Assembly (NCBI GenBank): GCA_019448385.1
Contig: JAGTXO010000070.1
Span: 78,540-142,539, forward strand
Reading direction: 5' to 3'
From: Diacronema lutheri
Taxonomy: Eukaryota > Haptophyta > Pavlovophyceae > Pavlovales > Pavlovaceae
DNA: 64,000 nucleotides
The notes under the pieces were generated by a model. The model was given only the letters and a program-made list of their open reading frames with translations, did no database searches and was not told where the DNA came from. The translations under genes were made by a program, and so were the position numbers. Positions 1 through 64,000 of the stretch are shown here, in pieces; the first letter of the stretch is position 1, and the number at the start of each line of letters is the position of its first letter.

Positions 1-3000
1 CGGCGGCCCGTCCGGGCGCGCGAGCGCCGCCACCTCGGCGTCGGTGAGGCTGTGCAGCTCGCGGCGCGCGCGCGCGAACGCGGCGATGTCCGCGCGCAGC
101 TCCGCGTCCGTGCCGAGCGCGGCACGCGCGTGCACGGGGAGCGACGCGCGCAGCGCGTGGAGCACGCCGCCGCGCGCGCCGCGCGGCGCCGGCGCGCGCT
201 CGCGCTCAGCGCGCGCGGCGCGCGTGAGCTCGCGCACCGCGCGCGCGAGATTGCGCCGCGCGGCCGCGACGGGAGGGCTAGGTGCGCGCGCGCGCCGGTT
301 GTAGCGCGGCCGCGCCGAGTCGAGGGGCGGCGGACGCGGTGCGTACGCCGCGGCGCGGCCCGCGCGCCAAAAGGCCGGCGGCGGGCGCAGCTCCGTCGCG
401 TCGACCGCGGCCGCGAGCGCGCCGAGCGCGGCGTCGCTGTCGCCCGCCGCGTCGGCCGCGTCGACGAGCACGAAGAGCGCGCCGAGCGCGCGCGACGCGG
501 CCGCCTGCGCGGCGGTGGGGCGGGCGCAGGCAGCGACGCATGCGGCCGCCATGCCGCGCGCCGCGGCGAACGCCGGTGACGTGACGGCCGCGCCGATGGC
601 AACGGCGGCGGCGGCGACGGTCGAGGCGGCAGCGCCGGCGATGGAGGTGGCAGCGGCGGCGGCGCTTGCCATCGCGCGGCGCGCGAGACGCGAGGCGCCA
701 CCGACCGCCGCCGCCGCAGCGCGCGCTGCGCGCGCGCCGGTGGCGCGCATCGTCGCCGCGCCAGGCGCCGCCGCGCCGACGCCGCCGGCGCCCGCGCCGT
801 CGCCGCTCTCGGCCGTGCAGGGCTCCGATGGCGAACCCGGCGTGCGCTGGCGCGTGATGCGCGCGCCGAGGCGCGCGCTCCGCGCCGCGCGGCCGGCGAC
901 GTCGAGGAAGCGCCGTGCGCGCGCCGCGCGCAGGCCACGCGCGCGCGGCGGCGCACTTACAGGCGCCGAGCGCCGCGGCGCGCACGCCGGCGCGTCGCTG
1001 TCGGGTTGCGCAGCGCGCGCGCGGGAACTCGGCGCGGCGTGTGCGGGCGGCGGGCGCGCGCCCGCGCGGCGCAGAGGCGCGAGGCGCCGGCCGCAGACGA
1101 GGCGTGTGCGCAACCAGGACGGCGAGGGCCGCAGGGCGCCGTCGACGTCGCGCATCGGCGGGCCGCGAGCCCGCCGCGCAGCCGTGCGGCGCGCGCGAGG
1201 CGCTCGGCGGCGCGCGCGCCGCACGGCGCGCGCGGCGGCGCGCACGCCAGCGACGGCTGCGGCCACGCCGCGCGCCAACACGGCCGCGGCGTGCGCCATC
1301 GCACCGAGCACGGCGCGTGGCGCGCCGAGCAAGCGCAGCAAGCGCGACGCCGTCGCGCGCGCCGGCGCACCGTGTGCAGGGGCCTCGCCAGCGCCAGCAC
1401 CGACGCCGCCATCGCCGCAGCCGCAGGTGGCGTCGCCGCCGCCGCAGGCGTCGCGACGGACGCCGCCGCCGCCGAAACAATCGCCGCACACGTCGCCGCC
1501 GACGTTGCCACCCCAGCCGCCGTTGCGTGCGCAGGTGGCTGCGGCGCGTGCGTGCGGGAGGCGTGCCGTGCGGCGCGCATCACACGGGCTGCGCGACGCG
1601 AGCGACGCCGCCGGGGTCCCCGCTGCGCCAGGCGCGCCGTGCGCGCCAGCCTCGCCGGCCTCGCCGGCGCGCGGTCGCGCGCTCGCCTCGACGTGGCCGC
1701 CTCCGCCGCCATCGCCGCCGTCGAACCGGGCGGCGGAGGGCTGCCGCTCGAACCGCTCGTCGGCGTCGGCCGCCACCGCCGCCTCGCGCTCCGCCGCCGC
1801 GGCGGCCGCACGGCGCGCGTGGCGGAGCGCGCGGCCGCCGTCCGCTGCGCGGCGTGGCGGCGCGGGCGCCGCCTTCGGCGCGCGCGGCCCCTCGGCGCGC
1901 TCGCGGAGCACGGCGAGCGGCGTGCCCGTGGCGACGCTCGTGCAGACGCGCCGCAAGGCGGCGCTTACGCACGCGTGGACGACGCGCGCCGTCCGCTTGT
2001 CGGCGGCGCGCGCGGCGCGGCGCGCGGCCTTGGCGGCGGCCTTTTTGGCGCGCCTCTGCTCCGCCTGCTCCGACAGCGCGCGCGCCTGGCGCTCGGCTGC
2101 GAGCGCGTCCTCGGGCGAAACGGTCGGCCTCGGCGGCCGCGCGCGCGCGCTGCGACGCTGCGCGCTGCGGCGGTCGGACGGCGGCTGCCGCGGCGGCGAG
2201 GACGGCGAGCGCGAGCTCGGCGTGGGCGACCAATCGCCGCTGACGGTTGCGAGCGGCGCAAACGGGTTGTCGTCCCCGCGCCCCGCGGCGTGCGACAGTG
2301 CACGCGGCGTCGGGCGCCGGCCGACCGCTGGCGGGCCCCACTCGGACGGCGGCTCCGAGGGCGAGCGCGCCGTCGGCGCCGCGCGTTGCGCGGCCGGCGG
2401 CGCCTCCCGGTCCAGCGCCGCCTGCTCTCTCGCCGCGGCCTGCTCGTCACCCTCCGGCACGCCACGCGGCGCGAGCACCGCGGTGGCGCAGCGCGTCGCG
2501 TTGAGCAACGCCGCCTCCATCTGCCGCACGCTGGCCTTGGCGCACGCCACACCCTGTCTCGCCCGGCGCAGCGCCTCGTGCGCGCGGCGCACATCCGCGT
2601 CGGCATCTTCGCGCATGCCAAAGTGCGCCTGTTGCAGCCGCAGGTCCGCAGGGCGCCCCTGCGCGCGAGGGGCACGGGCGCGGCGGCGCGCGGGTGACGG
2701 AGCTGGCGCGCCGTTCTGCGCTGCGCGCACGCCAATCGACGGGCGCGCGCGCGGCGGGGCGCGCGCGCGCGCGCGCGCGCGCGCTGCCTACCCAGCCGCC
2801 GGCCGGCTCGCGCGAGCGCGCCAGCTGCTCCGCCGCCTCGGCGTCGAGCACGCGCTGCTGCGCCTCCTCCTCGCCCAGTGCAGCGAGGTGCAGCCGGCGG
2901 GCTGCCTTGCGGCAGTTGCCCTCCGCCTTGCCCACGGCCTTGCGCGCCGCGTCGACGGGGTCGTCGTTGGCTCTGGCGCGCCTGCGCTTGCCCTTGTCGG

Positions 3001-6000
3001 CGGGCGGCGGCTCGGCGCGCTGCGGCGCGCCGAGCGCGTCGTCGGCTCCGCGCGCGGCCGCCCGCGGGCGGCGGGCCCCAAAAAGCGCACCGGTCGCCGT
3101 GCGCGCCGCGCAAGCAACGACCAGCGCTGACATGCCGGCGAAGACCGCACCGCCCAGCGCCACGGTTGCCACGATGCGCAGCGTCCCGTGCGCAGGCCGC
3201 GCTGCCTCCGCCGCTTTGGCGGCCTCGCGCGCGCGCGCATCGGCGGCTCTCATCTCGTGCAGCAGCCCGGCCGCGCCGCTCGCGCCGTCGCGGCCGCGCG
3301 CGAGCTCGCACAGCACCGCCGCCGCGCGCCGCGTGGGCTCGCGCGCGAGCAGCTGCGCGCCGCCGTCGGGGCGCAGCTTCTCAACGAACTCGGCAAACGT
3401 CGCGTCGCGCCAGAGGGACATGCGGAAGGCCCTGTGCACCGCCCCCTCCTGCTCGCGCATCCGCCGTGCCGCCCGCCTGCCGTCGCGCGCGTGCGCGTGC
3501 GCGGCCGCGTCGACTCCCGCGACGCCGCGCTGCGCGTCGCGCGCGGCCGACGACGGCGCCGCCGCGCTGCCCGCCAAGGGCGCCGCAGCGGCGACGCGCG
3601 CGTGCGGAGCGACGGGATCGCCGGCGGCCGGCGGCTCGGCGCGCTGCGGCGTGCCGTTTGCTCCGCGCGCGGCCGTCCCGGGGGAGATGGCCGCGATGGC
3701 GCCGCCAGCCGCGCCGTGCGCCAGCCACGCGCATAGGCTGCCGACGAGCTCGCCGAAACCCCCGACGGTCGCCGCGGCGGCGAGTGCGCCGGGCTTGCCG
3801 GCCGACAGCGGCTCGCGAGCGTCGTCGTCGCAGCCGCCGGCACCCGTCTTGGCGAGTGCGTCGCGCTCGCCCTCGACGCCCGCCACGACCGCCGCCCCTC
3901 CGTCGTCCGCCGCGCCGGCCGCGCGCGCGGCCGGGCGCAGAGGAGGCGTGCCGGTGCAGCCGTCGCCGCTCGTCTTCGCCGTTTCCTCCACCTTGATCGC
4001 TTCGTCGCCACCTGCGCCATCTCCGACGCCGGGGCCCTTGGTCACGCTTGCCGCCATGCGCGCCGTGCCCGCCGGCCAGCCCGCCGACTGCTCGAGCGCG
4101 GCGGCGAGCGGCGCGACGCGCGTCGACTCGGGCGCGCTCTCGTCATCGGGCTCGAGCGCGTTGTGCAGGCGCGCGAGCGCGCGCTCGACGGCCGCGGCGC
4201 CACTGCCGGGGGCGCGGCTCGCCGCGCGCACCGCGCGCCGCCAGGCCGGCGCGAACATGAGCGCCGACTCGAGCGCCGCGAGCGCGCGCGCCTCGCGCGC
4301 GTCGCTCGCGCCGAGGCGCGGCGGCACGCGCGCGGCGCCGCGCGGCGCGGTGCCTCGGAAGCGTGGGCTCAGCGTGTAGGCGAGGTGCTGCGGCACGCCG
4401 CGCGCCTCCGCGCGCGCGCGTCCGTCCTCGACCTCGCGCCGCGCCTTCGCGATCGCCGGCGTGGCGCGCGCGAGCCAGTCGGGGTCGGCGGGCAGGTGGA
4501 TCACGACGAGAATCGGCGCCCAGTCCAGCCGCGGGTTTTTGTGACGGTCGGGCACGACCCACACGAGCAGCACCGTGCCCTCCGCGCCGCACGCCGCCTC
4601 GTAGATCCTGGGCTGCGAGCGCCAATCGGGCCTGACGCGCAGCGCCCGCGCGTGGTCGATGGCGGCGGCGCGGTCGCCATTGAAGTGAACCGTCGTCACC
4701 TCGCCGATGACGGACCGGCCGGACCGCCAGCAGAACACCGCGTCCGCCGACCCGCCGGCGATGGCCGCGAGCGATTCGGGCGCGGCGAGCCGCGGCAAGC
4801 CCTCGAAGGCGGCAAAGTCCTCGTGCGCAGTGTACACGCCGCCCCAGCCGTCGTGCGCGTACGCGCGCGCGGCCGCTCGTACCGCGCGCGGCTGGTTCTC
4901 CACGCCCGACGTCATGTGCCGTGTCGTCCCCGCGAAGCCGGGCTCGCCCAGCTCGGCCCGCACGACGGTACCGTACCCCGCGCCCTGCGTCGGGGCGGCG
5001 AGGTGGTGCATGCCCGCGCCGGTCACGCCCTCCGTGCGCTGCCGCGTGACGATCGTGCCCGTCGCGTGCGCGAAAAGCGTGTCGACCACGGCGGGCGCGC
5101 GCCCGCTGTTCGCCCGCAGCCGCGCCCTGCCCGCTTTTAGCTGCTCGGGGTCCTTGGCGTCGTACACGCGCGCGTCCGCGTCGCCCTCATCAGGCGCAGT
5201 GTAGACGCAGCGGCGTTCGAGCGGCGCCGAGCCACCGCCGTCCGCCGCCGCCGGCGAGGTTGGCGCCGCGCCCGCCGCCACCGCGCTCGTCGCCGCCGTG
5301 CCCGTCGCCACCGCCGCAGCCGCCGCGCCCGCGGGGTCGTCGTCCCCGTCCTCCGCGCCCTCCCCGTCGTCAGCGGTGGTGGCGTCGCCATCGTCCCCGT
5401 CGCCCTCGCCCCCGCCGAGGCTGCTGAATGGTCGGGGCCCCCACGCCGAGGCGGCGCGCCGCTGCGGCGCACGCGGCGGTGGCGCTCGCGACGGCGGCCT
5501 TGGCGCCGCCGCGCCGCGCGGCCTGGCCGCCGTCGACAGCGCGCGGCCTGCAGCGCCCGTGAGCGCGTCGAGCGCGGCCGTGCGTGCGATGCGGTCGTCG
5601 GGCGCGCGCAGCGCCGCCTCGACGGCCTGCAGCAGCCCGTCGGGCGCGGATCCGCCGACACTGGCATCGCACGCCTCGGCGAGCCGCGCGGCCTCGGCGA
5701 GCCGCGCGGCCTCGCGGGTGAACGGGCCGAAGCGCCTGGCGCGGTCGCCGAGCAGAGCGCCGATGGCGGCGCGGAGCGTGCGCGCGCGGGTCTCCTCGTA
5801 CGCGGCCGTCGTGAGGCGCGCGAGGCGCGCGTCCAAAGCCTTCTTGATGTCGACAAGGACACTCGCGCGGCGGCCGTAGAGCGTCGATGCGCTCGCCACG
5901 ACCTCGGCCGCGACTGTTGCCGCGGCGAAGCAACACGCGGCCCCACTCTGCGGGGGCGCCTTGAAGGCATCGATGGGCGGCGCTGTTCTGCCGATGCGCT

Positions 6001-6466
6001 GCGCAAGCTTCTTGATGAGCACGCCGGCCGCCGTGGCGTACGCCGATTCGCCGTTGCCCAAGGTGCGCGAATCGGCGAGCAGGGCGAGCGCGGCGCCGGG
6101 CGGCGCGCCGCGCTGCGCGGGCGGCGCGAGGAGCAGGTACGCCGCCGTCCAGTGCACGAGGCCGCTGGACGCGCGGAGGCAGAGCGGTAGCACGACCACG
6201 AGCACCTGCCCAAACCGGTCCGCATCCGCGCATGCTTTGCGCAGGTTGCGCAGCGCCACCTTGAGCGCATGCTGCGAGCACCCCGTGTCGCCCAGCATAA
6301 CCCTGCTCGTGCCGAAATCCGCGTAACGCAGCAGGGCGATGAGGCAAGTGGATGGGACCACGTGGGGGTGGGTATCTCCCGGCGACAGAATGGTGCTGAG
6401 GGCCAGCGAGAAACTGTCCGAGCCGCCCCGCCCGCCGCGCAAAGCGTCCTTCACGGAGTCCTCCAT
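1..6466 (-). pseudogene. Giant protease/nuclease gene, left copy, cut by window and frameshifted
   Basis: This is the left copy of the gene described at 45226-61047. The start codon at 6466 and the first Ulp1-like protease domain (His-Trp, Asp, Gln-Ser-Gly-Ala-Ala-Cys) are intact. The frame is lost in an alternating CG run at about 2760-2785, which has 24 bases here and 26 in the right copy; the original frame then stops at 2447. Protein similarity resumes in another frame towards base 1, where the window ends. A 2-base slip in a CG run could be a real mutation, a length polymorphism or a sequencing error. The other differences from the right copy are mostly substitutions, so the copy has otherwise kept its coding sequence. 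Confidence 0.75.
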
Positions 6467-9393
6467 CTGCAGACTGTGGGCACGTCAGTGTCCGGATGGC
6501 GGCCCGGATGATACTTGGGAGAATTTACATGATGCCCTGGAGAATGCCCCGCTCTCCCACAACCAGGACCCGCCAGCGCGCCGAGCCTACTCGTTTGCCC
6601 GCGCCGCCTCTCTTTGCGCGCCCGAGCGCGGCCTCCGAGCGCGGCCAACGTCCTCCGGGGGCGTGCATCGTGGCTGCTCGGAGGGGCTGCGACGCGGCGA
6701 AAGCTCGCTGCGCGGCCGCAACGTGAGCGCGCGCGCGCGGCCGCGCGCCGGCCTGCGCTGCTCTGCACGGCCGCGCGCCGGCCTGCGCAGCCTCGTCGCG
6801 CAGCGTGAGCGCGAGCGCGCGCGAGGTGAGCTCGGCGGATGGGTGCGCGGCGGCGTTGGCGGCGGGTGCGGCGGCAGGCTGGGCGGCGGGTTTGGACGGA
6901 GAGTGTCGGGGAAGAACGGGGCGCATCCTGGCTGGGAGTTGGACGGCGCCCACCACGCGCTGGCGGATCCTGGTTGCCACCACCACCCCCCCCCCCCCCC
7001 CCGGAGACGAGGACCAGGGGCATGGCCGACTCGCTGCGCCGCACAGCGCGCGGCGCGCGGCATGCTGCGCGACCTCAAGCACATCCAGCCGCGCTCCGCC
7101 CACGCAACGCGCGCAATGCCGCGTTGCACTGCAGGTGTGCACGTGCGGCTCTCACGCGCACTGTGTTGCACGAACGGCATCACGCCACCGAGCTGCGTCC
7201 GGACCACGCGCCGCGCGCAGGCGACCACACAGGGGCGCGCCGCGCCGCGCGTGCGCGCCCTCGCAACCGTTGCAGCACGCTCTGCCTTGCACTGCGCCGA
7301 GCCGCCGCGCGCTGTGCGCGTGCATGCAGGGCGCACGCGTGCGACGAAGCGCGCGCGCGGCGAGGCGCGCGGGCGGCTCGCTGCGCGGGCGGCAACGCGC
7401 CCAGCTGCGCCCAGGCCAGGCGCGCGCCCGCGAGTGCCACCGGGACGCACTGCCCCCGCCGGGGTCGCCGCGCGCTCTGTGTGTGCGCTCGCGCGCTGCG
7501 AGCGCGGCGGAACGTTCGTGCATGGCGCGAAGAGCGCGGCACCCGAAGACGGCTGCCCCGAGCCCGCGCCGGGTGGCAGCGAGCGGCGGCACCTCCTCGG
7601 CGAGCCCGCCCCGCGCCTTCCCCTCCACGTGGCGTTTTGAGGCAGACGGACACGCGCCCACACTGCGACTGGGCACGCTGCTCGAGGCAGACACGCACCC
7701 AACGCGCGCGCACCACGCGCCCGCGTCGGCGGGCCGGTGTGAACGAGCGAGAGCTCGGTGTCGCCAACGGGGGCACGGGCGCGACTTCGGTCCGCCTCTC
7801 GACGGACGCAGGCGACGCTGCCGGGAACTTCCCCGACGCCTGCACATCCAGGGCTTCGAGGTACAGAGCTGGGCAACAGTGCCGCTCGTCACCGATGAGG
7901 CGGCCAAGCTCGCTATCCTTGCTGCCCTCGGCTCCACCAAACAGCCGGGCGACCCAACGGTTCGTGATCGCCTGGCCGCCAGGTGCGAACCGCGCCCGTG
8001 CAAGCGCTTCACCCGCATTCTCCGCCCCGCTGCGGACGTCCGCCTGCCGGCCGCGAACACGGCCGGTGCGCGTTGCCGCCTGGCCCAACACGAAAACCCG
8101 CCCGCCCCCGAGGCCGCAGGTCCTACCTGCCCAAGCGCAGCCCAACGGCACGCAGACAGCCCGCCTTGGCAACCGACTCGTGCGCGAGCGCTCCGCCCTC
8201 CACAAGAGCCTGCCCCACGCCACCGCCGACGCGGAGCCAGCGCAGCCGACGCCCCTCCGCGACGCTCGCGCCGCAAGGCGCAAGGGCCCCGGCGAGACGG
8301 CGTCAACCAAGCCCGCCGCTGGCACAGCGCCGGCACCCGGAGCCCACCCCAAGCCCCCGCGCACGCCTCGCCCCCCCCCCCCCCCCCCCCCCCCCCGATC
8401 GGCGGACCGATTGCGTTTTGGTGCGCCAGGCTCAATGCGCCATCGCGGTGGCGGGCCCGCAGACGCAGACGCTGACATGCCCAACGCTGGGCACTGAGGC
8501 CGCAGGCCGGCCCTCCTGGACCTGGCGGGCGAGCTGCCCGCGCAGCGGCCACGCGAGCCTCGCACTGACCGTGGCGGTCGCTGCCACCGTGATAGCTGCG
8601 GGTGCGGCGGCCTTGGCCCCAACCCCATCATCCGTCTTCATCCCCGCCCTGCTCGCGCTCGCGGCCTACGTCGGCAATCCCTGCACCGGGATCCGCCCCG
8701 CGAAGTCCACACAAGACTTCTCCGTGCTGCACGCCAGCCGCGCGCGCCGACGCGCGCCGCTCCCACACGCTCACCTCCGTTTCCGCGGGCGGCCCAACGC
8801 CCCCCCCCCCCCCCCCCCCCCCTCCCCCCCCCCCCCCCGGCAGGCGGCCATCGAGCCGCATTAGCACACCCGCCCGGGGCCTCCCGCCGCACCCGCAGCG
8901 GCTCGGCGCCTTGAATCCTCCCGTCCCCCGGGGTGAGGCCTTCAACCCGGGCCCAGCGCGCTCCGACTGCCTCACGCGCGCCAGCGCCAACCTCGGCGGC
9001 ATGGTAGACCCCGAGCGAAAAGCCGCACTTCTCGCCGTCCTCGTCAGGCGCAAGTACGTTATCCTGCTCCTACTGCCGACGCGGCTCCCGCGCGCGCGGA
9101 CTACTACGCCGGGCAGATCGCCGCAGACGCACGTGAGTGCACACGTGCGGACAAGGCGCACACGCTCGACGTCCAGTTAGCGCACGTGCACGTGCGCGCC
9201 ACTGGTCACATTTGAGCGTCCGTGCTCGCCCACAGCGTCGCCATCCACAAGATGCGCGCTGGAGCCATCCAAGCAGGGCTCTGCCTGCTCGGCTTCCGCA
9301 AGGCAATTTGGGCCGCGGACAGCGGGCAGCGGACGGCGTGCGCGTGCGAGGTGCGAAAGGAGGAAGAAGGTAGGGAGAGTGGTGTGTGTGTGT
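6467..9393. other. Upstream region of the giant gene, left copy; no gene resolved
   Basis: This stretch is shared with 61048-64000. It holds poly-C tracts at about 6986-7002, 8370-8397 and 8800-8838. Coding-like islands occur on both strands: a plus-strand stretch around 7890-8020 (DEAAKLAILAALGS) and a plus-strand stretch around 8925-9080. On the minus strand, an open segment around 9050-8840 follows an AG acceptor (DEDGEKCGFSLGVYHAAEVG). None extends into a recognisable domain. The sequence just above the giant gene's ATG reads CTGCAG then ATG on the minus strand, so a splice acceptor and an upstream leader exon are possible. Confidence 0.5.

Positions 9394-9427
<34 letters not shown>
9394..9427. 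repeat. Poly-G tract preceded by GT repeat
   Basis: A run of about 34 G follows a short GT repeat. The same junction is reached at 63991-64000 in the right copy, where the window ends. On the minus strand this is a poly-C stretch that could serve as the polypyrimidine tract of the last proposed USP intron. Confidence 0.9.
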
Positions 9428-9432
<5 letters not shown>

Positions 9433-9460
9433 CGGCCGCCGGAGACGAGGACGCACTCAC

Positions 9461-10856
9461 CGCTGTTGGCAATGCGCGCGTCACGGAGACAACTTGGCGG
9501 GCCTCGCGCGCAGCTGGGCCGATCGCCGCCGTAGAGATGTCTGCAGCCGTCTCCGCGATGCCGATCGTCGCATCTGTTGGCACCGCTGCCATCTGCCGCA
9601 CCCGCGGCCAGGCTGCCGGCAAGGTCGGCGCGTCGGGCTCCGAGCTCGGCCACGCAGGCGATGCGGCCGACGGCGGTGACGCTGAGCCCGGCGCCGGGTC
9701 CAACGGCTCCACGTCGAGCCGGCTGTGAACGAGCATGCTCGCACCACTTGCCCACGCCAGCGCGTCGGACTCAGGCACGTTGTAGATCTGCGCGGGCAAC
9801 GCGCGTGCGTGCGGCAGGCGCGCGCGCGAGCTTTCAGGCCACGCGCGCGTGCCGCGCGGGAGGACGGGGCGGTCGCGGCTGCGCTCGACCGCCGGTCGCG
9901 GCACCGAGCGACCGTGCGCGCCGCCGCACGTTGTAGTCGTCGCACGGAAACCAAGCCTCGTTGCGGAGCACGATGGCGACAAGGTGCCCGCTCATCGGCC
10001 CCTCGCCCACGTGCACCACGCCGGCGACGGGGAGGTGGTCGCGCCCGCCGAGCAGCAGCCGCGGCGCGCACACGAGCGCGCGGTTGTTCTTGCACTGCGA
10101 GCCATTGCCGCGCGTCGTGCGCGGCGCCTCGACAGCGATGCTGGCTGGCGTGAGCACGCCCGAGTGGCCCGCGTTCGTGTGGCGATCCCGCGGCGGCCCA
10201 GCGGCGCACCCCAGAGCGTGTGCAAGCGCGCGCGCCGCATCGCCGCCGACGCTGACGAGTACGGCGATGCCCTCGCCGGCCTCTGAAGGCACGGCGATCT
10301 GCTCGAGCACTGGCCCGACGCGTGTGTCGGCTTCAAAGGCCGCAGCGAGCCCGGGCACTCGGCCGAGCAGCAACCGGAAGAACTCAGCGGCATCCTGCGG
10401 CGTCCTTCGCGCGCCACGGCCCGAGATGACGTCGATGACGGACACAAGACACAGCCGTGTCGGCGCCCTGGTGTCCTCGATCAGCGTGCCAAAGTCCCGA
10501 AAACGCGCCCTCTCGACGCTGTTGGCACGGCGCGAAGCGGAGCGAAGCATCGCACGGAGCACGTTCAGGGCGAAGAGCGATTGCATAAGGACGGTCGTGT
10601 AGCACGCGTTGCCCTCGTTCTTCGCGCCTGCGCCGCGCCGCGCAGCGCCGGGTGTGCGGGGTGCGCACGCACGGTTTGCGGCGGGGTGGAGGGAGGCTGG
10701 CTGGGCGCGCGCCGAGCCCGGCAAGCCGTGCAGGCGCTCACCACGCGGCACGCCGGGCACTCTCACCGGCCACATCGGGCCGTCAAACGCGTCTTCCACA
10801 GGCTGCCGACCGACGACGTAAAACTTGCTCAAGGCGCCGCGCCGTGCGCGCGCCAT
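9461..10856 (-). CDS. Ubiquitin-specific protease (USP, peptidase C19), two or more exons
   Basis: Cysteine protease expected to remove ubiquitin from proteins. Exon 1 runs 10856 to 9930 (ATG at 10856) and exon 2 from 9787 to 9461. The 142-bp intron has GTGCGG and GCGCAG borders and keeps phase 0. The Cys box GNACYTTVLMQSLF puts the nucleophile at about residue 85. RTPQDAAEFFRLLL matches the conserved QD helix. The His box GHLVAIVLRNEAWFPCDD has His at about residue 291. Splicing joins DDYN to IYNVPESDALAWASGASMLV, restoring the usual DD...A.LL ending of a USP domain, which strongly supports the intron. A good donor (GCG|GTGAGT) at 9460 suggests another exon beyond the poly-C tract, inside the repeat. 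The gene lies between a Helitron-type helicase and the giant gene on the same strand, so it may be mobile-element cargo. Confidence 0.75.
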
Positions 10857-12420
10857 GCGCGCGCTGTTGCGGGCTGCGCAGCAGGGACGACGGGGGAATT
10901 GGCGAGCGAGGGTTGGGCGCAGATCAGCGTGGTGGCGCGGCAAGACGAGCGCGCGCCGGGCGCCTGGCGCGGAGGCGCCCCGCGCGAGGACGCGAGCCGC
11001 TTCTCGCACCGGACGGGCGCCCACGCGCAAGCCGGCTTTCGAGGGCTGGTGGATGGTGGCAGATGCCGAAACGGACACATGGAATGATGCGTCGGCGGCG
11101 CGAGCGCGGGACGATCTTGCCCGGGCAATTGTGCGCACGCTGCCAGCGCGCGTATGCGTGCGCATGCAGCGGGCGGCGCGCACGTTGCGCGTGACGGGGC
11201 GCCGAGCGGCACACCGGCGGGGACGCGCTCGCCGCTGCCGTGGCATCGTACGCTGCCTGCGTGCTGGCCCGCACGCACGTTGCCGGCGCGAGGGGACGGC
11301 GAGTGCGCCTCGGCCGAACAGGCGCGAACGTTACGCCCGAGCGCGTGGCCGGGCCCCGCCGACTGCACGCAGCGCCGGCCCAGGCGCGCACCCGCCCGAC
11401 GCGGATTTGGACGACGCATCGACCGGCACGCCGAGCGTCTGCGCCCGCCTCGCGGCCGGTCGCGCCGGCCCCTCTTCGGCCCGAGGCCGCACGTGCGCCG
11501 CGCGCCGCTTCGGCGCGCGGCGCGGCGCTCCCGGAACGCGCATGGCACACGCGCGGTGCGCGGGCACGCCCGCAACGCGCCATTCCAGCGCGAGCAGTTC
11601 GGCAAGCTTGCAGCGCGCGAGCAGCCGGGCATGTGCCGCGGACACACAGTTCGCTGTGTGCGCCGGCCGCGACGACACGGCGTAGCGGCGCGAGGCTGGC
11701 CGCCGGGGCCACGGGCGTCATCGTGGCGCGACGCCATGGCATGAGTAACAAATCCATGCCGAACGCGCTGTACGGCCACGGCGTGTCGGATCCGCCCCGC
11801 AGCCAGGACCGCATTTTCGCCCGGCCGCGCAGCGGACCACGGCGCGTTGTGCGCGCCCGGCGCGAGTGGTGCGAGTGGCGGGCCAAGCCGCGTCGCCCAC
11901 GGAGCCCGCCCCCGGCTCGGCGGCACCGCTACCGCTTGCTCGCCGGGCCACGCACCGCCGTCGCCGCCGCTGCGCGCTTGCCCAGCTTGCCGGCAGGCGG
12001 CGGCGGCGGCGGCGGCTGCGGTTGCGGCAGCGGCGCGAGCGCGACGCCGGACGGCGGCAGCGCCGACGGCACGCGCGCGGCGGCGACCCACGCGGCGGCG
12101 GGCAGCGCGCCGGCTTGAGGCCCCTGCGCGCCCTAGAAGGGCGCGCAGGTACGCGGGCCAGTCGCGCGGCGCGCGGTGTTGGCGAGCACCCGCCGGCTGC
12201 GTGTCGGCCGCGAGCGGCGCGACGGGCGTCGCGCCGGCGGGTGCTGGGCAGCACCGCGCGCCGGCGTCGCGCCCGCCGCCAGCGCGCCGCCCGCCGCCGG
12301 CGCCGCGCGCGCCGTCCGAGCCGCGCCCGCCGCGCCCGCCGCCACCGCGCGCCGCCGCCGCGCATTCGCGCGCGGCGGCGACGGCGGCCGCGGCGAATGC
12401 CGCCGCCGCCGCCGCCGCCT
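10857..12420. other. GC-rich stretch without a recognisable gene
   Basis: Long open frames occur on both strands, but they are Ala/Arg/Gly-rich and match no family. The stretch separates the helicase remnant from the USP gene. Confidence 0.5.
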
Positions 12421-14000
12421 CGCCACCGCTGACCGCGCGGAGCACCTCTTTGAAGACGACGGTGCGCGTCACATGGTCCGGGCCAAGCGCAAAGCGGATG
12501 CGCGACGCGTGCCCGACGCGCGAAGCGGCCACGTAGAGCTGGCCGTGCGTGAAGCACGGCTCGGCGAGCCACACGCCCGCGCACCCGAGCGCTTGACCCT
12601 GCGCCTTGTTACGCCGGCCGCACCGGGAACTGGCGGTGCAGCCATGCAAACGCGAACGTGCCCTCGTCGGGCGAGTGGTGGTCGATGCGCGCGATGAGCA
12701 CGGTGCTGTCGCGCCCGGCGGCCGCGCCGGGGCGCGCGCACTCGAGCAGCCGGCCGCCGGCGCGCACGCCGCGCACGACCAGCCGCGTGCCGCTGCACAG
12801 CCCCTCGCCGAGCGAGAGGAGGCGAGTGGCTACGAGCTCCGCCGGGTAGGCCGAGACGCCTCGGGCAGCTGCACGGGATCGAGCGGGAATGCGCCGGGCA
12901 TGGCCCCCGCAGGCGGCACCGCCGCGGGAAAGGCGCCGTCGCCGAGGCTGCGCGGCAGCTTCGCCCACTCGCCCGCGCCGAGCGCGTCGCCCGTGTCGCG
13001 CGCCGCGTTCGAGGCGCGAGAGTTCTCGACCAAGGCGTACGGCCGATCGTGCTGCCACGATGCCGAGTACTCGAGGCAGGAGCGCACGATCTGCGCGCGC
13101 GAGCCGCGCCGCACCACCGGCAAGCACTGGCAAAAGTCGCCGGCGAGCAGCAACGTCTTGCCGCCGAAGCGCTCGTCGACGCCCGTCACGTCGCGCAAAC
13201 ACCGATCGAGCGAGTCGAGGCGGCCCCGCTTCTGCATCGGCGCCTCGTCCCCCACGATCATTCGCCGCGGCGGCCACGGAGCGCCCGCGCTCGGAGCGCG
13301 GCACGCCATTGAACGGCTTGCCCGTCCGAGTCGGCGCCGACGGGCACCTTGAAGGTCGAGTGGAAGGTGCGGCCGTCGGGCAGCAGCGTGGCGGCGACGC
13401 CCGAGGACGCGCACACGACGACCGCGTGCCCATCCGCGCGCACGGCGGCGATGATGGCGCGCTCGACGAACGTCTTGCCCGTGCCGCCCGGCGCGTCGCA
13501 AAAGTGCAGCCGGTCGCCCACGCCGCGCAGCGCCGAGTCGACGACCGCGCCGTGGAGCGCGCGCTGCTGGCCGGTCTCGGCCATCGCCGCGCGCGCCGCC
13601 GCCGCGCTCGCAGCCTGCTCGGCGCGATCGTAGCCCTGCGCGCGCGCGAGCTCGCGCCCGCCCGGCCCGGCCGGCGCGCGCGCCGTGCGCAGACCGGCCA
13701 CCGCCGCGAGCGCCGCCGCGCGCTCGCGCTCGTCGGGCACGTACAGCCCCGTGGAGTCGAACGTGTCGGCCCAGGCGGCCACGCTGTACGAGGCGAAGGC
13801 GTCCGAGCCGGGCTGCGGCCGCTGCTCGGCGCGCTTCGGGAGCATGACCCCGCACACGTTCCACTTGGTGCCAAACATCGAGCCCGTGAGCCCCGTGTAG
13901 ACGCAGTCGAGCTGCGTGGCGATGGCGCAGACGTCCTCGTGCCGGATCTCGTCGACCGGTTCGCCATCCGTGGCGTCCAGGATGGCGACTGCGCCCGGGC
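12420..14000 (-). pseudogene. Helitron-type PIF1-like helicase, frame-broken
   Basis: Superfamily 1B DNA helicase of the kind carried by Helitrons. In order on the minus strand: Walker A region FCDAPGGTGKTFVERAI (about 13505-13455), motif Ia VVCASSGVAATLL followed by GRTFHSTFKVPV, Walker B MIVGDEAPMQ (about 13262), GGKTLLLAGDFCQCLPVV (about 13165-13120), EGLCSGTRLVVRG (about 12800), FPVRPA (about 12615), KAQGQALG and HGQLYVAASRV (about 12600-12510). These pieces lie in three frames. Breaks fall near 13300, near 12870 and at about 12605. At 12605 the expected segment between FPVR and KAQGQ is missing, which looks like a short deletion rather than an intron. No Rep (HUH) domain was found upstream. 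The upstream frame to about 14000 still reads as coding, so the break-up is recent. Confidence 0.75.
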
Positions 14001-14142
14001 CGTGACGCCGCGGCGTCGTTCGGCTGCGTCACGGAGGAGCGCCATCCGTGCGCCACGGAGGAGCGGCAGGACCACGACGCGGCGTGACGCTGGACGACGC
14101 CATGCTGTCGAGGCGCCATGCTGTCGAGCCGCCATGCTCCGA

Positions 14143-14472
14143 GGCGCCGCCGCTTTCTAAAAGGGTGTAGGGTGTAGGGTGTAGGATGCAAAACAAGCCC
14201 TCCCCACATTTGGGCCCGACGTCACTCCTTCTTCCGTCACAGCGTCATTCCTTCTCCCCCTATGGGACTTTCATAACCGTACTTATCCTACACCCTACAC
14301 TATGTAAATACTTAGAGAATAGATCCATCCTACACTAAGTAAAAGTACTCGTATGTGAGTAACGTCACGGCTTCGAAGAAGGAATGACGTCGGGCCCAAA
14401 TGTGGGGAGGGCTTGTTTTGCATCCGACACCCTACACCCTACACCCTTTTGAAAAGCGGCGCCGAAGGTGGG
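14143..14472. mobile_element. Foldback or MITE-like element with inverted repeats of about 70-80 bp
   Basis: The left arm (about 14150-14223) and right arm (about 14386-14462) are almost perfect inverted copies. Each has three TGTAGGG-type repeats, then GCAAAACAAGCCCTCCCC, then ATTTGGGCCCGACGTCA. The pairing continues outward through CTTT..AAAAGGG and a GGCGCCG core. The centre (about 14235-14370) is AT-richer than anything nearby and encodes nothing. It looks like a non-autonomous DNA element. No clear target-site duplication was found, because the flanks are themselves part of the palindrome. Confidence 0.8.
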
Positions 14473-14878
14473 AGGAAGCCACCCGTATGCGCGCGTTTGA
14501 ACGTGCGCGGACGGCCGTTGGCTTCGCGCCCTTTCGCCCACGGTTTGCGCGCCAACGGACCAGTCCTCCGCAGGCGCCGCGCATCGTCTCAGAGGCGGTC
14601 GGTGTGGTATGCCGCGCGCATCGTCAGCGCCGCGGCGTCGAGCTCGGCGGGCGAGGGCGCGTACGTGACGCCGCTCAGCACCTCGTCCGCGCCCGCCCTC
14701 GTCGCGCTCGCCGCCTCCGCAGTGCGCGCAGGCGGCTTCGTGACGGCACGCGAGGCCACGCCGCGCGCTGCAGGTGCCTTCGCGCGCTGCATCGTCTGTC
14801 TGCCGGTCCGACGCGCTCTGCTCTGAACGAACGGACGGCACGCCCGACGAGATCTCGTCGCGTGCTCGCTCGCACAAC

Positions 14879-15779
14879 ATGTACCCCCAGAACGTCTCCG
14901 AGCTGCTGCCCGACGAGATCTTCGGCGACGAGCTGCTCGTCGACCGGCACTACCGCGTGCGCATCCTTCAGCGCGTCGCCCGCCGCCGCGATGCGGCCGA
15001 GGCCAACTTTTGGCTCGACGGCGGGCCCGCCGACTCGGTCGTCGGCGCGTGCATGTGCGGCCGAATCTACGCGCTCAAGTGCATGGGCCGGCTCGTCCGC
15101 GGCGCCCGGATCCTCGCGCTGCTGCGCAAGAACGTCGCGCTCGCCACGTGCCGCGCGCACCTCATGGGCCACATGCTCCAGCGCATCGTCGGCGACAGCG
15201 GCGTCGCGCGGCTGCTGCAGCTGGTTGCAGCTCGTTCGCGTGGATCACGACACGCTCAACGCCGAGCACCAGGCCTTGGAAGCACAGCATGACACCGGCC
15301 AAATCATGCGACGGCATGTGCGCGCGCGCCGACGCGCTCTCCAAGGACCTCGCACGGGCGCACGAGCACGCTCACAAGCTCGATGGCTATCTGGTGTAAT
15401 GCAGCGAGCGCCTCCGTGAGAGTGACTCTTTCAACGGAGCGCTCAAGAACCTGATCACGCGGTGCAGCATGAGATGTGCTGGCTCCACGCCGAGATGTCG
15501 TCGCTCGTTGCGAGTTCGCCCGAGGCTTACGCGAACGACAGCGAGGCCACCGACTTCGAGGACCACGGCGTGTGCGTCGAGTTCGATGTCTTCAACCGCG
15601 ACGGGGTCGAGGGCGCGCCCGTGCCCGCGACCGCGCCCACGAAGGCAGAGCCGGGCATCGAGTCCGAGTGCATCGCGCCCGCACAGGCAGAGCCGGGCAG
15701 CGAGTCCGAAGCGTCGCGCCCGCGCCCGCGCACGCGCCCGCGCCGGCAGAGCCGCGCACCGCGCACCGAGCCCAAGTGA
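14879..15779 (+). pseudogene. Unrecognised gene, probably frame-broken
   Basis: From ATG 14879 there is a coherent protein start (MYPQNVSELLPDEIFGDELL) continuing to about 15215 (RLVRGARILALLRKNVALAT). Coding-like sequence then carries on in other frames: RVDHDTLNAEHQALEAQHD (about 15237-15293), ADALSKDLARAHEHAHKLDG (about 15330-15390) and ERLRESDSFNGALKNLI (about 15405-15458). The joins do not show convincing splice sites, so frameshifts are more likely than introns. Heptad-like Leu spacing in the second half suggests a coiled coil. The AT content is slightly higher than in the surroundings. I do not recognise the family. It sits between a foldback element and a dispersed repeat, so a decayed element gene is possible. 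Confidence 0.4.
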
Positions 15780-16264
15780 GCCAACATGCTGTCGAGGCGC
15801 TGGTTCCGGCCACCGGCGCATCGAGGCGCTGGCTGCGCAGCACGGCCGTGCGCGACACCCGCAGCTCGGCCAACGGCAAGTAGCGCGCCGGCGCAGCGCA
15901 CGGTATGCCGCGGCGAGCTCAGTCGCGAAGAGTGTCCGACTGGCCGCGCCCTCCACGGGGTGCACGCGCACTCGGCGCGGTCCGGTCAGTCAGAGGGCCT
16001 CAGCTTGCGCGATGCCAGTTGCGATCCCCCCCGGAATCCGCCATTCTATTCTACTCTGCGTCAATCACCCAAGCCCTTCCGGTCGCCCGCATTCCGGGGT
16101 CGGTAACTCCGTCGGCCCGGCTCGGGCCCTCCGTCCGCCGCGCCCGCTCGACCCCGAATTCTACTCAAAATCGGCCGGTCAGGAGGGGGGTCTCGGTCCT
16201 AGGCTCGTCCTAAGCATCGCTCCGACCCCTCGAGCGCTCATTGCCTGGCTTTTAACCCTTGATT

Positions 16265-16282
16265 GTACGACCCGGGTCGTAC
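16265..16282. repeat. Perfect 18-bp palindrome
   Basis: GTACGACCCGGGTCGTAC is its own reverse complement. It lies about 50 bp upstream of a TATATA motif and the dispersed repeat. It could be a dimeric factor site or a hairpin; the sequence does not say which. Confidence 0.8.
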
Positions 16283-16330
16283 TCTCAGCCTTACACTGGC
16301 CGGACCAGCCCGGACCGCGCCGTATATAGA

Positions 16331-16439
16331 TATACTAACGACGCTTACAGGCGCGTCGGAGGGGCGCGCACGGGGCCGAGGCTGGACAAACGGAGCGAGC
16401 GAAAGGGCGCACGCAACATCAGGCCGAAATCAGGGCGTC
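16331..16439. repeat. Short dispersed repeat, copy A (about 110 bp)
   Basis: This copy is nearly identical to 24274-24386. The shared sequence starts TATACTAACGACGCTTACAG and ends AAATCAGGGCGTC. The first 20 bases look like an intron 3' end: the consensus branch site TACTAAC, then TTACAG. Read on the minus strand, the end gives a frame ending D-A-L-I-S-A-stop, which can be wrongly annexed as a protein C-terminus. Confidence 0.9.
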
Positions 16440-16830
16440 GACCCTGTGCACGCCGGCAGCGGGAACGGCCGGGACGGCAAGGACGCGGCAGGACGCGTTA
16501 TGGGCGGACACCCGCACACGCCTGTCCAACCCTCGCCCGCCCCGTCGCCGCGCCGGAAGCAGAGGCCGTCCACACCGCCGCAGGCGTCCACATCCGCCTG
16601 GATGCCGTGAGCCGCGTGGCGGTGTGGCGGCGCCTGCCCGCGCGCCATCTGCGCGCGCGCGAGCAGGAGCTGCGCGTGCCCACGCACGACGCACGCGGCG
16701 AGCGAAAATGGGACGCCTCGTGCTGTCCAGACAGTCAGCCTGTCCTGCTGGTAGAAACAGCCTCCAGGGAGACAAAGGGGGGCGACGCGTGCCGGCGCGT
16801 CGAGCACGCTCCGGGCCCCCTCTGACTGAC

Positions 16831-17113
16831 TCACTCTGCGATCGTGCCGCTGCTCTGCTGGCGCGGCGGGGGAGGCGGCGGCGGCCTGTGCATCGCAGGG
16901 GCGCTGCCCGCGCTGGTCCACACCGAGACGCCGCCATCGCCGCCCGCCGAGCGGCCGACCGTGCGCTCGGCCGCGCCCATGGCGCCACCGGCGCCGCTCG
17001 CGCGCCTGCCGAGCGTCGACCACGGGAAGGCGCCGTTCCACACGGAGGCGGGCGCCCGTGGCGCGCCAACTTGCGCCACGCCTAACGTGCCGCTAACGGC
17101 CGGCGTACCCGTG

Positions 17114-17150
<37 letters not shown>

Positions 17151-19245
17151 CACCACCGCCGTCACCACCGCCGCCGCCTCCATCGGCCGGTGCTTCGCGC
17201 TCGACGGCCCACTTAACATCGGCCTCGTCCCCGCCGCAAATGTCCTTCGAGTCGACATGCGCCTCACCGCCGCCATCGCTCGCGCCGCGCGCCGGCGGAT
17301 CGGACACGTCGGCACGCGGCCCCGGCTCTGGCGCGCCGTCGGGCGCGCGCGGCGGCGGTGGCCGCGCGGCCCAGCTCGGTTGCGTGACAGTCGCGCGCGC
17401 CCAGTCGGCGAGCGCGGCATCGCCAGCCGCCTCGTCCTGCGCGAGCGGTTGAAGCGCAGAAAGCGTCGCAGGCTCGCACAGCGCGCCGGTCGCTCGCGCC
17501 GCGCGCAGGCCGTCGGCAAAGCCGTGCGCTTCATCTGCCGCCTCCGCCCCCGCCCCCGCCTCCGCCTCCGCCTCTGCCTCCGCCTCCGCCTCCGCCCCCG
17601 CCTCCGTTCCCGCTCCGGCCCCGTTGCGCGCGCCCGCCCCATCGGTGTGCGCGCGCGCGCGCGCGGCCGCAACGCCGCCTGCGCTCGCCGCCGCCTCGCC
17701 TTCCGCGCCGACGGACGGCCGTGTGCGTGCCGTCGGCGACGCGCGCGCGCCGCCCGCCGCGCGCGGTGGCGACGGGCTTTGCTGCGCTTGCCACGCGACG
17801 GCGGGCGAGGCGGTGCCGGTGCTGTCGCCCTCGCCGTCGAGCTCGCGCGCGCCCTCCGGCGCCTCCGCGAGCTCCTCTCCGTCCGCGCCGTCGTCCGCAG
17901 CCCCCTCAGCGCGCGCGCCGCCGCGCGCGTCGCGGCCGCTCGGCGGCGCGGCGCGCGAGCGCGTGCCGCGCGCGCGCGCCTCTGCGAGGAGGCGGTGCGC
18001 GGCAAGCGCGTCCCTGCGCGCCTCCTCCTGCTCGCGCTCGCGCTCGTACTGCACGCGCTCGCGCAGGCGCAGCGCCTCCGCCTCCGCCGACGCGAACAGC
18101 CGGCGCGCCGACAGTTCAACCGTCGCGCACAGAGCGCGCGCGAGCGCGCCCGTTGTGCTCGCGCGCGCCGGCGCGGCAGCGCGGGCGGCGGCGTCGGCGG
18201 GCGCGCCGGGTGCCACGTCGCCCGCCGCGGCTGCCACGCCGCTGGCCGCCGCCGCCACTGCCGCCGCGCGCTGCGTGTGCGCGATCGCATCCGTAACGGC
18301 CGCCACTTCCCTCCCCAGCATCGTGAGCTCAATTTGAAAAGAGCGGCAGCGGCGCCTCTCGGCGCGGCGGCCCTCCTCCGAGGCCTCGGCGTGCTCGCGC
18401 GCGCGCGCCGCGTCGACGCGCCGCGCCGCCACCTCTGCCTCCAGCTCGCGCACGCGCGACGCCATCGTGTTTGCCGCACCCTCCGCAGCGGCCGCGACGC
18501 CCTCCGCCGCGGCCGCGCGAGCGCGCTCGGCGCGCGTCGCGCCCTCCGCGTCGAGCAGCCGGCGGACGACAAAGTCGGTGCGCGCGTCGGCGGCAGCGAC
18601 ACGCGCCTCAGTGTCGTCCAGCTCGGCGCGCAGTCGGCAGCACAGCTGCGCCGCCTCGGCGAGCCGCTCGAGCAGCCGCGCGCGGTTCTCGCCGAGCAGC
18701 GCGTGCGACGCATCGAGCGAGGCCTCGAGCTCGGCCACTCGCGCGCAGAGGGAGGCGGCGAGCGGCGAGGCGGCGAGCAGCTCCGCGCCATGCGAGACGA
18801 GCAGCGCGCGCAGCTCCTGCTGCCGACGCGACGCCTCGGCACGCTCGATGAAGTCGGGAGGGTCGTCGTCGTCGTCGTCGTCGTCGATACGCCCGCCACC
18901 GGCGACGTCACTCGCCGGCGCGGCGGAGCTTGAGGCGCACACGCCGGCGGACGCTGCCGCCTGCGCAGCGCGCCGCGCGCGCGCCTCCGAGCGCGCCTCG
19001 ACGCGCGCGCGCGCCGCATCCTCAGCCGCGCGGAGCGCCGAGATCGTGCCGAGCAGGCGCGCGGAGTGCGCGACAGCGGCGGCGGCGCCGGCGGAGAAGG
19101 AGTTGGTCGAATCTGTGAGCGGGACGGGCACGAGCATCACTTCCGCCCGCGAGCACAGTCGCTGCAGCACCGCCTCGGCCAGCTCCCGCTCGTCGACCCC
19201 GCACATGGCGGCCATTTTTGCCGCCCTTGGCAAATCCGCTTTCAT
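16831..19245 (-). CDS. Coiled-coil protein, 804 residues, family unknown
   Basis: The ATG at 19245 begins MKADLPRAAKMAAMCGVDER; the frame stays open to 16831. The N-terminal 60 residues look globular (DERELAEAVLQRLCSRAEVM). Residues about 80-420 are a long Ala/Arg/Glu-rich heptad region typical of coiled coils, broken by an acidic DDDDDDD stretch near residue 125. The C-terminal half is low-complexity, with acidic Glu-Ala repeats and a Gly run, and is probably disordered. No enzymatic motif is visible; a scaffold role is only a guess. The gene is head to head with the MTFP1 homologue, 68 bp between start codons, suggesting a shared bidirectional promoter. Introns inside the low-complexity half cannot be excluded. 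Confidence 0.6.
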
Positions 19246-19313
19246 TTTCAATAGGCGGCGTTCTGACGTCGCCCAGGCCACCGAGTACAAGACCTCCGGC
19301 GTCGGGGGTGCAC

Positions 19314-19976
19314 ATGGCCGACCACCCGGGCGATCCGCACAAGCCGACGATTGAGGTCATCGCCGAGGGCCAGCAGGAGCCGTATGAGCGTTACCTCGGC
19401 TTTGGCCGCTCGCTCCGCCAGGTCTTCGCCGTGAGCACCCGCGCCGTCGGCGAGGGCGCGCGATATGTTGCGTACTCGTCCGATGTCGGCGAGGCGTTCC
19501 GGCCGATTGTGCCTCGCTGGGCCGTCAACGCCACGTACGGCATCGCGATCGCATACATCGTCGGCGACGTCGGCTACACTTCGTACCGCGAGGCGCAGAA
19601 GCCCGACGGCAACGTCACGCGCGCGACGGCGCACGCCGCCACCTTCCACGCGTGCGCGTCGCTCGTGGGCCCGGCCATCCTCATCCATCAGACCGTCCAC
19701 TTTGCGCAGTCCGCCGCGAAGCGCTCCGGCCGCTTTGTGCGCTGGGGGCCGACGCTCACGGGCCTCGCGCTCATCCCCTGGCTGCCGCGGCTGCTCGACG
19801 AGCCGGCGGAGCACGCGATCGGCTGGGCGTTTGACGCGTTTTGGCCCGTCGAGGGCGGCGCAGGCCACCACGGCCACTCGGGCGGCGGCGCGCACGCTGG
19901 CGTCGAGCCGGCGGCCGAGTCGATCGCGCAGCTTGCCATCCGGGGCGGCGCCCGCTCGACGAGCTACAAGACCTGA
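19314..19976 (+). CDS. MTFP1: Mitochondrial fission process protein 1 homologue (MTP18 family)
   Basis: Inner-membrane mitochondrial protein; the family takes part in mitochondrial fission and inner-membrane integrity. It has 220 residues in a single exon, starting MADHPGDPHKPTIEVIAEGQ. Family hallmarks seen are RYLGFGRSLR near the N-terminus, AYSSDVGEAFRPIVP, hydrophobic segment ATYGIAIAYIVGDVGY, the HAATFHACASLVGPAILIHQ block and GPTLTGLALIPWLPRLLDEP. The C-terminus has a His/Gly-rich linker and an amphipathic tail. An in-frame earlier start exists upstream, but this ATG gives the usual family length. The gene is divergent from the coiled-coil gene at 16831-19245. I see no intron. Confidence 0.88.
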   Translation: MADHPGDPHKPTIEVIAEGQQEPYERYLGFGRSLRQVFAVSTRAVGEGARYVAYSSDVGEAFRPIVPRWAVNATYGIAIAYIVGDVGYTSYREAQKPDGNVTRATAHAATFHACASLVGPAILIHQTVHFAQSAAKRSGRFVRWGPTLTGLALIPWLPRLLDEPAEHAIGWAFDAFWPVEGGAGHHGHSGGGAHAGVEPAAESIAQLAIRGGARSTSYKT

Positions 19977-20107
19977 GACTCCACGTGGCGTCTCTCTCCT
20001 CTTTTTTCCCCTCTGGTGTTGTGTGACTTGCGTTGGGAACGGGGTGAACGCCGGCACACACGTGCAGTCAATGCAGTTGCGAGGCGAGGGATGGAGGGGG
20101 TGGCTGG

Positions 20108-21380
20108 CTATTTGCTCTGGCGCCCGCCGCGCAGCAGCGGCTTGGGCGGGTGCGGGAAGGCCTGGCCGCGCGGGCAGCGCAGCTTGAGCCGGTCGGGGAG
20201 CATCGTCGGCGCGCCCATGCCGCCGAGCTGCGCGCCGCTCGCTGCCCCCCCGTCCGCGGGCGGAAAGAGGCCACGAATCAATGCGAGGTTGAGCGCACGG
20301 TAGACGCCCGTCTTCGGCCTGAAGTGGACGTGGTCGTGGTAGGACGCGTTGGTCGGCGCGAGCGCGTTGGTGAGCTTGCCCGCTTGGAAGACGGCGGTCC
20401 GCCCGTCTGGGTCGCCAAAGGCTTTTAGCGCGCGCGTGTCTGGCTTGGCGGTCGAACGGTCGCGCGCCTTGGTGGTCGTCTTCCAGACGGCGCAGCCCTC
20501 GGGCCCGACCGCGTCGAGGGCGGCGTCGCGCAGCTCCTCGTAGAAGCGCGCGTTCCTGCTCAGCGTGTTGTGCCAAGCGCCTTGGTTGACCACCAGCACG
20601 TGCGGGTGGTGCTTGGCGACGATCTCGCGCAGCGCCTCCGTCCATGACATCCGCCAACGTAGCGAGGCGAAGGGCTCGAGCGCCTTGACGGGCGGCGGGA
20701 TGACGCTGCGCACCGCGGCCGGGCGTGCAGGCTCGCTCCCGTATTCGCCGCGCAGGTGACCCTCCACCCAGTGCACGTGCAGAACCTGCATGAAGCTCAC
20801 GTTGACGTCGCACGCCTCCGAGCGGAAGTACCTATTCTCGATGAAGTGCTCCTTCTCGACGTCGGCCTTGCTCCGAGCGGGGTGGCAATCGCACGCGTGC
20901 TCCTCGGGCGAGAGCTCCGCGTGGCTGCCGCGCATGCTCGCCTCGCGCTGGTCGGCGCCGAGCGCACCTGGCATCCACGTGTCGTACGCGAGCGGGTTGT
21001 TCACCTCGCGTTCCGCCCACTCGCCGAGCGAGCCGTCGCCACCGCCGCCGTGCTTGAGGCTGTACAACAGGTCGAGCACCTGGTAGCGCGTCAGCGAGTC
21101 GCCGCTGAAGAAGAGCGACGTGCCCGGAGGGATGCACGCCGTGCACCTGCGCGCGCGGGACGCGTCGATTGTCACGCGCGCACGCCGACGGAGAGCACTG
21201 TCCACGCGCCCGCGTGCGAAGGGCGCGAAAGCGTTGGCGTGTGGACGCGCGCTGCACGCACCTTCCAGGGACGTCATTGGGCCCGCAGATGCAGCACTGC
21301 GCCGCGTTCCAGGCGCACGCCGGCCGGCAGAGCCAGCAGCACGCAGCGCCCACGGCCGCCAGGCGGAGGAGGAATCCCAT
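20108..21380 (-). CDS. Secreted PC-esterase / TBL-like SGNH hydrolase, two exons
   Basis: The trichome-birefringence-like/PC-esterase family moves or removes acetyl and other acyl groups on glycans in the secretory pathway. Exon 1 (21380-21262) encodes a signal peptide, MGFLLRLAAVGAACCWLC. Exon 2 is 21146-20108. The 115-bp intron has AAG|GTGCGTG and GCGCAG|GTGCAC borders, and splicing rebuilds CCICGPNDVPGRCTACIPPG in frame. The product has 385 residues. The catalytic GDS motif is in SLFFSGDSLTRYQ (about residue 57), and the Asp-His pair is in DHVHFRP (about residue 330). Cysteines in both exons (CCIC, CTAC, CDCH) fit a secreted, disulphide-bonded protein. The exact substrate cannot be read from the sequence. 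Confidence 0.8.
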
Positions 21381-21680
21381 CAGACGTGGTCGTTGGTCGG
21401 CCGTCCACACACCTTCGAACTGGTTTCTGTGCGAAGGATATCTCATTTCCATACTAATTACCGGAAAATTTCATGGCAAAATATAGGTTATGGGCATATG
21501 GACACGGCGAGGAATGCTCCTCCCAGGGCGGGAAAACGGCGGCGCTGTGAAGAAACGGGATCGAAAGAGGCGGCTCGCCGGAGCAAGCGCGGCCCCACGC
21601 CGGCGGGTTGCGGCCACCGCGGTGGCGCGCGGCGGCGCGCGCCGTTGCGCCACAGCCCTGCGGCCGCCGCCGGCATGAAA

Positions 21681-21720
21681 GGGGGGGGGGGGGGGGGGGG
21701 GGGCTCCCCCCCCCCCCCCC
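21681..21720. repeat. Adjacent poly-G and poly-C runs
   Basis: About 24 G are followed by CTC and about 15 C, a self-complementary arrangement that could fold into a G/C hairpin. It lies between the convergent-side end of the glutaredoxin-fold gene and the PC-esterase promoter region (21381-21840). Nothing else is recognised in that interval. Confidence 0.85.
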
Positions 21721-21840
21721 AATGCGGTTGCGCGCACGGGCGCGCAGCGCCGCAGTGGCCGTGCGCGGCTCGCAAGTCGCAACGCGGCAGACGCCGCCGC
21801 CGCTTCCGCGCCTCTCGGCGGCCTCATCCACCTCACACCG

Positions 21841-22722
21841 TCACACGGCGCGTGCCGCGTACGTTTCGGCCAGGTAGCTGACGATCGCCGCCGACTCTTC
21901 GATCGAACGGCCGGTGCTCCGGTCGACGAGGCGCGGGCATTGCGTCGAGCCGCCCGTCTCGGCGGCCATCGCCGCGCGCCTGCGCGAGCCCTTGCCGACG
22001 GAGCGCAGCTCGTACGGCAGGTCGAGCTCGCAGAGCACCTCGCGCACGAGCCTGCAGAATTGGTTGCCCTCGTAGGAGTACAGCACGAGCGCGGCGGGCG
22101 CGCGCGGCGGCGCGACGGCTGCTGCGCTCGCGCTCACGCGCGCGCCACGGCCGGCGCGCAGCAGCGTCGGCACGAACGCGCCCGCGGTGGAGAGCGGCGA
22201 GAAAAAGTCGGCGGACGGGAGCGGCGAGCCTGCGCCATAGCGCGCAAGCAGGTGCTCGATGATGTCCGCCGACTCGTACAGCGCGACCGAGTGCGCATCG
22301 TCGACGAGGAACGGGAATTGCGCCTTGCCGCCGCGCGCGAGCACCTCGGCGCGGTGTCGCGAGCCGCGCGCGCAGGGCACGATGGTCACGACAAGGTCGA
22401 GGTAAGTGACCACCTCGCGCACGCGCCGGCAGAACGGGCATGCCTCGAACTCGAAGAGCGTCAGCGCCGGCGAGGGCGTGGGCTCGGCGAGCGGCGCGAG
22501 CCCGGGCGTGCCGTCGGCGAGGCGGTCGCTCACGCGCACGCCATACTGCAGCCGCGCCACCGACGCGAGCCCGCTCGTAAGCGTGTCGAGCGGGCCGACG
22601 CGCGGCACCGCCGCGCGGCCATGCGCGGGGAAGAGCATCACCAGCGCCGCAACTCGTCCCCGCCATCCGCACCGAGTTCCCCGCAAAAGCTTGGCGACAC
22701 TACTGCAACTCATCGCCGCCAT
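21841..22722 (-). CDS. Protein with two tandem GST-N/glutaredoxin-fold domains
   Basis: 293 residues, probably plastid- or mitochondrion-targeted from its basic hydrophobic start (MAAMSCSSVAKLLRG...). Domain 1, about residues 87-165, has LFEFEACPFCRRVREVV with a CPFC redox pair at residues 95 and 98, then the family cis-Pro and Ser-Ala-Asp-Ile segments (FPFLVDD, ESADIIEHLLARYG). Domain 2, about residues 215-293, repeats the pattern as LYSYEGNQFCRLVREVLCEL but keeps only one Cys. It then reads CPRLVDRSTG and IEESAAIVSYLAETYA. Plants and algae have similar double GST-N proteins of unclear substrate. The gene is head to head with the Tctex-1 gene, with start codons 26 bp apart. Confidence 0.75.
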   Translation of the reverse strand: MAAMSCSSVAKLLRGTRCGWRGRVAALVMLFPAHGRAAVPRVGPLDTLTSGLASVARLQYGVRVSDRLADGTPGLAPLAEPTPSPALTLFEFEACPFCRRVREVVTYLDLVVTIVPCARGSRHRAEVLARGGKAQFPFLVDDAHSVALYESADIIEHLLARYGAGSPLPSADFFSPLSTAGAFVPTLLRAGRGARVSASAAAVAPPRAPAALVLYSYEGNQFCRLVREVLCELDLPYELRSVGKGSRRRAAMAAETGGSTQCPRLVDRSTGRSIEESAAIVSYLAETYAARAV

Positions 22723-22748
22723 CGTGGCGGACCGGATCGGCGGTTTCG

Positions 22749-23250
22749 ATGGCAGGCGACACCGCGCAGGAGCACGCCCTTCGTCCCCAGTACAAGGATT
22801 CGTTCCACCCGGCGCAGGCCAAGGAGATCCTGAAGCAGGTGCTAGAGGGGGAGCTCAAAGACAAGACGTACAATCCCGAGCTCACCTCGCAGTGGTGCCG
22901 CGCCATCGCCGACGAGATCAAGAAGAGGCTCAAGGAGCTCAACCTGCCGCGCTACAAGTACGTTGTCAACGTCGCGATCGCAGAGCAGCGCGGCGAGGGC
23001 ATCAGGATAGGGTGCCGCTGCTTCTGGGACTCGGACACCGACGCCTCAGCGCAGGAGGTGTTTATGAACGTGCGCGCCGGCGTGCGTGTCGCGGTCGCGT
23101 GCGCGACCCATGGCGCGCGAGCGAAGCGGTGGAGTGGCGTTGGCCGCGCTGAGGCGCATGCGCGCGCGCTGCCTCCGTCTGCCACCTCGTGGCGCCCATC
23201 AGGAGTCGCTCTTCTGCTCGGCGATCGCGTTTGGCGTGTACCTGTACTGA
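22749..23250 (+). CDS. Tctex-1 type dynein light chain, two exons
   Basis: Light chain of the DYNLT/TCTEX1D family, which dimerises and binds dynein intermediate chains in cytoplasmic or ciliary dynein. Exon 1 (22749-23069) ends ASAQEVFMN. Exon 2 (23203-23250) gives ESLFCSAIAFGVYLY-stop, the typical family C-terminus. The 133-bp intron has AAC|GTGCGC and CATCAG|GAG borders, phase 0. The product is 122 residues, normal for the family (about 110-145). Core motifs seen: YKYVVNVAIAEQRGEGIRIG and CFWDSDTDA. Without splicing, the frame runs on into Arg/Ala noise and poly-Gly, so the intron is well supported. Its presence fits a flagellated organism. Confidence 0.9.
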
Positions 23251-23588
23251 TCCAGAAGGGAGGGGGGGGGGGGGGGGGGGGCGAACTGAGCCGCGACTGA
23301 CGCCAGTTTTGCAGCGCATTTCATTCAGATGGCCTGCGGTGTAGCTGCTCGGCCGTGTGCTGTGCGGCTGTCGCACCGCTGGTGTCCGCACAGCGCACTG
23401 CTCACGGCCGGCAACGCGGCGGCTGTGTGCGCGCCGCCGCGCACACACAGTATGCACCGCCGCGCACTCTGCACGTCGCTTGTCGGCGTGCAGAGTCCGA
23501 AAGGGCTCAGTGGACGTCCTGACTCCCAACCCCCCTCCGCCCCGTTCATGAATCTGCACCGCCGTCGGCGCGTCGCTCGCGCTCGATT
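23251..23588. other. Intergenic stretch with a poly-G tract
   Basis: It contains a run of about 18 G at 23263-23281, just 3' of the Tctex-1 stop. No gene or RNA is recognised. Confidence 0.5.
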
Positions 23589-24248
23589 TTACGAGGCGCC
23601 GCCCGGCGCGCCACCTGCCACCTCCTCTCCGGCGCGCTGCGCCGTCGCGCGCCGCTTGCGCTCGGCCTCGGCTGCACGCTGCGCGGACGCCTGCTCCTCG
23701 AGAATGGCGGCCTCGGCAGCTTCGACCTTCGCCGCGAACCCGTCAATGGGCGGCGTCTCCGTCGGCTTGAGCACGTCAAACGGGAAGGCCTGCTCATACC
23801 ACGGCAACTGCTCAAAAGGCGTCTCCGCCTCGGCGCGCAGCGCGGGCGGCAGCGCGGCGACGGCCGCGCGCCGCAGCCGGATCAGCTCGCCGAGCCGCTG
23901 CACGCGCGCGCGCTCCTCGCGGAGGCAGTTGCGCGCGTACTCCTTGGTGGCGGCCTGCATCTCGGCAAGCTCGGCCGCTGTGCGCTCCACGACCACCGCC
24001 TTGCCGTCGCCGTATAGCGCCGTGCGCAGCACGCCGAGGTAGGCCGTCTGCTCGCGCGAGAGTGGCGCGTCGGCCTCCTTCTTGCTCTTGAATTTGCCGC
24101 CCTTGCCGCCGCCCTTCGTGCCGCCCTTGCCAGCCGACGCGCCGGTGCCGCGCGTGCGCTCCTTCGCCACCGCTGCAAGCGCGCGGCTCGGCGGCGCGAG
24201 GCGGAGCGCACTGGCTCGCCATCCCAGAAGCCGCGTGCACACCTCCAT
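23589..24248 (-). CDS. Possible mitochondrial ribosomal protein (mL40-like), 219 residues
   Basis: The ATG at 24248 begins MEVCTRLLGWRASALRLAPP, an Arg-rich amphipathic start typical of a mitochondrial presequence. A Gly/Lys-rich linker follows (KGGTKGGGKGGKFKSKKEAD). A helical region comes next (EQTAYLGVLRTALYGDGKAV, EYARNCLREERARVQRLGEL), then FEQLPWYEQAFPFDVLKPTE. The layout of a charged helix with many Arg/Glu followed by a short aromatic segment resembles mL40/MRPL28-type proteins, but no diagnostic motif was seen. The C-terminal 50 residues are another Ala/Glu/Arg helix. A single exon. The short dispersed repeat lies 28 bp upstream of the start. Confidence 0.45.
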   Translation of the reverse strand: MEVCTRLLGWRASALRLAPPSRALAAVAKERTRGTGASAGKGGTKGGGKGGKFKSKKEADAPLSREQTAYLGVLRTALYGDGKAVVVERTAAELAEMQAATKEYARNCLREERARVQRLGELIRLRRAAVAALPPALRAEAETPFEQLPWYEQAFPFDVLKPTETPPIDGFAAKVEAAEAAILEEQASAQRAAEAERKRRATAQRAGEEVAGGAPGGAS

Positions 24249-24276
24249 TATTACACTCTCCTCTTTTTACTTTTAT

Positions 24277-24390
24277 ACTAACGACGCTTACAGGCGGGTC
24301 AGCAGGAGGGGCGCGCACGGGGCCGAGGCTGGACAAACGGAGCGAGCGAAAGGGCGCACGCAACATCAGGCCGAAATCAGGGCGTCCACA
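24277..24390. mobile_element. Short dispersed repeat, copy B, with 13-bp target-site duplication
   Basis: The same repeat as 16331-16439. It is flanked by identical 13-mers TTTTTACTTTTAT at 24264-24276 and 24391-24403, which are best read as a target-site duplication. The right 13-mer ends at the base next to the RHD3 stop codon, so the insertion sits between the 3' end of RHD3 and the 5' end of the next gene. A-rich duplications of this length are typical of LINE-driven insertion, so a SINE-like origin is plausible. Confidence 0.8.
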
Positions 24391-24403
24391 TTTTTACTTT
24401 TAT

Positions 24404-24605
24404 TCAGTCTGACTGAGAAAATTCGGCGCCCGCGCCCGCAGCCGAGTCGTCGGGCTCCGCACCCGCAGCAGCGGCCGCCGGCGCCGGCATGCGCGTGCGC
24501 CTCGCCTTGCTCGTCGCAGCGACGACTTTGGTCCTGCGCGCGCCCACGGCTTCTTGCGGCCCAGCCGCCTCCGCGCCGGCCACGCCGGCCTGCAGGGCAC
24601 GGCAG

Positions 24606-24643
<38 letters not shown>

Positions 24644-27600
24644 GCGAAGAGGAGGGGAGGGGAGGGGGAAGGCGAGGGGGGGAATGAAAGAAGGGGGGGG
24701 GGGGGGGGGGAGGGGGGGGGGTCTCAGCCATCTGATCGGCAGCAGCTGCTCGACGCGGCCGCACGCGCGCGCCGCTCCAGCGCCGCCTCTCGCCGCGCTG
24801 CTTCCCCCCCCCCCCCCCCCCCCCCCCCCCTTCCCCCTCTTCTCCCCTACCGCTCACCATGGCGAGAAGACGCTCGGCGGTGCGCGCTGCGCCCGGCGAG
24901 ACGAGCGACATGGCGCCGAGGACGACGCGCGGCCCGACGCTCTTGGCGATCACGATGAGCGCGGCGAAGGAGAAGGCGGCAATCGAGAGCAGTTGCACCA
25001 CAAACGAGGGCATCAGGAATGAGGGCCTGAAGGGGAGGGGGGGGGGGGGGGGGGGGGGGTGCAGATTATGGAAGGGAGGGGGAAGGGGGGGGGGGGGGGG
25101 GGGGGAGGAGGAGGATGGTGTGCAGATTATGGAAGGGGAAGGGGGGGGGGGGGGGTAAGCTATGGGGGGGGGGGGGGGGGGGGGGGGAGGGGGGAGGGGG
25201 TGCAGATTATGGAAGGGAGGGGGAAGGGGGGGGGGGGGGGGAGGAGGATGGTGTGCAGATTATGGAAGGGGAAGGGGGGGGGGGGGGGGGGGGGGGGGGG
25301 GAGGAGGGGAAGGCACCGGGCGAGACGCGCGCGCACATCAAGTTGAGCAGCTCGCGCAGCAGCACAAAGCCGACGAGCGCAAGCATCCATAAGGGCGCAC
25401 GCGCCTTGGGCGTGAGCGCCTGCTGCGCCTGCGTCGCGCCGAGGTAGGCGGAGCGCGCCTCGAGGATCAGGTTCTGCAGCAGCCCAACCTTGGTCGCCTC
25501 GTCAACGAGCGTCACTTCCGGGAACTTTCCGTCGGCGGGCAACGCGCTCATCAGCTCGAGCAGCTTGCGCGCGCCGTCCTGCGCGGCGGTGCACGCCGCG
25601 TTCACATCGTCCGTCCGCTGCCACACGCGCGGCAGGCCCGCCTCGTCCAACTTGAACGCGGCGTCGAACCGGCGTCGCATCTTGTCCTGCACGTGCTCCG
25701 CCTCCGCGCGCGCGGCGCGCACGACCGCCGCGCGCGACTCAGCGCCGAGCTCTGCGAGCGCGGCGGCGAGCGCGCGGTCTGGCACGCACAGCGTGCGCAG
25801 CTCGGCCGCCAGCTCGGCGCTCGCGTTGAGCAGCGCCGCCGCGCGGCCCTTTGCGATGCGCGCCCACATGTCGACGGGCGCCGCCTTGAGCAGCGCGAGC
25901 GCGCGCGGCTCGATGCGTTGCGCCAACGCCTCCTTCGCCTGCGCGAGCGTCGCGTCTGCCGCCTCGCGCCGCGCGGCCGCGTCGAGCCGCGCGAGGCGCT
26001 GACGCAACGTCGTTTCGCCCGCCGCGAGCACCGCGCCAAAGTCCCAGCCGCCGCGCGCGGCGGGCGCCGCGTCCTTTGCGATCGCCGCGTACGCCGACGC
26101 GGCCGCCGCCTCGGCGCTCAGCACGCGGTCTGCAAGCTCGAGGTCGCCCTTCTCCGCGGCCGCCGCAAGTGCCGCACCGTGCACGCGCTCCGCCCGTCGC
26201 ACAGCCGCCTCAAGCTGCCGCTCGAGGACAGAGGACGCTGCCTCGGCGAGGCGCGCGCGCACTTCGGGCCGTTTCGCGTCCGCCACGCGCCGCTCGTACA
26301 GCGCGGCAACGCGCTCGAATTTGCCGATCGACGCGTTGAGCAGCGCACCGAGCCGTGCGCCCAGATTTGCGACGGGCTCGCCGCCCGCGAGCAGCGCGCG
26401 CACGAGCGGACCGGTCGCGTTGCGCACGGCGCCGACGGCGGCGTCGGCCACCTCGGCGCAGCGGAAGCGGGCGAGCATTTCGCGTTGCGAGGGCAGGTCG
26501 AGGTCGCGCTCGGCGCAGATCGTGCCCCATACTGACCTACGCGCACGATGGGGAGGGGGGGGGGGGGGGGGGAGGGTTGCGTCGAGTGCACTGCGCGCGC
26601 GTGCGGTTTAAACAAGAGCGGGACGGCAACAGAAAGCGGGACGCGCACGGCTCGCGCGAGGCGCGCGCGCCTGGTGAACGGTTCAAAGCCGTCGGCGGGC
26701 ACGGCGGGCACCTCGGCCGCGCGCCACTCGAGGAGCGGCCTGAGCGCGCCCGCCTCGGCCTCCCATTGGCTGCGCTCGAGCTCGTAATGCGGAAGCGATG
26801 CGATTTGAATATCAAAATGCTCGTCCAGGCTGCTGCTCGTAAGCAAAGCGGGTTTGGGCACCTCCGCCCAGATAGCCGCCAAATCCGCACGCACCATTTC
26901 CTCGAGCGCGGCCAGGGGCGTCACCTGCCGCACGTGGTCCCTACACAGGAAGACCAATCGCCGCTTGCCCGCGCCAAAGAGCCTCAGATGCACCTCGATG
27001 ATCGTGCTGTTTTCATACGCGGCGGCGGCAGCCGAGGGCGACGCGCGGCGCGCGCACGCACCGCACCGGCCGGCGCGCGGCGCGCTCTCGTCGGCGCGAG
27101 GGCGGCGCGCGCGCACGGCCACGGCGCCGCGCGGCTGGCGCCGCGCCGGCGTCGCCCTCGCGCCGACGCGCGCGACGCGCGCACCGGAGAAGGTGCAGGT
27201 TGGCGGCGTTGTAACGGCCGAGGTCGTGGACCCACAGGTTGATGACGAGCGTGTCGCTCACCGCGAGCGCGAACAGCGCGCTCTGCCGCTCGAAGGACTT
27301 TGAGTCCTCGCCGCCCTCGCGCGAGTCGGTGCCCTGCATGTCGAGGACGACGACGTCGCACGCCTTCGCCTTGCCGACCCACGCGCCCTTGGTGGTCTGC
27401 GAGCGGCCGCGCGCGGCGTCCATCACGTCGAAGCGCGTGCCGAACAGCGCGTTCAGCAGCGTCGACTTGCCCGACGACTGCGGGCCGAGCACCGAGACGA
27501 CCGAGTAGCGCGCGTCGCGTCGCATCCCGTGTGACGCGAGGTACTTGGAGAGCGACGCGTTTGTGTACCCGCCGTGCTCGTCGAGCAGCTGGATGAGCTG

Positions 27601-27894
27601 GCCGTCGTCCGCACCGCCACGCAGCGCGCGCACCCTCCCGCCCGCCCAGCGCACCTCGCCCTCGCCGTCCGCGCCCGTGCACGCGTCAACGTCGCCAAAC
27701 GTGGACGCGCACGCGGCCGTCGCGACGTCGTGCGCCGGCGGGCGCGCCGAGAGGCGCGGCGGCGCGGGCGAGGCGAGGCGGCTGAAGACCAGACGCGAAG
27801 CTGCGCCGCGCGCGCTGTGCTCGCGCCGCGACTCGGCCCTCGCCCCGCCGCACGCCGCGGACGCGGCGAGCGCGAGCAGCCACGTGTGCGCCAT
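24404..27894 (-). CDS. RHD3/Sey1-type ER-shaping dynamin-like GTPase, five exons
   Basis: Membrane-anchored GTPase of the atlastin/Sey1/RHD3 group, which fuses ER tubules. Exons: 27894-27185, 27006-26680, 26536-25337, 25026-24858, 24589-24404. All introns are GT..AG (178, 143, 310 and 268 bp), phases agree, and the product is 863 residues (plant RHD3 about 800). G1 is [20 protein letters not shown], followed by [10 protein letters not shown]3 is [21 protein letters not shown]4 region is [19 protein letters not shown]. Exon 2 adds [20 protein letters not shown] and WAEVPKP. Exon 3 is the helical middle domain. Two hydrophobic helices ([20 protein letters not shown] and [20 protein letters not shown]) form the hairpin anchor across intron 3. 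An N-terminal signal-like stretch ([20 protein letters not shown]) is unusual for the family. Confidence 0.9.
25037..25304. repeat. Cluster of poly-G runs and purine-rich tandem units inside RHD3 intron 3
   Basis: Several G runs of 10-29 bases alternate with a repeated unit containing GTGCAGATTATGGAAGG (four copies, at about 25059, 25120, 25199 and 25252). On the gene's strand this is a long poly-C/CT tract, that is, an extreme polypyrimidine tract before the acceptor. The G-rich strand has strong G-quadruplex potential. Related G/C runs occur at 24607-24641, 24690-24720 and 24807-24830 in intron 4. Confidence 0.9.
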
Positions 27895-28067
27895 GGAGGT
27901 GCGCCGCGAGGGAAACCTTTTACCTTTCTAGTCTGAGAAGACGCGTATGGACTATGGAGGGGTGTCTCAAGTGAGGCGCGGCGGACACTCTCAACTCGCA
28001 GTCGCAAAGTCGACAGGTCCGGCGCGGTCCTGCCCTCCTCCAAGCGAGCCCCATGCAAACTGACGCT

Positions 28068-31000
28068 TCACGCTGCGATCGGCTGCGACGCCGCGCGCGA
28101 CATGCCGCTTCCCGCGCCTTCTGCTGCCAGACTCACCGCTCCATGCGGCGAACCCGCCAAGCCGCCGGCCCTCTGCTTCTCGGCGACGACGCTCGCGACG
28201 AGAGCGCGCACCTGCCCCTTGATCTCCTTGCGCTCCATGCCGAGCGCTACGGCGAGGTGCGCGAGCAGCGGCTTGAAGGTGACCGCCCAGCCGTGCTCGT
28301 CGATGTACGCCACCAGCTGCACCAGCCCCCAAGAGGTGAGCGGAGCGAGGGAGGGATGGGAGGGATGGGAGGGATGGGAGGGATGGGAGGGATGGGAGGG
28401 ATGGGAGGGATGGGAGGGATGGGAGGGATGGGAGGGATGGGAGGGATGGGAGGGATGGGAGGGATGGGAGGGATAGGAGGGATGGGAGGGGGGGGAGAAG
28501 GGGGTTAGCGGCGTGCTGGCGTGCGCGCGTGGAGCGAGCGGTCGTGTGCCGCGTCGCGCGGGGCGCATGCGCGCGACAGAGAGCTGCCCGCAGCGCCGTG
28601 CGCGCCCCCCGCTTCGCTTTGCTTCGCTTTGCTTCGCTTCGCGCCCGCGAGCGGCGCACGGCTCTGGCACGCTGGGACGCTGGGACGCGGGGACGCAGGG
28701 ACGCACCTCAGCGCGCAGCCTGCGCTCGAGCGCAGTCCGCTCATCGCGCGTGTCGTCAGCTGAGCCCTCCGCGCAGGCAGGCGCCGCGTGTGCGCGCGGT
28801 TCTGAGTAGTAGCGCGGTGCAGCGCCCCGCTGCCCCTCGCCGCCGGCCCCCGCGCCACCGCCGCCTGCGCCCGCCGGCTCGGACGCGCGCGGCGTGTGCG
28901 TGGGCGCGCGCGCCACAGCCTCGTCGCCACCGGCGGCGCTCGGCGGCGGTTGCGGCCGTTTCATCGGCTGCTGCACGTCGCGCGGCGAAGCCATGCGCTC
29001 CGTGGCTGCCGCAACGGGCGCGGGCTTCGACTCGGGCCGTGCGGAGGATGCACGCGGCGGCTCGACTGGCTCAACCAGCTCGTCCGGCTCGTCCGGCTCG
29101 TCCGGCTCAACCAGCTCGTCCGGCTCGTCCGGCTCGACCCGCTCGTCCGGCTCCGGTGATTGCGGCGACGGTGATGCCATGCCCGGATGCGACGGCAATG
29201 GCGGCGGCTGCGGCGGCGGCACCAGCGGCTGGCGCCAATCGTCGCCACCGCCGCCATCGCCGTCGCCATCGTGCCCGTCTTGGACAAGGTCGAGGCTCAC
29301 ACGCCGCACCCGCCTGCGCGCCGGCCTGCGCACCGCCTCTCCGTCCTCGTCGCTGTCGGCCGCGGGCTCGGCGTTCGCGCCCGCCTCGGCGTGCGCGCGC
29401 GCCGATAGCGCGCGCGTCGCCGCCTCGCGCGCCGCCGTCGCCGCGGCGGGTGCGGCCGTTGGCGTCTCGCCCGCGCCGTTGGTCCCACTGCCGCGCGCGC
29501 GCGCCGCGTTGGTCACGCGCGGCGTGTGCGCGCTCGCCTCGAGATTGGGCGCGAGGCCGTGCGCGCGCGCGAACGGTTCGAGCAGCTGCGCGTAGCTGGG
29601 TGCCGGTCGCAGCAGCCGGTACCACGCGTGCTTGGTCCGTGCAAAGAGTGCGCGCACGTCGCCACCGTCGCCGCTCGCGGTGGCGGCGTCGAGCGCGGGC
29701 ACAGTTCGAATCCGCAGCTCACGCACACGGCGGAGCTCGACGGGCACCAAGCTCTCGCCGCGCTCGTCCGCCGCCCAGCCCGTCATGTATAAATGATCGG
29801 CGTGCTGATGCACGCCACCATCCCCAGCGGCCACCGAGCCGCCCGCGGAGGCGCGACCGGCAAGCAAGGCGTGCGAGCGCACGGCGAGTGCGTCCATCGC
29901 CACGGCTCGGCCCGCCGCATTGTAGAGCACGAAACGAGCGAGGCAGAACGTGCGGCGCGTGTCGCCCGCGCCCGCGCCGCGCGCGTCGGCCGCGCCGAGC
30001 GCAACGGGCGGCCGGCCGCGGCTGCCTTCGAGTCCGGGCAGCGGGTCCGGCGTCGACGTGAGCTCGCTCTCTGCGATGCCGCGCTCCGCGGGTGGCATGC
30101 CGTCGACGGCAAAGGCGAGCGCACCGCTCGGCGCCGCCATCGTGCCGCCGTGCGGCGCGCGCGCGGCCGCGGCGGGATCGCCTGTGCGCTGTGCGCTACC
30201 CTGCGCCTTCTCTGGCGCGGCGGCGGCCGGCTGAAGCGGCGGCGGTGGCGACGACGGCGGTGGCGACGACGGCGGTGACGACGACGGCGGCGGCTGTGGC
30301 TGCGGCTGCTCGACGGCCGTGCGCTTGCGCGGAGGCGCGCGGCCGCGCTGCGATGCCGCGCCCGCCCGACCGGTGTGGCGCGCCGTGTCGCGTTCGGCGT
30401 GGCTCTGCTCGGTGCCACGGCCGCCGCCGCCATCGTCGTCGTCGTCATCGTCGTCGTCATCGATGATCACGGCCGGCTTGCGCGCAGCCTTGGGCGCGGG
30501 CTGCGCGCGCGCCGCGCTCGGTGGCCGCTTTCGCCCGCCTTTGCCACTCGCAGGCGCGACGTGCACGTCCGGTCCGGTCGGCGAGCCGTCGGCGGCGGCA
30601 AGCTCGGCCGCGCCGGCTCTCGTGGCCTCGACAAGCTGCGCGCGCAGCTGTGCCGCCTCGCATTTCGCCGCAACGAGCTCACGGGCGGCCACCGCCGCGC
30701 AGTCCGCCGCCTGCGCGCGCATCTCCGCCTCGCGATCGCGCAGGACGCGCGCCGCCGACGCCGCGTGTGCCGCGAGCTCGGCGGCGTGTGCCGCGCGCAG
30801 CCCGTCAAGCTGCGCGCTGAGCACACCCACCCGCCCGTCGGACATCTGCGCGCGCTCCGCACTCGTGCGCTCGCGCGCACGCGCGAGCGCGAGCTCGCTG
30901 CGCGCGCCGTCTCTCTCCGCGAGCGTGGCGTCTCTCTCCGCGAGCGCGCCGTCTCTCTCCGCGAGCGTGGCCGCGAGCCGCGCACGCAATGCGGGCAGCT

Positions 31001-31184
31001 CCGAATTGACGAGTTCCTGCTCGGCGAACGCGCGCACAAACCTGCGCGCGCGCGCGCGCGGGGGCGGGCGCGCGCGCGGGGGCGGGCGGGCGGGCGGCGC
31101 GGGCGGGCGGGCGGCGCGGCGGGCGCGTCGCGCGGTGAGCGGGCAGCCGACAGCGGCCGCGCATCCGACGAAACAGGCGCGCAT
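28068..31184 (-). CDS. Protein with a DNMT1 replication-foci (RFTS)-like domain, two exons
   Basis: Exon 1 is 31184-28707 and exon 2 is 28316-28068. The intron has GAG|GTGCGT and GTGCAG|CTGGTG borders, phase 0, and contains a 9-bp minisatellite. The product has about 908 residues. The N-terminus is a coiled coil (about residues 50-200) with a tandem LAERDGA/LAERDAT segment. An acidic Asp run follows a KPAVI motif. Around residues 390-530 is an RFTS-like block: FCLARFVLYNAAGRAVAMDA, HLYMTGWAADE, ELRRVRELRIRTVP and FARTKHAWYRLLRPAPSYAQ. The WYRLL-P-P-SYAQ end is the best match to the replication-foci fold. No methyltransferase motifs are present in the window. The C-terminus is basic and Pro-rich, then a helical block YIDEHGWAVTFKPLLAHLAV. 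A chromatin-associated role is inferred from the RFTS resemblance only. Confidence 0.55.
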   Translation of the reverse strand: MRACFVGCAAAVGCPLTARRARRAARPPAPPARPPPRARPPPRARARRFVRAFAEQELVNSELPALRARLAATLAERDGALAERDATLAERDGARSELALARARERTSAERAQMSDGRVGVLSAQLDGLRAAHAAELAAHAASAARVLRDREAEMRAQAADCAAVAARELVAAKCEAAQLRAQLVEATRAGAAELAAADGSPTGPDVHVAPASGKGGRKRPPSAARAQPAPKAARKPAVIIDDDDDDDDDDGGGGRGTEQSHAERDTARHTGRAGAASQRGRAPPRKRTAVEQPQPQPPPSSSPPSSPPPSSPPPPLQPAAAAPEKAQGSAQRTGDPAAAARAPHGGTMAAPSGALAFAVDGMPPAERGIAESELTSTPDPLPGLEGSRGRPPVALGAADARGAGAGDTRRTFCLARFVLYNAAGRAVAMDALAVRSHALLAGRASAGGSVAAGDGGVHQHADHLYMTGWAADERGESLVPVELRRVRELRIRTVPALDAATASGDGGDVRALFARTKHAWYRLLRPAPSYAQLLEPFARAHGLAPNLEASAHTPRVTNAARARGSGTNGAGETPTAAPAAATAAREAATRALSARAHAEAGANAEPAADSDEDGEAVRRPARRRVRRVSLDLVQDGHDGDGDGGGGDDWRQPLVPPPQPPPLPSHPGMASPSPQSPEPDERVEPDEPDELVEPDEPDEPDELVEPVEPPRASSARPESKPAPVAAATERMASPRDVQQPMKRPQPPPSAAGGDEAVARAPTHTPRASEPAGAGGGGAGAGGEGQRGAAPRYYSEPRAHAAPACAEGSADDTRDERTALERRLRAEVRPCVPASQRPSVPEPCAARGREAKQSEAKRSGGRARRCGQLSVARMRPARRGTRPLAPRAHASTPLTPFSPPSHPSYPSHPSHPSHPSHPSHPSHPSHPSHPSHPSHPSHPSHPSHPSLAPLTSWGLVQLVAYIDEHGWAVTFKPLLAHLAVALGMERKEIKGQVRALVASVVAEKQRAGGLAGSPHGAVSLAAEGAGSGMSRAASQPIAA
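28351..28492. repeat. 9-bp minisatellite GATGGGAGG, about 15 copies
   Basis: Near-perfect head-to-tail copies inside the proposed intron of the RFTS-like gene. On the gene's strand the unit is CCTCCCATC, a pyrimidine-rich tract just upstream of the acceptor at 28317. If translated, it gives a Ser-His-Pro repeat that would be mistaken for protein. Confidence 0.95.
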
Positions 31185-31270
31185 CCGACGAAACACCGCC
31201 TAGGGCACAGGAGGAACAAAGGTGGAGACGGGAGGCGGGATACGCACGGCGCTGTGCGGTGACGGTGGCG

Positions 31271-32353
31271 TCACGGCGCGCACGGGTTGGTGCGTAACGC
31301 CTCTCGAGCGGCAGCGCGCTGCACGTCAATGTCCGCGCGCGCCGCCTCGTTCGCGGCGCGCGCCGCCTCCTCCTCGGCGGCGAGCCTGAGCATGTTGATG
31401 CGCACAATCCGCGAGACGAGCTGATGCTTGTTGCCGGTCACGGGCAGGCCGAGGGTGGCGCAGTGCGACTTGAGAGCGCTCAATCCGAGCCTCATCAGCT
31501 GCGCATACTCCGCGCACGGCTCAGCGGGCGGCGGCGGCTGCGCCTGCGCCTGCGCCTGCGCGCGCGCGTGCAGCTCCGCATGCTGCCGCCGAACAAATGC
31601 CTCGCGCTGCCGCCTTATTTCCGCCTCAGCTGCGACCCTTTCCGCCTCAACTCTGTCGCGCTCGGCTCGGGCGGCCGCGGCGTCGAGCTGAGCAAGAAGC
31701 GCGCCATGGGCCGCGCGGCTCGTCGGGTCGGTGAGGATGGCGCGCGACTCGGCGAGCGCCTTGAAGGCATCGGTCGCGCGCGCGTCCGCGCACTTGTCCG
31801 GGTGGCACAGCATCGACAAGCGCCGATACTGCTTGTCGACGTCAGCGACGGGCGCGTCGCGCGCGAGCCCGAGCTGCGCGTAGCGGTCGAGGCCACCGTT
31901 CAGGAGGCGGGCGATGGCGACGGAGGCCTCGGTGATGCAATCGTCGAGCCCGCGCGCGCCCGCGCCCGACGCCTGCCGCTGCGGCTGCGGCTGCGGCGCG
32001 CGCGGCGGCGCCTGCGCGTGAGGCGCGTCCGGCGGCACGTTCTCGTCCGGCAGACCGTGCGCGCCGGCGGACGCGCCCGGGCGCGGCGCGAAGCCGGCGG
32101 GGTTGGCGCCCGGCGTGGCGCGCGGCGCATCGGGAAACGGCGAGTCCGCCTCGCGCGCGCCGCCGTTCGCCGCCTCCGCCTCCTGCTCGGCGCGAATGCC
32201 GGATTCGAACGCGTCAAAGTCCGCACCGAGGTCCGCGCAGAGGGAGCGCGCCTTGCGCGCGAGCTTGGCGGCGCGGCCGAGGTCGCAGCGCGCGCGCGCG
32301 TCGCGCGCGAGCTCAAACGCCCGCTGCGCCTCCTCGCGGTTCGCCGCGCTCAT
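31271..32353 (-). CDS. DnaJ-domain protein with C-terminal SAP-like motif
   Basis: Co-chaperone of Hsp70 by its J domain. 360 residues from the ATG at 32353. Residues 1-50 (ANREEAQRAFELARDARARC and RAAKLARKARSLCADLGAD) form the helical hairpin also seen at the start of DNAJB12/14-type proteins. A Pro/Ala-rich linker follows. The J domain covers about residues 155-220 (LDRYAQLGLARDAPVADVDK, then RRLSMLCHPDKC with the essential His-Pro-Asp). After it comes a charged helix rich in Glu/Arg, then LSALKSHCATLGLPVTGNKH and QLVSRIVRI, which fit a SAP DNA-binding helix-turn-helix. DnaJ plus SAP suggests a nuclear role; this is inference. It is head to head with the membrane protein gene at 32510. Confidence 0.8.
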   Translation of the reverse strand: MSAANREEAQRAFELARDARARCDLGRAAKLARKARSLCADLGADFDAFESGIRAEQEAEAANGGAREADSPFPDAPRATPGANPAGFAPRPGASAGAHGLPDENVPPDAPHAQAPPRAPQPQPQRQASGAGARGLDDCITEASVAIARLLNGGLDRYAQLGLARDAPVADVDKQYRRLSMLCHPDKCADARATDAFKALAESRAILTDPTSRAAHGALLAQLDAAAARAERDRVEAERVAAEAEIRRQREAFVRRQHAELHARAQAQAQAQPPPPAEPCAEYAQLMRLGLSALKSHCATLGLPVTGNKHQLVSRIVRINMLRLAAEEEAARAANEAARADIDVQRAAAREALRTNPCAP

Positions 32354-32509
32354 CCGCACCCGCGCGCGACGCCCGTGTGGTGCTCGAGGTGGGGTCGAGT
32401 TGAGCCCAGTCGCTCCCTTCCCGCCCCTGTTGGACCCGCCCCGACACACTCGCATTTCCACCGGTCGTCCGACTGTACGCGTCCATCGGCGCTCAACTTT
32501 GAAGTTGCC

Positions 32510-34172
32510 ATGAGCGGCTTGGTGAGCCGCGCGAGGGAGGCGGGGAGCAAGGTGGCGTCCCTCGGCTCGAAGGCCAAGGAGCAGGTGATCTCGATCGAGC
32601 AGCGCGCACAGCAGGTCGCCCTCGAGAAGGCGCGTCTCGCCCAGGACCACGCGCGCACGGTGACGCGCAACCGGATGCGGTCCGTCGCCGAGCGCTCGGT
32701 CGACTGGGCGATCAACCGTTCAGCGGCGACGTTCCGCGCGTCGCTCGTGGAGGAGAGCGCGCCGCGGGTCATCCGCGACTTGGCGCACAGCGTCTTTGAT
32801 GCGCTCTGGCCCGACGTCGCGTTCGAGATCAAAGAGAACGTGCTCGTCTCGATCCACGAGAGCATCGACGGCTACGCGCCCGCGTGGCAGGTGCGCAGCC
32901 GCCGGCGCGCGCGCGCGCGCGCGCGCCCACCGCGCGCGCGCGCGCGCGCCCACCTCGGCGCGCGCGCCGCTTGCGCCGCCGCCCGCCCGCGCGCAGGAGC
33001 CGGCCAAGGTGGGCGGTTTGCGCGCAGTGCGCGCGTGGTTCCTCTACTCGTTCCAGCCCTTCGACGCGAGCGGCTTCCGGCAGTTGCGCTGGCCCTCGTA
33101 CTGGCTGCTGCTCGCGTGGTCCGCGTGCCCCTATTACGGCGCGCAAGGCGTCTTCTGGCTCGTCAGTGCGTGCCGCTCTGCCGCCCCTCCACCCTGCCGC
33201 CCCTCCGCTCTGCCGCGTCGCGCCGGCTGGCGACGCGCGCGCCGCGCGCTGCGCTGACCGGCCGTGCCCGCGCCTCCGCGCGCAGTGTTCGTGCTGATGG
33301 ACCGGTCGGACGAGTACACGCTCGTCAACTTTGCGCTCTCGTTCAAGGCGCTGCAGTTCGTCACTTTGGGCTTCGCCGGCCTGCTCGTCGGCTGTGCAAC
33401 ATACCACCTCTGCCTGACTGCGGACATTCATCGCATCTCGTGCGACACTGACGGGCCCGGCCAGCAGCGCGACTTCTTCTTCCAGTTCGGCGCCTTCTGG
33501 CTGCAGTCGACGCTCGTCTGGGCCGCCTTCCTCCTCCTCCCATACTCGGCGCGATACGCCGGTTCGCAGGCACATGCCATCGACGAGGCGGCGGCGGTGG
33601 GCACGCTCGAGGACGTGACAGCGGACGCGAACGGCGCGCTGCCGCCGCAGCCGGCGGCGAACACGACCTACCGCGAGGACGCGGGCGGCTACCTGCGCCG
33701 CATGGTCGTGTACGACGTGCTCTGCTTCGCGCTCGTCAGCGCGTGGGTGTGTGCGTACGGTGCGTACGCCGGGGCGCTGACCGCCGGCGGCCAGACGCAC
33801 TGGCAGTTCCGCGCGACGTGCTTCTTCGCCAAGACGGTGTACGGGCTGCTCTCCTTCCCGTTCATCCCCTTCGTCCTGCCGCCCTTCAACTCGATCCTCA
33901 CGCACGCCAAGCCCACCGCGTACGACCAGGCCGGCACCGCCGTGCCGCTGCTCTCCGCGCGCGAGCGCGCGGAGAAGGAGCGGGTCGAGCGCGGCGAGCC
34001 GGCGCGCCCGCCACCAAAGCCGGGCGTCTACGCCAACGTGAAGTCTGGGCTCGCGCACGCGGGCGGCGCGCTCAAGGGCGCGGGCAGTGCCGCGCGCAAC
34101 CGTGCGCTCGGGATGCGCGGGCGCGGGCAGCGCGCCGCCGAGGCGGAGATCCCCGTCGACGCGATGCTGTGA
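32510..34172 (+). CDS. Polytopic membrane protein, three exons, family unknown
   Basis: Exons 32510-32890, 32997-33165 and 33286-34172, with GT..AG introns of 106 and 120 bp; total 478 residues. The joints read AWQ|EPAKVGG and WLVM|FVLMDRSD. The N-terminal third is an amphipathic helical region (SRAREAGSKVASLGSKAKEQ). About five membrane segments follow: LRWPSYWLLLAWSACPYYGA, ALQFVTLGFAGLLVGCATYH, FWLQSTLVWAAFLLLPYSAR, VVYDVLCFALVSAWVCAYGA and GLLSFPFIPFVLPPF. The tail is charged (SARERAEKERVERGEPARPP). I do not recognise the family. Its start codon is 157 bp from that of the DnaJ-SAP gene, on the opposite strand. Confidence 0.75.
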
Positions 34173-34263
34173 GGGCCGGTCGCGCCGGATGAAGTGCCGT
34201 GGGCAGATCCCCGTCGACGGGATGCTGTGAGGGCCGGTCGCGCCGGATGAAGAGCCGTGGGCA
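34148..34263. repeat. 58-bp tandem duplication spanning the stop codon
   Basis: 34148-34205 is repeated at 34206-34263 with few changes. The first unit contains the last codons and stop of the membrane protein (IPVDAML-stop). The second unit repeats this coding end inside the 3' untranslated region, out of use. Confidence 0.9.
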
Positions 34264-34366
34264 CCTCGCATCTGTGTGCGCCGGGGCGCACGTCTGTCTG
34301 GTCCTGACGAGTGGGCGCGGGAATCGAGAGATCAGGCCGTTTTCAATTTTCAAAACTTGACATCGC

Positions 34367-34794
34367 CTACAGCGAGGCCCCGTGACCATATGGGCCTCTC
34401 TCCCCTGGCCGCGCGCACTCGGACGCACCGCCGCCCGCTGCCGCCGTGCGCGCAGCCGCCACGCCGCCACCCGCGAGCGCGGCCCGGGCGCTCGCTCCCC
34501 GATGCCCAAGCGCACCGCCGCCTGCGCCGCGCCAACCGCCGCACGCGTCGCCCTCCACGCTGCGCGCGACCGCCCCAACAGCCGCGCCCGCCGCCGCGCC
34601 GTGCGCCCTGCCGGGCGGCGCGCCGCGCGCCCACGCGCCGCCCGGAGATGACGAAGACGGCGACGAGTGCGGCGACGCCGCGCACGACCAGCGCGCGCTC
34701 GCGCTGCCCGCGCACGGCTGCAGCGGCACCGGCGGCGGCGGCGGCAGCGCGCGCACGCCCGCGCCCACCTCTGCGTCCACCTCTGCGCCTGCCT

Positions 34795-34836
<42 letters not shown>

Positions 34837-37472
34837 TGCCAACGCTGCCGGCGTGCGCCGCGCGCGCGGACGGCGCCGGGATGTTGATCGGCCCCGACGG
34901 CGGGGCGCGGCTCGCGCGCGGCGTGCTCGCCGCGACGCCCACGGCCCATGCGCCGTGCAGCAGCGGCGGCGGCGGCGCGCTGCGCGGCGCATCGCCCGCC
35001 GCGGCCGCGGCGGGCGGTGCGGGCAGCGGCGGCCCCAGCGGCGGCCCCGTCGCAGCAAAGCCGCGCGAGACCACATCGGCGAGAGAAGGTGCGGCCCGCC
35101 TGCTGCTCGTCGCCATGTCCCACGCGGAGCGCCATTCGTCGGTGACGCTGAGTGACACGCATGCGTCACCGTGCGCGTACGCGCCCGCCGCCCAGCCGCC
35201 GCCGCAGCCGTAGCCGCCGCCGCACGCCGCGCGTTCTGCCGCGCCGTCGTAGCCCGCGGCGGCGGCAGCGGCGGCGGCAGCGGCGGCGGCGGCGCGCTCG
35301 CGCGCGGCGCGCTCCGCCCGCTCGCGCGCGCGCAGCTCGGCGCGGCGCGTGAGCTCGGGGGCGAAGGCGGCGCGCGTGCGCTGCGAGACTGCAGCGAGCA
35401 ACGCGACCTCGTCGCACTCGCAAACGCCCATAATGGCACGCAGCGGAAGATGCGCGCACGCGCGCAGCCGGCGGCGTGTCTCCGCCGTCTGCGCGACGGC
35501 CTCGATGCGCGCGATGGGCAGGCGCAGCTGCGCCGGCATCGCCGCCGCGCAGCCATACTCACAGCGGAGCAGCCGCGCCTCGAGCGGCGCCAGGAAGAGG
35601 CGTTGCCCGTCGGCGCACTGGAAGGCCACTTGCCATTCGCGCAGGGCGCCGCGCGCCTCGAGCGCGTGCAGGAGCGGCGGCGGCGCGTCGCCCACGCCGC
35701 CGCGCACCGTCGCGACGGGCGGCAGTTCGATGCGCGCGGGCGCCGTGCCGAACGGCGCGGGCGGCGCGGCGGTCGTCGGCGCCGGCGGCGCGTGCGCGCG
35801 CCCGCGCGTGTCCGCGTCGGCCGTGTCCGCTTCCTCCGCCTCGAGGGCGGCGCGGAGGGAACACACAGCGAGAGGCGTGGATTGCGGGCTTGCGATGGTA
35901 GGCGGTGCGGACACGGTCGGCGGCGGCAGCAGCGGCGGCCATGCTGAGGCTGCGCTTGCACCGCGCGCGCCGCCGCCGGTCGTCACCGCACCGCCGCCGC
36001 CGTCGCCGTCGCCGCCATCGTCGCCGCCGCCGCCGCCGCCGTCGCGCGGGCAGGCGGCGGCAGCGCGCGCGGTCTCAGCGGTGTGCGCCACTTCCAACTC
36101 ACCACACCACATCTCTGCGGCCGCCGGCCCCGCCCAGCGTGCGTACCTCGCGCGCAAGAACTCGGCGGCGAGCCCGACGTGTACCTCGCTCTGCGCGTCG
36201 CCCTCTGAGATCGCGCAGCGCGCCGCGCGCGCGAGCTCCGCCGCCTCCGCGCGCGCGAGCGGGCGGAGGTCGGAGAGGATCGAGAAGGGCGCGAAAATCG
36301 CCTCGCCCTCGCACCACAGGGGCGGGCCGCGCGCGCGGAGGGACGGCAGCTGCGCGCATGCCGCGTCCGTCGCTGCGGCCAACGGCGGCGGCGGCGCGGG
36401 CGCGGCCGCGCCGCCGGCCGCTGCGGCGTCGAGCTGTGCGCCGAACTGCGCGGCCGCGTGCGCGCGCAGCTCGTCGTCGCGCAGCGGGCACGCGCAGCCG
36501 CAGCCGAGCGCGCTGTTCGCCCGATCGGACACGATGGCTGGCAATGGCGGGCGTCCTGAGCTCGCGCGCACGGGCGATGCGGCGCGGTCGCCGTCGGGTG
36601 CCGCGCGCCACCACAGCTTGACGAAGCGCACGATGGAGGCGGCGGCGGTGGTTGCGCGTGCCGCCGCCGCGCCACCACCCGCCGCGCCGCCGCCCGCCGC
36701 CGCGCCGCCGCCCGACGGCGCGGCGGCGGGTGGTGGCGGCGGCGATGCAGCGGCGAGCGCAGGCGAGAGGGGCGCGTGTGGCTGGACGCCCGCGGGCGAT
36801 AAGGGCGCGTCGCTCGACGCCGCGCTCGTCCAGCCGCACTCGTCCACCGCCACATCCGCCTCCGCGCCGACGCCGTCGACGGCCGCCGCCGGCGCGCCCG
36901 GCGCGGGCGCGCCGGCGCCCGGCGCACCGTTTGAGGTCGGTGCTGGTCGCACGCGGTGCTCGCGCGCGGCCCCGCGGCGCGGCGCAGGCGCGGGCGTGGG
37001 CGCGGGCGCGGGCGCGGGCGTGACGCGCCCGACCACGTCAACGCGCACAGAGCGCAGAAAGTCCGCGCCGAGCGGCTCCGAACAGATCGGGCAGCGCGCT
37101 CGGGAGGCGGCGCCCGCGCCGCCGCCGGCCGCGCCGCCGGGGCTGCCTGCCGTGCGCTCGCAGCCGTCGAGGAGGCGGGTGATGCACGGCAGGCAGAAGA
37201 CGTGCCCGCACTGCGTCACCTGCGCACACACCGCGCAGTCGGCTAGGCAGATCGGGCAGCCCGCATCCTCATGCGCAATGAGCCTCACCTGCCGCACGGC
37301 CTCCCATGGCGCGGCGCGGTCGGGGCACGCGCAGAGGCGCTCGAGCTCGGCAGGCGCGAGCGCGCGCGCGTCGAGCACGGTATGCGCGTGCGCGTGGATG
37401 TACTGCCCGCGCCCATACGCGCCGTCGACGCTGCCTCCACCACCGCTCGCGCCGCCGCTCGCGCCGCCGCTC

Positions 37473-37524
<52 letters not shown>

Positions 37525-37849
37525 GCTCGCCACCATCGCGCCGGCCGCGCCCGCCGCCGAGATCGCGCCGGCGTGCCGAATCGGGCGGCGTCGGCGGGTC
37601 TGGCGCGCGCGGGGGGAACGAAAAGTTGAGCAGCTGGCTCGCGTCCGCGATGTTGGCACGCGAGGCGCGCGCGCGCGCGCCGGCCGGGCCGCCGCGCGCG
37701 CGGCCAGCCCTCGCCTTGCCGCCCGAGGCGGGCTGCGCAAGGGCGGCGCGCGCGGCCTCCTCCGCCTCCTCGAGGTCGAGGGACAGCTGCAGCGCGAGCG
37801 CAAACGCGTGGTCCTCGTCAAACACCTCGCCCGCCGGTGCCGCGTCCAT
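34367..37849 (-). CDS. RNF10: RNF10-like RING-finger E3 ubiquitin ligase
   Basis: Homologue of RNF10/MAG2, an E3 ligase linked in other eukaryotes to ribosome quality control. The ATG at 37849 begins MDAAPAGEVFDEDHAFALAL. HTVLDARALAPAELERLCAC and WEAVRQVRLIAHEDAGCPIC lead into a RING at about residues 195-265: CPICLADCAVC, QCGHVFCLPC, then RCPICSEPLGADFLRSV, an order typical of RNF10. A second family block lies near residues 730-860: FQCADGQRLFLAPLEARLLR, RLRACAHLPLRAIMGVCECD and FAPELTRRAELRARERAERA. Long Ala/Pro/Gly-rich inserts, including a Gly run of about 17 residues near residue 115, make the protein about 1,160 residues against about 800 in animals. Introns in the low-complexity segments are possible. 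It is convergent with the membrane protein gene. Confidence 0.85.
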
Positions 37850-38095
37850 CACGCCACCGCGCGCCACGCGCCGGTCGTCGACGCCGCGCAAGGCGCACCG
37901 TCACACGCGCGTTTTTGGGTCTGGGGCGGAGCTCTGTGCAGGCGGCGTTGTCACTTTGTCAATCCTCAGTCAGTGAGTCAGTCAGGGCTGTGGGACTCTC
38001 GGGCAAGCGCGGCTGACAGACCAGTCTGTGGGCTCGAGTCGGCGAGGCGCAAAACTCCAGAGGGTGACGAGAGCGAGGTCCGCGCGCCGTGCGGC

Positions 38096-38892
38096 TCACG
38101 CGTCCACCTGCTCCTTCTTGGGCTTGTCCTCGTCGAGCGCGCCCCGCGCATCCGACTCGCCCGCGCCAACGAGCCGCACGTTGAGCTTCTCGTTCTTGAG
38201 CTGCTTGGGCACGTCCTCCTGCGCGGCGCCGGGCACCTTGACGACGACGCATCCGTCCCTCGTCTCCGCCTCCACCATCTCGGGCTTGGCCACGTTGACG
38301 GGCATGATGACCGCCCGCGTCTTGGTGCGACCTTTCTCGCCCTCCGAGCCCTTCACGGTCAGCACGCCCGAATCCTTGTCGTACGACACGTCCACGTTGG
38401 AGAAGTGGCCCATGCCATCGAATGTTACGGTCATATCCTGCGCAACGCACACGGCGCACGGCCGACGCGCGAGTCCGCGGCCGACGCAGCGCGACGGCGG
38501 CACGTTGGGCATCTCCAGCTGCGCGGCGCATTACCGACGGGGCGTGGCGGCGCGCGGCGTGCGCGCGCGCGGGCACGCGCCTTGGATTCGTCGTCGACCT
38601 GCACGTGGACGAAGGCGCCGAAACCGCGGTCAAGCTGTCTGAGCTCGCGCGCGAAGTCCTCCTCCAACAGCCGCGGGATGAGCGAGAAGGGCGTGTCGAA
38701 GACGCTTGGCCGCGCGCCAAGGACGCGCGAAAACATCGAGCTCGAGACCAGCGAGCGCGCGTGGACGGGGCCGCGCGCGAGAGACGCGGGCGCGCGCATG
38801 ACGGCGGACAGCATCGCGCGGCCAACGGCCGGGAGCGCGCCCGTCGCAGAGCGCGGCACAGCCGAGAGCGCGAGCAGAGACGCGGAAGGCAT
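38096..38892 (-). CDS. Small heat-shock protein (Hsp20/alpha-crystallin type), organellar, two exons
   Basis: ATP-independent chaperone of the Hsp20 fold. Exon 1 (38892-38599) encodes a mitochondrial-type leader (MPSASLLALSAVPRSATG...). It then reads FDTPFSLIPRLLEEDFAREL and ends AFVHVQ. Exon 2 (38437-38096) continues DMTVTFDGMGHFSNVDVSYD, GVLTVKG and CVVVKVPGAAQEDVPKQLKN. The 161-bp intron has CAG|GTCGAC and GCGCAG|GATATG borders, phase 0. The product is 211 residues. The beta-sandwich pattern (VDVSYDKDSGVLTVKGSEG) and size fit; the usual C-terminal I-x-I motif is not seen and the tail is Lys/Glu-rich, so the assignment is moderate. The gene is head to head with the coiled-coil gene, 52 bp between starts. 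Confidence 0.6.
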
Positions 38893-38944
38893 CGTCTTGG
38901 CCGGCCGGCGGACGGACGGGGGGGCGGTGACAGTTTCAAACGCG

Positions 38945-40140
38945 ATGGCGCCGTACGACGCCGTCGGCCCGGAGCTCGCAGCACGCGCGAGCGACACCAT
39001 CGGCCCGCGCCGCGCGTTCGCCGCCGAGCGCGACGAGCTCGGCACGGAGCACGCTCGAGCGCTCGCCGCGCTACGCGCCGAGCTCGAGGACGCACAGCGC
39101 GCCGCTCGCGCCGAGCGCGAGCGCGCCGAGGCGGCGGCGCGCGCAGGCGAGGCGGCGCAAGCGCAGCTCCGCCGCGCAGTACGCGACACGAACGCGGCGC
39201 GCGCGGCGCTCGGCGACGCCAAGGAGCTGGCGCGCGAGGCTGATGCCCGTGCGCGCGATGACGCGGCCGCACTGGCCAAGGCCGATGCCCGCGCCGAGCG
39301 CGATGCTCGTCGGCTCGAGCGCCTTGGCGCGCAGCTGATCGACGCGCGGCGCGCGCGCGCGCGCGGCGCGCAAAGCGAGGCGGGCAGCGCCGAGCCGAGC
39401 GCGTGCAGCGCCGCGGCAGACGAGGCTGCGCTCGCGCGCGCGCGCGGCAGGAGCGCTCATGCCGCGCAGCTCAAGCAGCTGCGCGCAGCGCTCGCGGCCG
39501 CCGAGGCTCGTGCGCGGCGCGCGGAGGCGGCGGCCGGCGCGGCGTTGGCGGAGTGGCCGGGGAGGCCTACGTCGGCGCCGCCCGAGCGCGCGCGGCGCGC
39601 GGACGGCTCGGCGGTGGCCGCCGCGCTCCGCAGGCGCCTCGATGCCGCCACAGCCGACGCTGCGCTGCTGCGGTCGGCGTTACGCGCCTCGCGCGAGGGC
39701 GCGGACGCGCGCGTCGCGAGCGTGCGCGCCGAAGCGGACGCGCGCGAGACGGAGCTGCGGCTCGCGCTCGCGGAGGCGCGTCGTGCCGAGCGCGTCGCGC
39801 ACGAGCGCGCCGCCGCCGAGATTCGAGCCGCGCGCGCCGAAGCGCGGAGCGAGCTGGCGAAGAGCGAGGCGGCGCGCGCGGCTGCAGTCCGCGCGACGGA
39901 CCGCGCGCTGCGTGCGCGCACGGGCGGGCTCGCGCTCGCAGACGCGGCGCAGCTCTTCGCGGGTGGCGTGGCGCTCCCGGACCATGCGGACGCGGGGCTC
40001 CCGGACCATGCGGACGCGAGGCTCCCGGACCATGCGGACGCGGGGCTCCCGGACCGTGCGGACGCGGGGCTCCCGAACCGTGCGGACGCGGGGCTCATCG
40101 TGGGCGCCGCGCGCCCCGGCACGGGCGACGGTGACAGCGA

Positions 40141-40171
<31 letters not shown>

Positions 40172-40654
40172 CGCCGCCGCGTGCTCGTTGGACGGCGGCA
40201 GACGCCGCGCCCGCAGGCGCCGCCGCCTGCTCGCCCTGCCCGCGCGAGCGCGGCAGTTGACACGGTGCACCCCTCGCGCCACGAGCCGCGCGCCGTTGCG
40301 GCGCTCGCGGCCGAGGCGCGTGACGCGCACGCGCGGCTGGGCGCGCAGGCGGCCGAATTTGAAAAGGAGCGGCATGCGCGTGGCGCCGAGCTAGCGGCGG
40401 TGCAACGCGACGCGTCCAGCGCAAAAATGCTGCACGCGCGGCGATTCGCGGCCGTCGAGGCGCGCGCGGCGCAGGCGGTGGCGAGCGCGCAGGCGCGCGC
40501 GGACGCGGCGGACGCGCGCGCGCGCGGCGCGCGCGCCGACGTGGGCACGGCGCGCGCGGCTGCGGCGGCGGAGCGCGCGGAGGCATTGCGCGCGCGCGAG
40601 GCGTCCCATCTCGCCGCGGTCAAGCGAGTTCGATCGGGCCGCGTGGGCGCATGA
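38945..40654 (+). CDS. Coiled-coil protein, 569 residues, family unknown
   Basis: From the ATG at 38945 (MAPYDAVGPELAARASDTIG) the frame is open to 40654. Residues about 30-330 and 440-560 are Ala/Arg/Glu-rich heptads with strong coiled-coil character (ELEDAQRAARAERERAEAAA). They are separated by a tandem octapeptide repeat, a Gly run and a Pro/Arg-rich linker. No catalytic motif. It resembles the coiled-coil gene at 16831-19245 in composition but not in order. An earlier in-frame start would run across the small heat-shock gene and is not supported. Confidence 0.6.
39974..40093 (+). repeat. Five in-frame 24-bp repeats encoding LPDHADAG
   Basis: Five head-to-tail copies with small changes (His to Arg or Asn, Gly to Arg). 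All preserve the frame, which supports the coiled-coil gene as translated. Confidence 0.9.
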
Positions 40655-40800
40655 CCGCGGTCTTGTCGGCTGGCCGCCCTGTGGACGCCCCCCGCTTGAC
40701 TCAACCGAATGCTCATCATGTCCTGCTTGTCCGACTTCGTCTCTGAAGTCAAGCCAAGCCAGCTCCATCTCACTTCTCACTTTTCAAGCTTTCCTTCCCC

Positions 40801-41375
40801 ATGGCCCTGCTGTTCGCGGTGGCGTGCGTGCACGCGCAGACCGGCGGGTGCGGGCCGTCCCCGCAGCTGCGCTGCGGCACCAACGTAAACGGCACTCTCG
40901 GTCCGTCTTCGCCCGCCTACGTCGTTGAGCTGCGCGCGGGCGACGCGGCGCGCGCGGCCAGGCTCTCGACGTGCGGCTCGTCGGCCGACACGGTGCTAGA
41001 GCTCTTCAACGTTTGCCCGCTCGAGGAGGGCGCGCGGTATGTGCTGCGCGACGACGACGGCTGCTCGGCGTCTGCCTCGCCGTTTGCCTCCCAGCTGCGC
41101 CTAGACGGCGCGGCGCTCGCCGGAGTTCGATGGGTGCGTGTGTCCGCGTACGTCGGCGGCAGCGCGGGCGCATTCACGCTGCGGCTTGAGTGCGAGAGGG
41201 CGGCCGTGGCAAGACAACCGGTGCTGGCGCTGGCGCAGCCGCTGCGACCGCCGCCAATGCTTTCGCCACCGCCGCCGCGACCGCCGCCGCCGCCGCGGCC
41301 ATCACCGCCGCCGAGACCGCCGCCTCCACCGGTGCCGCCGCCGCCACCGCCGCCGCCACCGCCGCCGCCGCCCCA

Positions 41376-41407
<32 letters not shown>

Positions 41408-41715
41408 TGCCGTCGCCGCCGCCGACGCCGCCGCCGCCGTCGCCGCAAATGCCGCAAATGCCGCCTCCGCCGACGGCGCCGCCACGACCGCCGCAACCAC
41501 CGCCGCCGCCACCGCCACCACCGCCGCCGCCGCCACCGTCGCCAACGTCGGCGTCGGCATTGACCCTGCCACCCCCAGCCGCGCCGCCGAGTGCGCCGAC
41601 AGGCTCGTCCGCGCTGCTCGACTCGATGCGCCGAAGCGCATTGCGCAGTACGAACGCGGCGGCGGCGTTGCTCGTGATGACTGGCGTCGGCGCAGCCATT
41701 CTCGTGGCCAGCTGA
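40801..41715 (+). CDS. Secreted proline-rich (cell-wall-like) protein
   Basis: 304 residues starting MALLFAVACVHAQTGGCGPS, a short signal peptide with a likely cut after His-Ala-Gln. The globular domain (about residues 15-145) contains six or more cysteines (CGPSPQLRCGTNVNGTLGPS, CPLEEGARYVLRDDDGCSAS, FTLRLEC). It is followed by about 110 residues of poly-Pro with Arg/Ser interruptions, as in extensins and pherophorins. The C-terminus is hydrophobic (NAAAALLVMTGVGAAILVAS), fitting a GPI signal or membrane anchor. The Cys-rich domain resembles bacterial-type pre-peptidase or pherophorin-like beta domains only loosely. The start directly follows a CT-rich stretch that may be an intron end, so an upstream exon is possible. 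Confidence 0.65.
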
Positions 41716-42136
41716 GTGCGGCACACACTGCGTATAGATGGTCAAGCCAAATCCGATCAGGGGCACGATCGCGCCCCGAGTGCAGCGCGGGCCGTTCGGA
41801 AGGACGTCCTTGTGAGGGAGCTCTTCGCGTTTGGCGAGCGGGGGAGCACGACGCGCAGCGTTGCTGCGGCGGCGTGCGGGCGGCGAGCAGCGGTCGGGCT
41901 GCTCGCGACGAGGCCGGAGCAGACGGCGCCGTGGCCGCCGGCGCAGGTGACGCGCGCCGACGAGCCGTAGCGAGCGTCCGTGATCCGCACGGCGGTTGGA
42001 GCGGGCCGGCTGGTGCGGCGCGCTCGGCCACGGGTGGCGGCGTGCACGGTCGTGCCGCGCGCGGCACGCGTCGCCAGCCGCGCGCGACCTGGGCAGAGCC
42101 CGCAAAGCGTCGACCGCTGCGCGGCTCGGCCGTGCG
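41716..42136. other. 3' flank of the Fanzor gene; candidate guide-RNA and element-end region
   Basis: No protein is supported. The region lies directly downstream of the Fanzor stop codon on the minus strand. In characterised Fanzor and TnpB loci the guide (omega) RNA is encoded at or just past the 3' end of the nuclease gene, towards the element end. The region ends next to the proline-rich gene, so the element's right end must lie within it or in the acidic tail-coding part. I could not fix a boundary or terminal hairpin by eye. Confidence 0.35.
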
Positions 42137-45100
42137 TCAACGCCGGCCGCGCTTCGGCCCGCGCGCGCTGCCGCCGCCGGCACTGGCGCTGGCAGCTCCG
42201 CGGGCGGGGGTGCGGGCGCGAGCGCCGCCGCCGCCACCGCCGCCGCGCCCGCCGCCGTCGTCGCCACCGCCGTCGCCGCCGCCGCCTCCCCCGCCGTCAT
42301 CGTCGTCGTCGCCGCCGCCGCCTCCGTCTCCGTCGCCGTCGCCGTCGCCCTCGCCGCCGCCGCCGTCGCCGCTGGCGTCGTCGTCGTCGTCGTCGTCGCC
42401 CTCGTCGTCGCCCTCGTCGCCGCCGTCGCCCTCGTCGTCGCAGTCGTCGCCCTCGCCGTGCACCATGCGCTCCTCACGCTCCCACACCTCGCCGCGCGCC
42501 CACCAGGCGAGCACGAGGGCAAAGCGCTCAGGCGTCGACGTGGTGTCGCGCCCGGCCGCGCGCGCCGCAATGTCGTGCACGTCGTAGAAGATGTTGCGCG
42601 CGGCGTTGTAGTCGCGGTGCACGGGCTTCTTGCCGCCGTTGCACGCCGGGCAGATGACGAGCGCGTGCACCGTGCGCGTGCCGCCCTTTGCCACGGGCAG
42701 GCGCGGGTTCTGCGCGAGCTCCGCGCCGCAGCGCTGCAGCCTGCCGCCCTTGGCGAGCCGCGGCATCGAGCAGTGCATCGACGTGTACGGCTCGGGTACG
42801 AAGACGGCCGCGACGCCGCGCCGCCGCAGCTCGCGCAGCAGCCCCACCTGGAAGGCGGGCGGCGCGCCCTTGGGCTGCGCGCCCTTGTGGTCGTGCAGCC
42901 ACTTGCCCACGCACACGAGCAGCCGGTCGCGCGTCACGCCGTCGACGCAGTGCGCCGCGATGAGCGCCTCGGCGACGCGCGCCGCGTTGGACCGCCCGCC
43001 GCTGTCGCGCCGCCAGCGCTCCTTGCGGCGCGCCGGCGCGTCGTACACGTGCTCGGCGGCGCGCTCGCGCACCCGCGCGCTCTCGCGGTGGAAGGCGATG
43101 TATTTGCCCGCGTCGAGCACCTTGGCGCTGTGCGCCTCGCCAAGCCGCGCCTCGTCCGCCTCCACGCTGAACTCCTCGCCGCGCCCGTCGGTGCGCACGC
43201 GCCGCCGCGCCGCGTTGGTCTTGGCCGTCTCGCGCGCAAAGCCCGCGGCGCGCGCGCGCGCGCGCTGCGTGAACTGCCGCCAGACGGCCGCCCGCCCGAC
43301 GTGCGCAGAGTAGGTGGTGATGTTGCCCATGTTCGGGTCGGCCGCGACGACGACCGCCTCCTCGATGTCGATCGCCCGCCGCAGCTCGGAGCCGAGCGCG
43401 ACGGCGATGCGCCCGTCCGGCCGGCGCCAGCGGTGCAGGACGCTCGAGCTGCCGGCCGGCGCCTGCGCCTTCGGCACGAGGACGGTCGCGACGGCGTGCA
43501 CGGCGACGCCATCCGTCACCACCGACGTGACGGGCTGCCGGCCCGGGAGCGGCACGCGCGGCAGCGGCGCGAGGCCCACCCACGAGCGCCGCGCGTGCCA
43601 CGGCAGATCGGCCGGCGGCCGCTCGCGCCCGGCGTAGTCGAAGACGCGGTTGGAGATGTCGAAGCGCGTCGCGAAGACCGCGTACCTGACGCGCACGTCG
43701 GACATTGGCGGGACAAACGAGCCGCCTTGAGCGGTCCACTTGATCGGCTCGCCATCGTGGTCGCGCAGGTCCAGCGCCTTGAGCCGCGCGCGCAGCTCCT
43801 TGCGCTCGTCATCCGAAAGCGTCACCCAGATGGCGCTCGCGGCGAGGCGCACGTTGCGCGGCACCTGCGCGCAGCGCGCGGCGCGCGAGCGCGCGGGCGC
43901 GTGACCAACCTGGCCGCGGGGCGGCGCGCACGGCGGCGGCGCGCGCGCTTGGGCGCTCGGCGGCGGCAGCGGCAGCCACGCCTCGCGCGCACATTGTGCG
44001 TGCGCAGCGGCGCCACATTGTACCGCGGCGGCCGTCCGGTCAGCTGCGTGTGGATGTGCGCGAGCCGGCAGAGCAGCGCCTGCCCCTCGGCCACGTGCTG
44101 CAGGGTGCGGATCTGCACGAGGAAGTAGCGCGTCGTGTGCCGGTCGTAGTTCCACCTTTTCGTGGGCGTGCACTTGTAGTCGATCTTGTGGAGGACCATG
44201 TCGGGCAGGTGGCGGTCGAGCGCGGCGGGGCAGCCGACGCGCGCGCCCTCCACGTCGCCGCGCAGCAGCCGCTCGCACAGCTCGCGCACGCGCGCGTTTC
44301 GCTGCATCTCGGGCAGCGCGACGAGCGCCTCGTCGCGCTCGACTGCCGCGCGGACGACGTCGCGGAGCAGCCCGTTCACGACGCGCGATGGATGCATCAG
44401 GCACGCGGTGGACACCTGCGTCGCCTCCGCCTCGAGGATCTCCGTGAGGCCCACCGCGCAGACGGGCTGGACGCCCTCGGCCATCTCGCCGACGGCGCGC
44501 GCCGTCGCCGCCTTGGTCTGCGCGGCGGCTTGCTCGGCGGGCTTGCCTCGGGGCGCTGCACCGTACGTGCTCTCGTCCTTGTGCCAGCCGATGGCCGAGA
44601 AGATCGCACGGACGGTTCCCTTGTCCATCGTGGTCGACGTGTGCACGCTGGTCGACGGGCCGCCCGACGCCGCGCCGACGGCCTGCGCGCTCGCCACCGC
44701 AGCCTCGTCGCGCACCACCTTGTTGATGACGCGGTACGCCTGTGTCGTGAGCCTGTGCACGGCCGCCGCGATGCGCCGCAGCTCCTTCCGCGCACCGGGC
44801 TGCGCCGTCACCGCCTGCGGCCCCGCGTTGAGCGTCGAGCGCTTGACCACGAAGCCCGGGAGCACGCTGACGCGCGTGCGCGCCGTCGCGCCGCCGGCGG
44901 CGCGCGCGCTCGGCGCAGCGGGCTCGTCCACGCGCGCGCGCTCGACGCCGCGCGCGCGGGGAACGCTCGGCGCGCGCGCGCTCGCGGCGTCGCGCGCGCT
45001 CGCGGCGGCACCCGCCGCGGCGCGCTTGCCCGCGGCGCCCGACTCGCCGTGCGCGCGAAGCGGCGCCGACGCCAATGCCGACGCCGCGCCCGCGCCGCCG

Positions 45101-45225
45101 CTGCCGCTGCCCGATACGCCCGCGCGCCGCTTCTGCTCGTCGCGCGTCTTGCGGAACTGGGCGACGAGGTCGCTGCTCACGTTGGCCTCAGGCTCCCACG
45201 TGTCGGCGCTCTCGTCGTAGCCCCG
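42137..45225 (-). CDS. Fanzor RNA-guided nuclease with chromodomain half at its N-terminus, two exons
   Basis: Eukaryotic TnpB relative: a guide-RNA-directed DNA nuclease. Exon 1 is 45225-43993, exon 2 is 43864-42137. The 128-bp intron has CACAAT|GTGCGC and GCGCAG|GTGCCG borders, phase 0. The RuvC residues are all present, numbered from the codon after the TGA: Asp587 in VVVAADPNMGN, Glu769 in VFVPEPYTSMHC, Asp829 in VHRDYNAARNIF. Before Glu769 stands KGAPPAFQVGLLRELRRRGV, the usual Fanzor segment. The zinc-ribbon keeps CPAC but the first Cys pair is altered (HCSMP, RCG). The tail after RuvC-III is Asp/Gly-rich. No ATG starts the exon: its first codons (RGYDESADTWEPEANVSSDL) finish the chromodomain begun in the giant frame. 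An independent start could use the ATG at 44628, giving about 787 residues. Confidence 0.9.
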
Positions 45226-45228
45226 TCA
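45223..45228 (-). promoter_or_regulatory. In-frame TGA-CGG at a conserved chromodomain Trp: candidate readthrough site or nonsense mutation
   Basis: The minus strand reads CGG ATC AGG TGA CGG GGC TAC GAC. The frame before (FRIR) and after (RGYDESADTWEPE) is one chromodomain, where the missing residue should be the aromatic-cage Trp of the K-W-K-G segment. TGG to TGA is one base change. TGA followed by CGG is the type II stop-readthrough context known from some plant RNA viruses. CAG|GTGACG here also resembles a splice donor, but no short downstream acceptor would keep the domain. Confidence 0.7.
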
Positions 45229-48200
45229 CCTGATCCGGAACTGGAACGTCACCTTCTTGCCCGCCTTGCGGCGCTCGTCGACGACCGCCTCGACCTCGTA
45301 CGTGCGCGCCTCCTCGTCGACGCTCGCGCCCGCCGCGCTCGCGCCCGTGTCCGGCCACCCAGCGACCGTGCCGCCCAGCCTCTCGGCGGCCGCGCGCAGC
45401 TGCCGCTCGCGCTGGGCGGCCGCGGCGCCTCGCGCGACCAGCGCGGGCAGCATGCCCGCGCCGCCCGCGAGGCCGTGCGCGCCGACGCTGGCGGTCATCA
45501 GCGCGTCGAGGCACGCGAACGTTGCGAGCGCACGCGCGCCATCGTCGCCGCCGCGCGGCTGCGAGCGCACGACGGGCGATGGCCGCGGCTCCCCCTCGGC
45601 CGCGAGCAGCGGCCAGATCGCACTGGCCAGCGCGACGGCATGCGCGCCGACCGCGACGGCCACGTCCGCGTCGAGCGGCGCAAAGTCGTAGCGCACGAGC
45701 GCGGCCGGGCGCGAGTCGTCCGTCGGCCGGTCGGCGACGAGCAGCCCGACCGGGCGCGGCGGCTCGCCGGACGGCGCGGCGACGGGCACGCAGAGGAGCA
45801 CGACGAGCAGGCGCGGCGTGCCGCCGAGCAGCGCGCGCGCGGCATCCGCCCCGTCGGCTCCGCCGCGCGCGGCCGCGGCGAGCAGCTCGGCCGCGCGCGT
45901 CGGGCCCAGCGCCGTGCGCGCGTCCTTGCGCGCGCGTGCGCGGGCCGTGTACGCGGCGCAGGCGTCGTCGAGCACCGCCGCGCTGGGCGCGGTGCCAGTC
46001 GTCGCCCACGCGCGCAGCGCGTCGCGCACCCGCGTGACGATCGCCTGGTCGACCGCCGCCTCGCCGGCAGCGTGCGCCGGCGCGCACGCCGGCGGTGCGG
46101 CGGCAGGCGCGAGCGCGGGCGCGCCGTCGGCGCCGTCAACGCCGACGGCGCCGTCGGCGCGCCGCCACGCGAGCTTCGCCTCGATCTGCTGCCGGACGGC
46201 GTGGCAGTGCCGGTCGATGCCGCGCGCGTCGTCGAGCGCGGCCAGCGCGTCCTCAGCGGCGGGACGGCCGCTCGCGTCCGCGACGGCCTGCAGGCAGAGC
46301 AGCGCGGCCGCACGCGCGTTGCACGCGCTCTGCGGCTCGGGCGCGAGCGCGAGCTCGAGCTCGAGCGGCGACGCGCCTCGCGCCGCGGCGATCGCGTCCA
46401 TCAGCACGTCCAACCGCTGCACCAGCGCCCTGTGCGCGTCGCGCGGCGCGCCCGTCGACGGCGCGCGCGAGCGCGTCGCCAGGAGCCCGAGCGCGCGCGC
46501 CGGCGCGCCCGCCGGCGTGTGCAGCACGAGCAGCGCCGCGCCCGCCAAGCTCGCGTTGCGCGTGACGAGCGCGAAGATGCGCGTCGCCTCGTGCGCGCCC
46601 ACCGACGCCCAGATCGCAGCGCGATCGGCGTCCGTCTGCGCGTCGCACAGGTCGCGCACGTCGTCCGGCGCGAGCAGCGCGCCGCCGCCGGCGGAGCGCG
46701 CGACGATCGCCCGCGCCTCCGCCACGAAGACGGCCTGCGGCAGGTCGGCGTGGCGCGCGTCGACGATGGCGCGCGTCGCGTGCACGCCGAGCTCCACGCC
46801 GCGGTAGAAGGCGCGCGCGTTGGCCGCGCGCGCGTGCGCCGGCCGTCCGTCCGCGTTGCGCCTCGCGCGCGCCTGCTTGCTCGTGCGCGCGAGGCCGTCG
46901 CGTGGCGGTGGCGGCAGCGTGGCGAGGAAGCGCGCGGCGGGCGGCGGCGCGCGCACGCCGCGCTGCCGCCGTGCGATGGCCGCGAGCCGCCGGCCCGCCG
47001 CGCTGCCGCCCGCGCCGACGTGCTGCCGGCGGCCGAGCGCCGCCGGTGGCGGCGGCGGCGGCGGCGCGGCGGCGGGCGGCGGCGCGACGGCGGGCGGCGG
47101 CGCGGCGGCGGGCGGCGGCGCGGCGGTGGGCGGCGGCGCGGCGGCGGGCGGCGGCGCGGCGGCGGGCGGCAGCGGCGGCGGCGCGGCGGCGACGGCAGCA
47201 CCAGTCGGCTTGTCCGCCCACGCACCCGAGACTCTGTCCCAGACCTTGCCCCATGGCGCGCGCCCACGCGGCCGCGCGAACTGCCCCGGCTCGAGCGCCT
47301 GGCCGCGCTTGGCGGCGGCGGCGGCGGCAGGGGGCGGGCGGCCGGCGCGCCAGTCGAAGACAGGTGCAACCGTGGCGGCAGGCGCCGAGTGCCGCGCGTC
47401 GGTCACAGAGCGCGTGGTGCGCGCGGCGACCGTGGCACGCCTGGCGGGCGGGCGGTGAGCAGCGCCCGCCGGCGCGCCGGCGGGCGCGGCCGCCTCGAGC
47501 CCGGCGGAGGCGCCGCGCTTGCGCTTGCGCGTGCCGCCGCGCGTGCGCCTGCGCGCGCGCCCGCCGCGCGCCCGTTCGGCCTGCGCGTCGCCAGCCGCGT
47601 CGCCGGCCGCGTCGCCGCGCCGCACGTAGACGACCGCGAACGCCTCCTCGCCGGTCCCGTCGACGCCGCCGCGCGCGCGGCGCAGGACCGACCGCCACTG
47701 CAGCCGCCGCGCGCGGCCGGGCTCGCACGCAAACCAGCGCCCACCGCGCCTGACGACGGCCACAAAGTCGTCGTCGCGCCGCCCGCGCCGGCGCGTGCCC
47801 AGCAGCACGCACTGCACGTCGAGCCAGCCCTCGTGCCAGTCGGCCGTGCTGGGGGCGACGCGAATCGACTGCGGGAGCTCGACGCCAAAGCCGGCGAGGC
47901 GCACGATGTGCGCGACGATGACGCTCGAAATGGCGGGGGCGCTCGACGGGTCGCCCGCTGCAGCGAGCACCGCCCCGCCCCAGTGCTCACGCGTGACGCA
48001 ATCCGCGTCCTCGACGTGCACGTGCGCCACGCTCGCGCCGAGCTGGTGCAGCAACGCGCAGATGTCGGCGTCGACCGTCCTCTCCTCCTCGGCCGCCTCG
48101 GCCGTGCCGCGGGCGGCGGCGTCGCCTGCCGGCTGCCCGAGGTACGCGATCGCCCGCTCGACGGCCGCGCGCTCCGCACGCGCTGCGCTGTCGATCGCCG

Positions 48201-51200
48201 CATTGCCGACGGGCGCGCGCAGCGCCGCGATCGCGTCTTGCAACGCCGTCGCGTCGCCCGTCGCCGCCGCCGCCGTCACCGCCGCCGCGCTCGCGGTGCC
48301 GTGCGCGACGGCGTGCAGCGCGGCGGCGCGCGCGGCGGGGATGCGCCCGTCCAGCGCGAGCACGAGCGGCGGCCCGGCCGGCGTCTGCTGCCGCCGGTGC
48401 CGCCGGCTCGCAGCCGGGTGGTCGGCGCGCGCGCGCTCGAGCCGCGCGCGCCGCTCGACGACGCGCGCCCAGAAGGCCTGCACCCTCGGCTGCGCGAATG
48501 CAAGCCAGCCGGCGCCGCGCGTCACGACGTGCACGACGATCCGGTCCTCGTGCCTGAGGTACTGCACGTAGAGCGCTTTGCGCACGCCGAGGACGTGCAT
48601 GCCGAGCTGCAGCTGATCGCGGTGCGGCTGCGGCGGCCCGTCCTCGTGCGCCGTGGCGCCCGCCTTGGTGAGCGTCTTCACCTCGACGAGGACCTGCTCG
48701 TTGTTTTCGGGGAGGATGGCGAGCCCGTCCGGCGAGAAGGCGAACGGCGCGCTCTTGTCGTGCGGGTCCGCACGCACCATCGGCAGGTTGCACACGACGG
48801 TGATGCCGTACGCGGCCGCCAGCTTGCGCAGCGCGACGGCCTCGCCGAGGATGCCCGCGGTCGTCGCCTTGGTCCGCACCTCGCGCCGCCGCCGGTGCAC
48901 GTACTCGTCGGTGAGCGTCTCGTGCGCGACGCCGGCGTTGTCGTTCACGACGTCGCCAACCTTGCTGCCCGTGACCTCCTCCCATCGCTCGTCGTGCCAG
49001 CGCGGGCTGCGCTGCGCGGGCGCGCCCGCGCCGACGGCGTCGAGCACGCGGCGCAGCGCTGTGCCGTCGGGCGCAGCAGGCACGCGCGCGCGGTCCTGGG
49101 CCTCGCGAGCGTCGAGGACGCGGCCCGTAGTGGAATCTTGGGGTAGGTCGAGCTTGCTCGCCTCGCCGTAGCGGCTCTCCAGCTGGCGCGGTGCGTCGGC
49201 AGGGCCGCCGTCCGTGCGCGCACCCGACGCGCCCGCCAGTGCACGCGGCGCAGCGTCCGAGGCGCCCGCCGCGCCCGCGCCGCCGCCAATCGCGCCAGCG
49301 CACGCGCGCGCCGCGACCTGCGGACGGCCAGCCGCAGGGACCTCGTCCGCTCGGCCGGCCGCTGCGTCGGCCGTCCGCTTGGCCACCTCGCGCACGTCTC
49401 CGAGCGCGAGCGTGGCTGGCGCCGTCCAGCTCCCGTTGCGTTTGTCCCAACATTTGAGCAGCCCGCCAAGGAAGGGCGTGCCCGTCGGGCGGTCCTCGGG
49501 CACCTCCGCCAGGATCGCGTCGACGCGCAGCGCGGCCGCCACATCGCAGAACGCGCGCGCGGCGCGCGCCATCCGCTCGGCGCGCGCGCCGCCGTCGTCC
49601 GCCGCGCGGCGGATGGCGTGGCTCACGTGCGCGACGCGGAGCGAGACGACGGCGTGCGCCGGCGCGTCGGCGCCCGTGCCGAGCGTGTGCCGCCGGATGG
49701 CCAGCTGCCCATCGCCCATGCGCGGCGGCAGCGACGCGCACGCCGCGACGGTCGTCGTGCCGGCCGCGCTGTCGCACAGCCAGCTCGCCTCGCCGCCGCC
49801 CGCAAACTCAAAGGTCGCGAAGCCCTCGCGGCCGAAAAGCGCGACGAAGTGGTCGAGCACCGCCTTGTTGATCGCGCGCGCCGCCGGCCGCGTCGATGCG
49901 CCGCGGGCAGCGCCACCCGCCGCGCCGCGCGCATCGCTGCACGTCGCAGGGCAGGTGCAGCCGGACGCGCGCACGCCGTCCGACCGCGTCCGCGGCAGCT
50001 CGAGCTCGCGCACCTTGGGGCAGAACCAGAGCGGGTTGGACGCCTCGAGGCACAGCACGACGAGCCGCCCGTCCGTGCCGGCCAGCGCGCGCGCGTCGCG
50101 CAGCAGCTCGACGGCGAGCTCGGACGTCGCCGCGTGCACCGCCGGCTCGCCCGTCGCGCGGTCGGGCGGGAAGAGGCCGCCGCCGACGAGCGGGCTGGGG
50201 CAGCGGCCGAGCATCACGAGCAGCGGCGGCGGCGGCGTCTGCGGCGCCTGCTGCCCGACCGCAGCCGCCGTCAGCCCGGCCAGGTCGGAGCTCGTGCGGA
50301 GGGCCTTGAGCGCGACGCGCGAGCCGGTGCCCGCCTGCTCGGAAAACGTGGCGAGCATGGCGCACATGCTCGCCCTCGCGCCGCACTGCCAGCTGACGCG
50401 CGCGAGGAGGCCTTCCAGCGTGTCGTTTTCGCGCGGCCGCGTGACCGCGTCGAGCGCCGCCGGGCCGAGCTGGAGGCTGCCGGGCGTGACGCACAGCACC
50501 GCCTCGTGGTAGGCGCGCAGCAGCTCCCTCGGCAGCTGCTCGGCGGGCGTCGCCGCCTGCCCGCCCACCCACCGTGCACCGTGGCCGCCGTCGCCCGCGC
50601 CCGCGAGCCGGACCGCCGGCCCGCCCGTGATCGCCGAGGTCGGTGGCGTGCCGAGCGCGTCGACGAGCGCGCGCACGGGCGCGACACGCCTGCGCGCAGC
50701 GTCCGCGCCGACGGCGAGCGCGGCGATCTGAGCGCCGTCCCATGCGCGCTCCCTCGCGTCGTCCCGCGCGGCCGCCGGCGCGGCGCCCGGCCGCGCGCCG
50801 GGCGGCACCGCGCACGCCGCCGCGACGACCTCCGCGCGCGCGCCGGCGGCGTCGGGCGCGTGCAGCTGCGCGAGCGCGCCAAAGAGCGCGGCGGCCGAGC
50901 GGTAGCGGCCGTGCGCCGCGACGAGCGCGTAGAGCACGCGCAGCGCGGCCACGCCCGCCTGGTCGGGCGCGTCGTCAGCGATTTGCTCGACCTCCCACGT
51001 GCGCGTGGGCGGCGGGCTGCCGTCGGCCGGGTCCGGACGCAGCGCCCACGCGCGCTCGACGATCGCGTTGAACACGCCGTGCGCGGCGCCCTCGTCAAAC
51101 TCGGCGGCGCCCGCCGCGTGCGCGCACCACCCGTGCACGCGCGACGTGGGCGCGTCCACGGCGCGCTGCACGACGAGCACCGCCGGCCGGTCGACGCAGC

Positions 51201-52713
51201 CGAGGCTCACCGCCGCGTGCTTGCCCTCGAGCAGCGCCGCCGCCGCAGCCTCGACCAAGGCGTCATCAGGCGCGTCGCCGACGACGACGGCACAGCCGTC
51301 GCCGTACTCGGCCTGCATCGCGGCGACGCACGACGCGACAAAGTCGCCGCCCGCGGCCGCCGCGTGTCGCGCCGCCAGCATCCGGCGCGCGATGGCAAGC
51401 CAGACGTACTCGGCCGGCGCGCGCGCGGCGCGCGCGCGAGGCGCGCCGGCCGCGCCGCGTGCGCCCGCGCGTGCGCCTCCAGCGGCCGCAACGGCCGAGG
51501 CGGCTGGAGCGGCGGTGAGCGTGCGCCGCGCGCGCTTCGCCGGCCGCGTGATGGGCGATGCACCCGCCATCGCACCGCCCGCAGCAGCCGGTGCGGCCGC
51601 CACAGCGCCCGCCGCAACGCCACTCGTCACGACGCCCGTGGCGGGCGGCGCGGCGGCGGACGTGGCCGCCTCGACGGGCGTCGCGCAACTACCGCCAGCG
51701 GTCGCGGACGCGCCCGGCGACGCGTCGGCGAGGAGGTGGCGCAGCACGCCGCGCGCGAGCGCGACTCGCACGGCGAGCGTCAGCGCGCGCAGGCGGTCGG
51801 AAGGCGAGGCGTCGCGCTCGGCGTCGGCGGACGTGGCGGCAGCAGGCGGGGCGGCGGGCGGCACGGCGGCGGGCTGGGCGGCCGCCGGCGCAACCTCGTC
51901 GGCCTTGGCCAGCCAGACGAGCCCGGCGACTGCGAGCACGACGCTGTACGCGCCGACATCGTCACCCGCAACGCGCGCCAGCCGGGCGTGGGCGTCGGCC
52001 TCGGACACGGCGACGTGGAAGAGCACGTCGTCGCGGGCAGCTTGCTCGGCAAACTGACGCAGCTGCTTGGCCATCGTCACGCCGGCGACGCACGCCTCGC
52101 CCGCCTCTGCCTCGACCTGCTCGTCCTGGCCGATGGCGGACGCGCCGGCCTCGGCGCCAGCGTCGAGTGTCCGGCGGCGCTCGAGGGCGAAGCCACGCAC
52201 ACAGACGCGCTGGAGGCCGCCGAGCGCGCCCGCCTTCTCGTGCAGCGCGCACGACAGCTCGACCACCGAGTCCACGCGCCTCGCGGCGGCGCCCCCCCGC
52301 TCGCCGCGCGTGGCCGCGCGCACGACGAACACCGTGAATTGCGCGCGCTTCGCCGCGCGCGCCGACGCGCACGCGTGCTTCAGGAGCCGGCAAAGCGCGG
52401 GCCTTTGCGCCGCTGCGCCCCGCGTGCACAGCAGCAGTTGGCCGCGCTCGTCGCCCAGCTCCTGCTCGACGGCGGCCTCGAGCGCGTCGTCCGTCAAATC
52501 GCCGTGCTCCGTCGAGGCGAGCGCGCGCGCAGCCGCGAGCGCCAGCTCGCCTGCGCTCGCGCGCCGCCGGCGGCGCGCACCGGCGGGCGCGTGCGGCGCC
52601 GACGCGTGTGACGACGCCGCCGCGTCCGCGCGCGCACACGCGGCGCGCAACGCCTCACGCGCCGAGGCGGCCGCGCGCGCCCTGGGCGCGAGCTTCAAGA
52701 ACGTGCGCGCGGC

Positions 52714-52789
<76 letters not shown>

Positions 52790-55700
52790 TCGCCCGCGTC
52801 GCCGGCCGGCGGCGGCGGTGGCGGCGGTGGCGGCGCGGCCACGGCGGCGGCAGCAGCGGCGGCGGCGGCGGTGGCGGCGGCGGCGGCGCCCAGCGCGGGC
52901 GGCGGCGGCGTGGCGGCGGCGGTGGCGGCGGCGGTGACGCCAGCGGCGGCCTTGGCGCCGCGCGTCTGCGGCGGCGTTTCGGCGCCATCGGGGCTGCCCC
53001 CGCCGCGCACCGCGCTCGTGACCGCGCAGACGCCGCCCGGCGCACGATCGCTGGCCGCGCCGGTCAGCGCGACGCGGAGGCGCTCGCCGACAGCGTACAT
53101 GTCCGCCACGCTGAACGTGCGCGGCGCGGACGAGCAGCCCGCCGCGGCGAGCGCGTCGTTGAGCGCGCCCACTATCGCGAGGCCGCACGTCGCGCCACGC
53201 TGCGCCGCCTCGTTGAGCAGCAGCGCGCGGCGCACGCGCGAAATGTCGAGACCCGCCGCGTGCAGCGTGGCAGTTATCGCCTTGGCGAGCATGAGCGCCT
53301 GCCTGCAGGGCGACGCGAGCGTGTCGACGAGCACCGCGTCGTAGCGATGCTCGCCCGCGCGCGCGACGCGCACAAGGCGCAACGCGGTGAAATGGCCGGA
53401 GGCGAGCTGCGCGCCGTCGTCACCGCCCGCGCCGCCGCGCTCGTCCGACGGGCTCCACACGCCGATGACAGCCTGCGTTGTCGCCTCGCTGCGCAGGCGG
53501 TGCAGCAGCGCGGCGCGCTCGGCGTCGTCCTGAAACACCGCGGGTTGCGCGGCGAGCGGCACGTGGCAGACATGCCCGCCGCCGGCCTGCCCGTGCACGC
53601 GCAGCACGACCTCGCAGCACGCGTCGACGGTTGAGGCGAGCATGTCGCCGCTGGCGATGCGCTCCACCTCTGCCTGCGGGAGGCCGGCGCTCGCGGCGGC
53701 GGCGGCCAGCCGGCGCGCAGCCGCGTCGCCCGCCCACGCAAGCAGCGCCGAGTTGGCGGGTTGGAGGGGAAGCTCAAGGGCGGCTGGTTCGGTGGCGGTA
53801 GCCTCGTTGGCAACGGGCACGTTGGCGGTGCGCGCGTTGGCGGCGGGCGCGGCGGCGATGGCTGGTGGGGCGGAAGACGCGCCCGCGGCGGCGGGCGCGG
53901 ACGCGGCAGCGGCAGCGGCTAGTGGGGCGGGGAAAACGCCGTCGGTGGCAGGCGCGGAGGCGAATGCAGGAGCAACTAGTGGGGCGGGAAAATCGGCGGC
54001 AGGCGCGAAGGCGGATGCAGCAGCGGCTAGTGCGGCGGGGAAAACACCGTCGGCGGCAGGCGCGAAGGCGGATGCAGGAGCGCCCAGCGGGGCGCAGAAA
54101 ACACCGTCGGCGGCAGGCGCGAAGGCGACAGCAGCAGCGGCCAGTGGAGCGGAGGCGCAGGGCCACGCGCGCGCCAGCCGTGCAAGCCCAAGCCGCGCGC
54201 GAGCGACGCACGCGCCGATGGCCGAGGCGGCGGCGCAGGCCACGACGTGGCCTGGCACCGGTGTGGCCAGCCGCTCGCGGGTGTGCACGTCGAGCCGCGC
54301 CCCACGCCAAGAGCGGCGGCGCGCTGAACGGAGGCGCGCGACCCCGATCGATCCGCCCGCGCACGCGCGCGCCGGCTCAGTGTGGCCAACGCGCGCCGCT
54401 ATGCAAGGCGCGCGCGCGATAACGGCGGCTGTCGGCCGTGGCGTGCGCGTGGCGGCGCCGCGGCGACGGGCGCGGCACACGAGCCGCTCGGGCGCGCCGC
54501 CGCCGCGCGGCACGATGTCGAGCAGCACGGTCACGCCGCGCGCGCGCGCGACCGCCGTGCACGCGAGCCGCACGGGCAGCGGCGGCCCGTCCGGGCGCGC
54601 GAGCGCCGCCACCTCGGCGTCGGTGAGGCTGTGCAGCTCGCGGCGCGCGCGCGCGAACGCGGCGATGTCCGCGCGCAGCTCCGCGTCCGTGCCGAGCGCG
54701 GCACGCGCGTGCACGGGGAGCGACGCGCGCAGCGCGTGGAGCACGCCGCCGCGCGCGCCGCGCGGCGCCGGCGCGCGCTCGCGCTCAGCGCGCGCGGCGC
54801 GCGTGAGCTCGCGCACCGCGCGCGCGAGATTGCGCCGCGCGGCCGCGACGGGAGGGCTAGGTGCGCGCGCGCGCCGGTTGTAGCGCGGCCGCGCCGAGTC
54901 GAGGGGCGGCGGACGCGGTGCGTACGCCGCGGCGCGGCCCGCGCGCCAAAAGGCCGGCGGCGGGCGCAGCTCCGTCGCGTCGACCGCGGCCGCGAGCGCG
55001 CCGAGCGCGGCGTCGCTGTCGCCCGCCGCGTCGGCCGCGTCGACGAGCACGAAGAGCGCGCCGAGCGCGCGCGACGCGGCCGCCTGCGCGGCGGTGGGGC
55101 GGGCGCAGGCAGCGACGCATGCGGCCGCCATGCCGCGCGCCGCGGCGAACGCCGGTGACGTGACGGCCGCGCCGATGGCAACGGCGGCGGCGGCGACGGT
55201 GGAGGCGGCAGCGCCGGCGATGGAGGTGGCAGCGGCGGCGGCGCTTGCCATCGCGCGGCGCGCGAGACGCGAGGCGCCACCGACCGCCGCCGCCGCAGCG
55301 CGCGCTGCGCGCGCGCCGGTGGCGCGCATCGTCGCCGCGCCAGGCGCCGCCGCGCCGACGCCGCCGGCGCCCGCGCCGTCGCCGCTCTCGGCCGTGCAGG
55401 GCTCCGATGGCGAACCCGGCGTGCGCTGGCGCGTGATGCGCGCGCCGAGGCGCGCGCTCCGCGCCGCGCGGCCGGCGACGTCGAGGAAGCGCCGTGCGCG
55501 CGCCGCGCGCAGGCCACGCGCGCGCGGCGGCGCACCGACAGGCGCCGAGCGCCGCGGCGCGCACGCCGGCGCGTCGCTGTCGGGTTGCGCAGCGCGCGCG
55601 CGGGAACTCGGCGCGGCGTGTGCGGGCGGCGGGCGCGCGCCCGCGCGGCGCAGAGGCGCGAGGCGCCGGCCGCAGACGAGGCGTGTGCGCAACCAGGACG

Positions 55701-58700
55701 GCGAGGGCCGCAGGGCGCCGTCGACGTCGCGCATCGGCGGGCCGCGAGCCCGCCGCGCAGCCGTGCGGCGCGCGCGAGGCGCTCGGCGGCGCGCGCGCCG
55801 CACGGCGCGCGCGGCGGCGCGCACGCCAGCGACGGCTGCGGCCACGCCGCGCGCCAACACGGCCGCGGCGTGCGCCATCGCACCGAGCACGGCGCGTGGC
55901 GCGCCGAGCAAGCGCAGCAAGCGCGACGCCGTCGCGCGCGCCGGCGCACCGTGTGCAGGGGCCTCGCCAGCGCCAGCACCGACGCCGCCATCGCCGCAGC
56001 CGCAGGTGGCGTCGCCGCCGCCGCAGGCGTCGCGACGGACGCCGCCGCCGCCGAAACAACCGCCGCACACGTCGCCGCCGACGTTGCCACCCCAGCCGCC
56101 GTTGCGTGCGCAGGTGGCTGCGGCGCGTGCGTGCGGGAGGCGTGCCGTGCGGCGCGCATCACACGGGCTGCGCGACGCGAGCGACGCCGCCGGGGTCCCC
56201 GCTGCGCCAGGCGCGCCGTGCGCGCCAGCCTCGCCGGCCTCGCCGGCGCGCGGTCGCGCGCTCGCCTCGACGTGGCCGCCTCCGCCGCCATCGCCGCCGT
56301 CGAACCGGGCGGCGGAGGGCTGCCGCTCGAACCGCTCGTCGGCGTCGGCCGCCACCGCCGCCTCGCGCTCCGCCGCCGCGGCGGCCGCACGGCGCGCGTG
56401 GCGGAGCGCGCGGCCGCCGTCCGCTGCGCGGCGTGGCGGCGCGGGCGCGGGCTTCGGCGCGCGCGGCCCCTCGGCGCGCTCGCGGAGCACGGCGAGCGGC
56501 GTGCCCGTGGCGACGCTCGTGCAGACGCGCCGCAAGGCGGCGCTTACGCACGCGTGGACGACGCGCGCCGTCCGCTTGTCGGCGGCGCGCGCGGCGCGGC
56601 GCGCGGCCTTGGCGGCGGCCTTTTTGGCGCGCCTCTGCTCCGCCTGCTCCGACAGCGCGCGCGCCTGGCGCTCGGCTGCGAGCGCGTCCTCGGGCGAAAC
56701 GGTCGGCCTCGGCGGCCGCGCGCGCGCGCTGCGACGCTGCGCGCTGCGGCGGTCGGACGGCGGCTGCCGCGGCGGCGAGGACGGCGAGCGCGAGCTCGGC
56801 GTGGGCGACCAATCGCCGCTGACGGTTGCGAGCGGCGCAAACGGGTTGTCGTCCCCGCGACCCGCGGCGTGCGACAGTGCACGCGGCGTCGGGCGCCGGC
56901 CGACCGCTGGCGGGCCCCACTCGGACGGCGGCTCCGAGGGCGAGCGCGCCGTCGGCGCCGCGCGTTGCGCGGCCGGCGGCGCCTCCCGGTCCAGCGCCGC
57001 CTGCTCTCTCGCCGCGGCCTGCTCGTCACCCTCCGGCACGCCACGCGGCGCGAGCACCGCGGTGGCGCAGCGCGTCGCGTTGAGCAACGCCGCCTCCATC
57101 TGCCGCACGCTGGCCTTGGCGCACGCCACACCCTGTCTCGCCCGGCGCAGCGCCTCGTGCGCGCGGCGCACTTCCGCGTCGGCATCTTCGCGCATGCCAA
57201 AGTGCGCCTGTTGCAGCCGCAGGTCCGCAGGGCGCCCCTGCGCGCGAGGGGCACGGGCGCGGCGGCGCGCAGGTGACGGAGCTGGCGCGCCGTTCTGCGC
57301 TGCGCGCACGCCAATCGACGGGCGCGCGCGCGGCGGGGCGCGCGCGCGCGCGCGCGCGCGCGCGCTGCCTACCCAGCCGCCGGCCGGCTCGCGCGAGCGC
57401 GCCAGCTGCTCCGCCGCCTCGGCGTCGAGCACGCGCTGCTGCGCCTCCTCCTCGCCCAGTGCAGCGAGGTGCAGCCGGCGGGCTGCCTTGCGGCAGTTGC
57501 CCTCCGCCTTGCCCACGGCCTTGCGCGCCGCGTCGACGGGGTCGTCGTTGGCTCTGGCGCGCCTGCGCTTGCCCTTGTCGGCGGGCGGCGGCTCGGCGCG
57601 CTGCAGCGTGCCGAGCGCGTCGTCGGCTCCGCGCGCGGCCGCCCGCGGGCGGCGGGCCCCAAAAAGCGCACCGGTCGCCGTGCGCGCCGCGCAAGCAACG
57701 ACCAGCGCTGACATGCCGGCGAAGACCGCACCGCCCAGCGCCACGGTTGCCACGATGCGCAGCGTCCCGTGCGCAAGCTGCGCTGCCTCCGCCGCTTTGG
57801 CGGCCTCGCGCGCGCGCGCATCGGCGGCTCTCATCTCGTGCAGCAGCCCGGCCGCGCCGCTCGCGCCGTCGCGGCCGCGCGCGAGCTCGCACAGCACCGC
57901 CGCCGCGCGCCGCGTGGGCTCGCGCGCGAGCAGCTGCGCGCCGCCGTCGGGGCGCAGCTTCTCAACGAACTCGACAAACGTCGCGTCGCGCCAGAGGGAC
58001 ATGCGGAAGGCCCTGTGCACCGCCCCCTCCTGCTCGCGCATCCGCCGTGCCGCCCGCCTGCCGTCGCGCGCGTGCGCGTGCGCGGCCGCGTCGAATCCCG
58101 CGACGCCGCGCTGCGCGTCGCGCGCGGCCGACGACGGCGCCGCCGCGCTGCCCGCCAAGGGCGCCGCAGCGGCGACGCGCGCGTGCGGAGCGACGGGATC
58201 GCCGGCGGCCGGCGGCTCGGCGCGCTGCGGCGTGCCGTTTGCTCCGCGCGCGGCCGTCCCGGGGGAGATGGCCGCGATGGCGCCGCCAGCCGCGCCGCGC
58301 GCCAGCCACGCGCATAGGCTGCCGACGAGCTCGCCGAGACCCCCGACGGTCGCCGCGGCGGCGAGTGCGCCGGGCTTGCCGGCCGACAGCGGCTCGCGAG
58401 CGTCGTCGTCGCAGCCGCCGGCACCCGTCTTGGCGAGTGCGTCGCGCTCGCCCTCGACGCCCGCCACGACCGCCGCCCCTCCGTCGTCCGCCGCGCCGGC
58501 CGCGCGCGCGGCCGGGCGCAGAGGAGGCGTGCCGGTGCAGCCGTCGCCGCTCGTCTTCGCCGTTTCCTCCACTTTGGTCACTTCGTCGCCACCTGCGCCA
58601 TCTCCGACGCCGGGGCCCTTGGTCACGCTTGCCGCCATGCGCGCCGTGCCCGCCGGCCAGCCCGCCGACTGCTCGAGCGCGGCGGCGAGCGGCGCGACGC

Positions 58701-61047
58701 GCGTCGACTCGGGCGCGCTCTCGTCATCGGGCTCGAGCGCGTTGTGCAGGCGCGCGAGCGCGCGCTCGACGGCCGCGGCGCCACTGCCGGGGGCGCGGCT
58801 CGCCGCGCGCACCGCGCGCCGCCAGGCCGGCGCGAACATGAGCGCCGGCTCGAGCGCCGCGAGCGCGCGCGCCTCGCGCGCGTCGCTCGCGCCGAGGCGC
58901 GGCGGCACGCGCGCGGCTCCGCGCGGCGCGGTGCCTCGGAAGCGTGGGCTCAGCGTGTAGGCGAGGTGCTGCGGCACGCCGCGCGCCTCCGCGCGCGCGC
59001 GTCCGTCCTCGACCTCGCGCCGCGCCTTCGCGATCGCCGGCGTGGCGCGCGCGAGCCAGTCGGGGTCGGCGGGCAGGTGGATCACGACGAGAATCGGCGC
59101 CCAGTCCAGCCGCGGGTTCTTGTGACGGTCGGGCACGACCCACACGAGCAGCACCGTGCCCTCCGCGCCGCACGCCGCCTCGTAGATCCTGGGCTGCGAG
59201 CGCCAATCGGGCCTGACGCGCAGCGCCCGCGCGTGGTCGATGGCGGCGGCGCGGTCGCCATTGAAGTGAACCGTCGTCACCTCGCCGATGACGGACCGGC
59301 CGGACCGCCAGCAGAACACCGCGTCCGCCGACCCGCCGGCGATGGCCGCGAGCGATTCGGGCGCGGCGAGCCGCGGCAAGCCCTCGAAGGCGGCAAAGTC
59401 CTCGTGCGCATTGTACACGCCGCCCCAGCCGTCGTGCGCGTACGCGCGCGCGGCCGCTCGTACCGCGCGCGGCTGGTTCTCCACGCCCGACGTCATGTGC
59501 CATGTCGTCCCCGCGAAGCCGGGCTCGCCCAGCTCGGCCCGCACGACGGCACCGTACCCCGCGCCCTGCGTCGGGGCGGCGAGGTGGTGCATGCCCGCGC
59601 CGGTCACGCCCTCCGTGCGCTGCCGCGTGACGATCGTGCCCGTCGCGTGCGCGAAAAGCGTGTCGACCACGGCGGGCGCGCGCCCGCTGTTCGCCCGTAG
59701 CCGCGCCCTGCCCGCTTTTAGCTGCTCGGGGTCCTTGGCGTCGTACACGCGCGCGTCCGCGTCGCCCTCATCAGGCGCAGTGTAGACGCAGCGGCGTTCG
59801 AGCGGCGCCGAGCCACCGCCGTCCGCCGCCGCCGGCGAGGTTGGCGCCGCGCCCGCCGCCACCGCGCTCGTCGCCGCCGTGCCCGTCGCCACCGCCGCAG
59901 CCGCCGCGCCCGCGGGGTCGTCGTCCCCGTCCTCCGCGCCCTCCCCGTCGTCAGCGGTGGTGGCGTCGCCATCGTCCCCGTCGCCCTCGCCCCCGCCGAG
60001 GCTGCTGAATGGTCGGGGCCCCCACGCCGAGGCGGCGCGCCGCTGCGGCGCACGCGGCGGTGGCGCTCGCGACGGCGGCCTTGGCGCCGCCGCGCCGCGC
60101 GGCCTGGCCGCCGTCGACAGCGCGCGGCCTGCAGCGCCCGTGAGCGCGTCGAGCGCGGCCGTGCGTGCGATGCGGTCGTCGGGCGCGCGCAGCGCCGCCT
60201 CGACGGCCTGCAGCAGCCCGTCGGGCGCGGATCCGCCGACACTGGCATCGCACGCCTCGGCGAGCCGCGCGGCCTCGGCGAGCCGCGCGGCCTCGCGGGT
60301 GAACGGGCCGAAGCGCCTGGCGCGGTCGCCGAGCAGAGCGCCGATGGCGGCGCGGAGCGTGCGCGCGCGGGTCTCCTCGTACGCGGCCGTCGTGAGGCGC
60401 GCGAGGCGCGCGTCCAAAGCCTTCTTGATGTCGACAAGGACACTCGCGCGGCGGCCGTAGAGCGTCGATGCGCTCGCCACGACCTCGGCCGCGACTGTTG
60501 CCGCGGCGAAGCAACACGCGGCCCCACTCTGCGGGGGCGCCTTGAAGGCATCGATGGGCGGCGCTGTTCTGCCGATGCGCTGCGCAAGCTTCTTGATGAG
60601 CACGCCGGCCGCCGTGGCGTACGCCGATTCGCCGTTGCCCAAGGTGCGCGAATCGGCGAGCAGGGCGAGCGCGGCGCCGGGCGGCGCGCCGCGCTGCGCG
60701 GGCGGCGCGAGGAGCAGGTACGCCGCCGTCCAGTGCACGAGGCCGCTGGACGCGCGGAGGCAGAGCGGTAGCACGACCACGAGCACCTGCCCAAACCGGT
60801 CCGCATCCGCGCATGCTTTGCGCAGGTTGCGCAGCGCCACCTTGAGCGCATGCTGCGAGCACCCCGTGTCGCCCACCCTAACCCTGCTCGTGCCGAAATC
60901 CGCGTAACGCAGCAGGGCGATGAGGCAAGTGGATGGGACCACGTGGGGGTGGGTATCTCCCGGCGACAGAATGGTGCTGAGGGCCAGCGAGAAACTGTCC
61001 GAGCCGCCCCGCCCGCCGGGCAAAGCGTCCTTCACGGAGTCCTCCAT
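45226..61047 (-). CDS. Giant protein: two Ulp1-like proteases, YqaJ nuclease, chromodomain start (5,273 residues)
   Basis: One uninterrupted frame from the ATG at 61047. Ulp1-like domain 1: His105-Trp106 (SSGLVHWTAAYLLL), Asp132 (LLADSR), Gln173 and Cys178 (PPQSGAACC). Domain 2: His2552 (SGHFTALRLV), Asp2575 (AVLVDTL), Gln2616 and Cys2621 (AAQRGATCGLAIV). Spacings match Ulp1. Between them are a possible membrane segment (RIVATVALGGAVFAGMSALV), a coiled coil and Pro/Ala-rich linkers. YqaJ-type nuclease, about residues 4010-4215: SPRWHDERWEEVTGSK, Asp4107 (FSPDGLAI), Glu4122 and Lys4124 (VLVEVKTL), then HRDQLQLGMHVLG. A KRKR basic cluster follows. The end (EVEAVVDERRKAGKKVTFQF) is the first half of a chromodomain. 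Role inferred: replication, processing or targeting protein of a large mobile element. A left copy exists at 1-6466. Confidence 0.85.
47040..47175 (-). repeat. Tandem Pro/Ala-coding repeat in the giant gene
   Basis: About seven in-frame units of 18-21 bp encode a P-P-P-A-A-A repeat between the YqaJ-containing part and the C-terminal part. Probably a flexible linker. Confidence 0.85.
52708..52792 (-). repeat. Trinucleotide repeat encoding about 28 alanines
   Basis: A GCG/GCC run in frame within the giant gene, just after the second Ulp1-like domain. A Pro run and a second Ala run lie beside it. It keeps the reading frame, as expected for a translated repeat. Confidence 0.9.
53870..54140 (-). 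repeat. Degenerate tandem repeat of about 60 bp coding FAPAADGVF-type units
   Basis: Four to five units with the core GCGGCAGGCGCGAAGGCGGA encode variants of S-A-F-A-P-A-A-D-G-V-F-P-A-P-L. They lie between the left part of the giant gene shared with the other copy and the second Ulp1-like domain. All units keep frame. Confidence 0.8.
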
Positions 61048-62952
61048 CTGCAGACTGTGGGCACGTCAGTGTCCGGATGGCGGCCCGGATGATACTTGGG
61101 AGAATTTACATGATGCCCTGGAGAATGCCCCGCTCTCCCACAACCAGGACCCGCCAGCGCGCCGAGCCTACTCGTTTGCCCGCGCCGCCTCTCTTTGCGC
61201 GCCCGAGCGCGGCCTCCGAGCGCGGCCAACGTCCTCCGGGGGCGTGCATCGTGGCTGCTCGGAGGGGCTGCGACGCGGCGAAAGCTCGCTGCGCGGCCGC
61301 AACGTGAGCGCGCGCGCGCGGCCGCGCGCCGGCCTGCGCTGCTCTGCACGGCCGCGCGCCGGCCTGCGCAGCCTCGTCGCGCAGCGTGAGCGCGAGCGCG
61401 CGCGAGGTGAGCTCGGCGGATGGGTGCGCGGCGGCGTTGGCGGCGGGTGCGGCGGCAGGCTGGGCGGCGGGTTTGGACGGAGAGTGTCGGGGAAGAACGG
61501 GGCGCATCCTGGCTGGGAGTTGGACGGCGCCCACCACGCGCTGGCGGATCCTGGTTGCCACCACCACCCCCCCCCCCCCCCCCCGGAGACGAGGACCAGG
61601 GGCATGGCCGACTCGCTGCGCCGCACAGCGCGCGGCGCGCGGCATGCTGCGCGACCTCAAGCACATCCAGCCGCGCTCCGCCCACGCAACGCGCGCAATG
61701 CCGCGTTGCACTGCAGGTGTGCACGTGCGGCTCTCACGCGCACTGTGTTGCACGAACGGCATCACGCCACCGAGCTGCGTCCGGACCACGCGCCGCGCGC
61801 AGGCGACCACACAGGGGCGCGCCGCGCCGCGCGTGCGCGCCCTCGCAACCGTTGCAGCACGCTCTGCCTTGCACTGCGCCGAGCCGCCGCGCGCTGTGCG
61901 CGTGCATGCAGGGCGCACGCGTGCGACGAAGCGCGCGCGCGGCGAGGCGCGCGGGCGGCTCGCTGCGCGGGCGGCAACGCGCCCAGCTGCGCCCAGGCCA
62001 GGCGCGCGCCCGCGAGTGCCACCGGGACGCACTGCCCCCGCCGGGGTCGCCGCGCGCTCTGTGTGTGCGCTCGCGCGCTGCGAGCGCGGCGGAACGTTCG
62101 TGCATGGCGCGAAGAGCGCGGCACCCGAAGACGGCTGCCCCGAGCCCGCGCCGGGTGGCAGCGAGCGGCGGCACCTCCTCGGCGAGCCCGCCCCGCGCCT
62201 TCCCCTCCACGTGGCGTTTTGAGGCAGACGGACACGCGCCCACACTGCGACTGGGCACGCTGCTCGAGGCAGACACGCACCCAACGCGCGCGCACCACGC
62301 GCCCGCGTCGGCGGGCCGGTGTGAACGAGCGAGAGCTCGGTGTCGCCAACGGGGGCACGGGCGCGACTTCGGTCCGCCTCTCGACGGACGCAGGCGACGC
62401 TGCCGGGAACTTCCCCGACGCCTGCACATCCAGGGCTTCGAGGTACAGAGCTGGGCAACAGTGCCGCTCGTCACCGATGAGGCGGCCAAGCTCGCTATCC
62501 TTGCTGCCCTCGGCTCCACCAAACAGCCGGGCGACCCAACGGTTCGTGATCGCCTGGCCGCCAGGTGCGAACCGCGCCCGTGCAAGCGCTTCACCCGCAT
62601 TCTCCGCCCCGCTGCGGACGTCCGCCTGCCGGCCGCGAACACGGCCGGTGCGCGTTGCCGCCTGGCCCAACACGAAAACCCGCCCGCCCCCGAGGCCGCA
62701 GGTCCTACCTGCCCAAGCGCAGCCCAACGGCACGCAGACAGCCCGCCTTGGCAACCGACTCGTGCGCGAGCGCTCCGCCCTCCACAAGAGCCTGCCCCAC
62801 GCCACCGCCGACGCGGAGCCAGCGCAGCCGACGCCCCTCCGCGACGCTCGCGCCGCAAGGCGCAAGGGCCCCGGCGAGACGGCGTCAACCAAGCCCGCCG
62901 CTGGCACAGCGCCGGCACCCGGAGCCCACCCCAAGCCCCCGCGCACGCCTCG

Positions 62953-62992
<40 letters not shown>

Positions 62993-64000
62993 ATCGGCGG
63001 ACCGATTGCGTTTTGGTGCGCCAGGCTCAATGCGCCATCGCAGTGGCGGGCCCGCAGACGCAGACGCTGACATGCCCAACGCTGGGCACTGAGGCCGCAG
63101 GCCGGCCCTCCTGGACCTGGCGGGCGAGCTGCCCGCGCAGCGGCCACGCGAGCCTCGCACTGACCGTGGCGGTCGCTGCCACCGTGATAGCTGCGGGTGC
63201 GGCGGCCTTGGCCCCAACCCCATCATCCGTCTTCATCCCCGCCCTGCTCGCGCTCGCGGCCTACGTCGGCAATCCCTGCACCGGGATCCGCCCCGCGAAG
63301 TCCACACAAGACTTATCCGTGCTGCACGCCAGCCGCGCGCGCCGACGCGCGCCGCTCCCACACGCTCACCTCCGTTTCCGCGGGCGGCCCAACGCCCCCC
63401 CCCCCCCCCCCCCCCTCCCCCCCCCCCCCCCCCCCGGCAGGCGGCCATCGAGCCGCATTAGCACACCCGCCCGGGGCCTCCCGCCGCACCCGCAGCGGCT
63501 CGGCGCCTTGAATCCTCCCGTCCCCCGGGGTGAGGCCTTTAACCCGGGCCCAGCGCGCTCCGACTGCCTCACGCGCGCCAGCGCCAACCTCGGCGGCATG
63601 GTAGACCCCGAGCGAAAAGCCGCACTTCTCGCCGTCCTCGTCAGGCGCAAGTACGTTATCCTGCTCCTACTGCCGACGCGGCTCCCGCGCGCGCGGACTA
63701 CTACGCCGGGCAGATCGCCGCAGTCGCACGTGAGTGCACACGTGCGGACAAGGCGCACACGCTCGACGTCCAGTTAGCGCACGTGCACGTGCGCGCCACT
63801 GGTCACATTTGAGCGTCCGTGCTCGCCCACAGCGTCGCCATCCACAAGATGCGCGCTGGAGCCATCCAAGCAGGGCTCTGCCTGCTCGGCTTCCGCAAGG
63901 CAATTTGGGCCGCGGACAGCGGACAGCGGACGGCGTGCGCGTGCGAGGTGCGAAAGGAGGAAGAAGGTAGGGAGAGTTGTGTGTGTGTGTGGGGGGGGGG
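54580..64000. repeat. Direct repeat, right copy (at least 9.4 kb)
   Basis: Matches 1-9427. It holds the first about 2,155 codons of the intact giant gene and its upstream region. The copy enters the same GT repeat and poly-G as the left copy and is cut by the window end at 64000, so the true length is unknown. Sequence left of 54580 cannot be compared because the left copy is cut at base 1. Confidence 0.95.
61048..64000. other. Upstream region of the giant gene, right copy; no gene resolved
   Basis: Counterpart of 6467-9427, with longer poly-C tracts (for example 62953-62991 against about 28 C in the left copy). The same coding-like islands are kept, on both strands, with few substitutions. 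No promoter element could be named with confidence. Confidence 0.5.

Follow-up and report, generated by a model that had tools for sequence, protein, structure and literature searches.

TnpB proteins of IS200/IS605 and IS607 combine a RuvC D/E/D triad with a zinc finger and are encoded by the last gene before the element's 3′ end, and chromoviruses possess Ty3/gypsy integrases that bear a chromodomain. In the sections of PMC6338049 on which we draw, the chromodomain is named as an accessory domain of Ty3/gypsy integrases. Among algal elements, CRe-1, CRe-2 and CRe-3 of Chlamydomonas are Fanzor1 elements presented as passengers of Helitron2 in the part of Bao and Jurka (2013, PMC3627910) cited here, which also tabulates Fanzors from Phaeocystis and Emiliania viruses.

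Here we analyse a window of 64,000 nucleotides at the very end of contig C21 in the genome of the small marine haptophyte alga Diacronema lutheri (43.49 Mb in 103 contigs; the excerpt of PMC8379373 used here gives 103 contigs, 43.503 Mb, 73% GC and ~315x PacBio coverage for the NIVA-4/92 assembly). It holds parts of two copies of a ~31-kb mobile element, the last gene of which most likely encodes, in copies without an internal TGA, a predicted polyprotein of ~6,260 residues, ordered most likely as protease-like segments, a lambda-exonuclease (YqaJ) domain, a chromodomain and, after one intron, a Fanzor. Like the CRe elements as they appear in the cited text, the D. lutheri element is algal and repetitive, carries its Fanzor in exons, has end hairpins and makes full-length insertions mostly without target duplication; unlike them, it measures 31 kb, carries PIF1 helicase and ubiquitin C-terminal hydrolase (UCH) genes, ends in CTATA, yielded no HUH domain, and holds its Fanzor in frame with a chromodomain and a giant polyprotein that includes YqaJ. 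It shares with TnpB the RuvC D/E/D residues, the zinc finger and the last-gene position, from which a 3′ guide RNA would be expected, whereas its Fanzor is eukaryotic, spliced and fused to other domains, and no TnpA partner was found. With CryptonS and CryptonF-2_PS, as far as the cited portion of PMC3212892 describes them, it has in common a protist host, apparent short terminal direct repeats and, at motif level here, the C48-type protein of CryptonS; it differs in its helicase, exonuclease and Fanzor and in that no tyrosine recombinase was detected. As in the chromoviruses of the cited sections, a mobile element's DNA-cutting enzyme carries a chromodomain, but Fanzor takes the place of the integrase, and Pfam scans of the element gave no reverse transcriptase match. 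Finally, the near full-length Pfam YqaJ match recalls phage nucleases of the lambda-exonuclease/RecE type, whereas here the domain lies within a eukaryotic polyprotein and no annealing protein was recognised. A search of the open-licence PMC literature found, among the papers listed, no description of this architecture or element, and PMC10711439, in the portion at hand, names no such fusion, in keeping with an earlier sequence-only reading of this DNA, to which the architecture was new.

Copies, extent and abundance of the element

The two copies in the window are separated by a host segment with host genes:

1..16329, minus strand: element copy A, 5′ part, within C21:65674-94868, its 5′ end CTATATACGGCGCGG at 16329
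41732..64000, minus strand: element copy B, 3′ two thirds, 22,274 bp at 99.98% identity to the copy on contig C3; its 5′ part is lost, the contig end being the window end

The C3 copy spans 31.07 kb, with one end at 413833 and the other at its contig end, 444901. Copies A and B are 99.4% identical over 9.4 kb, and copy A matches the C3 copy at 89-99.7% in pieces. The 3′ end of the element reads ...GACCATCTATAC, beyond which the flank varies in other copies. Across the genome we counted 195 exact 5′ ends, 87 exact 3′ ends (those with a G after the true end, as the search pattern required) and 180 exact chromodomain sites (a 34-base pattern spanning the TGA position, searched in the whole genome), and a 2-kb similarity search returned ~100% identity in 40 of 40 scored matches (586 candidates, window included). 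Since these ends and sites recur so often and the copies are nearly identical wherever compared, the ~31-kb element is a very abundant, recently spread DNA mobile element, which bears out the mobile-element nature first read from the sequence.

When 100 of the 195 5′ ends were set against 40 of the 87 3′ ends, 27 pairs resulted, 11 of them spanning 31.02-31.09 kb. Pairing of 5′ ends with chromodomain sites no more than 30 kb away (90 sites, contigs C1-C46) succeeded for 60 of the 100 listed 5′ ends (of 195) and left 40 unpaired; spacing in the 60 pairs was 27.4-27.6 kb in 33 (full length), near 18.0 kb in 12, 22.5-23.4 kb in seven and otherwise in eight. The shorter classes are recurrent deletions whose missing pieces sit upstream of the chromodomain, and nine shorter copies with an exact 3′ end (four plus five) retain both ends and the chromodomain site. 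If the listed pairs are typical, the family would occupy an estimated 4-5 Mb, or some 10% of the assembly, and by this estimate it may be the largest repeat family of the D. lutheri genome.

The giant gene and its Fanzor

The last gene and the 3′ end of copy B comprise:

43993..61047, minus strand: giant gene exon 1, 5,685 codons with one TGA (45226-45228), from the frame and coding signature
60508..60738, minus strand: protease-like segment 1, H..D..Q-x4-C motif, residues 104-180, by motif only
53179..53400, minus strand: protease-like segment 2, H..D..Q-x4-C-G motif, residues 2550-2623, by motif only
48589..48999, minus strand: YqaJ/lambda-exonuclease-type nuclease domain, from PHROG 434, TIGR03033 and Pfam YqaJ
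45148..45300, minus strand: chromodomain, broken by the TGA in the window copy, from Pfam Chromo and PDB matches via other copies
45226..45228, minus strand: TGA at the cage-tryptophan codon, present at three sites among the 100 listed out of 180
43993..44868, minus strand: Fanzor N-terminal part as encoded in the giant frame, its start placed approximately by eye; the end of the segment is included in the annotated protein P0007
43865..43992, minus strand: predicted 128-nt GT-AG intron, phase 0, with its junction also in KFE25_006464
42137..43864, minus strand: exon 2 of 575 aa, coding for the RuvC/zinc-finger part of the Fanzor up to the stop at 42137, from PF07282, the Bao-Jurka motif and relatives
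41732..42136, minus strand: 3′ non-coding segment whose terminal hairpin is GGGGCGCGATCGTGCCCC; by inference a candidate region for the guide RNA

The single minus-strand frame of 5,273 codons that the sequence-only reading had reported extends from 61047 down to the TGA at 45226, and the same frame continues to 43993. Over 43993-61047 it contains a single stop, whereas 500 codon-column shuffles average 37.4 and never fall below 21; each of the remaining five frames has 14-64. Of 56 windows of 300 nt, 49 show their highest GC at codon position 3 and their lowest at position 2, a pattern that persists across the TGA. Given this deficit of stops and this codon-position pattern, the giant frame is a single coding frame and no accident of GC content. 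Two further analyses were less informative: within-family substitution ratios from six copies, with too few independent changes and a meaningless alignment of the giant part in copy L029, gave no clear selection, and no homologue of the giant protein (query residues 3380-4330) appeared among 1,064 scored candidates of 0.55-1.75x its length.

The predicted YqaJ nuclease is well matched by PHROG 434 (RecE-like; E 1.4e-16). TIGR03033 gives E 5.5e-7 at 29.8 bits, under its cut-off of 68, and Pfam YqaJ is met over its cut-off by the C71 copy (28.2 bits), whereas the window copy lies below it (E 8e-4, 20.1 bits vs. 22). Two Ulp1-like proteases had also been proposed. Their H-D-Q-C motifs are indeed present, with first residues 105 and 2552, and are absent from the other five frames; the pattern was drawn up with the sequence in view and occurred once in 6 of 1,000 shuffles and twice in none. 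The Ulp1/C48 assignment goes no further than these motifs: even with E values of up to 1 admitted, the C48 profile did not match the giant protein, none of its nine genome matches lies on C21, and an AlphaFold model of segment 2 made with no alignment reached a pLDDT of 40.

The chromodomain was said to be split by a TGA and completed in the same frame, and comparison among copies agrees. At the 100 listed of 180 sites, 97 carry a sense codon and three a TGA, namely those of both C21 copies (copy B of the window among them) and of the C3 copy; in 20 aligned loci the TGA is found in the window and C3 copies and a sense codon in the other 18. Copy L012, which has the sense codon, matches Pfam Chromo over its full length (E 4.5e-13, 49.3 bits vs. 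a cut-off of 25.1) and the PDB chains of CDY1 (5.5e-10) and HP1 (2e-9), and it has the aromatic cage Y-W-Y where the window copy has TGA at the W. The methyl-lysine cage residues of HP1 presumably correspond to these Y, W and Y positions, and the domain is most likely of the methyl-lysine type. In L012 the frame reads from the YqaJ nuclease via the chromodomain into the Fanzor N part, and the 6.7-kb tail is free of in-frame stops in five of six other copies. With the chromodomain uninterrupted at 97 of 100 listed sites, the frame can thus run from YqaJ through the chromodomain into the Fanzor.

The Fanzor itself was originally placed, with all three RuvC acids, in the giant frame. This holds for its N part, whereas the D/E/D part lies in another frame, reached through the 128-nt intron. 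There, exon 2 scores 27.2 bits against PF07282 (E 4.2e-6), just over the cut-off of 26.3, and Cas12f1 in the PDB matches at E 0.009 only. Its catalytic candidates are D176, E358 and D418. The Fanzor motif, given in the cited part of PMC3627910 as D-x(125,275)-[TS][TS]-xx-C4 zinc finger-x(5,50)-RD, is found in exon 2 as D176, x184, T361-S362, C365/C379/C405/C408 and R417-D418 (spacings by eye). Three relatives, at 96, 50 and 44% identity (8,000 scored), all consist of Fanzor pieces only, and all start at the intron boundary or no more than four residues from it, as expected if the intron is common to them. D176 is invariant in all four aligned sequences, and the E and last D are seen in three, the fourth being cut before the zinc finger; the catalytic residues are retained in the 50%-identical relative. 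A query of chromodomain plus Fanzor N part matched the annotated KFE25_006464 alone (8,000 scored), and the joint was thus found in one species only among these candidates. A search of viral contigs confirmed no relative among 4 and 46 pattern matches, and the AlphaFold model of exon 2, from an alignment of four sequences, is poor (pLDDT 40). The junction THN|VPRN recurs identically in KFE25_006464 (P0007), an annotated D. lutheri protein from a pipeline that used RNA-seq; it is distinct from the element's own gene, being a diverged fragment joined to SAM domains. Beyond the stop, the 3′ end (41732..42136) is a candidate guide-RNA region on inference from its position; its folding energy is no better than that of shuffled sequence (z -0.91).

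How the Fanzor reaches the protein level bears directly on the joint reading. It may be translated, alone or together with the chromodomain, from a start or transcript of its own and so be untied from the giant protein even where the DNA frame is continuous, a possibility that we regard as somewhat unlikely. The annotation of KFE25_006464 does begin at an internal Met within the Fanzor N part, GC-rich frames stay open easily (the window has 211 ORFs of at least 150 aa, many overlapping), and the relatives found are Fanzor pieces only. Yet the coding signature and the absence of stops span the whole joint, and the chromodomain is open in 97 of the 100 listed copies. A second alternative, tentative and again on the unlikely side in our judgment, retains the long translation product and lets it cut itself through the cysteine-protease segments, as in retroviruses and adenoviruses, so that the chromodomain-Fanzor, exonuclease and proteases act separately. 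The wide spacing of the two protease-like motifs along the chain and the 5,685 codons of exon 1 would suit such processing, and to our knowledge a chain of this size is rarely one functional protein; the lack of any C48 match in the giant protein speaks against it, given that the same profile finds nine matches elsewhere in the genome.

Element ends and the search for an inserting enzyme

The element begins CTATATAn-GGCGCGG... and ends ...CTATAC, with CTATA at both ends. Among 26 left ends compared, two lack the first C, and the base n is variable, mostly C or G. That CTATATAn might be host sequence was considered and seems less likely: the copy A junction, where host ...TTAGTATAT adjoins CTATATAC, and several junctions within a single repeat speak for CTATATAn as part of the element itself. 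Close to the 5′ end is a perfect 18-bp palindrome, and close to the 3′ end a hairpin. Sixteen copies could be compared on both flanks: one (C9:2907803) shows a 13-bp flank duplication, and in the other 15 the flanks match over 3 bp or less. Insertion thus described resembles that of Helitron2 in its hairpins and lack of target duplication and that of Crypton in its short direct terminal repeats.

Upstream of the giant gene, two further genes are seen in copy A:

9834..11246, minus strand: ubiquitin C-terminal hydrolase (UCH) gene, PF00443 at E 4.6e-9 and 36.7 bits vs. a cut-off of 23.9
11841..13964, minus strand: PIF1 helicase region, the gene's 5′ part deleted, extent and correspondence taken from the C3 copy

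In the C3 copy the PIF1 gene, broken up by apparent introns, matches PF05970 (E 1.5e-24) and Pif1_2B (4.5e-13). PHROGs matches are limited to the exonuclease and a weak helicase match. Pfam profiles for HUH, tyrosine recombinase and DDE enzymes matched nothing in the element (six frames of C3:413833-425600 and the giant region in its own frame), and no HUH was seen in an H-x-H scan of the element by eye. The enzymes that define Helitron2 (HUH Rep) and Crypton (tyrosine recombinase) were looked for in these scans and not found, and none of the profiles used recognised an enzyme that inserts new copies.

A rolling-circle origin similar to Helitron2, with the Fanzor and giant gene as passengers of a RepHel encoded elsewhere, as the cited part of PMC3627910 proposes for CRe-1 to 3 in describing Fanzor1 in Helitron2, would account for the hairpins close to both ends, for the 15 of 16 copies without target duplication and for a PIF1-type helicase whose first piece has Helraiser as its best solved match (E 8.8e-7). 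We nevertheless think it improbable: no HUH or Helitron_like_N domain was found in the element and Helitron_like_N has a single match in the genome, the asymmetric terminal repeat of 9/10 bases was equalled in 53 of 300 shuffles, and the ends are CTATA...CTATAC. We are just as doubtful of a Crypton-like element with a diverged tyrosine-recombinase integrase, short direct terminal repeats and a C48-type companion protease, to which the ends CTATATAn... and ...CTATAC would point, together with the terminal direct repeats of 5-6 bp and the C48 proteins that the cited portion of PMC3212892 gives for CryptonS. Against it, six-frame scans of C3:413833-425600 found no integrase, and the Phage_integrase profile matches 16 times in the genome, far fewer than there are copies, with none on C21. 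One of these matches, at C69:95472, may lie in or beside an element copy. That the element is an assembly or gene-model artefact is exceedingly improbable: several contigs do begin or stop at the element's end, but the PacBio assembly has ~315x coverage (per the excerpt of PMC8379373), 180 sites agree, and 16 copies have both ends with differing flanks.

A possible route of copying and its implications

In light of these results, we propose a ~31-kb mobile element with a predicted giant polyprotein ending in chromodomain-Fanzor and with nuclease-assisted copying, an explanation to which, taken as a whole, we give an even chance. TnpB-type nucleases are thought to cut the empty sister site, with repair restoring the element, and the cited passages of PMC10432273 extend this to Fanzors. 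By this route the chromodomain would hold the Fanzor on methylated chromatin near sister or allelic target sites, and the Fanzor would cut there with a guide RNA that the 3′ end of the element and the flank supply. The exonuclease and PIF1 helicase would resect and unwind, and the element would be copied or kept by recombination, as proposed for TnpB, with the proteases trimming the polyprotein or stripping SUMO or ubiquitin from host factors. Two results weigh against these steps: the 3′ end folds no better than shuffled sequence, and among the candidates scored the chromodomain-Fanzor joint is confined to a single species. A bolder form of the proposal, unlikely enough to be offered as speculation, is that these copies belong to a new class of mobile elements in eukaryotes, driven by a chromodomain-tethered Fanzor, with the element's own exonuclease and PIF1 finishing recombinational copying and neither a transposase nor a recombinase or HUH enzyme taking part.

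What Fanzors do in eukaryotic transposons is an open question, according to the same passages of PMC10432273. The D. lutheri family places a Fanzor in an abundant, near-identical algal element, in frame with a reader of histone marks and alongside recombination enzymes of phage type. The joint protein, if made, would be a natural chromatin-directed RNA-guided nuclease, and since D. lutheri is grown in culture, the Fanzor's role in transposition could be studied there.

The two element copies in the window and the host segment between them

Copy A (window 1-16329) corresponds to the 5' part of the same element as copy B, and across 9.4 kb the two are 99.4% identical. A deletion has removed the beginning of the PIF1 gene from copy A. 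Like copy B, it has the TGA within the chromodomain, here at C21:69156 on the same contig and beyond the window. The host segment separating the two copies holds host genes and G-rich minisatellites, as follows.

Features between copies A and B (window coordinates; genes assigned in the order listed)
25207-26478, minus strand, Sey1-like gene
28068-31196, minus strand, gene with a weak DNMT1 replication-foci match, just below the cut-off
34367-37891, minus strand, RING finger protein gene
24607-25309 and 28349-28490, G-rich minisatellites, with about 16 copies of GGGAGGGAT among them

Within the element, an AT-richer region (read at C3:415832-416703, locus L041) contains several inverted repeats of 89-169 bp and 94-99% identity. 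Residues 575-592 of the giant protein encoded by the element's last gene (window 59272-59325, DAVF...GEVTT) resemble by eye a second PD-(D/E)xK nuclease core, and this stretch gave no profile match.

Fanzor sequences and candidate mobilising enzymes elsewhere in the genome

A PF07282 profile search of the D. lutheri genome returned a second, distant Fanzor family, with 14 matches scoring about 44 bits and roughly ten that score lower (e.g., C9:378667-378894, L084); six loci compared share 25-30% identity across the matched part, and at the single locus read a frame of 1,681 codons bearing tandem repeats has the Fanzor at its C-terminal end. The annotated chimeric gene KFE25_006464 on contig C69 combines three SAM domains with part of a Fanzor that has the splice junction of the element's intron, possibly reflecting either domestication or a gene-model error. 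As for candidate mobilising enzymes, the sole Helitron_like_N match in the genome, at C63:35738-36019 (L082), could supply an enzyme that acts in trans, and a tyrosine-recombinase profile match at C69:95472-95945 may lie within or adjoin an element copy whose end is near C69:118980.

Variation among element copies

Deletion derivatives recur in the genome in two size classes, about 21.6 kb and 26.3-26.9 kb. Both retain the chromodomain site and the two element ends, and they look as if they were non-autonomous subfamilies that have spread. When window 45228-42137 was compared with six other copies, the C6 copy differed by 7 changes in Fanzor exon 2 and 19 in the chromodomain and Fanzor N-terminal part, whereas four of the five remaining copies displayed the opposite pattern, with 36-47 changes in the exon and only 2-7 in the chromodomain/N-terminal part. 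At the sequence level, the copies thus look like mosaics, a distribution of changes that suggests recombination between copies of the element.
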